DNA of 64,000 nt, from contig JAZBQD010000030.1 of NCBI GenBank assembly GCA_036583965.1, forward strand, positions 86,969,300 to 87,033,299, read 5' to 3'. The position numbers and the translations under genes were made by a program. Source of the stretch: Prunella strophiata. Its lineage: Eukaryota > Chordata > Aves > Passeriformes > Prunellidae. The notes under the pieces were generated by a model. The model did no database searches and was not told the DNA's origin. It saw only the letters and a program-made list of their open reading frames with translations. This document shows positions 1 to 64,000 of this stretch, piece after piece (positions within the stretch are counted from its first letter, which is position 1; every line of letters begins with the position of its first letter).

Positions 1-2199
1 GTACTCTTCCAGCAACCAGCCAGTGTACTTGTATTTTCTCTTGTTTGTCTACACTGTATGTATTCTAATTTGTATTAGTTGTCTCTACATTCCCTGTGTT
101 CACCTCTCTATATAAGCACAGGTATACATGCTCTCACATACATAGGTTCCCACCTTCAATATTAACAAGTTACACTTTGACCAAAGCTGGTTTGGCTGCA
201 AAAGAGATATTTTTTAGCTGAGTCTAAAAAAACCTCTGGATATGCAACTTCTTTATCTGTTGATGGATCTTCCCTGTACTGACCTAGCTGGGCACTGCAA
301 ACCCCAGTTTAACACAAATGATTAATTGTCTCCTGTTGCTGGCTTCTTTAGGGGTCACATTCACACAGTCCCCCTTTTTCCTTTCCTGTTGCATGGGTGA
401 GAGTCCTTAGAACAATTTTGTGACAGCACTGTGGAATATATTGGTAAAGTACCCCCATTAATGTCTTGATTGTGCAGAGATCTCTTAAAAGGAACAAGAT
501 GACTAATAGATGATAAGTATGGTACTTATTTTATGCACCACAATAATCTCATTAATGCATAAATTATTATAGACTTGTAGACTAAACATGCATACCAAAG
601 GGAGCATGCAAGAGGGTCTGAGATGGGCTTGCCATTTGGTGAGCACACTGTACAAGAGCATGTGTCACTCATTTAATTTAATGTATGATTAACAACTCCT
701 GAACATGATTAGCACTTCTCTAATTGAGATTGACGTGAGATATTCTGCAGCAGCCTTTCCACAAGTGCAATTTCGTAAATTGTTAAAATGGAAAAGCAAA
801 TATATTTTATCATCAGCAAGCCAACATCTTGGAAAGTTCCAGAGTCTCTTCCAGAAATGTCCCAGTAAGTCTCTAATTATGTCTGACACAAGGGGCTTTA
901 ACTATGTCCCTGTTTTTTTCAGAGCTGACATTCAGCTCCGAGATGTTCTCCAACAGGTGGCCTTTAGCTGGATGGTAACCAAGTGACACTGGTGACAACA
1001 ATATTCTGCCCCATACATAAAATACAAGGGATGTGACAGTGTCGGGAGATACAAGATGAAAGCTTCCAGATAAACTGTGGCCAGTTCTCTTTTTTTTCCC
1101 CCTCGTTTGCCTGTTTAAAGATGAGCTTTCCTGACCTTTGCTCTTTAAAAAGCCTGGGTTTGCTAGTTCACTTGCTTGCTTCCACCTTTCTCCAAGGGCA
1201 TTTGGAAGGTAAACACTGTCTTCTTTTCTGCCTTCCCCAAAAGACTCTAGATGCTGAAAGAAAAATGTTTGAAAGAAAGTGCATTTTCTCTTTTAAAAAA
1301 TAAGTATTTTGGTGCTCTTCAGAATTTCTAAGTTCCTTTTGGGTTTAGACCGCTTGATGCACACAGTGTGTGCCCTCATGTCATTGTATAAAACCATGCT
1401 TTTTTGTTTCATTAAATTATCAAAACTTTATTGGAGAAGAGCATAATTCCTTCACCTTGTCTGAGTTGCTTACATCCCTCAGAGAGTTTTGTTGAAATTG
1501 CCTGGACTCCTCTGACTGTGTGGTGAATAGAGAAGCCAGCAGTGGTTTATAAGCCAAAGGAAAGGGGTGCAGTCTGTCCCCAGGGAATTTACAGGCAGGA
1601 GCCAGGTCTCCTGGGAAGCAATGCTGACCATGGATTAATTATGGGAATTTAGGGAAGTCCCTTGTCCTCTGTGGGGTTTGAAAACTTCTCTGTGAATGAG
1701 ACCTACACCCTGGGTCTCCTGGGGTGGCTGCTCCCCATTTCTGTACCCAGGGCAAGCCTGGGCAGGGAATAGCAAACACTCTGGGTTCAGACACACTGTC
1801 CTTTCCTCTCAGGGAGCTTAAATTCAGGGGCTTAAACCACAATCAATCTTGCCAGCATCAAGTGATATTCCAAGGTAGCAGAGCAGAGGGGACAGCAAGC
1901 CACCCATGCTGGGGGTCCTGCTCCATGTCATGCAACATGATGGAGCCACACAACCCCCGACCTGCCTTCAGGTCAGGAATATTTCCTCCCTGTCAAAAGG
2001 CTTTTCAATGAAATCATCACAGTCAGTCAGCAGAGAGGGGTGGAAGCTGGTACCTGAGCTTCCAACATTGTACAGGGGAAAATGGAGCAAAGAGTGTGAT
2101 GGACAGGGTAAGAAAGCCAGGTGTGAACTCTGCCCCTTTAGGCTTGAAAGTCAAGTGCAAGCCAAAAAGTTAGGTTCAGTGACCACAGTGGCAATCTTA
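1..2199. other. non-coding unique sequence, no gene seen
   Basis: This is AT-rich single-copy sequence. Open frames are all under about 120 codons and overlap one another on both strands, as chance frames do. None has a recognisable domain. I saw no repeat family, RNA gene or long simple repeat. A small exon of a larger gene cannot be excluded without alignment. Confidence 0.6.
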
Positions 2200-2440
2200 C
2201 AAAGTGACATTTGTAACTGCGTGTTTGTTACCCCCGCGGGCATTGCTCTGGCGGTATAAAAGTCGTTTAGACCATCCCCCGATGGTATTGTCTGCTCAGA
2301 CTGAAATCCTGCCTTACAGCCATGCTGCTCCCGTGACATCCAGCTCCAGCTGAAAGCAGAAGTTACTGAGGAACAAAGTACATCAAGGGACTGCCGATGG
2401 TGAAAGGAGAAGCAGATCTGCCCTCTTGTGTACACGGCAT
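2200..2440 (+). promoter_or_regulatory. candidate TATA promoter or conserved non-coding block
   Basis: A perfect TATAAAAG lies at 2255-2262 inside a short GC-richer patch. Six CpG dinucleotides fall between 2220 and 2281, including CCCCGCGGG at about 2233-2240, while most of the surrounding kilobases are nearly free of CpG. The sequence downstream to about 2440 keeps moderate GC and has an ATG at about 2322 that opens only a four-codon frame. The arrangement would fit a core promoter with a transcription start near 2285, or a constrained non-coding element. No initiator, exon or splice structure can be proven, and I do not recognise a gene here. A TATA octamer alone is weak evidence; the clustered CpGs make it worth noting. 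Confidence 0.3.
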
Positions 2441-3317
2441 CTACTGCAACTTTTTCTAAATGAATATGAAGTTAATTTATTCCTTGTAGTAATAAATACG
2501 GAAAAGATACTAATACTTTGAGTGTTTTAACCCCACCAAAAAAAGAAAAAAATAAGAAAATAAAGGATGAAGGATTGGATTATTTCTTCTCAGGAATTGG
2601 TTTGTAGACCTGAAGGTAACCAATGTGTGTAGCATGATCAGGAGAAGCTGCTCTGAACACTTAGGCTGTCAAACTGGAGGCTATGAAAAAACAAGTAGTA
2701 CAAAACCGCTAAGAAGATAAATCTGATTGCTAGGGAAACCCAACCAGCTGCAAAATTATTACCCATTAAAACTGAGCTGTTTTGTTGTTTTTGTTTTGGT
2801 TTGTTTTTTGTTTTTATTGTGGATGCAAAGTAGCTTGAGTGTTTTCATTGCATTCATCACAGCAGGAAGGACCAAGAGAGAAGATTTCAGCAGAGGCAAG
2901 CATATCTGGCCAGTCTTTATTAAACCAGAGAGGGACAGAGGGCAGCCAGCTTCATAGGGCTGGGAAGGTCAGACCTTCCATGTCCTCCTCCTTCCAGCTG
3001 TTTTCAATTGAAGCTTCACAGCCAGTTCCTTTAGTCCCTAATATACCCAAATCTCATGTGTTAGACATGACACCTGTAAGAAATTATAACCTGGACAGCT
3101 TCTCTGGACACACAGATCAAAAGATCAGACTCTCAACAAAGAGAAAATGTAGCACAGGTTGTTTTGAGTGCAAAGCTCAGGCTTGTCTTGTCATGGAAGT
3201 GGTAGATCAACCTGTGAGTTTATAACCAGCTGCTCATTTTCTGTTTGCAAACAACTCAGTAATGTCTAGGGGTAAAGAGTAGAGCTTGTTCTGGATTGAA
3301 CTTCTAGGAACAGGGTG
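2441..3317. other. non-coding unique sequence, no gene seen
   Basis: AT-rich sequence with short T- and A-rich patches, for example around 2780-2820 (T with G) and 2537-2560 (A-rich). Short overlapping frames show no protein-like features. No repeat family was recognised. Confidence 0.6.
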
Positions 3318-3449
3318 TTCTTTTCTCTTTTTCTTTTCCTTTTTCTTTTCCTTTTTCTTTTCTTTTCTTTTCTTTTCTTTTCTTTTCTTTTCTTTTCTTT
3401 TCTTTTCTTTTCTTTTCTTTTCTTTTCTTTTCTTTTCCTTTTCTTTTTC
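3318..3449 (+). repeat. (TTTTC)n pentanucleotide microsatellite
   Basis: About 132 bp of pure pyrimidine. The core from roughly 3352 to 3435 is uninterrupted TTTTC. The edges carry TTTTCC and CTTTTT variants, as expected of an ageing array. On the minus strand it reads GAAAA repeats and opens lysine/arginine/glutamate-rich frames that are not genes. A purine run (about 3450-3479) follows almost directly, so the strand switches from pyrimidine to purine at the edge. Confidence 0.97.
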
Positions 3450-4285
3450 AAATCAAAGAAAAAAAGAGAAAGAAGCCAGGGCACCATTACAGAAGAATTT
3501 GTCAGTAGACAATGAATTTACAGCTGAATAGGCCAGCTGTAAATGGAGTGAAATCTGGATGCAGCTTTAAAACACAGGCTACAGCAAAAGGTGCATTTTC
3601 AATTTTTCATCACTGTTCTGACAATACACTAAGACTGATGGCATCAGTTTTTCTCTTCTTTACAAGCAAAAAGCAATTATATTCTAGGCCTGAGGATATA
3701 GTAATATATAACAAAATAAACAAATTCTTCAGCATATAAGAATTCCACGTCCATAGAAGTGGTAAATGTTGTTTAGGTGCATTTCCTTACAATTTTCTTG
3801 ATTCTCTTTAGAGTGTTTTTTTTTTTTAAGAGTTCCAGTGAGATAGCAATAGAGCAATCTCATGTGAATTAGCCTGGTTTTGTCTGAAGCAAAATTACAC
3901 CAGCAATAAATCTGACTTTGTGGATCCTATCTAATATAACTTCATTATAAAACAACAACAATATCCCTCCTTACCACAGGAAAACAAGAACTAAAAGTAA
4001 AATAAGTAATTTCTGCCATTGAAATAAAACCAGTAATTATTATATTTCCTTTTTCTCAATCTTTACCTTTTACCTATTTCAGACTCATTGTTGAAGATCT
4101 GGGGGCATTTGTGGCCTTTTATGCTTGTTTGTGCTAAAGAGTTGTGTGTAACATCTGGGCTTGCAGTTGGAAATGGTACTGGGGGCAAAACTATTTAACT
4201 GCATCATGAAGCAGGCTGCAAAATATTGGATGACAGGCAGATCAGGTGTTTTCTGTTAATTATTTTTCATTTTAAAAAAGGCCAA
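3450..4285. other. non-coding unique sequence, no gene seen
   Basis: It begins with a purine-rich bridge next to the pyrimidine repeat and continues as AT-rich unique DNA. No coding or RNA feature was seen. Its right part leads into the AATAAA/poly(A) junction and could in principle be the 3' UTR of a retrocopy, but nothing in it identifies a parent gene. Confidence 0.55.
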
Positions 4286-4362
4286 AATAAATATACCTTG
4301 TAAGTCCTCTTTACAAAAAAAAAAAAAAAAACAAAAAAAAAAAAAAAAAAAAAACAAAAAAA
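4286..4362 (+). other. AATAAA signal followed by genomic poly(A) tract
   Basis: AATAAA at 4286-4291 is followed 23 bp later by a 48-nt A tract (4315-4362) broken by two single C bases. This spacing matches a cleaved and polyadenylated mRNA end, so the tract could be the tail of a processed retrocopy on the plus strand. Against this, I found no matching target-site duplication on the two sides, no open frame upstream, and processed retrocopies are scarce in birds. A plain A-rich microsatellite with a chance hexamer is as likely. Confidence 0.4.
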
Positions 4363-4410
4363 TGAAACACTTTGCTTCTTGGTATCAGATCCAGTCTTTC
4401 ATTTTTCTGT

Positions 4411-4460
4411 ATGTGTGCATATAGATATAGAGATATATATATGCACACATATATAAAAAA
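4411..4460. repeat. AT/GT-rich short simple repeat
   Basis: Imperfect alternation of TATG, GATATA and CACATATATA units over about 50 bp. It is low-complexity sequence with no other content. Confidence 0.8.
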
Positions 4461-5229
4461 CTTCATAGTATCCTCCATTCTTCTAATATTTCTTTATTTC
4501 CTTCCCAGAGGGCTGAAACTCATGCACAAGTAAAGGAAAAAACACAATAAGACACACAATAAGATAAATCATGCTGGTGAATGTGAAAAATGAGTTTCCA
4601 GAGAGGGGATGCCCTTGAATCCAGGAGAACTGGAAGAATGTGGAGGTACCTTCTCACCTTCTTTAATTGGCCCCCCAGACTCAAACAGAAGCCAAGACAT
4701 CCTCAAGAGGTCCTTGGGCAATCACAGCACTGACCTTAATTTTTGCCATTTTTGCAGAGATGTCTGTTTCAATTACAGTCATTAGCAGTAGGGGATGTTT
4801 CAGTGTAAATTTTAAGGTCTATATTTTAAAAATGGAAGGAATCTGCAATAGAGTCAGTAGTTGGCAATATCTGAATGACTAATAGCCAATAGAGGTTAAT
4901 GTCCCTTAACTTCCTCACAGGCCATCAACCCTGAGAGCTGATCATTAATTGCCTGCAGTAGCCTGTGCCACAGTCATTACTGCTTAGTTATTCAGGTGAA
5001 ATGAGTAATACCAATTTTAGGACTTCAGTTTTCATAAATGGAGAACTCAGTCTTTTTTTCCCCCAGCAAATTCCACATCCAATCTGACATTATTTTTCTC
5101 CCTGCTTTAATAAACAATACTCTATGCCTGTTAAGCTTTCATAAAAATAAAGACTTTTCCTGTGTATTAGCCTATAGAGCAGATAAATAGTTGTATTATA
5201 TTCAGTTATTGATGCATCACTGAAAAAAT
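4461..5229. other. non-coding unique sequence, no gene seen
   Basis: AT-rich unique DNA. The only long frames are short and non-descript. No repeat family or RNA was recognised. Confidence 0.55.
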
Positions 5230-5244
5230 AACCACAGAAATCAA

Positions 5245-5523
5245 TCATGGTAAGTAATAAATGAATGAACTGGAAATTATAGGAAGAGTTGCATCCAATC
5301 TGCAGAGCAGAGGCAATGTGTGATCTGGTCCTACATTCTGTTCCCCAGTCACAGCAGAACCTTTGAGCTCAGACACCTGGGCTTCACTTCTGAGGAACCA
5401 CAAGGCATGGGACAGCTTTGTTCCATCAAGGTACGTAAGTTGTACAGGGCAATCTTCCAAAATCCCCACTCTTTCAGCCTCCTTGATTACACTGCAATGC
5501 AACTCATAAGCCAAAGTTGCCAT
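5245..5523 (-). other. open frame with protein-like composition, possible exon or relic (unproven)
   Basis: On the minus strand a frame of 92 codons from its first ATG is open, and it stays open 11 codons further upstream before a stop at about 5557-5559. Its composition is balanced, with helix-like mixed charged and hydrophobic stretches, unlike the low-complexity chance frames nearby. I do not recognise the family. The opposite strand offers a rival reading: a good donor-like GTACGTAAGT at 5431-5440 and an acceptor-like TTCCCCAG ending at about 5348, which could bound an 82-bp plus-strand exon. Neither reading is proven and both may be chance. Confidence 0.15.
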
Positions 5524-5560
5524 AGTTTTGTCCTTGATAAGGAAGTCTTGTAGAGAGTCT

Positions 5561-7309
5561 CAAAATCATGTGCCCTCATAACTTCCCTGGAATCCAGTAA
5601 TCCTACTTTCTCCACAATTTTTTTTTCCAACAGAAGGAAATGTGTGAGTGCAAGACAGTGGTGAGTTCCAGCTGATCCCTGCTAAGGATGTGTCAGGCAC
5701 TGGTATCACAGGTATATGTCTTTCCTCCCCAAGGGAAAAGTTTACAGGCAGTCTTTGGGAAATCAAAGCTAAATGCATGTGTACTTGTTTTTAGCACTCA
5801 GGAAAGGTATTTAACCTCAAAATTACCCAGCCACAAAGTGCCAAATTCATCCCATCCCAGATGAAACTTTGTGCAAGAAATGACACACCAGATCTGCCTT
5901 GCATGGATAACCACAAATAGCAATTACAGAATTACCTCTAGGGCATGTTTTTTATGGTGAAACTCTGTGGTGGGCAGAGTAGAAGAGGTCAAACTTGTCA
6001 GTCATAGCAGTTTCCCCTGCTTTGAAGATCAGTGAATTTGTCAGTTACAGAGTCAGGAGAAAAGAGGCACCAGAACCAGCCCACGCACAGCAGTTCACAG
6101 ACAAAGACTCAAGGAGGTTGAGATCCATGGCCCTGATACACTTCATCAGAGGTCACTTCTCAGCTAATCATTTTCCTACTCCAACGCACATTCAGAGTCC
6201 TGAAGCTTGCTCTGGCAGTGTATAGTTCAGTGTGCCAAAAATTCTTTGCAATCTGATTGTCCATTATAAAGTACTGTTGTGACCACGTTTGCACACACTC
6301 AAAAGCAAAATTATAAGACAGTTCTGAGTGCCTTGCTTCTGACAGCTCTTTTGCCCAAGGCAGGACTGGCAGACCAGTACCCAGGCTTAGGAAAGAGTGT
6401 GGGGAAGAAGGGGCAGGAAAATGTGAGTCATCACTTCAGCTGCTTTGGTCATGAACACCATTCTGACCACATGCCTCTGTTAGTGTTTGTGTTTGCATGC
6501 ATTCAAGTCATGGGTTGACAAATGGTGTGTATCAGACAGAGTTTGTCTTCAAAGGATGCTACAGTTGGCTGTTTTGGGGACCTTGGCCTCATGTGCTTGA
6601 GAATGCCTTCTTAGTCCATTTGGAGAAGGTACAAGCAGTGTCCTGCAGAATTTCAAGTTACACAAGTCTTCTCAGCACAGCACTTTCTGCAGGTTCTGCA
6701 GGACAGAGAGGGATGGGAAGCTCTCAGTTTCTTTGCAGAGCTGAATGCTGTGAGAGCTTGTCCAGCAAAAGCAAGAACAAGAAAAAGCATTTGCTAGGGA
6801 ACGGATGTAATATGAGCATGTTTGCACAAGTAAATTGAACAGGGCCAGACCATAAGTTTGAGCACTGTTCCTCCATATGTCTGTGCATCTTATCAGTGTT
6901 TTCTCTGAACAGATTAGGTCAGTCTACAGGCAGTCCTCTAGACAGCACCTAGATGGAACTCAGAGGTTAGGATGTGAAAGGACCACCCCAGCATGCCTGG
7001 ACATGACCACACTTGGGATTTTTGGAAAAGAGGAGTATAGAAAAAGCTTGTGAGCATAACAATTGCAGGACTGCAAATTGCAGAAACTGTAAATCTTGAA
7101 ACTCCTTTTTTTTTTTTGTCTGTTATTAGTTCCCTTTTAAGTACCCTCCAGTGATGGAAATAGAGTCCCTATTTAAAAGAATTCACTGAGAAAATGAAGA
7201 AGCAATGTAAAAGCTGAGGTAAAGAGAATGAGGAAGAAGAATGTCCTGTGTCTATTTGGTTACAAGCTCTTGACAGGTGTCCTGCATTAATATACAGGAA
7301 TGTTTATCT
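5561..7309. other. non-coding unique sequence, no gene seen
   Basis: Unique sequence of moderate AT content. Overlapping frames of 70-113 codons (for example 6497-6838) lack start context, domains or splice structure that would support a gene. A T run of 11 lies near 7108. Confidence 0.55.
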
Positions 7310-7390
7310 ACATATATATGCATATATGAATGCATATATGTATATATACACACACACATATATAAATACATATCTATATAGATACACAGA
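7310..7390. repeat. (TA)/(CA)/(TATG) compound simple repeat
   Basis: Mixed ATATATG, GCATATATG and ACACACATATATA units over about 80 bp. It is partly self-complementary, as AT-alternating DNA is. No other function is indicated. Confidence 0.85.
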
Positions 7391-9031
7391 TGTGTCCATC
7401 ATGGTTATCTTGAATATCTAGCATATTATTGTTATCATATTACTGCACTACTTGTCAGGTGCATGACAGATGTGAGCTTTTTGACAGGAAAGGATGAGAA
7501 TGTAAAAACCTTTCTCTGGAGGTCATTTCATGCATGGAAAGCTGCATGAAAAGGGAGGGCAGAAGAATGAGAATGGGAAATGGAGAGTGAAAGGATGCCA
7601 AGGGCATTATCAGGATAAAGTAATAAGAAGAGAAGATCAAAAGATCAGGGACAGAGCTACATAGGGTCTTGATAAAAAAAGGGGGGGGATACATATATCT
7701 TTTAAGCTGTGAAATGGAGGGAAGATAGGTTTGGAAAATGAGAGGGCATCAGTGGTGTGTACAGTGTCATGGAGGCTAATCCATTCTTAGAAAGGGAAAA
7801 AGAGCTAAAGAACCATTTTGGTCCAAATGTTTAGGTTCTTCCTTCTTAACAAATAGTGCTGCTGCTGCTGCTGAGAAAACCCATGGTCTGTGTGACTCTT
7901 AAGATTTTCTTCTTGAAGCTTTTCTTACGTTTAGAGTAATTGTCCACTCTTGCTCACACAGTCAGGTCTCACACAACTCATTTCTTGACTGTTCCAAAGA
8001 CAGAGGTAAAGCCACGAGTTTGGAGGTGAGGAGGCAGCGCCACAAATGGATCTTGTCTGATCAGGCAAAGGCTGCCCACATCTTACATCACCTAACATGT
8101 CATGTCACAGATGGGACAGAGTTTTGACATGTCAGGCAGGGGTGTGTCACCCATACTCAAATAGGTCCTGATTGCTGGCAAATTGCTCTGTGACATCCCA
8201 GTGTCTCCTGTGCCCTGGGACCTCTCCTTCCATACATCACTCCTAATCCATTATTGTCCCTTGTATCAAGTAAAAAGAAATTTGACAGTATAAAGAAAAC
8301 AGAAAAACTTTAGGCTTCTACCTTCTCTACTGAACTAATCATCTCTGGCAGATTTGTGGCTTCCTACGACCCTTGAATTTTACTGTCTGCCAGCACATCA
8401 GGCACTGATTTTCCTCTCTTTTTCCCCTACAGCAAGCATTACAGTGATCTTCTCAACATTGACAGGGACAGGGCTTATTTCCAGTAAAAGGGCACCATAC
8501 TTAGCTGTGCAGGGTAAGTGAGGTTAAGGGGATAGGTGCATGGGATTAATAAAGGCACAGAAGGCAGCAGACTTTCAATATGTTTATGCAGTTAAATGTA
8601 ACAAGTTCAGACACTATAATTTATTTTTTTCTGTTGTTCACCAAAAAAATCTCTTTATTTTTTTTCCTCTCTGTGAGTGCTTTCGTATTTTTCTTAACCT
8701 CTGCATTGCAGTGCAGCTAGGCTGTGCACATGAAGATATACTCCCTGCCCTGGGGAAGATCCAAGATAAGCAGAGAAGTGACATACAAATGGCAAGGGGG
8801 AGAGAGTGATCTAATCGACTGGCCGCAAGCTTTGTACATTCAGATAGCGAAAGCACACACAGAAGAGGAAAGCTGGTTTCTGCTGGGAGAGGCGTGCTTC
8901 TCTCCCCCTTCACTTCTTTGTCCTTGTCTTTTATCCCTTGTCTCCCTTGTGCCCTTTCTGTACTTCCTGTGCTGAGATGGTGTTAGGCTTGTGAGGGCTG
9001 TGGTGTGGCCTGTGCCCATATATTGGCCCTT
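7391..9031. other. non-coding unique sequence, no gene seen
   Basis: It contains a small (GCT)5 run at 7858-7872, a G run near 7681 and a patch with several retained CpGs near 8810-8900 (for example CTAATCGACTGGCCGC at about 8812). Short frames across 8540-8975 run on both strands and look like chance. No gene is supported. Confidence 0.5.
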
Positions 9032-9037
9032 AGTTTG
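9032..9037 (+). repeat. left target-site duplication AGTTTG
   Basis: AGTTTG directly precedes the TGTCAG end of the solo LTR and matches the six bases directly after its CTGACA end. This marks the integration site. Confidence 0.93.
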
Positions 9038-9667
9038 TGTCAGGAACCCAGGACATCCCTCTGGCTGCCCTGGATGGCTTGAGACCCTGGCAGGGGGCTC
9101 AGAGACCTTGGCACAGGAGCCCAAGACCCTGTGTGCCTTTGATTTTGAGCCATGGAAAAAATTACCAACCTTATATGCAGAATTACAAGCCACGCAAATT
9201 AAGAAGAATAATAATAAGTTTCTCACAGGGCGAAAATGTAGAATTTTAGGGTTTTTTAGAATAAGGGTTTGGGGGTCAAGATGGAGGAATTTGGGTGTGT
9301 TCTGTCCTTCTTTCTCCTTCTTCACAGCCTCCATCTTCTGGGTGATGGTGGCACTTTTGGATTGGCTTAGAGTAGAGTTGGACTCTGTAACATGGGTGAA
9401 TAGGTATTGGAAAATAACTGTAAATAATGTACAGGTAGTTTTTAGTATTAAAAGACAACACCGCCCTGGGGACGGACAGTGCATGGTGGACTGGCCTGCT
9501 GAACAGATCTCGGCTGGTCAGGGAGAAAATTTGTTAGCTAAGAAATAATAAACAACCTTGAAAACTGCACAAGAAGACTCCTGACTCCTTCTTCGGTTCT
9601 CAGGGCTGGAACACAGAGACTCTCAAACAGATCGGGGTCATCTCGAGCTCCTGAGACACCTCTGACA
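9038..9667 (+). mobile_element. solo LTR of an endogenous retrovirus, probably class II (ERVK-like)
   Basis: A 630-bp element begins with TGTCAG and ends with CTGACA, so the termini are perfect 6-bp inverted repeats of the TG...CA type. It is flanked by an exact 6-bp direct repeat, AGTTTG. Internally it has a TATA-like TATTAAAAG at 9446-9454, and an AATAAA at 9547-9552 followed about 17 bp later by a CA cleavage-type dinucleotide (about 9568-9570). That gives U3 of roughly 9038-9475, a short R, and U5 of about 9570-9667, in plus orientation. No primer-binding site, gag, pol or env sequence lies beside it, so two LTRs probably recombined and left one. A 6-bp duplication is usual for class II (beta/alpha-like) avian ERVs, which is the basis of the class call. 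Perfect duplication and termini suggest a fairly young insertion. Confidence 0.92.
9547..9552 (+). promoter_or_regulatory. LTR polyadenylation signal AATAAA
   Basis: Canonical hexamer in the R region of the solo LTR. A CA dinucleotide about 17 bp downstream is a likely cleavage point. It could still act as a polyadenylation site for plus-strand read-through transcripts. Confidence 0.7.
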
Positions 9668-9673
9668 AGTTTG
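9668..9673 (+). repeat. right target-site duplication AGTTTG
   Basis: Six bases identical to 9032-9037, immediately after the LTR's terminal CTGACA. Confidence 0.93.
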
Positions 9674-11753
9674 TTTTCTAATTTAGCTTGATGCCATGTC
9701 TCTCTCTCAGCTCATGGCCTTCAGCCTGGCAGCAGGGGTGTCAGCTGTTCATTGCTAAAATTGGCTCCATTCTTCTTGCTGTGTTGTTAAATACCTAACA
9801 CCTGCTGATGGTCTCTGAGTCTGAGAATTTTCCCATGTCTCCCATATTGCACATAAAGATGGAAAATGAGCTATTTTTCCACTCCTCCCTTTCTCACACC
9901 TAAAAAGTCTTCTCAGGTGTTAGATCTGAATTCAGCAATACCAAAGGATTTCCTGTACTTTTATTTCTCTATATTGTTCATCTTTGGGTGGAGCTTTTGA
10001 AACTCCTCTTCAAAACCATATGGCTGTGGTTGCACAGGGGACATTAGCACAGGGGCTCCTGTTGGTGTTGCAACAGCCTCGCGCTGCTGTACCTGTGAAG
10101 CTGAGGTGACCAATTCTGCTCCTGCACCTTGTAGGATGCTGTGGTGTGTGCCCAGGAGGAAGCAGGATCCTACCTTCCATTACAGGTACTTTAAACATAC
10201 AAAGTTTGTGAATCTCCTTACACCAAGCTCTGGTGGGGTGATGATGCTGTAGAAGATTTCAGAGGTCTAACACAAACACAGTAAACTTCTCTACAGTGAA
10301 TATCTTGGCTTTGGAAGTTCTGGCCAGGGGAAAGATGGGCATTTGGCTTGGCATCTCTGCTCTTATGATGGTTTTTTTTCATCCTCCTTTCTCACAGACA
10401 CTTCTGAAAAGAGCTGTCAGATCACAGCTGCCTGTTTCACACCTCTCTGAGTGAGCAAGGACAAGGGCAGTGGAGCCAAGCACTCATCCCTGGCTGTCAC
10501 CCAGACAGCCTATGTGCACTTGGGCAAGTTGTCAAATCCTCCACCACCCCTCCCTACCATGCCACATTTAACAGAGCTCATTTCTGAGCTCTCCAGGATG
10601 TCTCCCCCTCTGCAACCTCTGTAGAACCATCAGTCTGGATCCATATTCCATAACTTCATGCATGTAGCTAAAGAGCCTGGTAAACATCCCCATCACCACC
10701 TTTCTTTGTGGTCACAGGATGGCCAGAGACAGGCACTTCCAACTAAGATATGAGGTGGGATGTAGTGGTCTGGTATGAGTCTGGGCTGCAACTCCCCTTC
10801 TCTCAGTTCACAGCACCTGGTGAAAAGGTGCTGAAGCTGGGGCATGGGTGTTTCAACACGCTGCCAAAGTGACTTCTGAGTTGGAGTGTCTTCAATGAAA
10901 TGTCTGAGACACGATAGAGACTTTATATCCATTTGCTGGGAGGACTTTGTCTGCTATCTGCTATGAAACTCTTCCCAAATGCAACTTAATTGCTTAGCCT
11001 TATAATAAATTGTATATTCCTGACTTTTCAGAGAAGAAAGTGTGTTTCTTCCAGTGACTGCCACAGGAACAGACACATTGATACCTCATTTCACTAAAAG
11101 CAATGTTGCCTTTTTCAGAACGCAGATAGTGTAAAATACAGATTTGTAAAGTAACTTCTGAAAAGGCTACTTCAAAAACATCTAGCCTCATTAACACGGA
11201 CGGAGAGCTTCAAATAGCCTTTGCAAATAGCCAGTTTTTGCTGACCTAGCTCATAGAAATGAAGATATTTAAGCAAAGGAAAGGTCCCAGTGAAGTCAAT
11301 GGGCTTAAAACTAAGGACAGACTAGCAGGATCTACACGTACACAGGGCTAAAAGTAGGCTGACATGCTTTGGCAGGGTGAAGCCCTGCTGTCAGGCTCAC
11401 TGCGGTGACCCAATTTCTTTGCAGGACTCTGCAGGGGAAATGTTCACTCTTGCAGTTCATCCCTTTCCTTCAGTGTCATTAGTTCTTATCCTTCCATGTC
11501 AAACTTTGCAGAGGAAGGATTTGCTGCACTGCTGAGTGTCTGGGAAATGGCAGCTAATTTTTGCTTGAGGTTTAGAAGGGGCTTGTTTGATTCTAGCAAA
11601 AAAACCTGTTCTGAGTTTTCCCATGCCATTTAAGGGCTGGAAGGGAGATGGAGCCCTACTTTGTCCCCTTCTCAGTCAGTGAGAATCAACTTCATTGATG
11701 TGAAATTTTGGATAACTGCCCCTCAGGGAGGTGCTGGAGAAAAGCTGTCCTTC
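9674..11753. other. non-coding unique sequence, no gene seen
   Basis: Unique sequence. Frames of 60-80 codons at 10010-10198, 10693-10932 and 11000-11197 on the minus strand have no recognisable content. No repeat family was seen. Confidence 0.55.
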
Positions 11754-11771
11754 TTTTTTTTTTTTTTTTTT
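11754..11771. repeat. poly(T) run of 18
   Basis: Uninterrupted T run. Read on the minus strand it is poly(A), but no AATAAA lies just upstream on that strand, so it is not a convincing retrocopy tail. Confidence 0.9.
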
Positions 11772-12252
11772 CCCTCAAGTAAAGCTTGAGGCTTAATCCA
11801 CTGGACAACAGACACACAAGGATCCACCTCCATAGCACAAGCAGGTGATGGGGGCAACAGCTAGGGCTGGTACAGAGGAGGAAAATGGTTTGGTAGCTGC
11901 TTTGGGCTGCCAGCTGTCTGAAGACAAGATTAGGTTTCAGATATCTTGGCCTGTATCCAGCACTGCCTTTCTCATGCAAATGTCTGTATGTTATTTGATT
12001 TCCATTTTCCACAACATCCCCCTCAGTAATATGTAGTTAATATTTATATATACTTAGCTAATGCACAGTTTATGTGTGCACGCTTCACTGCGGTTCTGCA
12101 GATTGGCTAACCAAACTCTGTCCAGATCCTGCCCTGCCTACAGATTTGGATGGGTGCAGAAAGGTTCACAATCTATCTGGTGCAAAGTGCTTGAGAAGTG
12201 AGAAAGAAATTTAATTTTACAAGCAAAGAATTCAGTGCTAAATAAAGAGTAT
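11772..12252. other. non-coding unique sequence, no gene seen
   Basis: AT-rich sequence between two T runs. No gene, RNA or repeat family was recognised. Confidence 0.55.
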
Positions 12253-12272
12253 TTTTTTTTTTTTTTTTTTTT
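12253..12272. repeat. poly(T) run of 20
   Basis: Uninterrupted T run. No polyadenylation hexamer sits at the right distance on the minus strand, so I treat it as a simple mononucleotide repeat. Confidence 0.9.
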
Positions 12273-15200
12273 GTACATTACTTTAGAGAAGGAGATGCCA
12301 TAAAATAAAGCGTCATGGAGCAGGGACACTCCTGAGAGCAAGCACTTGAGAAACAGGTAAGTACAGGTCCCATGTCCCCCATTGAGTCTCTGCCAATGAC
12401 ACCAATGTTTGTGTGACAACATTCATTCAACTGACTCAATATCAAGCAAGGATGTACTAAAGGAAAATTCAGTGCTTGATAAGAAATCATGCCCAGCTAA
12501 GCCACAGCCTAATTCTTGACAGGAAACAAAGCTACCTGATTTTTTCATGACTGTTGTTGTTGCACATAAAGGAGTTGTAGAGTCTCCCTTTTACCACCAG
12601 AGGTCATAAGCAAAACACCGCAGTCCCTCAGTCACTCTCCGGGAGGGAAGGAAGTGGGAGAGTCAGCAGAAGTATTCCTACAATCTTGCAAAGTAAAATG
12701 CAGGCGGTAACCATAAGGATCCCCATCAAGTGTGAGGGAAGATGCCCAGGTTATCGGTGCAGCCATCAGTGTGGCAGCGCGGGAGCTGGGGGACAGACAG
12801 GCGGAGGGGCACTGCTCTCACACTGCTGGGTGTAACACAGATGTGCTGCACTACTTTGTCCTTTTGTATTTGCTGATTCATGAGCACCAATGCAGGAAAC
12901 TTTCCGTGTTTTGCAAGAAGTAAGCAGAATCTAAAATCCATTTTGAAACCTGTGTGAATATTCAAAAGAGGCACTTGCAGCTTCCCTCAAAATGAACTTT
13001 TCTTATTTGCAGACCCATTTCAGGAATACTAGAAAGCATTTGAGCATAATCAGAAACCGGGAGAGGGAATTTCCCTGACCATAAAGCCTGGATCAGCTTG
13101 TGGACAAGAAATACAAGCATGTGATTTCTCTGACCAGCCATAAGACATGAAAATTGGAAAGGCAGCAGAAAGCTTAGGAAGAAAATCAGCTGAAGTATAT
13201 CCAAGCTGTAAAACTTTAAACAGTTATTAAAGTCATGGATTGTAAACAGTGTGCACATCATTTGCAGAAGGAAATGTGCTTTCAGACAAATTATTTACAA
13301 CAAATACCTTCATCTCTTCTCCTGGCCCCTTTGAACACAGTTCTGAGCAATGTATGTTGGAAGGAAAGGATCGGGGGTGGCAAATAAAAATTGACATTTT
13401 TTAAAATAAGAAAATGTCAAGACAAGGAACTCTGCTCTGCTGTAAAACACCATCATGTCCCTTGTGAAGCTCTGGGCTCTCTCAGTTACTGGTGGACAGG
13501 ATTAGTTGTCTTCTCAGGAACAGCACACATGAGGAAAGAGAAATGGCATGGGGCAGAAGTAATGGTACTGATGAGGCAGAATTTCTCTATTTCCTCCACT
13601 GTTTTGCAGCTCTACAAAACACATATTTCCACTATAAGCAAAAATGAGTAATTACATTTGTATTAAAAGAACCCTACCCTGTTACTCTAGGAAAGTCTCA
13701 GTTTGTTTTTACTGAGAGATAAGACTCTTGAAAAAGATGAGGTTTATTTCTCAAAATTGGTAAAGCACATTTCTGAGCAATGACTAAAAGTAAGCTTCAT
13801 TTTCAGTGAGTTATCACTTACAACTCTGACAGAGAAGTTTATTACAGAAGTCTTGACAGCTCATTAACTACCTTACTGAAGAACACTGTGCTATAATAAA
13901 AGCACCATCACTCCACCTTTGCAGCTAGAGAAAAAATGAACAGGCTATTTACATATTATATTCAATCAACAGCCACAGAAACACAAACCTCCAAGTCTCA
14001 AGTGAGTTCCATGGTGGGGTTTCAGTGGGCTGTGGGAAATGCCTGTCTCCTGCAGAGGAAGGCCACCAAACCAGGGCTGCCCTTTGCCCAGCCAATTCAA
14101 GATCTTCTCAGCCACTTGTCATCCACTTCTTCAACCCCTCAAGGTTTCTTTCTGTTTCCCTGTAGTCGGGGGATGTTGGAGTGGGCAATGGTTTCTGAGG
14201 CAGTTTTGCCATTTCTATCACCTCCCCACAGAAAAGCTGTGTATCCACCTTCTGTGGGTTTGATGCTGTGTTAACCATCCCTTTTTGTTGAAGCTGTTAC
14301 CAAAAATCTCTCATAAAAGGCTCCAGGATTTAAATACATCTCACTGATGCAAATTAGGCCAATTATATTGTGTACTGCCCTTAGCAGACAGAGGAAGTTT
14401 GATCTCCCTCGCTCTCATTATAACCTGATAAGCTGGAGGCATTGTATGAGCTCCTGCTCTCCCCTCCCCCTCTACCCCCTGGGTCTTCCCCACAGTAACC
14501 ACAGCAAAATTCTCTAATTTATACAGAAATAATATTTTGTAGCTCTCCTGTAATACTTATTTTTCTCCTCCACTCTCTCTGCAGCTTGTCATGTCTTTCT
14601 TTAAAGTGTGGTTATCACTGAGTAGAGTAACACTCTAGCAGGAAACTTATCATTATGGATCAGAGAATGTTAAATACTTCTGGTGTCTTGCACATGACAC
14701 TCCTGCCAGTGAATCCAAGAATGGGAGTTGTCTTTTCTGCAGCACCATCACACACACATTTTTAGCTTGTGAATCACAGCAATTGCTGAATTATTTTCCA
14801 CTCTAATGGTGACTTACTGTTCTTCATTGTGCGTTTCTGTATTCACATCTTATGACTAAAGGAAGCTTTTTGAATTTCTTTTTACTGAACACCCTGCAGA
14901 CCTTGAATCACTTCTGCAGCTTGTCAAAATAATTTAAAATGTTATCCCTGTCCTCTGAAGTACTTGCATCCCTTCCCAGTTAGCTGTCATCTATGAATGG
15001 CAGAAAAAAATTGGTTTTCAGTTCTATTCTACAAGCTCTTAACATAACAAAATCTGTGGTAAACCCCTACTGAACATTATTTGAAATACATCCATGTTTG
15101 ACAAAATAAAAACCAACTCTAGGCATGTTTATCCTTCAGTGTACATGTCCACCCATGAGCTAGATATCTAAGCTGCTGTTACAGTGGGTGGAGGTTGGAG

Positions 15201-17686
15201 ACCTCTTTGGCTCTTTGTCAAGTGGACAATGAGTGGCCAGGTGAATTTGTTGTCTGAACTGCACAGTGGTGCCCTCAGGGCAGGCACACAGGGCAGGTAG
15301 ATCTGACAAAAAGATTCATTTGGAGATTGGTTTGACATGATTCTTCTCAATAACTCAGGATTGCTGGGTTTCAATCACTGTATTATCCTTTGGGTGCTTC
15401 AGCGGTGTTTGCTTAATAAGTTTGCTCCATAACTTGTTCTATGCACTGAGGTTACATTCCTTGAGCTCTAGCTCCTCAGACTGTTCTCCACCTTCTAAAA
15501 ATGTATGCCATGTTCCCACTTTACCCTTCTCTAAGGCATCCCATAACCTCTTGAAGACAATTGATAGAGAAACACAAATTGCTTCAGCAAGATCTGCAAG
15601 TTTGCCAGTGTGTATTTCATTGGATGTTACCAATTTAAATGATTCTGCTTATCTAAATGTTGTTTACACTGTTCTTTGAAAGTGCAGCCTGCATTTCTAA
15701 TCCCTTATTAAAATAGTGATAAATATCTAGTCTTAATTAACCTGGTTTAGTGATGAGTGAGGCTGTTGAATGCTTTGATCCTCGTTGCTCTTCACCTTTG
15801 TGAGTTGGTGGAACACTGATTTTGTTTGTTCTCCTCTGGCTTTCCCTGTGTTCCTCAAGGTTCTCACTGCTCCTTGCCCTTTGTAAGACATTTTACAGCT
15901 TGGCCATTCTGAATTTAATATTACATATTGTGGATGTGAGGACTTGTGGAAAAAGATTGTTTTTCCTTCATGAGAACCAGATGCTGGATTCAGTTACTAT
16001 TAATATTATCTGACAACAGTATTGAAAAGCAATGATGTCAGGTTTTGGCTTTAGTGTATCAGTGCTATATTGCTGCTTGATTACTTCAGTCTTATGCATG
16101 AAATGCTGTATGATTGCTTTTTTGCAGGCTGTTTTGAACTAGTCTTTATATAACAACAGATGATATGAGGCAAAATTGAAGGATACAGGTAATACCCCAT
16201 ATATAATCATATTTAGTTTTGTGCTTTTGCTTCCAGCATATGCTTTCAGGTCTCTGAGATAATTTTGCCATCATATTTTCTCTTGTACTCGCCTCAAATA
16301 GGAACCTAGACACTAAGCTATTAAACAAGGTCACTTAAGAAAAATTATTTGTTTTTGTTGTGGGGTGTTTTTTGTAGTTGTTGATTAGGTTTTTTATGAT
16401 TTTTGATAAATTCCAAATGTTTATTAAAATTATAGAATTTTTGGACTCATTGAGAATGTTGAGCAGCAAAGGGGAGGCATATTTGCTAATGGAAAGTAGC
16501 CCATCATTCAGCATGGTTGTGATTAAAGCTTAAAATGGTCTTGGATGCAATCTTTTGAACTCCAAATTATGGTTCACATGACAGATTGATTCAGAGAAGG
16601 TTTACACTTCATTATGCTGTAAGATGATGGATAAGCTTGCAACTGCATTTGATCAGTGAAGTGTAGGAACAGGTCAGATGAAGTAGCAGATGGAGCAGGT
16701 TGAGAAATGAGGATAGAAAGTTAATTGTGGCCAAGATTAATTTCCTTTATTTGACTATGTGGGAGAAGGGTTTGAAATTGTTTCAAAGGTGTTTCTAATT
16801 TCAGAAGACAATAAAAGTATTTAGCACTGCACATGACTTTAGGCATTAAATTTAATCTGTAGATTTCAAAGCACTGCACAAGCACAGCTGTTAATCTACT
16901 TGCTTGCATCTAGGAGAGGCACAGACAATTTAGTGAACTGTTACTCCACTCCAACTTTTCCACAGCAGGCTTGATGCAGAGTCTGCTGTCCCCAGTTAAC
17001 ACATCCTCAGACCACAGACCAGGCATAGAAAGCCAGCTCTTCTATTAATGTCATTGGAGAAAACTGTAAATGGGGTCAGCTCTTCCTGGAATATCCTTTT
17101 GAGTCCCAAGTGAAATCTGCATGTAAATGGGTGGAGACAGGAATGTCTTCAACCACAACTTGGTGCTGTGTCAGGATGACATCCTAGTACTTAACAGCTA
17201 AAAGAACCTGGTGGCACCTTCCACAAGGGGCCCAGTCTGGGCAGCTGGTTTGTCAGGATTTTAGAGGCATACATATGCACCTGGCATGCAGTTGTCTTTA
17301 TGCATCTGCTGCAAGTAGAACATACAGCCATTTGTACAAAAGTACAGTGGAAAAAAAAAAAAAAGAATTCCCATTAGGTATGTGGAAACTAGATAACTTC
17401 TACACACTTTTCCTAAGTTATGTACTTCCTTCTTCTTGTTCTCATACATTGCAAGGTGTCCTGCATGTCACTGGAGTTCTCTGTGCTCAGTCCCATAACT
17501 GGGCATGAAACGCCCAGTCATCCCAAGCGTAGTTTGCAGTCCCCTGTAGCTTGTGATCCTCCATGCCCCTTAGAAATCACTGACTGATTTCTCACCCACT
17601 GAAATCAAATGCCAAAGTCCTGTAGACTTCAATAATGTCAATGCTCTTCCCCTCTGCCTCTGAGATCATTAAGAAGAAACCATTTG
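12273..17686. other. non-coding unique sequence, no gene seen
   Basis: More than 5 kb of unique sequence. Frames of up to about 112 codons (13936-14274) overlap other frames on the same DNA and show no domain. A 14-nt A run lies near 17350. Nothing identifies an exon, RNA gene or transposon. Confidence 0.5.
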
Positions 17687-17692
17687 ACTTTA
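17687..17692 (+). repeat. left target-site duplication ACTTTA
   Basis: Six bases before the TGTGG start of the second LTR. They match GCTTTA after the element at five of six positions. Confidence 0.6.
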
Positions 17693-18020
17693 TGTGGTGG
17701 CTGACAGCTGACCTGGATGCCTCACAGCCATAGATAACCCTAATGATAATTCAACCAGTCTATATCATTAGGGAAAAGAAGTAAACATCCCTGGGTGGAA
17801 GGCATTGAAAAGCTGGGAGATTTAAATTCAAACACCAGCCAATCCCTGACAAGCATGGACACAGGGCAGCTATTGGCCAGTGAGCTGGGTGGTAACCAAA
17901 TTTAGCCAATTAGGGTCAACTGCATGGGTTTTTTGAAAGCCCTATGAAAAGGAGCTGCACCCAATAAAATTGGCTGCATAAACTGTGGAGTGTCGTGTTG
18001 TGTCCATCTCAGCTGCAACA
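17693..18020 (+). mobile_element. probable 328-bp solo LTR of an endogenous retrovirus
   Basis: The element starts TGTGGTGGC and ends GCTGCAACA, so it is of the TG...CA type, and is flanked by ACTTTA and GCTTTA (5 of 6 match). Inside are three CCAAT-type boxes (about 17840, inverse near 17873, and near 17906), a TATA-like TATGAAAAG near 17943, and AATAAA at 17963-17968 followed by a GT/T-rich stretch (about 17990-18005). That order of CCAAT, TATA and polyadenylation signal is a compact LTR promoter/terminator unit in plus orientation. No internal retroviral sequence is adjacent, so it would be a solo LTR. The duplication length is ambiguous: five bases (CTTTA) if one G is added to the right end, six with one mismatch otherwise. 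The retroviral class is therefore open. I did not match it to a named family. Confidence 0.65.
17963..17968 (+). promoter_or_regulatory. LTR polyadenylation signal AATAAA
   Basis: Canonical hexamer 20 bp after the TATA-like motif of the probable LTR, followed by a GTCGTGTTGTGTCC stretch that suits a downstream GU-rich element. Confidence 0.6.
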
Positions 18021-18026
18021 GCTTTA
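18021..18026 (+). repeat. right target-site duplication GCTTTA
   Basis: Six bases after the terminal CAACA of the probable LTR; five of six match 17687-17692. Confidence 0.6.
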
Positions 18027-21000
18027 CATACTGCGTGTGCCATTGTGAATAAGCTGCCAAAAGAAAGGGAATATGAATAGTTTTTCAATCATTTTAGTTC
18101 TTCAGCGAATCTGGAGCTGTACACAGACCTTTCAGTTTTCTCAGTATGTATCCTGTCAGTTTGTCTCCTCTTGAGAAAGTCCAATATCGTAGATGTCACA
18201 GTCATATTATAAAACAGCCATTTCACAAAATAACTGATTTCACAATGTGATTGAAACATATTAAAAATACCATTTGCTGTATTTACAAATCCTGGCCGCT
18301 AACAGGGGCACTCACAAAGCAGATAGGAATCTCTTCAACTAGTGTTTACCAATTTGGGGTACTTCACTGAATAAGAGATTTTTGCAAAGGAAATTTTTAT
18401 GTAGGGGTAGTTGCGCACTGATGCAAAGTAGGAGGGTAGCTTTTCTTGAGCAACACAGTCAGATGTAGTCCTGATCATGACAACTAAATAGCACATCTCC
18501 TGGCACTCAGTAGCAGTACAAAAATGGCAGATAGTACTTATTGCATCAAAGGAACTGGAATTGGTATGGGGCACAGATCCCGCAGATGTTACAGAGGCAA
18601 AATGGCAGTGAAGTAAACAGGAATTTTGGCTGAGCTGTGTCTCTTGTCATCACATGGCTTTGAAATCTGAAAATTTAAGGCTTGAGTCCAATCATTCACA
18701 CTCAGAATGGAAAAATAAATGAGCACATAAATAATGGTATAATCTAACGGTATCTTCTCATATAATCCTGATTTATCTGTACACTTCAGTTTCTGTCCAT
18801 TTAAACAAAAGAAAGTGTAAAAAAAAAATCAAAGTATTACTGTATCTAAGCCCAATTTTTTAAAAAATTATTGAAGGTATAGTTATTGTTGTAATAGCAT
18901 CATATAGCAACAGTTTTGACAATGTTGTTATAGAATGTTACTACATCAGAGAACAGAGTAACCTATATGATGTAACAATACATTACAGACTTCTTCTATA
19001 GCACTTTTTACCCAAAGATATCAACACATCTCACAGAGAAGAGCAGTATTAGCATTGCTATCATAATTGCTATTATCACTAGCCAACAAGAAATGTGCAT
19101 GTCTGCACAGTGCAGATGAACCCAAACAATGTATGTGTACAGAACAGAAATGCCTGTAAATATTAATCTGAAATATTATTTCAATAGCACATTTCATTGC
19201 ATATCAACACAACTGGAAGCTCTTTTTAGAAGGGCTAGGGAAAATTCTTCTCTACCAGTTTATTCACTCAATACAGATGACTAGAGAAAAGGACAATGAC
19301 CATGAAACTAGCATTAATCTTCACATATAATTGATGATTTAATTGTAGTAGTCTTTCATGAAGCTAAATAATCACTAGTTGATACAGAATTGTTCTCAAG
19401 ATTTACAGAGTAAACACCCATCACATTTTAGACATCACACAATAGCCCAAGCTATAATTATCAGTTCATCATTAGTATTGTTAAACATATCACGTAGACA
19501 CTGGAAATCAATCCCAAAATACCAAAACCTCAAGCAGCATCCTAATTGACATAGAACAACCTTCATATTCAGGTTATTGACTGATTTAAAATTAGTGCAT
19601 TTAGCCAGAACTCTGGTTCTGCATTTAAAAGCATGATCCAGCATTTTGAAGTAAACTATCATGTTGCTATGAAGAAAAAAGTGTCAAGATAATAAAACAT
19701 GGGAAGTAACAGAGATATGAACTCCAGCAGCGGTAGTGCTAGAATATGTTATTAATTTTGGATTAGGTGTCAGTGATGGGTTTAACATTTACACTAGAGA
19801 TCAGGATGGAAGGATTCCTTCCCATCCTTCTTTATCAAAAAATGGCCCCCTTTATGACCTCATTGAAGAGTGATACATGAACAATTTATAACTAAGCTAT
19901 ATGATGCTGCTAAAGCTCTGGCAAATAACAAAGACTGTTGGCAATTATAAGTTGCAGCCTGCCATAGAGAAATCTTTGTCAGGAGTTTACCACCATTTTT
20001 CAAAAGATGGTGGAAAAATCTTTATTGAAATGGGGAATATATTTGAGAACAGAGCAAATGATTACCTTGTTTAGGCCAACATCTTGCCCATAGTGCAGTT
20101 GGTAACCATCTGCCTTTGTACTATTTGTCTGTGGCTCTGGCTGTGCCTGACCTACATGTGACACTTCTGAGCAGATGTGCATCAGGATACAACAGATGAG
20201 AGAATGCCAGCCCCTGCCAAAAAGGACTCCACACATATTGGGGAAGATGAATACCAATAAATCAGGATCAGATGGGATGCATTGTATGGCTTTTTCAGAG
20301 TAGAGAAACAGTTGAATTGTTTTATCTATTAAATGAATGAATAAAGGATTTAGTAGTGATATGTCTTCCTGGTGTGTTTGTCTTAACCAGTAATGTAACA
20401 TTTGTGTCCATCCATGACCCTTTGTTTTCAGGGCATTGGAGACTGAAACACAGGTTTGATGTCTGGAAATTGAGATCCTCCAAAACAACATTAATTCCAT
20501 CCTATTACCTTCCACTTACCTTCTATTCATACTTCATTTAACTTGTATGACTGACCAAGGCGTACTATCAGAGTTCACAGGCTCAGAGCATATATTTAAG
20601 ATATTACAGGAAATGGATGGGGGGAGAAGGGGATGAGGATACTTAAAAGGTTCAGCAGAAATGAGTTGAATGCAAGCATGTTGGAAGAGGGGCTCATGAA
20701 ATCTATGCAACAGCCAAGGCAAGAAAAGTGCTGTGCTGTTAACAAGCATCATGGAGAAATGGAGAGAACCATGTGCTCAGCTAGAATGCCATATCTGTCT
20801 GATACAAAGTAGCCTGGAACCCTTTATTTAAATTGAAGGAAATGGCATTTTGTGCTAGGCACTTGTCATTTGGAAGATGTGTTCAATTGGTTAGCCAAGG
20901 AGGGCTCATCGTGAGGAATTTTTGAGGGACACATTGGTGTTAATAATAACAGTTAGGGCTGTGTATGGGACTGAAACTTCAGTTTTACCATCTTTTCAAT

Positions 21001-22039
21001 ATTAGCTTTACAGTTCTGCTAAGTTCTTCTCAACATAGTAGTTTTTAATTACTACAATATTTTTAATGAGGCCTCATCTAAAGATCTGTTTAAAACCAGA
21101 CAATGCCTGTTAAAAATACTTTTTATAGTGACTTCTTTATAAAAAGAATGAAAATAGTTTTCTTATCTAATGTCTGCATGTCATCCATCATCAGTGGATA
21201 TATCACAGGCAATTTATAAGCATTTTTAACAATGTAGTGAACTACATGATTTGAAATGCCAGAGTTTTTCTTAAAAAGAACAAATGGGCAAAAATGAGAA
21301 GCAAAACTGATGAGAAAACAGAATACATTTGATTTAATAAGGGCTCACGCATCTTTTCAAAGGCAGATGAATAAATTTAGAACAGGGGTATTTGTGCCTT
21401 TTCATATTATGATGACTATTCATATCAATAGTATTAATTTAGCTCTATGTTATTTTAATCCCAACATGTTTTCAGAATCAGAGATAAGTTTTAGATATCC
21501 TTGAATGCACACTAAAGCCGCATATTTAGCAATAACGTTTTCCCTAGGACTGACTTCCTCACAATATGCTCTCAGAGATATCTTAGTTTCCTGCTCCCAG
21601 TTCAGTTTTGCACCTGTTGCAGACATTACTGAGAGCCACAAATCTAAATGCTGTGATCTGAATGGCGACTCCTTCAATAAACTGTGTTACATTATAGCAA
21701 GCTGAATTAGGACTCTTTCCCTGAAGCCACTTTCCAGAGCCACCAGGTTTGGTGTGTGATCTCAGAGTCCTTCCCCAGTGATGCATGGGAACTGAGGAGC
21801 AGTGTTTCTCTCCATGCATGTGTTCAAAGAGCAGAAGAGTATTGCAAATTGTGTTGTTTGGCTTACACTCTCTTTATCTCTCTGAGTGCTGGCTGGTCAT
21901 GCAGTTCTGGTTTAACCTTTCTGTTAACGGGTCACTAATATGCAGTTAATACTTGAGTAACACCAGGTGATCCCAGCTGGGCAAGTGACTATCTCCCAGA
22001 TACAAGGAATAAAACCAGGCCCTCTAGAGATAAGCCTAG
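18027..22039. other. non-coding unique sequence, no gene seen
   Basis: AT-rich unique sequence. The longest frame (20000-20515, minus, 171 codons) has no domain and cysteine/histidine placement that fits no family I know. No RNA gene or repeat was recognised. The last few hundred bases may be the diverged 5' end of the CR1 element that follows. Confidence 0.5.
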
Positions 22040-22209
22040 GGTGGCACACTGGTGTTTGAGGGACCGTGCACTAGAGATGTCCTTTGGTCTGCCATCTCAG
22101 TGGAGGTAGGGGATGGAGAGCCATGTGGCAGCTAAGACACAAGGAATATTTATGTGTTAGAAACCACAGAAGTGCCTGAGAATGGGCATGTAAGAATCAG
22201 GGCTTCTTC

Positions 22210-22870
22210 CTCACAAAAGTCACAGGAACAATAGCCCAAATGAAGTGCATTTATACCAATGCACACAGCATGGGCAACAAACATGTGGAGCTGGAAGCCA
22301 TTGAACAGCAGGAAAACCATGACATGGTTGCCCTCATGGAGACATGGTGAATGGCTCACACATCTGAAGTGCTGGACAGCCATAAATTGTTCAGAATGGA
22401 TAGGCAAGGAAGATGTGGTGGAGTAGCCCTGTGTGTTAGGGAGTGGTTTGATTGTCTGGAGCTTAATGATGGTGGTGACAGAGTTGAGTGTTTGTGGTTA
22501 AGAATCAGGGGAAAGGCCAATAGGGCAGATATCCTGGTGGAAGTCTGTTATAAACCAGGATGAAGAAGCAGATAAAATATTGAATAAGCAGCTGGGAGCT
22601 GTCTCATGATTTCTGGCCCTTGTTCTGGCAGGAGACTTCAACTTACCAGACATCTGCTGGAAATACAACACAGCAGAGAGGAAACTGTCCATGAGGTTCG
22701 TGGAGTGTGTGGAAGTTCATAACACCCTGACATAGCATGTGAAGGTCCCAGCTGGGGAAGGTGCTCTGTTGGACATGTTTATGGACAGAGAAGGACTTGG
22801 GGATGATGTGACAGCTGGAGGCCATCTTGGGCAAAGCAAAGCAAGGCACCCTCAGTCATTTTGCAGGTGA
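22210..22870 (+). pseudogene. CR1 ORF2 endonuclease domain, decayed
   Basis: This part once encoded the apurinic-type endonuclease that nicks target DNA. The GDFN motif survives at 22631-22642. The expected SDH catalytic motif near 22833-22841 now reads S-K-A in the frame kept by the preceding G-H-L-G-Q residues, so the catalytic Asp-His pair is gone. Stops occur (for example TGA just after 22325 and at 22561). The domain is clearly dead. Confidence 0.85.
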
Positions 22871-23519
22871 CCACAAATGAATTAATTTTACCTTCTTGGA
22901 GAAGTAAGGAGGGGGCCAGCAGAACTGCTGCCTCGGACTTCTGGAGTGGCAGACTTTGGCCTCTTTAGGAGATGGTTGAGGGAGTCCCTTGGGAGGCAGT
23001 TCTGAGGGGCTAAGGAGTCCAGGAAGGCTGGACATTCTTCAAGGAAGAAATCTTAAGGCAACAGAGAGCCCATCTCTATATGCCAAGAGACAAGCTGGCA
23101 GGCAAGAAAACTGGCCTGGTTGAACAGAGTGGTTTGGCTGGAACTCCGGAAAAAAAGGAGAGGAGTGTTTACAGCCTTTGGAAGAAGCAGCAGGCAGCTC
23201 AGGAGGATTGCAAAGATGTCATGAAGTTATGCAGGAAGGAAAGTCAGAAGGGCCAAAGCCCAACTAGAATTTAATCTGGCTACTGCCATAAAGGACAATA
23301 AAAATATATCTATAAATACATCAGCAACACAGGGTGGGCTAAGGAGAGCCTCCATACTCTGCTGAATGCAGGGAGAAACATAGGGACAAAGGATAAGGCT
23401 GAGATGCCCAATGCCTTCTTTGCTTCAGTCTTTAAGAGCAGAACCAATTGTTCTTCAGGCACCCAGCCCCCTGAGCTGGAAGACAGGGACAGAGAGCAGA
23501 AGTCCCACAATCCAAGGTG

Positions 23520-24760
23520 AAAGGTCAGAGACTTGATACACCCCTTACACACACACAAGCCTATAGGACCAGATGGAATCCACACATGGATACTTAGGGA
23601 GCTGGTGGAAATGCTGACTGAGACACTCTCCCTCATTTATCAGCAGTCCTGGCTAACCAGGGAGATCCCAGGTGTTTGTTGTCCATCTACAAGAAGGGCT
23701 GGAAGGAGGATCTGGGTCACTAGAGGCCTGTCAGCCTGACCTCAGTGCTGGGGAAGGTCATGGAGCAGATCCTCTCGAGTGCTGTCACTGCAGCACGTAC
23801 AGGACAGCCAGGGGATCAGGCCCAGCAGCACAAACAGGGGTTTGTCAAAGGCAGGTCCTGCTGGACCAACCTGATCTGCTTCTATGACAAGGAGACCCAT
23901 TTAGTGGATGAGGGAAAGACTGGACTGTTTTCTGCCTGAAGTTCGGTAAAGCCTTTGACACTGTCTCCCACAGAACTCTCCTGGGGAAACTGACTGCTCA
24001 TGTCTTAGACAGGTGCTCTCTTCTTTGGGTAGAAAAACTGGCTGGATGGCTGGGCCCAGAGAGTGGGTGGTGGATGGAGTCAAATTCAGCTCACTGTCAG
24101 GTGCCAGTGGTATTTCCTGGAGCTCAGTGCTGGGGTGAGCTCTGCTCAGTAACTACTGATGACCTGGATGAGGGGAATGAGTGCTCCCTCAGTAAGTTCA
24201 CAGATGACACCAAGATGGGTGGGAGTCTTGATCTGCTGGAGGGCAGGAAGGCTCTGCAGAAGGACCTGGACAAGCTGGATCAATGGGGCAGGGCCAGTTG
24301 TATGAGGGTTAACAAGGCCAAGTGTCCAAGTCCTGCACTTGGGTCACAACAATCCCAGGCAATGCTACAGACTCAGGGAAGAGTGACTGGAAAGCTGCCT
24401 GGCAGAAAAAGGCCTGGGGGTGCTAGTCTATAGTTGCTGAACAAGAAGGCCAATGCCATCCTGGCCTGTATCAGACACAGTGTGGCACACTCAAATCCTG
24501 CATTCAGTTTTGGGCTCCTCACTATAAGACTTTGAGGTGCTGGAATCAAGTGAGTGTGTCCAGAGAAAGACAGTGGAGCTTATTAAGGTTCTGGAGCACA
24601 AATCCTATGAGGAGCAGCTGAAGGAGATGAGGGTGTTTAACCTGGAGAAAAGGAGGTTCAGGGCCAATCTTATCACTTTCTACAACTACCTGAAAGGAGG
24701 CTGTAGTCAGGTGGGGATCAGTCCTTCCCTCCCAACTAACAAGTGATAGAACCCCAGGAA
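23520..24760 (+). pseudogene. CR1 ORF2 reverse transcriptase domain, decayed
   Basis: Recognisable reverse transcriptase blocks are spread over three frames (23533 onward, 23745 onward, 24074 onward, 24537 onward), so there are several frameshifts. The first catalytic aspartate, expected in the L-D-F motif at 23936-23944, is replaced by lysine (AAG at 23939-23941). The second catalytic motif, normally F-A-D-D, reads F-T-D-D at 24197-24208, with both aspartates kept. The C-terminal segment to about 24746 resembles the conserved CR1 region after the polymerase. Confidence 0.88.
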
Positions 24761-24998
24761 AATTACCTGGAGTCACACCAGAGGAGATTAAGCTATTAGG
24801 GAAATTTTTTTTTCACCAAAAGGGCAGTCAGACATTGGAACTGGCTGCCTGGGAAAGTGGATCACCATCTCTGGAGATTTTTAAAAGAGATATAGATGTG
24901 GCACTTAGGGGACATGGTTTAGGGCTGAAATTGGCAGTGCCTTGTTTATAGATGGAGTTGATGATAATGAAGATCTTTTCCAACCTAAATGAGTGTAA

Positions 24999-25015
24999 GA
25001 TTCAAAGATTCTAAA
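24999..25015 (+). repeat. CR1 3'-terminal octamer repeat
   Basis: Two diverged copies of the ATTCTATG-type octamer end the element. The CR1 reverse transcriptase is thought to recognise this tail in RNA. It fixes the 3' boundary and the orientation. Confidence 0.85.
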
Positions 25016-28000
25016 AGGTGAGGTGAAAGGAATTACAGTGTCATATTCAAAATTCCCAGGCACCTTGCAGCTGAGACAGGACCTCCCATCAATATTTTAA
25101 TCTTGCATTTTCCACAAAAGCTACAAGGTCTTCTAGTTAACTTGATTTTTAAAGTAAGTAGCAGCAATTTGCAGAACCCAGGAATAAAATTACATCAGAA
25201 TGACAATCTTTAAGGCTGAGCAAGGAAAAATTGTAATACTTTCTTCTGCACTGATGATTTGAGATGTATACCTAGACTTTCGGGAATAAGGCTACAGAAA
25301 ATAATTTTTTTTTGGTGGTTTTTATTGTAGGTTTTCAAGGTTTTTGTAGATTTTCATTACGTCATTTAAGCTCTGAGATTTCCTTTACAATCACAAATCA
25401 ATAAATTTACCTCAACACTAAGGAAATAACCCTTTTTTTTCCTGGAAGTTTTTTTTAGTAGGCTAACTTTTGTCCTGTTAGGAGTAATACAGAGAAAACA
25501 AAGCCTTGCCCTAACAGAAAATCTTTGACAGACCTCCAGCAACAATGGTCAAACTGTCTAAATGGTCTCAGAAAAGTGGGTAGTCCTTGAGATTTTATGG
25601 AATTAATGCCAGACACTAGTTCTTGATCTTTCAGAGGCTGCAATTTCTCTCACCTAAACGTAGGCATCTATAAAAGAGATGTCTCCATCTGAGCTATTTT
25701 TTCTTATCAGCAGAGAGAAATGAGCCCTTCTCCCTTGTGATTCATCTTGTCCTGAGGTAATCATCCAAACCAGATCAGATGACTCATGAACTAGAAATGT
25801 GTGTTTCTATCCATTAGTCTAGGAAGGGAACCCTGGTCTAGCTCAAGTGGAGACATCTACCTGGCAGATGCCTCAGGTTAGGCAAGATGAATGCTATCAA
25901 GTGTGTCTCCAGCATTTCTGTCCTTGGTAGAGTAGACAGGAATAAAATTATTCAAAAGAAGCATTCAAAATAGGATCTTTCCATGTAATAGTTTGCTACA
26001 GGGCATGGTCCCTTTCTGAAAGGAAGGAAGAGCTGAAATAAGGCAGTTTCCCTGGAAGTGATAAAACATAAAATGCAGAAGTGGTCTCCATAAAAATTTA
26101 GGGATGCAATGAAATTGTACTTTACTGGTCTAATAAAGGAGCCATCTTTCAGAATTCTAGAAATAAATGAAGACAGCATGATAGAGAACAAAGATCCCCC
26201 GTACTCTTCTCATCACTCTGCTCATTTAGGGGGTGGGGAGTGGCAGGTTCATCATCAAGGATTGTGTTATTAGAGGGATCAGGAGGAAAAGAAAGAACAA
26301 TAAGACATTTAAAACTGATTAATAAATTCCAGGTATATCTTTGAAGAATACTAAAATGCTCTATTTCCTTTTGTTTGCAGTATATATCTTATTCTAAAAT
26401 AGGTCTGATGGGAAAAACAGAGCATAACTCCATATTTATTGCATTTCTGGAGATGTGCCTGTATTTATTACTGGCATCTGCTGTTAGTGACAGATCTTGA
26501 GTAGAATCCAGAAGTCCTGAATAACACTTGGCTTTCTTTATTATGGTTAAAAAAAATTGCTCTTGCAGGCTCACTGCAATTAGCAAAGATTGTATTTTGT
26601 TCTGCGTGCCCTTTACTAGCAGTAATCCAATACTGAATTGCCTCAGAGGGTCTCGGCAATAACTGGGTCAAACTCTCTCATAACTCTTTCTGCTTGACCT
26701 GGAAAATTGACACTTCTATAGGAGTGCACAGTATATATTTATACGGTCAAATCACCATGTGTATTTCAATCTTGCAGTCAGTTCTTCATTTATTCACCTT
26801 CCTTCTATGATTTATTTGAAGTTTGTCCATATCTCAGTTTTCTTCCCAACCTATTTAGCCTCTAGATAAAGACCACTTAGCTGCTAGCAGAAGCTGAATT
26901 CATCTTCATACAGTGTTTATACTGAGCATGTTCTAATTAAGTCAGTTAAAGCAGCTATCTGCAATTCAGAATGTCTGAGCAGCTCTCCATTCATCAGTGA
27001 TCTCCTGTAAACACTTAGGACATCTTGACCTTGACTGGTTGTGAGTGTAGAAAAGGAAACATGACTGAGATTCACAGGCTGTTTCTTGGCAGTGGGGTGG
27101 CAGCATTTTTAGCTGCTCCTCCAAGTTGTTTCTAGTTGTGAATGTAAAGAACCAGGAGGAACAGTGGCAACTCATGGAAACCTCTGAGGCCCCATGGCAG
27201 GAATACAGGGTGCCAGGAGGGGGAAATCTCTTGGTGGGGTCAGAGACATGATGTGATGTGATGTAGATTCTCTAGTTTAATACTCATGCAAAAAACTGGG
27301 CAAACCATATTTTTCTCCAATGTGAATGAAATATATTCTCACTTGATTTTGCAGAAATTCAGTATGTTAAAACTAGACCCAGATTCAACTGACATAATCT
27401 TGCCCCACCTACACCTGCTTTCTTTCCTTTTAGCTGACTCTCAGAAGCTGGTACAGATATCATCAAGGTTTCCTCATTACTATAGTCTGAATGTTTCACT
27501 AATTCTGTGTACAACACCCATAAATATTTTCCGTTTTGGAAACTCCATACGTTAGGTTAACATTTTAGTAAATGTTATTATCTAGGCTTTTGAACTAGCA
27601 GAACAGATTATATGGAAAAAATGTATGGTCTGCATGCATGACACCAGGACAGCAAAGTATTGCCACTCCTGTTCCTGCATTTTGCCCAAAGTCCAGAGAT
27701 TAAAGCAATCCACAGAATATGTGAAATCCAGTTCTTATTCCTGTTGTAACCGAAGTGGATCTGAGTCCACACTTACCTCCCCAGAGTGCCTAAGCACCAG
27801 GCTGTGTAACACAAGGATCTTCTGTCAATGCCACTCCTCTTCCTATCTAAAAGGTTATTGGGGTAGGAACGGGTTCCCTGGTATTACAAGTCCTGAATGA
27901 ATGCCCTGACCTCTACTCCATCCGTCTTTCTCTCCTGCCTCTGGCTCAATTTATATTTAACCACTAAGCCTTTGTATAAAACAAGCACTACATTCTTTAC

Positions 28001-28213
28001 TTGCTAGCATTTTGAATGCCGTCTGTACTTTGTACTTCATTTCATGAGGGATTAAAATGCTTGAAATAGATTTGATATGTTTTCCTTCAGCCTGAAGTGA
28101 TAATTGATATAATTTTCTTCTACAAGAGAAATTTTTTTAAGTTTTAATTTTGTCTCAGGTTTCATAGTTCCTGTTTTTAACTTTGTTCAGTTTGAGGGAT
28201 GAGCTAAAGACTC
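25016..28213. other. non-coding unique sequence, no gene seen
   Basis: AT-rich unique DNA with short T-rich patches near 25303 and 25433 and a small GATGT triplication at about 27250-27265. Frames up to 91 codons show no domain. No gene is supported. Confidence 0.55.
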
Positions 28214-28231
28214 TTTTTTTTTTTTTTTTTT
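28214..28231. repeat. poly(T) run of 18
   Basis: Uninterrupted T run in AT-rich sequence. There is no sign of a retrocopy on the minus strand. Confidence 0.9.
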
Positions 28232-28542
28232 AAATCCCAATTTCTCTTTGTTCTGTTCATTATACTATCTGCTGTCAACTGCCTTGAGGTTTTGGTAAGG
28301 TTTCAGACACTGAATGTCCTTGCCAGTGGAGACTAAGCTTAATAATTTAACAGCATTTTCAGTTTTCAAAGCTGGGAGAGTTTGAATTGTTAAGCCTGCT
28401 AGTTGAAATTGCTCAAAGTTCTATTACACAGTATAAAACGCTCACAGTTTTCAATCTATTAAACCAGTCTCATTGCATTTTACTCCTATTCCCCAATGTT
28501 TAAAAAAAGTGCTAATTAAGCAAAATGAATGCAACTCCGATA

Positions 28543-28579
28543 TTATTTAAGGGAGTTTCATCTAAATTCCCTTAAATAA
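28543..28579. repeat. 12-bp perfect inverted repeat with 13-nt loop
   Basis: TTATTTAAGGGA at 28543-28554 pairs exactly with TCCCTTAAATAA at 28568-28579. As RNA it would form a small AU-rich hairpin. It is not followed by a T run on the plus strand and has no known family. It may be a chance palindrome in AT-rich DNA. Confidence 0.75.
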
Positions 28580-29567
28580 ATTTTCTTAAACTACCCCAGA
28601 TAAAAACTTTGGAGGTGAGGTAAAGTGAGATAAATTTTAACTCTCAAGGAGTAGATAAAGATATAATCAGGAGCTTATTATGACCTAGATATTTTTGGCA
28701 TTCATATACAGAAAGCAGATAGGTTTCCTGTATGCCATCCCTCCAGCAAAAGAGAGCTGAAGACAGGTGGATTTTATAATCCTATCCTTACTCCACTCCC
28801 GGAAAGCTAAGGATCACAGTGAACGAAACATATTTTTCCCACAGAGAAATCACAGTAAGAAACTTCCTCTAGCAGCAGGCTTTGCCTCTCCTCAATTGGC
28901 TGAGGATACATCTCTCCCCTCAAGGGGTGAGGTTAGGAAACAATGGGGATCCAAAGAGAGGTAGCAGCTTCAGGCTCTTCTACAAAGAAGCCCTGATGAA
29001 CATCCTGTGCTTTGCCTATTTTTATCTCAATTGTGCTCAAAAATTTCAGAAAAGCCCCTAATAAACTTCAGCATAAGAGCAGCTATAGATGGGAACTGAA
29101 GGTTTGATGGCATTAGGCTAAAGTTATGACTAGACTGGTGAGGTGAGGTAACCCAGATAAAAAGTGAACCTTATATACAAAAATAAGAATTTATATGAGG
29201 CAAAAAACCCCTCACTGACAACTATTTGCATAAGTGGGGTTCTTTCAAAAGAAAGAAATAATGTGATTATGCTTTTGATCTCACTGAGAAGTAAAGGCTT
29301 TGGATGGCATCCCCTAAATGCAGAGAAAGTGGAAAAACACCCTGAAACAAACAGGAGATAAAGGCCTGGATGAAAAATGCATGGTGCTGCCTAGAAGCAT
29401 GTGTTGCTGCCAAAGGTGGTGTTTTCTGCTGCCTGTGTTGCTGAGACCACACCCCAGGCACGACCACTGGCTACTAAGGAATTGATGCCCAGGCATATAC
29501 ACCAGGGACTTTTTTGCCATCTGAGAAGCCCTGAGACCCCCAGAAGCTCCAGCTGCTGCTCCAAAGG
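28580..29567. other. non-coding unique sequence, no gene seen
   Basis: Unique sequence. Overlapping frames at 29267-29604 on both strands are mutually exclusive and lack domains. Confidence 0.55.
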
Positions 29568-29609
29568 ATTCCAACAGTGCTCTAAACAATTCCAACAGTG
29601 TTAGACACT
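29568..29609 (+). repeat. two-copy tandem duplication, 21-bp period
   Basis: ATTCCAACAGTG occurs at 29568-29579 and again at 29589-29600, with partly similar spacer. It is a short diverged tandem duplication. Confidence 0.7.
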
Positions 29610-31657
29610 TGCATTTAGAAGAAGAATTCTAGAGAGGCCTAGACTGCCACTGGCTGCAATGGTACCTGTGTGTAACCAGTCACCTACATGGAGACCCCAC
29701 AATGCAGTGGTCCTTAGGAACAGCCCAAACTTACTACAACCCTTAATCAATTCTGATGAAGCTAACAAAGAACAGCAAGATGTTAAGGGAGCTAATGCTG
29801 ATTATAAATTAAAGGGAATCCTATTCGATGACTAAATCCTATTAAAGTAAGGAGGTGGATTACAAACAGCATGGTTGATAATGAAATGGGCATGTGGAAA
29901 ATGTTCTGTAGGCTAAAAACAAGAGAACACAGAACAAGTTCTTAACACAGGATGAGTGTCACGGCTTATTAACAGTTCAGTTCAGTTATTGTGGTGGCTG
30001 GTGCTGCACATGATGATACTGGAGAAATGACATGGCATACAAAACAATCAGTCCTTGTATATGCTTTTATTTGCTTTGTGATGGTAGGAGCCTTCCCATT
30101 AATAACCAAATGTAAGATTCATCAAATGCTGCAGACAACTGTATGTGATCTGGTCACCCTGTCATAATTGACAAGTCAAGGATACAAGTTCCCTCCCTTG
30201 CTTTAGCTATTCCTCTCAGGGTGGAAAGAAAGAGGCCTGTTCCTCTCTGGCAGCTATACTGGGTGGTCTGCTGAGGTGGGCAGAGGGGTCCCACCAGAGC
30301 TACCTGTGTGCTTCACAACTTGGTGCTCTTTGACACGGCAAACACCAAATCCAACAGGCCTGTAAAAGCTGGAGAACTGAACCTTTATGATGCTGAAAAG
30401 GGGCATCTCACAAAATTTCAAGCTTAAGGCTCAAAAGTATTAAGTATTTTGGGCTCCTGGCTCTCAAAAACTGGCTATGCTAGGTAAGCAGATCTGTAGA
30501 AGTGTTCACTGAAACTACTTTGATCCAGCTCAGGCTGTGAGCATATAGCAGAAGTTTGGTGTGGCACTCCAAGGCATCACCATGACCATTGTAGTTCATG
30601 TTTCTGGAGGCATTTTCACTGAGGAGCAGTGCTGGCTGTCCTGTGCTGAAAACCTGAACGTATGCCATCTTCCAGGGCTTTGTGGTGTGGTGAGTGCACA
30701 CTGGTGTTCTGAGCTGATACCACACTCTCACAGCTTTACAGACACCATCTGTCACAAACTATGTCCTACCACTGTGTAAAAACCAAATGCCACCTCCAAC
30801 TCATCAGAAAAAAAGAAGCAAACCCAAACCCCAGCAGCCTGACCTTTTTACAACATCCTCACTTAAAAGCATGCAGCAGTAGACGAAAGGCAGGCTCAAC
30901 AACCAGTATTAAAGCAAAGGGACATTTGCAATGCAGTGGGAAAGGAAGACAGATGGGATGTCTCACTGTGAAAGGGCCCTGCTATGACAGCACACAGCCA
31001 TTTCACCGAGACAGACATCAGATGCTGAGGAGGAGGAGTTGCAGTCAGTGAAAGGGAAGTTACTTGCCATGCTAGAAGATATTTGTTTCAGTATTTCCTG
31101 ACTCTGTATGCACAGAAAGCAGTGTTGTGGGAAAAATTAATCCTTTCAGATTATCTACTTTTCAAACCAACAGAGATTCAACAAAGATGGAAATAAATCC
31201 ATAATATGTGTATTATGTATCTATGTTCCAAATCAATATTAGAGATGGGTTACCAGTGAGAAAAACCAGAGATCCAGGCCAGAGATGCATGCAATATTAC
31301 AGGGACAGAGAGAAATCTATATGCTCAGTGTATTTCTCTACATTCTATGCCAATATTCAAGCTAGTTTACCCATGTGAAAAATTAGTGCTACATAGTTCA
31401 GAGGGGGAGAACACATCAATAGTTGTACTGTGGAAACGTGTGCTAAATAACAAAGATCGCCTTCATGCCATGCCTATTGAGTACATCTATATTGTGCAGA
31501 GTAATTCTACAGCCCCCCAAAATATTTAAGTTAAACAGCCTTTTTTGAAACAAAGGTATTAACACTTTCCTGATAATTTTCTTCTAAACTTCATCAAGTG
31601 CTGTGAAAAGTTACTTGCTGCATTTTGGTGTTTTCTATAGCACTCTTCACAGTAGTC
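29610..31657. other. non-coding unique sequence, no gene seen
   Basis: Unique sequence, with no recognisable exon, RNA gene or transposon. Frames such as 30480-30755 (minus) and 30761-31051 (plus) overlap others and lack domains. Confidence 0.55.
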
Positions 31658-31701
31658 AGTGGCCTGGTTCAGTCTGAGTAGTGGCCTGGCTCAGTCTGAG
31701 T
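31658..31701 (+). repeat. 22-bp unit in two tandem copies
   Basis: The unit AGTGGCCTGGYTCAGTCTGAG plus T occupies 31658-31679 and 31680-31701 with a single T/C difference, followed by a partial AGTG. It is a recent small tandem duplication. Confidence 0.92.
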
Positions 31702-34700
31702 AGTGCAGCACTGAAGTGTCTGCCTCCACAGGGGCCAGACCTTCCCTCTCAGTCTTGTTTCCTTCCCTTGTGATCAGCAGTGGCTTCCTCTTTCCACACT
31801 CCACTGCTTGCCCTGCCTTTGCTCCATTTTACGCTGAGCCTGTTGTGCTTTGCAGTTTTGCAGCACGTGAAAAGGAGAGGCAGGTGAAGCCTGATCCATT
31901 ATATCTAAATCTATGGGATTTGGTTGTTTACTACTAAGACCTTCTTCTTTTGCCAGCAGTCACTGCAGCATAGCTGGCACAGAGTAGGCACAGGGGAAAA
32001 AAGCTCTTCTCCTTACACAAGGTTTGCCCAGTCCCAGGTTTCCTTATCTCTGACCCTTGCACTCCTCACCCACATGCCGATTTATTGCTGCTCTCACAAA
32101 GGCTGCCTTCTGTGAGCACCAGGCTTGCACAAGCTGCCCTGCCCTGCTGTTCTCTTTTATCCCTGCTCTGTCCTTTGCAGACATTTTCTTCTTTTTAGCT
32201 TATCAACACCAGGAGGGGCTGGCTGATCTGAGCCCTTACTCTTTCTGTGGCTGCGGTCTCACCCCTATCAACACCTGTCTCTTTCATAAATTAATCCAAA
32301 ATCAGTCAATAACCCCATCAAATAAGCCATGTCCCTTCTTTTGCACACATTTTTATCTTGCTCTGATTAATATCCCAACAATGAGTCACCAGCTGTTTAG
32401 CTTAATTTTGGGAGCTCTACAATAGACCAGCCTGTTCAGCAGCTCACCATTTATTTTCCAAGTCAACAAAGGAGCCATTTCTTTAGAAAAAATACCCCAA
32501 TGCCCCACTCAACATATTCAGGTCCTGATGAATAACTGTGCCCAAATAAGGCCCTTCCTTATTAAAATGACATATAATATGAGCATTTGAGGGCTGCTTA
32601 TGAGTGTACCTTGCAATCTTGTACAATACCAGTAAATTGCAGCAAATCTGTAAGGGAGACTTATTCAAGCAGCCCTGGGAAACATTTCAGATATATTTTG
32701 ATAGGCATCTGATCTGGGCCTACTCCTGAACTTGAGCCTGATAAAACTTGCTAAAGGTTCAAGTAAGACTTTCCCCAGCTTGCCCCAAAAACCATTCTTA
32801 TGCCTCTAAGAACTAATATGCAAATGATGGTAATCAAACCCCACTCTCTGCATGGCTCCTCTAAATTGTTTTTACAATTAATTTCTTCCTGAGAGGACTG
32901 TCAGATCTGTTGTCTGGCAATGTTGCAGCTGTGAAGCCAGGAAAACTGATTTCAAAACTCCGGAAGAACAGACTGTGTTTTTATGAGTGTGGGGAGATGT
33001 GATAATTTTTGTCAAGAGCTATGTGTAGCAGGCAGGTAGTAGTTCATGTTTTCTGCCATAGGCACTGCAAGTAATGATGGAGAGAAGTGGGATTTTGGAA
33101 AGTGCCAGACTCAAGTATTACACTATTGGAAACAGTGGTGAAGAAGAAAACATACACCACTTATATTCAGGAAACATCTTTTTGTTTGAAGTCTGTCTTC
33201 TGACTTCTGTCTTATCTGACCATATATATCAGAAAACAACTCATTTTTAGTTTTGTTTGGAAAGTGTGTGATGGGTTCAGGCACTGGCCTGAGATCTGAA
33301 CTCCTGGAGAGCAGTTTCATGTCAGATTCTCATACCTGGTACCTCTGTGGCTTTGGGTGTGCCTGATCCCACAGGGTGCTCAGCATTGTGCAAGACCCAG
33401 GTCTCAGTCCACCAAAGATCTTAAACATATGATTAATTTTTAGTTCCTTTGACTTCACCAACTAAACTGCTTAGATGTATTCACTCCTAGGCACTTCATC
33501 TTCCCACTTGAATTTCAATATTAGCAAAATGAGGATAATTCTTTCTTTAATATAGATGGGTACAGCTAGCATTAATTTGTTAATATATGTGGAGTGCTTT
33601 GGAAATACAAAGGCTATCTACATGTTAATTTATGCAGATATTGGAAGAAGTAGAGGGAAATAATTGCTGTATCTCACCTGTTCAGGGTTTCAGAACAGCA
33701 TTCATTCCCTCACCTGCTGTAGAACAGAAACTAAATGCTGAGACAAGCCCACGCTTAGGAGACACTCAGAGCACGCTTATCAGATTTAGCACACTTTCCC
33801 ATTTAAGGGAACGCAATCAGTTCTGCATTTGCATTTCCCTTGCAAATGAGCCTCACTGACTCCTTAGGCTGGCTTCTCACTAGCTGCTTCTCGTGTCTCA
33901 GTGCCGTGGTAGCCAACTGCCTCAGCACTGTAACATGCTTTCATCTATTCTGTGTCTGTACTTAATAACAAACCTGGCAAGGAGGCTCCAGCACGGGCAA
34001 CTGGCAGATTCTCACCCATTCTTGTTTTGAGATACTGAACTTGGGCCATGCGAGATCTTGGTTTGGCCAAATGATTACCTTGGATCTATAGATCAATAAA
34101 TAAAGCACATAAAAGGGACTGGTTTATCTCATGTCATTCTTTAAGTTGTTCACACAAGGTTTTTTCCTAACAAGCTCTGTAAAGTGGCTTTGGTGAAGAT
34201 GCCTTTGCTGTTGGCTCAGGAGGTCTGTGGATCGTCATCATTATCTCTCCAGAACTGGAAAGCCTTGGCAGCCTCTAGGTCCCTTTCCCACCTGACAGAA
34301 GTAATAAACCACTGTTAACTACAGGTCCAAGCCTCTTCTCTTATCAGCTGGAGAAAAGCTGAATGGCAGAGACTCTGGAGTTTCCATCAAGGTGCTGGTA
34401 TTTCTGCCTGGTGTTTCAAGCCCACCCTATCTGGCTTTGTTGTGAATTTGGTTGTTTTTCCACTGAGAAATTATTTCCCCAGCTAAGAATGGAGCGTGAA
34501 CATAAATGCAAGGCTTTATACTCAGCTCTTTATCTGCTTGTGGACCTGAGGAAGTAGGAAGAGACTTAAACAGGGCTAAATAAACTATAAGAGAAAAAAG
34601 GCTCCAGGCAAACCCCTTGGAGATAAAAATATCAAGAAACTCTTTCTAATCCTGATGGAGTTAAGCCTGAAAGTACCTGCTGCCTGTCAGCTGGGAAACA

Positions 34701-35647
34701 GCTTGAAATGTGAGGCTGGGGGGATCAGGTCTGCCCCATCCATCCTGTGGGATCCAAACACTCAGCAGGGGCTCTGGCACCTAGGGAGAAGCCCAGAGCT
34801 ACAATAGACATCAGAGGGGTCCTGGGGGAGTACAGGCTACAGTGAGAGCCCTTCATACATCTCTGGGCGATGTGACAGCTCTCCTTGAGTGCAGAAATAA
34901 TTATAAAATTCACCTTAAGTAAAGCTGCTACTGCCTGGAAAATGTTCCTGATACGTCAGAACAATATCACATAAAACATCAGCAGCAACTGTATGTACCC
35001 ATACTCTCTGATTTACATCTTTCCCTAATCAAGTTTTATTGCTAGGAAGCCTGTTGATAATGGAAAACAAACACTCTGGATGAAAATGAAGAGAGTATGT
35101 TTTGCTACTTTTTTTCTCCCTTGTTTACCAATTCACGTTAGGTTCTGAGTAAACTGTTATTCTTTTCTAAGGTGAATGCCAGCTATTCTAAATTTCATCA
35201 GTCATGTAGAAAATTACATTCGATAATGTAAAAAATACATAAAACTTCTGACTGATACCTTGTGGCTTCCTGGACACTTGGACTTTGCCAGGAAAAGGGC
35301 TGTGAGCCAGTTGGTATCCAGCTCATGGAGATAACAGCCACATGTCTGGGATTATTGCTAACACAAGAATTTTACCTGCAGACAGCTCTGCTGACTATTA
35401 GCAAAGTCGAGTTTTCAGTCCCTGTGCATAGGACTTTATTCAGATATTTAAATACAGCAGACAGAGCCTACAACTTTAAAAACATGTAAAAATCCATATA
35501 ATAACACCATAGGAAACTACCACTTAGTGTTTGCTCTACAGCCAACCCATTACACTGTTACAATGAGCCAGATTTTCTTAAAATTTATGATTGGCTTCTC
35601 AGAAGCAAAGCACTTCAGTATTGGTTTTTTTGGTTTTTGGTGGGTTG
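31702..35647. other. non-coding unique sequence, no gene seen
   Basis: Unique sequence. A frame of 122 codons at 32057-32425 is rich in Cys, Ser and Phe, typical of a chance frame. Around 34200-34350 there is an AATAAA (about 34303) in a context faintly like an LTR 3' part, but no TG...CA boundaries or target duplication could be found. Confidence 0.5.
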
Positions 35648-35662
35648 TTTTTTTTTTTTTTT
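35648..35662. repeat. poly(T) run of 15
   Basis: T run preceded by a T/G-rich stretch from 35623. Simple sequence. Confidence 0.85.
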
Positions 35663-35870
35663 AATACACAAGCTTTCAAAAAATCAGCTGTGTATTTTGT
35701 TTTTCTTATGGTATCATCCATAGGCTCTGCTTGAGGTTGCTGTACACAATACAAACAGAAACAAATCAAATCAGAGACGATCAAATCCAGACAGAGAGAA
35801 ATGAGAAATCAGGAATGAGAAGCTGTCTGTACCTTGCAGAATTTATACTCTCAGCAGGTGAGGTAGATAG

Positions 35871-35895
35871 AAGAGAGAGAAAGAGAGAGAGAGAG
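35871..35895 (+). repeat. (GA)n dinucleotide microsatellite
   Basis: About 25 bp of AG repeats with one interruption (AAGAGAGAGA twice, then GAGAG). Confidence 0.9.
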
Positions 35896-38800
35896 TAGTG
35901 CTGTAGTGGGGAAATCCATGTAATGATGGAGGAGCAGTGGCACAGGGAGATGAATTGACTTTGGCCAAGGTTACGTGAGAATCCTGAGCAGAGCCAGGAA
36001 ATGAGGCCAGAGCTCCCGAGACCCTCAGCCACAAGGTAGTCCTTCCCACTCTGTACATATTTCTCTTCCTCTCTTTTTAAGGCAGAAAATCTTTGGGCTG
36101 AACATCTGCAGTTCCCCAAATTCCTTCTACTGTTTGCCAGTCTGGGATTTTGAAGCCAAGCAACCCCTTCTTTATCTGGGCACACCCTCACGTGTCTGCT
36201 TGTGTTCGACAGGTTTATTTTCAGGCACTGTCCTGATGACAATAATCATGACAGTGAGCTTTTCAGAGCAGGGATGAGGGAATGGCAATTTATTTGGCTC
36301 AGTTTCTCTGCCTAAACTAGTAAACAAATATTATCATTGCAGATGTGAGTAGGAACAGGATAGTCTCCCGTTATGCAGCATGCAATTCCCCACCACAGAG
36401 ACTGCTGCCTTTGGCAGCCTGCATGATTTCTAAATTCCAATGTAAATGTCCATCACTGGGTGACAGTGAAAAGCAGCTGGTACACTGGGTGGTGGGGGAA
36501 ATGCACCATCCAGCACAGGAGGGGTATTTCCAGCTCTGTTCATCCCTGCAGCCTCTGTGCTCTGTGAGCTGCAGCCCAGGCACTGGATGAGCAGCCCATA
36601 GCAGGGCAAAGGCATCCAGTTCTGGTTGGCAAGCCAAGAGTGCCTGTGCTGTGGTGCAAATGAAAGAGGCAAGCAGCCACAGCTGGGGAGCTTGGAAGTG
36701 AGACCAGCTGAGTGAGGTTGACAGGTCTAGGGCTGTCTGGGAGCAAACCTGCACTACCACCTGATGCACAGCAGTGATGTGGGAGCAAGATGTCACCCAA
36801 CCCAAACCATCTTGTAGATGGCTTGTCAGCCTTAGCTAAGCAGTTCAGAGGGAGCAATAGTGTAATGTAATTACAGTGATTCTGGGATCAAAGCTGCATT
36901 GCACCACTGAGACATATCAGCTCATAGCCAAGAGAGCTCCAGCATGGCATGGCATGCATTGGATAGAGCAATCCCTGTCCTGCAGAAATGCATATGGATG
37001 TATGCATAGCAGATGATGCTGTGGAGCAAATCTTGCGAGTAGCATACATGCAGCCAACACAGCTCTGGATCCCAAACCATGCAGGTGGTGCAGTCATGTT
37101 GCAACATTCACTTTTGGGATAATTAAAGGACACCAAGTGTTTCAGCAACTTGCAAGTGACTGCAGACAAAGCCTTTAGGATTCATGTTACTCATCTGTTC
37201 TAAATGCAAAGGGATGGGAAGGATCAGCTCAACTAGAAAAGCAAGGCATTCTTGTGGGGCATGGGGGGAAGTTATTCTAAATAGGACTAGATAATATAGA
37301 AGAGCAGAAAAAATATGTTTACATGAAATGACAACTTACAATGATGTTAAGGAAGAAAAGAAGCTTACTTCTAAATGCCACATTAACAAACCTCTCTGAG
37401 CAGTGTTGTCTACAGGTTTGTTATTGATATTTGCAGTACAGACGATGAAGGATGTCAAAGAAAGGACATCTATTGATCCAATATTGAAAACCAGTGGAAA
37501 TGAGGATCAGTAAAAAGACCACAGTTCTTGGCTCCAATTACTTTTGGATGTCACCCATCATTGGTGTGCATGTCTGCATCCAGTGATGCCTTTGCCAACC
37601 TGTTTAAGCACTTGTGAATGGAAAAGGTACTTCACAGGGAATGCATTCAGGGTTGCCAGTAAAAGATTTGGGACAGGTGTGGTTGAACAAACTCAGCATA
37701 AAAGAATGTAATTTCTGAGGAATGTAGATGTTTGTTTGCCTCGTCATAGTGCAGGTGTGCCATTATAAAGACCTCTTGGGTTAGTAAATGTGACTACTTG
37801 GTTCTGACTTTATACATAACACTCTTGATAGAAACCTGAAATCACTGAGGCCCCAAGCCATCAGATTAAGTCCTTGCACAAAATGACAGTCAACAGGAGC
37901 AGGAAGGGCACATGACCCTGAGCTGAACAAGGTTGTGCACTTCCTTGGTGAATCACCTGAGCATCCACAGCAGTCATTCTAACTAAATCTCACACTTCAG
38001 AAGTTCACAGGCAGCCCCAGTAGACTGCAGTTAATTAATGCATTACTGTCAGCATTACTATCATTTTGACTTTTCCTGAAAAATGAGAAGATGACTTGCA
38101 CAATGATGGCTGTAGGATGGGGAACAAGGCTGGTAGCCACACACAGGAAGTTTCTGTATGCGCTCAGAGTCTACCAGTGGTCACAACTCTGCAGCCTGTT
38201 CTGTGGGGCTGGTGCACACTGCCAAACTTTCAGAATGACTCTTTCACAAATGAACTGTATGCAACTTTGCAAACACCTGCTTTGCACAGAAGGGATTATT
38301 TTGATACCAAATTTGAAGCTTCAAAAGTCAGGATGTGTCTACATAAACAGGTGTGGATGAATGCGTGTGCTTTGCATATTCTCAAAGGCAGGTGCAAGAG
38401 GAGCACATCTGCCTGCACACAGCTGGGCTACTTATTCTTAGATGTGTTCAAACCATCTCCTTTCTCTTTTCCCCTCCAAAGAAGGCTGACCAAGTCACTC
38501 AGTCAATGCTAGGTAAGTGTTTTGCTCAGTTTATTTACTATTTTACCCTCTTTTACCCCAAAACCAGCAATGGATTTACATTTTTTTTCCTTAAAGCATC
38601 CCCAAAACTAAAATAAATTTTCAGATTAATTTTCAGGTCTTTAAGGGAATAGAACTGCAGGTGTTTGTTACACATGCAAAAACGGGAAGTTGTCTGGCAA
38701 TTCTTTTGGCACCCTTAAATTTTTACTGTAAGACACAGTAAATAATGAGACAGCTGGTGAACTGTGGGAAATGTGTGGCTGACAAAACTTTGGTGCAAGA

Positions 38801-41800
38801 AAGCTGATTAAGTGATATTCACAGTGCTTCTAATCTTGACAGTGGCAGAAGCACAGCAGCAGGCTCAGCTTGGAGCATGAGCCTCCCATCAGTGGTGACA
38901 GAGCAGCCCTTTCTGGACAGATTATTGCCCTGCACTGCATGATCAACATGGATGGGGAATCTGAAAGTGACTGTTTGGTTTCCTTGGTCAGATAAACTTG
39001 CAGGGAAATTATGCTCATTTTCAATTAGATAGGTATGAAGAGTGGAGTATCATATGATGACTAGACTTATCCTTTCAGGCAAAGAAATGTCATTTTGAAA
39101 GGTGAGACAGGTTCTATTAACAAACCCCACTGAGAGAGAGGATAGAGAGGGAAAGATGGATAAATGCAGGAGAGTGCCATGCTTCAGGCCTGTGCAATAG
39201 ATTCTGCTTCCTAATAGCTTACAGTTTTGGAGTAAGATATAGTTTGAGGTCTTTAGTTCAGACTATCCAATAACATGGAGGACTAAAAAACCACATCCTG
39301 CTTTATACAGAAGGTGCAAGGAAAACTATGAAAATCCCATGGGCAATGTATGGTTTTGTTCCTGGGCTGCTTTTACTCCTGGGTAGTTTTCACTCAGTCA
39401 TTTCTCTGAAACAAGGGCAGGGTACTGTGGTTCAATTCTGCTGCTGCTGAACGCCTAACTCAGTTCACATAACACAACACTGGAACACATAATATGGTGC
39501 ACAAGAGAGGGTTCTCACAGTGTCTGAACTGGATGAAGGTGGCAGCTTTCAATCTTAGATTGGAAACTTTAGTTTTGATATGAGAACATGGCTTGAATGA
39601 GAGAAGCAGGACCTAATCCAGACAAAAGAGATTCTCACCTTTTCACCATTGTTTCTGAACACCCAAAGGTAAACTGGTGCAACCTCTTCTCTCAGTGAGC
39701 TATTACTGCAAGGGGCCAGATGGGCTCTCTTTGAACCAAAGAGAGCACAGTCTAAGTAAAAACTGAAAAGTTTACAGTGTCTCTTCAAGTGCTGGCAGGC
39801 TAGGTACATTCCCAAAAGGTATGGAAAGTAAAAAATCAGTCAAGTTTCATAATGAATGGGTTTACTAATTTAGCAGACTCTGGTTAAAGACTTTCCAGAC
39901 TAATGTAATATCTTCTCCTCGTCAAATTCTTAAATGTATATAAACAGTGATTTAGAAATAAAAAGTCTATTCAGCAAAGATGGGAAGCTACTGTGCTTCC
40001 AACCTGTAAAGGTAGGGAAAACATGGAAACCTTGTGAGAAAGGATTACCTAATAGAACCAGTGAAATCCTTGTATAGATGTGAAATAATGCTGAGTGCCT
40101 GGAGGCAAAAAAAAAGAGTGGAGGATAAATACAGGGCTATTGCAAGGCACAGACTGCCCATCTGCACCTTCATGCCACTTTTTGAATCACAACAGTGCCT
40201 TGGGGGTTAAACCAACAAATATGTCTATGTGCTTGTGAGCTCAGTTGGCATTTTAGAGCAGCTCTGCAAGCTTGCTTCCAACCCACACTCATAGATATTG
40301 GGTACTAAAGCCTGTCACATTAAATGTGTCTCTGGATGTTCTGTCCACAACGTGACCCGAAGCACTTTTCTTCAGAGTGGCTGATACATTTCAACTCAGT
40401 GCTGCAGCCCTCGGTGCCATGCTTGATTGAACAACTTGTCTCCACTATTAAAATGCAGAGAGAACTTAGACAAGCATTTAGAAGCTTTGTCATTAAATAG
40501 TTTTCTTGTCAATTGATCTATCTTGTAGGGGAAAAGACAGCTACTAGATCCATCAACTGCCAGCAAAAAAACTAGGAATAGGTCTTAGTCAATTAAATGG
40601 GCAAGTATTGCTTGACAGCTCCCTCTGGGAGACAGTTCATTTGGGGCCTGACTATTCAACAGGATTAGCAACTTCAAGCACTGGAAAACTGACCTTAACT
40701 GAAGGTGAGCTTGCATCTGCAATGTGTCTGTGGAACACCACTGAGCAAAGGAGCAGCACAAACCTCTCTCTGTTCCCCTGCTGAGGACTGTAAAATCTCT
40801 TTTTTTATTCCTTTTTTCTACCTTCAAGAGTTTCATGCAGCTTTTAAGTGGCATAATTTTTTTTTTTTTCTGAAGCCTTGGTCTTTTCCCTTTCTGTTGA
40901 GTTTTTATTATCATGCATTTTGTGACCTATGGTGTTCATCTCAAGCCCTGGTAGCCCTTGCTCCTCCCTGGGGGCCATACCTTGAACAATCAGCAGCACA
41001 TGTGGCTGGGGAGGTGCACTGAGATAGAATTGGGCACAGGCAGACAGCTCACTGAGTCAAACTCTCTCTTCTCATTAATGAATGGCCAAAAATGACCACA
41101 CAGAGTGCAAGGGGAACATGTTTACCTCTAGCTGTGTCACACATGGGCATCTCATTGAGCCATTCCCTGCCATTCCCCCGCCTGACACGAGTTTTAAGTT
41201 TTCACTGTACACTGCCTTTTTTTCCCCAGAGTCCTGCGTCTTCCAGATGTCTCAGGGCACCTCTATATCAGAAAAGCCTGGGGTGGTTGTCACAGACACA
41301 TCCCTGTCACTGTTCTACTCCTTGGGAAGCTGTTTCCATCTCCTTCAGCATTAGAAATCGTTTGCCCTGACATTTCTAATGGTTGCTGCTAGCTATGCTG
41401 CTCACAGCCCCTGCTCAGCAAAGCCTCCTGGCTTGAAACAGGAGCAAACATCCTTCACCCATTTTACAAGTAAAATTCCCTAAAAGTTTCTCCATCTCTT
41501 CACTGAGTACCAAAAACTTGCTTTCTTCATGGGATTAGCTTGTGCAGGTGTGTGCAGAAAGTGCTCAGAAAAAGCCAAGTGCTGAGCAGGACTTCTGGAT
41601 GCACAAATACTTGTAGTATTTTCAACCCTGTCATCACTTTGCAGAGCTTGCCAAATCTGTTTTGCTTCTACTGCATGAAAGTAGAGTAACTCTCTCTTCC
41701 TGCCTGAGCTATGGCCCAAATGCTCTCAATGCACAACTACACTAATTATTACACTTAGAAGTAAGGCAGCAGACAGTCAGAGACTGTACTTCAGGCAAAA

Positions 41801-42739
41801 ATCCCTGCTGAGATTCAGCCACTGCATGAGAACATAGCAAAATTTTAAATGTTCCAACTTTTTCAAAGCTACAAATTAAAGCAAAAACTCAGATGAAGAT
41901 CATGCCTTATTTAGGAGATGTTAAAGATTGATAAATCATATTTGCCACCCTTGCAATCAGTTTGAGTTTCAATTTAAATAGAACTGAATCACCCAAGCAT
42001 TTATTTCCATTACAGATAGGTGGATTCAGGCTGTAAGGTTTTCATGTCCAGATTTATTTTCCTCATGTTCTGCATCAATTCATTCTCTAGACTAATAAAA
42101 GTTGCAGAAAATAGTATTCACAGTGGATGTGCTCCAAAAAATTTGAAGCTCTGATGTCCATGAATACTACCAAATAATTTGGAAAAGTGATTTCTATGTC
42201 CTAAATTAAATCTAGATTGGTGATGAATGTTCAGTTGTCTTTCACTTAATGATGTCATCACAGATACCAAGGGACATGCTCAGCCACTAATTACAAACAT
42301 CAAGTTTATGAGGAGTCTGGGTGGAGAAATGCAATGGACACTCTGTGGAAGGAGTGTGCTCATTTTCCCATTGCATTTATAGAAAGTGATGCCAATAAAT
42401 TAAGCAAAATGCAGAATGCTTCACTGCAATCACCCTTTAATTTGTAACAATTGCAATAAATCACCTTTCAGCCAGGGTAGCATCTTTTGATGTGTTTTTA
42501 TCTCCTGCCCAGCACAGCATGGCCATGCTCCAGCAGTGGAATTCCTTCAGCAATACCTGGAAGGGAGCAGCAGCTGCCAGGTGGCTTCAGCACAAGGGAG
42601 AACTTGGCTCCCTCCCACTCTGCACCTGGGGTGCTGCCAGAGGGATTCTTCCCACCCCTAGGGGCACAGCAGACTGCCCAATATGAGAAGTTTTGCTGAA
42701 CCTCTGCTGAGGACTGCTTTTCAGAAAACCTCAGGAGGA
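35896..42739. other. non-coding unique sequence, no gene seen
   Basis: Nearly 7 kb of unique sequence. Several overlapping minus-strand frames at 36371-36857 lie on GC-richer DNA with few stops in any frame, so they carry little weight. An 11-nt T run lies near 40859. No repeat family, RNA gene or convincing exon was seen. Confidence 0.5.
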
Positions 42740-43281
42740 TTTTTTGTTTGTTTTGTTTGTTTTTGCTTTTTTTTTGTTTTTTTGTTTTGTTTGTTTGTTT
42801 GTTTGTTTGTTTGTTTGTTTGTTTGTTTGTTTGTTTGTTTGTTTGTTTGTTTGTTTGTTTGTTTGTTTGTTTGTTTGTTTGTTTGTTTGTTTGTTTGTTT
42901 GTTTGTTTGTTTGTTTGTTTGTTTGTTTGTTTGTTTGTTTGTTTGTTTGTTTGTTTGTTTGTTTGTTTGTTTGTTTGTTTGTTTGTTTGTTTGTTTGTTT
43001 GTTTGTTTGTTTGTTTGTTTGTTTGTTTGTTTGTTTGTTTGTTTGTTTGTTTGTTTGTTTGTTTGTTTGTTTGTTTGTTTGTTTGTTTGTTTGTTTGTTT
43101 GTTTGTTTGTTTGTTTGTTTGTTTGTTTGTTTGTTTGTTTGTTTGTTTGTTTGTTTGTTTGTTTGTTTGTTTGTTTGTTTGTTTGTTTGTTTGTTTGTTT
43201 GTTTGTTTGTTTGTTTGTTTGTTTGTTTGTTTGTTTGTTTGTTTGTTTGTTTGTTTGTTTGTTTGTTTGTTTGTTTGTTTG
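42740..43281 (+). repeat. very long (TTTG)n tetranucleotide microsatellite
   Basis: An impure lead of T with G (about 42740-42785, including a longer T run) passes into perfect TTTG for about 496 bp (42786-43281), near 124 uninterrupted units. No substitution is visible in the pure part. Read on the minus strand it is (CAAA)n. It keeps all six frames open and creates frames of up to 287 codons that are not genes. Confidence 0.98.
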
Positions 43282-43979
43282 GAGGAGAAGTCCCCAGAGT
43301 GAACCTGGGAGAGGCAGCACCCCACTGAGACACTGTCTGTCAAGGCCACTTCAGCCCTCAAGACCCATCTCCCAGGAGCTGCACATCCTGGTTGTTGGCA
43401 GCAGAGGACCCCCAGGGAGGCTCAGTCACAGAAACAGAAATGTTCCTGCTTCTCATTCAATGTAAAATAATTGCCTGAATCCATGTGAGGAAATCCTCTC
43501 CCCGGAGCAGCTTTGGGGATATGACAGAAGGCATGCTCCACTTCTGGCAGAGATAAAGCAATTTATCCTTCTTTTTGCTGTAGAAAGCCCTGAATTTCTT
43601 TCAAGACATGACAGTGGTGTATATTAGTACATGATGAGGAAAGAAATTGCAAGAAATTGTCTGGGGTGGTTTGCTGGACTATTTTTTTTGGACCACCGCG
43701 GGGCATTTTTATCTACAGAGTTGTGTCAGCGATTTCTGTGAGTTTATCCCCACTCTGTCGTTGTTGATGTTGGTGGTGCTGTAAATCTGCCTGTAAGGCA
43801 CTGCCTGCAAAAGCAGCATGTAAAGCAGAAATTTGTCCTTTGTATTTTGAGCAAACTAGAGGCAGAAATTACATAAGCTGGCTCCCCAGTTCTGTCAGAC
43901 AGTCAGGAGTCTGCTTCACTGGTCTCCTCCCCTTGCAAAAGTTTTGGGGTTGAGGTGGCATTTATATGCCCCATATGTA
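43282..43979. other. non-coding unique sequence, no gene seen
   Basis: GC-richer just after the repeat. A patch at 43690-43765 retains several CpGs (ACCACCGCGGGG near 43692, then isolated CpGs to 43760). No gene or repeat family was recognised. Confidence 0.5.
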
Positions 43980-44095
43980 TACACTTATATATTTGCATTG
44001 ATACAAGCATGTATGAAAATACAGATATATGCATGTATGTGTGTGTGTGCTTATATGTATGCTTCTGTGTGTACATTTATATATATACATGACAG
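43980..44095. repeat. AT/TG-rich low-complexity region
   Basis: Imperfect TATA, GTATG and GTGTGTG units over about 115 bp, including (TG)5 near 44040. Simple-repeat-like sequence. Confidence 0.75.
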
Positions 44096-45814
44096 AGGTT
44101 TCAGATGAGGGGCTCTGTATCTATAATTATCTAGACTCTTTTGGTTAAACCTATTGAACACATCTTTATTACAGAGAAAATGACTGAATGTGTATTTTAC
44201 ATCTTCTTTTCTCCTCTTTAATATCTATTTTGTTTTATTTTTGTATTTTGTTCCTTCTTTTCTTCTCTGTTTTCCCCCTCTCTGTCTAAATGTATTGGAT
44301 GATAAACAGAGTCTAAAATTGGCTTTGCAGCAATAGTTTTGTGAGGTCTACTTTGGGAGGAAAAAATCTTCTGAATAATTGTATGCAATGAAGATGCATT
44401 TGAATATACACTCTGTGTTTCTCATGAGCAATGCTCATCCCATGTCTGCAGCTTAATGTAAAGATACCACTATGCTTACATGACATGTTATAGCAGTGTG
44501 GTATGTAAGCACATATAGAAACATATACTCAGAAAGGATGATGAAAATAATATAAATATTTGTTAGCATATTTAAGATTAATTCCTACATCTCAACTCTA
44601 ACATGTTTCTGTATGGGTACATGTGCTTTGTTTCTATATGTATTAGCCAGCCTTCCTATGAGTGCATGTGTGTGGGAGGAAAGGATATGATTATGGATTT
44701 GCATAACATCCTGCGTGAATGTAGACTGAAACTGAAAACATGGAGGAAATTATATAATCTATTTTTAAAGTCTACTTTACTGCAAATGTTGCTTCATCAA
44801 GCTCTTATCATTGCTGATTAATTATGTAGAATGAATGAATATGAGTTCTAGCCTTATCTTCCATGTCTGCACTGGAGAAGAAATTTAAGCAGGGACACTC
44901 ACAAAGAGGTGTTTCAGCAGACAGTGGAGTACCATAATCTTATTTTTCTGTCCCCTGGACATTCCAGTTATGGGTGTCTCTCCTCATGCATGAGATTATT
45001 GATCTCCATGGTAGTAATGAAAGATGAAAAGGTCAACTTCTAAATGTGAACAGTAGGGACCACTCGCTACTGCAGTGGCTGATGTAGGCACTGTGCCCTT
45101 GCTGTTTGCAAAGATCTCCATTATACCAACAATATTGATCTAATGTGGGAAGATCTTGCTCTCTTGTATTTTTGTCTTCATACCACTTCTCTCCAGCACT
45201 TCCAAAATGAAATCTTTTATAGTTTTGATAGCTCCCTGCTTCCTAATTTTCTTCTTTTCCAGCATAAGAGGCACTTGTATTAAGCCACCTGAAGCACAGC
45301 TCTCAGCTGTCCTGGTGCTCTCATGATGGCTGCTGGAGGAGGTGACCCATCTGGAGGGCACCTTTCCCACCACAGCACCCCAGCCTCTCCTTGCAGCCCC
45401 AGTGGTGGCAAACAGTGCCAGCACAGGAGAGAGCCCCTATGGCTGTTCTTGTAGGTGGGCTGTGCAGATCCAGGCTGCACCCCAGGAGACAGAGGTGGGA
45501 TAGAGAGCACTGATGTAGTTTGGTGCAATCAGATGAGGGAAAAGGGGAGCAAGGATATGGGGAGTTAGGTTATTATATTTTATTATTTACAGAAAATGAA
45601 GAATGGGTACCAGGGATGAGAGCTCAACAAAAGAATCTGAGAAATCCCAGGAGTGACAGCCCCACATCTTGGGAATACAGGGACCGGGAGAACCCACCCT
45701 CATATCTGTGGTGTAACACTTACAGCTACTGCAAATACCAAGGCATTTCTAAGCTGCAGACACAGCTGCATCATATTTCAGATAAGAAACAGATAGAGTG
45801 CCTCAGTGTTGTCA
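44096..45814. other. non-coding unique sequence, no gene seen
   Basis: AT-rich to about 45130, then GC-richer with overlapping frames on the minus strand (45140-45528). No domain, repeat family or RNA was recognised. The last 300 bp lead into the CCTT repeat. Confidence 0.5.
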
Positions 45815-45977
45815 TCCTTCCTTCCTTCCTTCCTTCCTTCCTTCCTTCCTTCCTTCCTTCCTTCCTTCCTTCCTTCCTTCCTTCCTTCCTTCCTTCCTTC
45901 CTTCCTTCCTTCCTTCCTTCCTTCCTTCCTTCCTTCCTTCCTTCCTTCCTTCCTTCCTTCCTTCCTTCCTTCCTTCC
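45815..45977 (+). repeat. (CCTT)n arm of an inverted tetranucleotide repeat
   Basis: 163 bp of perfect TTCC units (about 41 copies). It is the left arm of a hairpin whose right arm begins only two bases later. On this strand it is pure pyrimidine. Confidence 0.98.
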
Positions 45978-46479
45978 AAGGAAGGAAGGAAGGAAGGAAG
46001 GAAGGAAGGAAGGAAGGAAGGAAGGAAGGAAGGAAGGAAGGAAGGAAGGAAGGAAGGAAGGAAGGAAGGAAGGAAGGAAGGAAGGAAGGAAGGAAGGAAG
46101 GAAGGAAGGAAGGAAGGAAGGAAGGAAGGAAGGAAGGAAGGAAGGAAGGAAGGAAGGAAGGAAGGAAGGAAGGAAGGAAGGAAGGAAGGAAGGAAGGAAG
46201 GAAGGAAGGAAGGAAGGAAGGAAGGAAGGAAGGAAGGAAGGAAGGAAGGAAGGAAGGAAGGAAGGAAGGAAGGAAGGAAGGAAGGAAGGAAGGAAGGAAG
46301 GAAGGAAGGAAGGAAGGAAGGAAGGAAGGAAGGAAGGAAGGAAGGAAGGAAGGAAGGAAGGAAGGAAGGAAGGAAGGAAGGAAGGAAGGAAGGAAGGAAG
46401 GAAGGAAGGAAGGAAGGAAGGAAGGAAGGAAGGAAGGAAGGAAGGAAGGAAGGAAGGAAGGAAGGAAGGAAGGAAGGAA
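45978..46479 (+). repeat. (GGAA)n arm of an inverted tetranucleotide repeat
   Basis: 502 bp of perfect AAGG units (about 125 copies), pure purine on this strand. AA at 45978-45979 separates it from the complementary CCTT arm, so the two arms can form a stem of up to 163 bp with a 2-nt loop and many slipped registers. GGAA is the core recognised by ETS-family transcription factors. Confidence 0.98.
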
Positions 46480-48659
46480 TTGAATAAAAAAAATCCTAAC
46501 TTCTTTTCATGTTTTCTTGAACTCCCGTGTTTCTTTTTTAAAATTCTTTTTTTTAGCAGTATCACATAGTTGTAGGCAAGAAAACTGATCTGCAATTTTC
46601 TGGTTTTTGAGGGTTTAGTGCAGCTGGATTTCTGTCAAGGAAGATATTAGCCTGAACTTATTTCTGTTCAGCAAGGGGACGTATTAAGGCATGTGAGAAG
46701 GATAGGAAAGTTTGATGCTGGTATTCACAATGATTCAAGTTCAAGCAAGCAAACCCAAAAAGGCATTGTAGAGGAGACTCTCAATAATAACCAGAAGTTG
46801 TGGATTAGATGTTTAATACAGGAGGTAAGAGGCACAGAAATCATTTGGAAGGTGTGAAGAAAACTAGTCACTATGGTGCAATGGAATACATCAACAAACA
46901 AGCCAACCAATGTGAGTTTCTGAGAAAGTTGGGGAACTCGAAAAGAAACCACAATTGCAGCATGTCTGTCTACCTTCCCCACTACTCTTCATCCCTGAAA
47001 TAGAAAACAGAATAGAGGAAGAAGTAGGCAGTGTGCCTTTGGAAATCCTGCTTGTTCAGGCTCTGCTCAAGTCCCTGGGAAGAGATAAAACTAGCAAGAA
47101 AACAGAAGAAGTGAAGGGCAGCCAAAGGGGCATCAGATAAGATGAGTTCTGTGCTTAAGAGGAAGCAGACCCCATTTTAAAGAGAGAATTGAAATAAATT
47201 GTTGTGAAGTGGGAATTATGCAGAACTATATTTAAACATTGTTTTATGTAAACTAAAATGAAGATGGAGTACTGGCAATTAGGAAGCATCGACAAAACTT
47301 TAGCTATTGATAAAAAAGTCTGTGAGACAACATTTGGTAAATTAGCTGCCCTGACTAAATTAATCCATAATATTGAAGGGATTAATATTGAATTGCATAT
47401 AGTTTCTCATGCCTCAGAAAAATGGAAAAATACATTAAGATGGGGAAACAATATAAGGAAAGACTCAGCTGATTTAAGACATCCATAAGCAGGGGAGTAT
47501 CTACAAAGAATGGAGGCATCAAGTGTCCCATTATAATTGCTAGGAACTCAGGGCTTTGTTCAGTTGCTTACACATAGGCATGGCCTGATGGCCCCAGGGG
47601 ACAGCAGACATGCACTGGGGACTAACAGTTGTATGACAGGAACTACAGGAAACCCACATCTCTCTGGAGCATAGGACTGGAGGCCAGACAGGAGAGGGCA
47701 AGGCCTTGAGCATCTCAAAATGAACCAGGCACCTCTGGTTCACAGCCAAATTAGGAGCTGGGAGCAGGAGACAGGTCCAACTTAAGGCTCCAAATGCCCA
47801 TCACAAAAATTTAGCTAGATGTCAGATGTCCTACTACATTCCCCTAGAGAAAAACAGTTCAGCATAGCTATTGGCATTGAAACATCACACCTCAAGATTA
47901 TGTCAGCTGATCTAAGGTATGGGGACCTAAGGCCCTTGAGTGAAAGATGCAGCAGCTGGGCTGTGTGATACGTGGTTACCTTCACTATCCTGGTATCACT
48001 TCAGACCCATCCTTTAGAGAGGTTTATGAAGGAGCAAGCTCCACCTTCCCAGCTAAAGGAGAGAGAGATGCATGGAGGTGCAATCCCTCTTGGCCCAAAG
48101 CAGACCTCTAAAATAAAAGAGATTCCCTTTCTTAAGTGTTTGTTGTTCCTGAAAGAGTGATTTTTCTTAGCATTTAGAGCAACAAAGCCAGGTTCCTGAT
48201 GGTGCATGTGAAAAGAAAGCAGATCTTTTTCTTCCCTCAGGGATTTGGAAGTGATTTCTCCTGAAGATGCTAGGAGGGCCCATTATATATGGCAAAATCA
48301 AAAAAGAACAGCAACATACCTAATTTTCATCTGTGGTGTGTTGACAACCATGCTGCAAAGTGAGCAGAGGCCTTGACTCCCTTCCCTGCAGAGCTGGATC
48401 TCCTACAGAGCTGGATGTCTGCCCCAGGTCTACCTTGTTCTGGCACTCAGGATCCCATGGGGAGAGGCACCCACACCCATGGGGCTCTGCATGGGTCCCT
48501 GGTGAGGATGGGACACCCAGAGTGAAGTGTGAGTCACAGTGATGGGCCTGACCAAGGAAATGAGTCAATCACTCACCTTCACCCATGTCAGGGCCTCATT
48601 AGGTACAGGTAGTTTTATTTAAAAACAAACTTCCTTCAGCATGTAAATGCATACCAGTT
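46480..48659. other. non-coding unique sequence, no gene seen
   Basis: AT-rich sequence, with T runs near 46533 and 46546. A 76-codon plus-strand frame at 47258-47488 has a balanced, helix-like composition, but no start context, neighbour exon or family could be recognised. Confidence 0.5.
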
Positions 48660-51600
48660 TAACACCATGGCACAGCAGCCCTTGTCCATAGCTTCCTCCA
48701 TTTGCTGCCTACTTGGGGTGAAATGATTCCCAGATTCTTCTGGGTGAGAGTTGCAGGAAGTGTGCCCACAACAACACAGTTGGTTTGGGCAATGAGCTGG
48801 AAAAATGGGGAGTGATTTTTCAGGGGGAGTGTTGAGAATACTTCCTGCTGACAGTTTTGTGCCCTGGTGAAATATGGCATCACATCTCTACAACTGCAAC
48901 TGCTGAAGAGGGCAAGTAAAATGCCAAAGGAAGGGAGGGGATTCCTACCACACATATATATATATATCTCATGCAATTGGAAGAGATTCAATTTGTAGAG
49001 ATTAAGGTGAACATTAGAGCAGAAATTCCATAAGGATGACATCTATGAAATTACAGAGAGCAATTTGGGAAACTGTGCTTCTTAAGCATTAAGGGGAACA
49101 AGAGTGCATTGTAAGGCACAGGATCTCTCATAGTTAATAGCTGTATTACAGTGATGTAGTGTTCATGCTATAGTTTAACATGAATCACAATGCTGACTGA
49201 TGCATAAATACCATATTATTTTATATAGGCTATATATGCACCATGTCTATGACATTATTTTTATCTGCCCCTATAATGCAAAGTTTAGAACTTCCCTGAG
49301 CTAGTCCATAAGAGTTATGTACAATACTGGGCAAAACCCTTATGAAGTTTAATTTGACCAGTGCTTAAGGAATGTCCTAATTAATTACTTTTTTTTTGCA
49401 TTAGGAAGTAAATAAACTTCAGAAGTTTCCCTTGACAGTAAGCACAAGTTATCTTCAAATGGTTTTGGACTATAATGCAGTACTTGTAAATGAAACTTGG
49501 GAGCTCCAGTAGTTATCTGGCAAGTGACACAGACTAGGGTTAAGAATGTGACCATCCACTATGAATAGTTCCCACTTACATCTTTAGTATGTCTATTTAT
49601 AGAACTACTTATTTTATGCTTAATGCATTTAGTGGTGGGATGGCTGGAATTTGTTCCTGGGCTCACTTTCCTCAAAGAAAGCAGCACAGACTGCTTTTTG
49701 CTCGGGGTTTGACAAGAGATGGCATTTAACATTTATCTTGTTTACACCTAAAAATGAGCAAAGAGCAAGCCTGGTATGTATAGATCTAAGCATTTGCCTG
49801 TCCATTTGCCAGATGAACATTCAATCACAGAAGCTGCACAAACAAATTAGACATACAGCTATACAAATCTAGTTTGAAAAATTGGGCCATGCGTGGGTGT
49901 GTGCATCTAAATATTTTACAAGCTGAACAATTACCCTGGAGTATTTTAGGTTAGAGATATATAAATTAGATGTCCATTGAAATTTACATCTAAGCAAAGA
50001 TTCAAAGATGAATATGCATAAAATCTTTCAATTATCCAGTTTTCAGGCATTATGGGTGTTCTTCCTTCAGAACAGTGATGGGCAGAGCTCCATGCTTATG
50101 CGATTCAGTTACGTGACACAGAAGTAACAATAAGGTTACTACCAGAATTCAGGTTAAGAAAAAATATTTCCAGTAATCTATTCCATTGCTGCAGTATAGC
50201 AGATGTTAACAGTGATGAAAGCACTCAAAAAAGTGAACCAATGGAGTGGCTGAGAGAGGGGATGCCCAGTGCTACCACTCAGCCCCAGTGGGGAAGGCTC
50301 ACTGACAGTTCAGGAGTTTGAGGGGAGTTTGCTGTCTCTCCACAGCATTACTTCAGTTCAGCTCACAGGTCTCCCTGCAATGCCTGGAGCCTAGTGATGT
50401 GGGGCTTCCTGTGGATGGGCAGTCTGGAGCCTTGCCTTTATATCTCAAACCTCCTGGGAGCAGGAAGCAGTGTCTGCTCCATGGTGTCATCTACATCCCT
50501 GCATGGCTGGGCTTTGTCCCCTCTCAATGGCTTCATCTCCTCCTTGATGAGGGCACAGCTCCAGCAAGAAGAGTGATGAGTCCTAACCCTCCTGAAGTTA
50601 TCCTACCACACCATTTTCTTTTCTGAATCCAGGACCTTCTTTTTATGTTTCATGTTGAAATTACAGAATCTAGCTACTGCCCCATGAAGTGGTCTGTGAA
50701 AGGCAAGCCTGTGGCTAAGTCATGAGCAGAATTTGGGAATGGATTTGGAAACAGGCACTGGCTTAGACTAAAGGACATTGTTTGTATTCCAGCAGTTTAT
50801 TCTCACTGTTCAAGGGTGCTCCCAGGATTTCCCAGGTGACTAACATTACCTCCTGGCACCACAGGCTTCCCTACTGTACTCAGTCATACTACAAGGCTAG
50901 TGTCCCATATTCAATTAAGTTAATTATTACTTGTATTGAAACACTCCCTTTTAATTAATGGGAGAGTTGATGATCTCATATGTTTATCTGTTAGCAGTTT
51001 TGTTACTTTTTAATAACTAGAACACTAGAATGACACAAACCCACTGCATCAAATGATGGTGGCTGATTGTCACCTCAGATGGTAGAGAGGGCTGTGGTTT
51101 GGGGAAAACCCTGCTATTCAGGGCCACGTTCTTCTATGTGGTGTTTGGGGTACACCATCAGCTAACAACCACTCTGAGAGGTCCAGCAAGTCTCTTTGAA
51201 GGACAGGCAATGCAAGGGGAAAAAGAAAGTCAACAACAATAACGTAGCAGCCTTTTACATGACACACCTACAAAGTGAGCAGTGCTCATTCCCCGAGAGG
51301 CTGGCAGATTACCACAGTTGCAGCTGACTGAGCTGTCAAAAATTATTATTTTATCTTCTTTTCTTCAATGGAGATCTTTTTATTTTGTCTGCTGACTTGA
51401 AAAAGCACCCCAGAAATATATTTCCATTTCAGTTTCTGCTCATCAGGATGGGGATACAAGTGAGGGGAAAGGAAAGAAAAGAAAATACAAATAACTCCCC
51501 ACATGTATTTCCTGGTAGTGTCTCTTGAACTGGTACATGTCAAGTCCAGAAATACAGAAGACAGAGCATACCAGAATTACCCACAAATTATCACCTTTAT

Positions 51601-52708
51601 CACTTTTTCAGCAGCATTTCCAACATGACATTTCTCTGCCAGAATGTTCCTGAACCACCAGGACTGGGAAAACCTGTGGGAAAAGTAAAGAAAAGCCCAA
51701 GCTGCCTTCTTTGGCCTACAGCAGTCCCTATGGACAGCAGCCTATGTGTGTGCCTCTCCTCCCCCTTCCCCTGCCCTGAAATACTGAGGGCTGGTGCCCA
51801 GGGGTCTGGAGGGACCCACTGAATGGGCACTGCAGAGAAGGCTCAGCCTTCTGGGTGTGGGACAAATGCAGACTGTCCAGAGAAGATCCCTCTTGGTACA
51901 GATTTCAGAAAGTATGTTTTCTTCATCAGTAAACAAACAATGAGTCATTGGCTGTCACATGGGAGAAAATGAGATTACAAAGGATGTATAAGTAAATAAA
52001 TTAGTTCCCGTTAGTCATGGCAACAGCTCAGTGTTTCCACCCAAGTGTTTTATTCTAATTCATCTTTCTGTCTTTATTTTTGTAATATTGTTACCCTTTT
52101 ACTTAGGGGAATGAAATTCTAATAAGATTCTCTTGTAAATACAGTTTTAAAAAATGCAGTTCTTGTATTAGACTACTTTTGAGGACACAGTCTTTATTTT
52201 TTTTCACATTTATGTTCAGGGATGGAGCTGTGGGGGAAGAAATGAAGCTGTACCCTTCCCCTGCCCTGATAGTGCTGCAGGTCTTGCATGTGGCCATTTG
52301 TCACTCAACCTGCAAAAGGAGCTTTTACCATACAGTAAAACTGTTGCTCAGTTCCCTGCTCCAAATGTGGATATATTATACTCTATCTGTTTTACAGATG
52401 CCATCCAATAGAGTTCTGGAGGTTTGCTGACCCCTGTCCCCAGGCATCAATGCCAGAATATTGTGATCCAAAGAACTGTGTCTCTCTGAGGAAATGTCTA
52501 TTTTAAAACATGCTTCTGCTCCACTCCTTTCCTTTACATCTGTATCTCAGAGTAGTTGATAAAAAACTTTTTTGTGCTTACCCCAGATCCTGCAGAGATG
52601 AAAATCTTGCAGAAGAGCTGTGTTTTCATCTGTGGTTTTAATTCTTTTTTTTCAAAGACTTTGTTTTGCTATAGATGCTAAATAGTCTACAAAGCATATG
52701 TTTTAAAT
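48660..52708. other. non-coding unique sequence, no gene seen
   Basis: Unique sequence with a short (TA)n run at about 48953-48967. Overlapping frames of 60-127 codons show no domain. No RNA or transposon was recognised. Confidence 0.5.
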
Positions 52709-55700
52709 ATGTGTATTTATTACAATTCCTATAATCTCAGTCCATGCCAAAAGCATGCCCTCCAAAGTAGAAGAAGCTGGAAATTGTCAGAGTCATATCT
52801 TGATTTAAATGTCACAGTTCTCATCTCTAGGCAAAAGTGGTTGTTACTGTTTTTACTAAAATATGAAAAATACTTCAGAAATTATTCCAGAGAACTGAAC
52901 TATTTAAGTATTACCGTTATTCACAGATTTCCCTAAAACTATTTTCCAATTGGTTTTGTCCCTTATTGCAAAACGTAGGAGAAATTTAGGGCGATGGTAC
53001 CTTTTCTGGTACATTCTTCAATATGTGCAACAAAGAAAATCACTTCCTTTAAAATGATAAGCAAAAAGCATCTCTCTCCCTCTCTGAGTACAACTGTTTT
53101 TATACCTGCAGATGCTGTTAAATATATCTGTTCTAATTGTAAAATTCACTTCAAGCTATAAAGGTGATGGCATTTTCTTGGGGCCACTGCTCAGGGGTGA
53201 CTCAGGAGCCAAGCAGCAGGACTACAGAAGTAAGCTCACAGCCAGCATTAGCAATATAAATCTCTCCATACTCTAAATGAATCAGTTTGACTTGGTTGGA
53301 ATTTTTAGGTCAGTGAACCAAAAATGTACCTGGATCCTTAGTTCCCCTGTATTTCCTGTATTTTCAATGACAATACTTCATTGAGACTATTGTCTTTAAT
53401 CACCCAGCAGAGGTGTTGAGTGAGGAGAGGAGGGAAAGCAGTGTGGAAGGGACTTTAGCCCCTGTATGCACCAACAGGTGCTGCAAGGTTTGTGAATGCA
53501 TCAGGCAGACAGCCTGGAGCCATCCCTGCTGTTTATACAAGGACTCTTCTTATTCCTGTCTTGCAAACATGTTTCAGCTGCAATAAATTGAAAATTCCCT
53601 GACAAATTCTCAAGGCTCTCCAAACTTAGAGGCAATGTTAGTAAAAATTTAAAATAGGGGACTTCACAGATTATTCATGCCATCAACTTAAAAGGCTGTG
53701 GGATTTGTTGCAGCACAGCAGAGAATTTTTTCATTATTGGTAGTAGCAATAATCATAAGCTGAGGCCTGTGATTCAGTTTATTGTGGTCTTAATTTATGA
53801 TGGAAGACTTTATATTTAAGAACAAAAGTGAGAGGATAGCAAAATTTTGTTAAAGGTAATTAAGCCCACAGATGCAGGGCTGAAGGCTGCTTTAAGGAGT
53901 GAACAAAACCCCAAACAAATCTATATGGGTGATAAATTTAATCCTCTTTCTTTCCAGCAGGTTAACTTTAAAGTATCTTTTTGTTTAATTGACACTCTTA
54001 ATGAAACAATTTAAATACTACAAAACTATGTTTGGTTCTGCTTATTGCTGTTGTCAAGGGCATTTCTACATGAAACCTGAACAAGAACAGGTCAGGTGGA
54101 GCAATGTGTGGGTGAAAGCACTTCCTCTACACAGAGCATAGCAAGACAGATTGTACGTAAACAAGTACTGATTCATGGTCTTGTCTTTGAATGAAAGAGA
54201 CAAATTTGTTTCTAAATTCTCCATCTTCACTTCTGACTGGAGAACTGATTCTCTGATGCTGGACTGAATAAATCACAGCTCGTGTTCTGTTATTTTGATT
54301 TTTGATTTTATTTAGAGAGGTTTTTTTTCTTTCAATAATGGAAAGTAAATATATGAGTCTCATAGAGAAAAAATAAATTAATTTCTTTCAAGGCAATCCA
54401 TCTGATTTGAGTTGTTCATTTAACAGAGGAAAGTGAGGTTGAAAACCAACTCTCCAAAGGCTAGCTCTGACAGACCAAGAAGGTAAGAATTTACCCATCT
54501 CAACCTGTCAAGAGCTGATGCTATTACTCCCTACACTGCTGCATAACAAATGTGTAAGGTTAACAGTTAAAGGATGGATATTTTCATTCATTTAGATTAT
54601 GGGTAAAGTATGAAATTGAGGGCTGGGTTTATTTTTTTCAATACTTTTGAAACGTCAAAAGCACTTGAAGTAAAATAATTTTGATTCTTATTTTATGAAT
54701 ATAAAAATATTTGTATTTTCTTGTTGAGACAGTGGGTGGGAGCAGTGGAATCAGGAGTTTTGTATTGAATTTCATCTCTGATAATTAATTCCTTTTTGAT
54801 CAAAGGCAAGTCTCCTAACAGCTGCACGCTGTAATTTCTTTGTCCTAAATGTAGCTGTATATAAAGTATACCTGCCTTTTGGGAGATTTCAGCAATGAAT
54901 AGAACTGTATATGTTGAAAGTCCTACATAATGCCACTATAGCTGATATTTAGGTTGATGCTTTACAGCCTGGGTGCCCTAAACACTTTTCTCATGACCTC
55001 ATTATTCTCTTTACTGTTTATGTGTGGCCTGTTCAGGTAGAACCCATTAGGCAGTGATAAGGAAAGAGGGAGAGATGTTTATAGTCAAGTCACCAAAAAG
55101 TCCAGAGTTTTTTTATATATTTGAAATACTTGCAGCCATATTTGAAGGGGGAATGGGGAAGATGGAGATTGGAGTTTGAGGGCTTTGTTTGGGTGTTTCT
55201 AAGACTCTGGTATCTGCAAACATTTGGAATGATTTCATGGTTCCCAAGTGTTGCCTAGCTCAAGATGATACATAATATGTGAATGTATCATCTATTTTCT
55301 GAGATTCTTGGGAAGTCACAATATAGACAAAGGTTACCACCAGAGTCACACTGGAAATGTAAAAACTTGTGCACCCCAGAGTATTTATTTAGGTAAGAAA
55401 AGTTTATGCAGCTCATGGAAGAATTACTCTGCAAGGAAATTCAATTTCAGTAGCTTTTTTATCTCATTTCCTCAGTTCCTCTGTCATCCCCCTGAGCTCA
55501 ACCCTTTCTTTAGAAGCCCTGAGTGAGCAGGGAAAAATGTGTTGAATTTAATGGTTGGCTTGGGAAGTCTTCCCCAAAGGACTGTTTGTCCATTATAACT
55601 GGCTGTCTGCTGCACTTATGTTGTTTTACTGGCTATAAGGACACGAGTACTTACATTTGCTCTCTTTCTCAAAATATTGTGGTTTGGCTGAGTGGTTTAG

Positions 55701-55802
55701 ACTAAACTGAAGAGATATATCAGTACTAGAGAGGATGGTTTATTTTGGTCGTTTTACCTGTGTGTTTCCAAACTCCATCTGCACTGTGAGTATCAGGCTG
55801 TG
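52709..55802. other. non-coding unique sequence, no gene seen
   Basis: AT-rich unique sequence, few frames above 60 codons. No supported feature. Confidence 0.55.
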
Positions 55803-56420
55803 TGTGGGAGCGGCGCTGCGGCGGGCGGATGTGCAGGAGCCCTGATCACCATTCCTACACACACAGACACAGAGAAGGGTTTTCCCCAAATGCTCCACTC
55901 TGTTGTAGAGGGGAATTTGGAGATGGGAGCAAGGCCAGGGACTCTGCACAGAAAGCTTGGTGTGCTGGGGGAAAGGCAGATCTCACTAGGGACTTAGTAC
56001 CTAGTCCCTCACAAGCACTGTGCAATTTAGCTGTAGGCAAGGCAGGGTTGACCCCACTGTGACTTGCATTAATCACACCACCCAGACTGCAGTCAAGGTC
56101 AGCCAGGGCTGTCCTTGCAGCCACCCTGGCCTAACCATGGTACACAATGGCTGAAGCCACTCACTGCCCCTTCAGCTTGGCTGCAGTGCCCTGCTGTTCC
56201 TTGAGGACACCTTTTCAGCTGCACTGCCTGGCTGTGCCGCTGATCTGCTGATCTGCGCCTGAGGAAACCTGCTTGCACTCTGGCTGCACCCAGTCGGGCA
56301 GCCAGCTCGCTCCTTCTCTGGGAAACACTGCGCTTAAAAGACTGGCAAAGCAGCCCTGAGCACGCTCAAGTCACGTGCAGAAGGGATTTGGATTACAGCT
56401 CTCCAGCTGCATGTGCAGCC
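55803..56420. promoter_or_regulatory. small GC/CpG-richer block, possible regulatory element
   Basis: Five CpGs occur within 16 bp (55811-55827), by far the densest cluster in the window. A second GC-richer part (56180-56420) holds more CpGs, a CACGTG E-box near 56375 and a TTAAAAG TATA-like motif near 56333. It is too short and weak for a CpG island. It could be a promoter, an enhancer or the relic of a GC-rich repeat. Confidence 0.25.
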
Positions 56421-59400
56421 CAAGCATTCTGGCCTTGTGCAAATGCAGTGGACTTTGCCTATTGAACTGTTTTTTTCCTCTTCAAGAGGACTTTCTTATG
56501 AGACAGTTGTTCAGAAATTAATTTGTGCTGCAATGGTGATTGTATTGTTATTGCTCCCATGTGGCTATGGATATAGATTATATTTTACAGGAAATCATGA
56601 AGAAAAGACTATTGCTTTGAGCAAGGCTGTAATTTAAAGTTATCCAGAGAACATGACCTGTGCTTGTATTCTCACCTCTATAGCACTGCAAAAAACACCA
56701 GCTCTAGTCCAGGCAATGTTCTGACCTAGGTTTTCAACATGACCATGTTTATTCTAATTGATAGGTTTAACATTTTAGACCTGGTTCATCAGCCTAAAGT
56801 ATGAATTAGCAAGCACTTAAACCTGAGGCAAAATTTTCCTGTGTATGAATAAGAGATGCAGGAGTCCAATATATGTACTCAAGGTAGAAATACATTCTCT
56901 CTTTTCCTACCTGGGATGCATGAGATGTGTCTTCAGTTCATGGTTTTATTTTACAGAAGGTATATTTTATTGCCTCAGACTTCATGAAAATGAAAAAATC
57001 AGTGATCACAGTTCAATTAGCCTAAATAGTATCCCTTCATCATTTGTAACAGGAGACAAAATAACCTAAAAATATGCCCATGTAAATTACTTCTTGCATA
57101 CATATTATTTCTTTTATGTCATTCTAGTGTGAACATCCCCCTTGAACACTTTCCTGCATTGGACATACTGATTACACTGTTCATTTAGCAAGCAGAAAAT
57201 GAATGGAAGAGCTATTAAATACACAAATCATTTGGATCAGAATATATTCATTTCCTTGAAAAATGAAGGTTGGGAAGAGCATGTAGGAATAGCAGCAAAC
57301 ACATAAATTTAGAAGATGCAGTTCAGTCTGGGAGCTGAAAGTGGAGGTGATGATCCTGTGTCTGGCTATGCCTGGGCTGGCAGCAGGCACGGGGCAGGGT
57401 GAGCCAGGGCTGCTGCTCTCTGGGGTCAGGGGTGTAACTGGGAGCAAAAGAAACCGGGTGGAGGGGATAGGATTACTGCCTGCTGTCTCTCCCAACCAGA
57501 ATGAGGGTCAACCATGTTACACTGATTTATTTGTAGGAGAGGAGTTAGAGGAATTAATTTACTAATCCTACACCCAGCCTCTCTCTTCCCTGACTGCAGT
57601 CTTCCACGATTTTCCCAATATAGAGTCTGTCTTCCCCTCTGCAGCTGTTTGTTATTTGTAATTCTTAATAACAAAATGCTATTTACTAAGACTTGGAGAC
57701 TTTTATTTCTTCATCAAATCAACTTCCACCTAATGTATATAAAGGATTTGTTCATAATACATAAAAATCTGTAAACTAAAGCACATGTAGTAGATTTTTT
57801 TCTTGTCTAAATACCTCTATCAATTTAATCTGAAGAAATTAGACACCTGCTCTAACAGTAAATGAATGTTCATGAAAGTTAGGGAGAATTAGAAGGCAGA
57901 TTCTTCAATCACTTACAAATCATGAACACATACTTTTTGAGTAGCCCTGAACTAGCTTGCAGGAGTAGTTTTTAGGTGGCTAAAGGTGGCTCACTGCACT
58001 CCTGTAGTTGTTCAGGAGAGACAATGTGGGGGCAGAGGCTCTACATGACATTGCTTCAGCTTCCTGATTGTATGACTGCAACTTAATGAGCTGCTTAGGG
58101 CTTGACCCAATGAATGGTTTAAGTGACTAAAAAAGGGCTTATGTATTATTAAGATTCCTGTACTCAACATTGCAAATCCATACCTTCCTGTTTGATTTCG
58201 TAAGTCTCTCAATGCTGCCAGCTCTGCACCTGCACGTGTCTGGGACCATCCTGATACTCTTGTCATGTCTGCAACCCAAAAATACATCACCTATTTGCCT
58301 TAAGGGCCTGCCACAGTAGACTTGGCACACAACCATTGGACAGATCCATCACAGGAGGCAGCAGTGGTTATGGAGCAGCTTTGGCTATGAATATGCTCCA
58401 CCTTTGTTTTTGAAGGTAAAGACAAATTCATGGCGCAGGAAAAAGGGTGTGTAGTGCCACTGCGTAATATGTCAGGTACTTACATGGAAAAGAGGGAGTC
58501 AGTAAAATGCAGAGATCTCTATCTCCTAGTCAGCAAAGCAAGTTCAGGATCCCTTCATCATGGCCAGAGGAACAGGGGTGGGACTTCTAAGAGATGCTCA
58601 TGCACCATGTTTCTTGGTGCCAGGTTGCTTTCTGCAGAAGGTGCTGGCAGAGAATGTTCATATTCTGATCCCTTTGCCCCAAGGATTTTGTTTCACAAAT
58701 CCCAGGGAGTCAAATAACCACTTTGTGACCCCAAAAATGGGGATCCCACCCATCTCTCCCACCCCTGCCACCACAGAGCTTCTCTCTGTATCTCACAGTG
58801 ACACCAGCACTCACATGTTGGCTTTGTACTTGAGTCACCTCAGTTCAACAACCTGGAAGAAAACAAACAACAGCAAATCCTACATAGCTTTATGCCACAC
58901 TAGTGAGTCAAAGGGAGGGTCCAGTCAGGGCCAGAGCTGATATAAGCAGGATGCAAAACTGGGAAAGGAGGAAGGGCACATGTTGCCTCTCTCCTTTGTC
59001 CTTAGCTGAACACTTTGGTGCCTGTATCCACAGGCTCCATGTGTACTCTGCAAAGGAACACACTGATGAGCTCTAGGTTTGGGTCCTGCTTGCTCATAGT
59101 AACCACTAATGTTGGTGAAAATATTAGCAAAGATCTGAGAAAGAAAACCAGTAAAAATTAATTAGAAAAAGATTAAATAATATAAGAATAGACACCTGTA
59201 CAAACAGTCACAGCTCAAATGGTGGCTCCTGGGGACATTTGTATTAGATACATGCTCTCCTAGCTTTGAATAGATGTTTTCTCTCAGAGCATAAACATTT
59301 ATGATTTAATCTAGGAATTAGCCTTAGAGACACCACAAATGTCTAGGGTAATGTTAACCTTTGTCTCAGATAATCAATTGCTGTTGGTCAGCAAATAATG

Positions 59401-59883
59401 AATCTGATTTAAGGAGTTCTTAGGTGACACTGGTCAACCCCACACACTTCTGCACTGCTGCAGGCAAAGAACTGAGACCAAAACACAGTTCTAAATGCAA
59501 CAGGTTGCTTCATCCTTGGCACTAGCTCAGCTGATGTATGTAGGCAGCAGATCAAGCTTACCAAGACCCTTCTGCCCACCCTGCCCTTTAGAAGGCAAGG
59601 AAATGCCAGATGAGGGCTCATAAGTAGACCACAATTTGAGCTAGGGATACATAAAACCAATACAGCATTCATCTAACTGAGAGAAAATAATTGGTAGATA
59701 CGTTCCTCAAGCTGCTTTATTCTGCTTACATGGGATGTTACATTGATTGAAGACATAAGCAGGAAGTACCTGAGAAATGACAACTGAAAAGTGAATTTGC
59801 TATATGTCTTAATTTTACATTATAGCAAAAAAGACATACAGGCCTATTTGAGATTGAAACCCTTTTTTAATATGCGTATTATT
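56421..59883. other. non-coding sequence; one small frame with a hydrophobic segment
   Basis: A 74-codon plus-strand frame (56413-56637) begins at the edge of the GC-richer block and has one hydrophobic stretch of about 18 residues near its middle (codons 38-55), like a membrane segment. It has no family I recognise and may be chance. The rest, to 59883, is unique sequence without a supported feature. Confidence 0.4.
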
Positions 59884-59952
59884 AAAGAGAAAGAAAAAGA
59901 GAGAAAAAAGAAATTAAAAGGAAAATAGGAAAGGGAAAAGCAGGAAAGAAAA
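59884..59952 (+). repeat. purine-rich low-complexity tract
   Basis: About 69 bp almost entirely of A and G, with only isolated pyrimidines (for example TT near 59914). Degenerate GA/GAAA simple sequence. Confidence 0.8.
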
Positions 59953-60590
59953 ATGTCTTTTGAGAGTTAATTCTTCAGCCATTTTTCTCTGTTTTTGAGC
60001 TGGCACTCCATGACAACATTTCCATTATATGCTGTCTCTGGTGTATTGCTATCAAAGCATACAGGACTTTTCCATTGAGTGGAAAATTGGCGAGCCTTTC
60101 TTGTTTACAACTGCAAAGGTAACAACTCTGACAAAGTAATGGACATAATTATGACACTTTTAGCCAAATTGTGGGAAAAATAATGCTACGTTCCCTTAGC
60201 CTGGCCATTGCACCTGAATGTATTATTCTTAAAATCAACACTGATGTTGCTTGTTAACAGCATCCCTGCTCAGAGAGGGCTGTGCACATGCAGTGACCTC
60301 CTGGCTTCAACAAATCATGGTAAAAACACTCTCCTTGCAAGTGTAGCTTAAGGATTTTCACAGCAATTGGTGCTCTCAATAGGCTCAGCTTTGGAAAAAG
60401 AGTGTGAGATTGACTTCTAGAGACAGCAGTGAAGCTCCGGGCTAGAAGTGGAACGGGCAGTTGTATTCATCTCAGCAGAGTTCCTCTGCTGTCCTTCCAG
60501 GCTCCACTGTGGACTGCTGCTTCTTCCCAAGTGCCCTTAAAAGATCAAGTCCCATCTAAGACTGAAATATAAATAGGTAGATGATGCACA
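59953..60590. other. non-coding unique sequence, no gene seen
   Basis: Unique sequence between a purine tract and the CR1 fragment. No gene or RNA was recognised. Confidence 0.55.
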
Positions 60591-60721
60591 TCATAGAATT
60601 ATAAAATCATAAAGTCATAGAATAGGCTGAGTTGGAAGGGACCCATCAGGACCACTGAGTCCAACTCCTGGCCCTCTGCAGAACACCACAAGAATCCCAC
60701 CATGTGCCTGAGATGTTGAGT
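60591..60721 (-). mobile_element. CR1 LINE 3'-end fragment
   Basis: Reading on the plus strand, octamer-like units (ATAGAATT, ATAAAATC, ATAAAGTC, ATAGAATA) at 60593-60624 lead into a GAGTTGGAAGGGACC block and CCAACTCCTGGCCCT. These are the reverse complement of a CR1 3' end and its conserved 3' UTR, so the element lies on the minus strand with its tail at the left. Similarity fades after about 60721. It is a severely 5'-truncated copy with no coding part, and a different subfamily from the CR1 at 22-25 kb judging by its 3' UTR. Confidence 0.92.
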
Positions 60722-63340
60722 CCCTTCCTCTTCATCTCATAGTGCCTCAGGTATTGTAGGACTCTCTCACCACACCACTTCCCCTCCCCATCCTCACAGC
60801 TCAGGGAGTCGAGCACTGCAAACTCCCCTGAGCATCAAGCTCCAGACTCGAGGAAGCCCCTTGAATCCTCATCTTCTGAAGGTAATTCCCTAGCAAGTGG
60901 CCTACTCTTTCAAATCTTTACCTTTGTGGTTCTCAAAGCACTTTATGAATGTTCATCAAACTTATTATATCACCTGTGAGGGGTTAAAACACTGCTGTTT
61001 TCCCAAGGGTGGAAAACAACCAGAACTACCAGCTTTTGGTACACATAACTTGTGACCCAAAATAAGCACTATTAAAAATGCAATGGTGGGCTTGCTTTTA
61101 TTTACCTCCTAGTAAAAAAAGACTATAGAAGTAAAAACATTTTCAAGTGTACCTCCACAGCTCCGAGAGCAAGAAACTTTTTATTTGCTTGTGCTTTTTT
61201 GCCTGAAGGGAGCTGAGACAACTTAACTAAAGATGCAATTCAGGCAGTTTGGTCTGTAAGTAAAACAAAGTACACACCATATTGGATGACTCATAGTGAA
61301 ATTGCAAGAGCAGATGAAATCAGTGGGAGCCATGAGCTTTTCCGTAAACAATTTCAAAGTTACTGACACCAAAGTGTTAGGCACCTGTTAGGGGAAGATA
61401 CAATTAAAATACATGACATTGCGAGGTGATGTGTTGAACAGGCAAACAGCAGTGTGGGGACCAGCACAAAACAGCATTCGTAACATCTTTAGATCAACGT
61501 GAACAACAGCATGTCAACATAAAGGCACATTTCATTCCCTCTGCATCGGATACTTCCCAGGAATTCCCCTCCCGGGGGTATTTCAGTGGAGAGGACCCAA
61601 TGACTAGGAGGTTTGGGACAGGAATGAGGAGAATGCAACCACTCCCCGTTATCATTTTTCCCACCCACCCTCCCACGGTGAGGAGGTTTTCTCCCTCCCA
61701 AGCTTTCACAGGAGCTCTGAAGCAGCTGGCAAGGGGAGGCATGCCAGCTACAGCTGTGCTGGTGGGGGCCCTGAAGGGGGGCTGCAAAGGCAACTGACCT
61801 CAAGCTCTGACCCTCTGCAGGGTTCCTTGTGGTCTGCTGGGAAACTCCTAAGGTAAATTAAACCGTTCTTCAGGGTGAGGGCAGAGGAAATGGTCTTTTC
61901 CTGAGTGATCTGCAAAAGGACTACCATGACCTACCCGTATCAATACAAAATAAATTAGCTGTGATTAAGTTTGCCTACACAATTTGCCCTGTCAGCTAAG
62001 AACCTCACCCATCAAATTTTAAATCCCATGAGAGCAGGTTACTGCAGTGTTGAGCTCTACAGAAAGTCCAAGTGTAGGTAATTTCAAACCTAGAAGAGAC
62101 ATGATTGTTAGTATTGGGTCAAATAACTCATTGATTGGACTGCTACTTTTTCATGTGGCAGCTGGACAGCAGCTGTGCCTCCTGTCTGGTGTGCATTCAC
62201 AGCTATGGCAAACAGTCTCCACTCAGGAGAGGTTTGGCATTGAAAGAGCTGCAATATTTTAGATTGGGATTTGAGGAACCATGCAGACCTTTGGTCTGGA
62301 ATAGACTATTTCTTGCTGAGCAGAAATTGGTCCTGTATTTGGCTGATGTCAATGACTCAAGCGTTTACCCAGAGTACTCTGATGCATATGTCCATCTATG
62401 TTCACAGACTACAGATAAATATGTAGTGACTTAGGTTAGCATGACAAAGGTGTTTGGCAAATGAGTGTCAAAACTACAAACACAACTGATCCTCCCAAAA
62501 TTTGTTGAAGAAAAAATAGCACCTGGTATATTTCAGTTGGGTACTTGATTTGTCAGCTAAATCAGGACTGACTTTGCTGCTGCAAGCTGTAATGCTAAAA
62601 TATACCACTTGTATAGGATGCCCTCTGTGCTTTACATCTACAAATTATCCCTCCATCATCCCAGTGAACTATTACTATAATCATATTAAACCAAGGAATG
62701 CTAAACTATCAAAGCTTTCCTGACTAAGCCAAAGCAATACAGCACTTGGGTGACAGTGACAGTTGAAAAACAAAGACTAGGAACAGCGACTTCTGAATTA
62801 TTTTTCCTGTCTCTAGACAATTCTTGTATGCAATAGAGATCAGGTAAAAGAATGGTAGTGATGCAGATCCGAGTTTACATATGCTCAGTCAGTTGTTATT
62901 GCCATGTTGCTGTCTCTGCAATAGCAGCTTAAAAAACGGGATTGCTTTGAAAAGCCCCACCCAAAACCAAGACATCCCTAATTGTATTTTGAAGCCTGAC
63001 TATTTTTTTCATAGTTCCTTTGTCATTACTAAAAAGTTTGTTCCTTAAAATAATTAATTGTGATATAATCAATATTTAAAATAAATTTTACTTTATTTCA
63101 GTTAACAATCCATAGTTATGATTTTGTGTAGTTAAAAATTTTCTTCATCTCTGATTTAAGAATTAAGTGTTTCCAGATTTTTTTAATGTAATATTTGTAT
63201 TTGACCACTCATTTTTACAATGCTGTCTGGTATTCAGATTTTCTGTTATGTATAATCGTTTAGAAATTTCAATTATGACTGATGGAGTCAGGAAAATTTC
63301 ACTTTCAACCATATTAGGTTCTTCACACTCTTTTTCTCCC
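60722..63340. other. non-coding unique sequence, no gene seen
   Basis: The first 200 bp are GC-richer and could be a highly diverged continuation of the CR1 fragment. The rest is unique. Frames at 61489-61803 (minus) and 62047-62434 (plus) have no domain. Confidence 0.5.
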
Positions 63341-63343
63341 AGC

Positions 63344-63405
63344 TAATTGTAATTTTAATTAGATTGAGCAGCAATTGATTGTACTGATGTACTATTCAAT
63401 TAATT
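63344..63405. promoter_or_regulatory. cluster of homeodomain-type TAATT/CAATTA motifs
   Basis: Within 62 bp there are TAATTG (63344-63349), TTAATTAG (63355-63362), CAATTG (63372-63377) and CAATTAATT (63397-63405). A further AATTAATTG lies at about 63052-63060. Such clusters occur in developmental enhancers, but this sequence is so AT-rich that chance must be considered. Confidence 0.25.
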
Positions 63406-64000
63406 CCACAGCAATGACTGAGGTTATTTGCTGAGTGACAGCAAAATACCAGAGTACACCAAATTTCACAACAATTATGTACCACTTCTATTAGAAACAG
63501 TGGTCCATCATCTTGTATACCCAAATCCTGATTCTACAGTCACACCAATTTAGGTATTTTTAACCTATTTCCCATTAGAAAATGAGGATGACTTCATTTC
63601 TTAAGTGTAGAGATCATAAGCTCTGCAACATTAAGAAGGCACTTTAAAAACTGACTACACAAAATATCTTGAATTTAAATTTTTCATCAGAGGCAAGTGG
63701 AGTCTTGGTTTATTGTTGTGTGCCCATTGTGTTTTGCCTCCTGTATTGTAGATCACGAAGATACAGGGAAAATCAAATGATCACACTACTTATAGTCTTG
63801 TCTTTTAATTCTGGATTGAAAAATAAAATACAGACTACACTTCTGTATTATCTGAACCAGAAAAAAACCAGATTAGACTATGACCATTGTAGATGATGTT
63901 TGATCTGCATGGATTGTACATCTGTCTAGACTGTAGACTAAAATCTCGTGCACTGATCGGTAAGAGTCTGCATTACCCATTCAAACAGGAAATGTTGCAT
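63406..64000. other. non-coding unique sequence, no gene seen
   Basis: AT-rich end of the window. One 75-codon frame (63669-63896) has a cysteine- and leucine-rich start but no family I recognise. No gene is supported. Confidence 0.5.

What the first reader, a model, noticed from the sequence alone, without database searches (positions are those of the whole stretch)
45815..46479. Giant inverted tetranucleotide repeat: 163 bp CCTT, AA junction, 500 bp GGAA
Two perfectly pure microsatellite arms of opposite strand sense meet with only two unpaired bases. The stem can reach 163 bp, and the right arm allows over 80 slipped registers. The strand switches from all-pyrimidine to all-purine, which also permits triplex (H-DNA) forms. 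An ordinary microsatellite grows in one sense only, so the switch needs an inversion, template switching at a fork, or an assembly/read fold-back artefact.
Basis: partly seen in the sequence, partly recalled or inferred. Interest (0 to 1): 0.75.

Follow-up and report, generated by a model that had tools for sequence, protein, structure and literature searches.

The report
Two opposite-sense microsatellites meeting head-on
A stretch of about 665 letters repeats CCTT and then switches abruptly to the opposite-strand version GGAA, making a near-perfect giant hairpin; it is probably an extreme case of a known kind of paired microsatellite with no sign of a function, although only raw sequencing reads can show that it is not an assembly error.

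Summary
A pure TCCT array (45815-45977, 163 bp) abuts a pure AAGG array (45978-46479, 502 bp). The arms are exact reverse complements over 163 bp around AA, which is in phase with the right array; 85 registers pair the whole left arm. Outside this locus the longest perfect inverted repeat found (loop up to 30) has 14-bp arms. This is a complementary-motif compound microsatellite (AAGG-AAGG couple, minus conformation), a class described by Kofler et al. 2008, who ascribe it to inversion-type recombination and judge it rare. Most likely one arm is an inverted or template-switched copy of the other, followed by slippage. Re-inverting 45816-45977 restores one uninterrupted 664-bp GGAA array, but such a phase fit has a 1-in-4 chance per arm, so it is weak support. 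Inside a pure arm there is no self-complementarity to prime a fold-back. The 1-kb flanks are not mirrored, which argues against a plain fold-back read. An artefact cannot be excluded without reads: A/G-rich arrays are a documented weak point of HiFi data. The host genome could not be searched. No function was found, in partial scans. New, extreme member of a known kind; modest interest.

The parts
45815..45977 (+). Left arm: pure period-4 array (TCCT)40.75, all pyrimidine on the + strand; whole CCTT units 45816-45975.
45978..46479 (+). Right arm: pure period-4 array (AAGG)125.5, all purine on the + strand; whole GGAA units 45980-46479.
45815..46142 (.). Palindrome in the centred register: 163-bp perfect arms around AA (45978-45979).
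   Evidence: exact reverse complement; DNA fold -213.9 kcal/mol; RNA fold -346.6 (+) and -345.3 (-) kcal/mol
45976..45981 (+). Sense switch CC|AAGG; the two arrays abut with no base outside either array.
44815..45814 (.). Left flank, not repeated in the right flank or elsewhere in the window.
   Evidence: blastn against the whole window, E up to 0.1, low-complexity masking on: only the self-match
46480..47479 (.). Right flank, not repeated in the left flank or elsewhere in the window.
   Evidence: blastn against the whole window, E up to 0.1, low-complexity masking on: only the self-match

Best explanation
A real complementary-motif compound microsatellite in apparently non-coding DNA, probably of a bird or other sauropsid. 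One original GGAA array gained an opposite-sense arm when part of it, at its left edge, was inverted or copied backwards by a template switch. Slippage then kept both arms pure and changed their lengths. The product is able to form a hairpin and probably triplex, is probably unstable, and has no evolved function. Shown: anatomy, purity, phase fit, absence of self-complementarity within an arm, non-mirrored flanks. Inferred: the inversion or template-switch event, the slippage, the instability, the lack of function, the host group.
For: Perfect complementarity and purity of both arms. Re-inverting 45816-45977 gives one uninterrupted 664-bp GGAA array, and re-inverting 45978-46479 gives one uninterrupted CCTT array; chance 1/4 each, about 1/16 for both. 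The pair meets three of the four marks that Kofler et al. 2008 (PMC2644718, passages) give for couples made by inversion-type recombination: minus conformation, equal motif length, mutually complementary motifs. Unrelated flanks speak against a fold-back of a longer segment.
Against: Only one of the two phase fits is needed, and at least one happens by chance 44% of the time. The left-arm fit requires base 45815 to belong to the flank; with it the arm misses by one base. An inversion within an array should usually leave a remnant of the original sense at the outer edge, and none is seen. No 1- to 4-mer of either arm has its reverse complement in the same arm, so the switch had no microhomology inside a pure arm. 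No relative, allele or read was seen.
Confidence: 0.5

Rival explanations
1. Assembly or read artefact: a fold-back or chimeric read inside an array, or a gap closed end to end, joined a CCTT end to a GGAA end.
For: HiFi reads drop out at long A/G- or T/C-rich sequence: a >250-bp AAAGG array and at least four cases on human chromosome X (passages of PMC7545148); GA-rich gaps in CHM13 (passages of PMC9186530). No reads were available here.
Against: The flanks are not mirrored; there are no N; an overlap misjoin would give a single-sense array, so a chimeric junction plus a second error, or an end-to-end closure, is needed (inference).
Confidence: 0.23
2. Two abutting seeds of opposite sense (an ancestral sequence such as TTCCAAGG) grew independently by slippage, possibly helped by the hairpin they form.
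For: TTCCAAGG is common: about 29,700 expected in 1.1 Gb at the window's GC (genome size assumed); it occurs once elsewhere in the window, at 1868. No homology-free jump is needed.
Against: A seed with two units on each side is rare (0.4 expected). The double phase fit would be a 1-in-16 coincidence. In 106 loci with a (GGAA) array of 9 or more whole units, 0 have an opposite-sense run of 9 or more bases within 150 bp, though these are viral and prokaryotic contigs, not vertebrate.
Confidence: 0.17
3. Two separate arrays of opposite sense were brought together by deletion of the spacer between them.
For: Would give a junction without spacer and unrelated flanks, as seen.
Against: Needs two same-motif arrays close together beforehand, and a deletion that ends in or at the edge of both; no other GGAA or CCTT array of 10 or more units is in the window.
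Confidence: 0.1

Closest known systems
Complementary-motif compound microsatellites (SSR-couples, minus conformation), e.g. [CTG]13-[CAG]67 and [AAT]n-[ATT]n (Kofler et al. 2008, PMC2644718; passages and section 2.7 seen)
   Same: Adjacent microsatellites of mutually complementary motif and equal unit length, on opposite strands.
   Different: AAGG-AAGG is not in their ten most abundant couples for any of eight species, whole genome (Table 4) or coding sequence (Table 5); here the arms are 163 and 502 bp. The authors label AAT-AAT r/s in zebrafish and s in platypus, so the recombination label is not certain even there.
Self-complementary (AC)n/(GT)n microsatellites of the mouse Sfmbt2 miRNA cluster (PMC3212979; passages seen)
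   Same: Two complementary microsatellites that form a hairpin in RNA.
   Different: There a hairpin of about 83 nt in a repeated 296-nt unit of an intron, with annotated miRNAs; here a 163-bp stem of tetranucleotides, a single copy in the window, with no evidence of transcription looked at or available.
Palindromic (A)n/(T)n microsatellites of Fusarium mitochondrial DNA (PMC7218506; passages seen)
   Same: Microsatellite arms of opposite sense around a spacer of two to generally four bases, polymorphic in length.
   Different: Mononucleotide arms of 7-12 bases, 14 and 16 copies per mitochondrial genome, proposed by the authors to be mobile.

Membership tests
Complementary SSR-couple of the recombination type (Kofler et al. 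2008, Table 6) | minus conformation (the motifs lie on opposite strands) | tested here: met
Complementary SSR-couple of the recombination type (Kofler et al. 2008, Table 6) | equal motif length and mutually complementary motifs | tested here: met
   both period 4; exact reverse complement over 163 bp
Complementary SSR-couple of the recombination type (Kofler et al. 2008, Table 6) | overrepresentation of the couple in the genome | not testable with these tools
Plain read fold-back artefact or fold-back inversion | unique flank repeated in reverse complement on the far side | tested here: not met
   blastn of both 1-kb flanks against the window: self-matches only
miRNA hairpin from complementary microsatellites | transcription and small RNAs from the stem | not testable with these tools
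   no expression data at hand; no Rfam family at gathering score in the window

The most novel reading that the evidence does not exclude
The two arms serve as templates for each other. A nascent strand that has crossed the sense switch can fold back onto its own upstream repeats in many registers (85 for the whole left arm) and extend by copying them, so the locus grows, and is kept pure, by hairpin copying as well as slippage. That would be a self-templating class of microsatellite whose arms change length in large single steps.
Probability: 0.12. Interest if true: 0.6.

Novelty: new member of a known kind. Interest (0 to 1): 0.32.

Why it matters
If reads confirm it, this is a clean natural case of a sense switch in a homopurine microsatellite, where base composition rules out microhomology priming inside an arm. 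That would let homology-free inversion, seeded growth and hairpin copying be told apart by comparing alleles and related species, and would give a natural hairpin/H-DNA substrate. If it is an artefact, it is a recognisable error signature in A/G-rich arrays.

Tried and rejected
Gene, non-coding RNA or mobile element: not supported by what was scanned. No Rfam family at gathering score in the window. Pfam, six frames, stops read as X: no family in 46501-61499; in 20001-34999 one RVT_1 match below its curated cut-off. Three single ORFs gave no Pfam family. The stretches 1-20000, 35000-46500 (which holds the finding) and 61500-64000 were not scanned with Pfam beyond one of those ORFs (8991-9548). 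PDB sequences were compared with one frame only (46501-61497, +): one match, tyrocidine synthase, E 0.0055, judged chance. ORFs across the arrays are simple readings of the repeat and were not taken as genes.

Relatives: CCTT x4, gap 0-30, GGAA x4: 0 in viral contigs, 0 in genome contigs. 3+3 units in either order: 0 in viral contigs. Denominator: (GGAA)10 in 1 viral contig and 105 genome stretches (80 of them listed). In all 106 loci no opposite-sense run of 9 or more bases lies within 150 bp of the array; in 10 the array lies within 10 bases of an end of the fetched stretch, so that side could not be judged. These collections are viral and prokaryotic, and say little about the host genome.

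Papers: nine searches listed no report of a giant CCTT/GGAA inverted pair that I recognised from titles and abstract starts; most subscription journals are not held.

Full report
Observation. 45815-46479 is two perfect period-4 arrays: TCCT, 163 bp (45815-45977), and AAGG, 502 bp (45978-46479), each with 100% matches and no indels. The reverse complement of the left arm equals 45980-46142 at 163 of 163 bases, and 85 registers of 45980-46479 pair the whole left arm. The AA at 45978-45979 is in phase with the right array, so the arrays abut with no foreign base. As single-stranded DNA 45815-46142 folds at -213.9 kcal/mol (100 shuffles: mean -85, sd 12.2); as RNA at -346.6 (+ strand) and -345.3 (- strand). 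Outside about 45775-46870 the longest perfect inverted repeat with a loop of 0-30 has 14-bp arms.

Setting. The window has 41.3% GC and no N. An RVT_1 match (E 8.4e-5, 22.8 bits, below the curated cut-off of 29.6) lies at about 23912-24325 on the + strand. The overlapping ORF 24074-24433 reads to me like a CR1-type LINE reverse transcriptase end (recalled; the ORF alone matched no Pfam family), which would suggest a bird or other sauropsid; the host was not identified. No other Pfam family was found in six frames of 20001-34999 and 46501-61499; the rest of the window, including the 11 kb left of the finding, was not scanned this way. Another pure array, TTTG, 496 bp (42786-43281), lies 2.5 kb to the left, so this window holds other long pure arrays.

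Origin: what the sequence allows. No 1- to 4-mer of either arm has its reverse complement in the same arm, and the right arm alone does not fold. A fold-back or template switch inside a pure arm therefore has no base pairing to prime it. The switch must come from a homology-free inversion or jump, from an opposite-sense stub already at the array edge, or from a join of two arrays. Re-inverting 45816-45977 gives one uninterrupted 664-bp GGAA array, and re-inverting 45978-46479 gives one uninterrupted CCTT array. Under random phases each fit has a chance of 1/4, both about 1/16, at least one 0.44. The left-arm fit requires base 45815 to be flank; with it the arm misses by one base. This favours a common origin of the arms only mildly. 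No remnant of the other sense is visible at the outer edges, which a random inversion inside an array would often leave. The seed TTCCAAGG is common (about 29,700 expected per 1.1 Gb), a 16-base seed with two units on each side is not (0.4 expected, genome size assumed).

Age. Zero interruptions in 665 bp give a 95% upper limit of 1.1 to 3.8 million years for rates of 4e-9 to 1.2e-9 per site and year (the rates are a recalled plausible range for birds). Slippage turnover resets this clock, so it dates the present units and not the junction.

Artefact. Each 1-kb flank matches only itself in the window (blastn with low-complexity masking, E up to 0.1), so this is not a plain fold-back read, which would repeat the left flank in reverse on the right. 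Overlap errors between arrays would merge same-sense sequence and keep one sense (inference). An artefact therefore needs a chimeric junction plus a second misjoin, or an end-to-end gap closure. Against that comfort: HiFi reads drop out at long A/G- or T/C-rich sequence (a >250-bp AAAGG array and at least four cases on human X, passages of PMC7545148; GA-rich gaps, passages of PMC9186530). The sequencing platform is unknown and reads were not available.

Relatives. In the viral and prokaryotic collections no inverted pair was found. Of 106 loci with a (GGAA) array (1, 105), 0 have an opposite-sense run of 9 or more bases within 150 bp; the longest whole-unit array is 116 bp, and 10 arrays lie at an end of the fetched stretch. 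Single sense is the rule in that set, but it holds no vertebrate data.

Comparison with the known. Kofler et al. 2008 (PMC2644718; passages and section 2.7) describe this class: adjacent microsatellites in minus conformation, with complementary motifs of equal length, ascribed to inversion-type illegitimate recombination, with [CTG]13-[CAG]67 as the example, and judged rare. AAGG-AAGG is not in their ten most abundant couples for any of eight species, chicken included. Complementary (AC)n/(GT)n pairs underlie the hairpins of a mouse miRNA cluster (PMC3212979; passages), and short (A)n/(T)n palindromes occur in Fusarium mitochondria (PMC7218506; passages). The present locus is a new member of a known kind, remarkable for length and purity. 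How rare such couples are in birds was not measured.

Mechanism and verdict. Best supported: a real complementary couple whose shorter arm is an inverted or backward-copied part of the GGAA array, since kept pure and resized by slippage (0.5). Rivals: artefact (0.23), independent growth of two seeds (0.17), spacer deletion between two arrays (0.1). No function is indicated; hairpin, H-DNA and instability follow from the sequence and were not tested. Interest 0.32.

Noticed in passing
42743-43281: Long TTTG array, 135 copies at 97% matches, of which 42786-43281 (496 bp) is pure; about the same length as the GGAA arm 2.5 kb away.
   Followed up: no
3318-3449: 132-bp all-pyrimidine run, TTCTT-type array, with a pure 85-bp TTTTC core at 3353-3437.
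   Followed up: no
23912-24433: Weak RVT_1 match (E 8.4e-5, below the curated cut-off) overlapping an ORF that resembles a CR1-type LINE end (recalled), the only hint at the host group.
   Followed up: partly
31658-31705: About two copies of a 22-base unit in tandem (2.2 copies, 96% matches).
   Followed up: no
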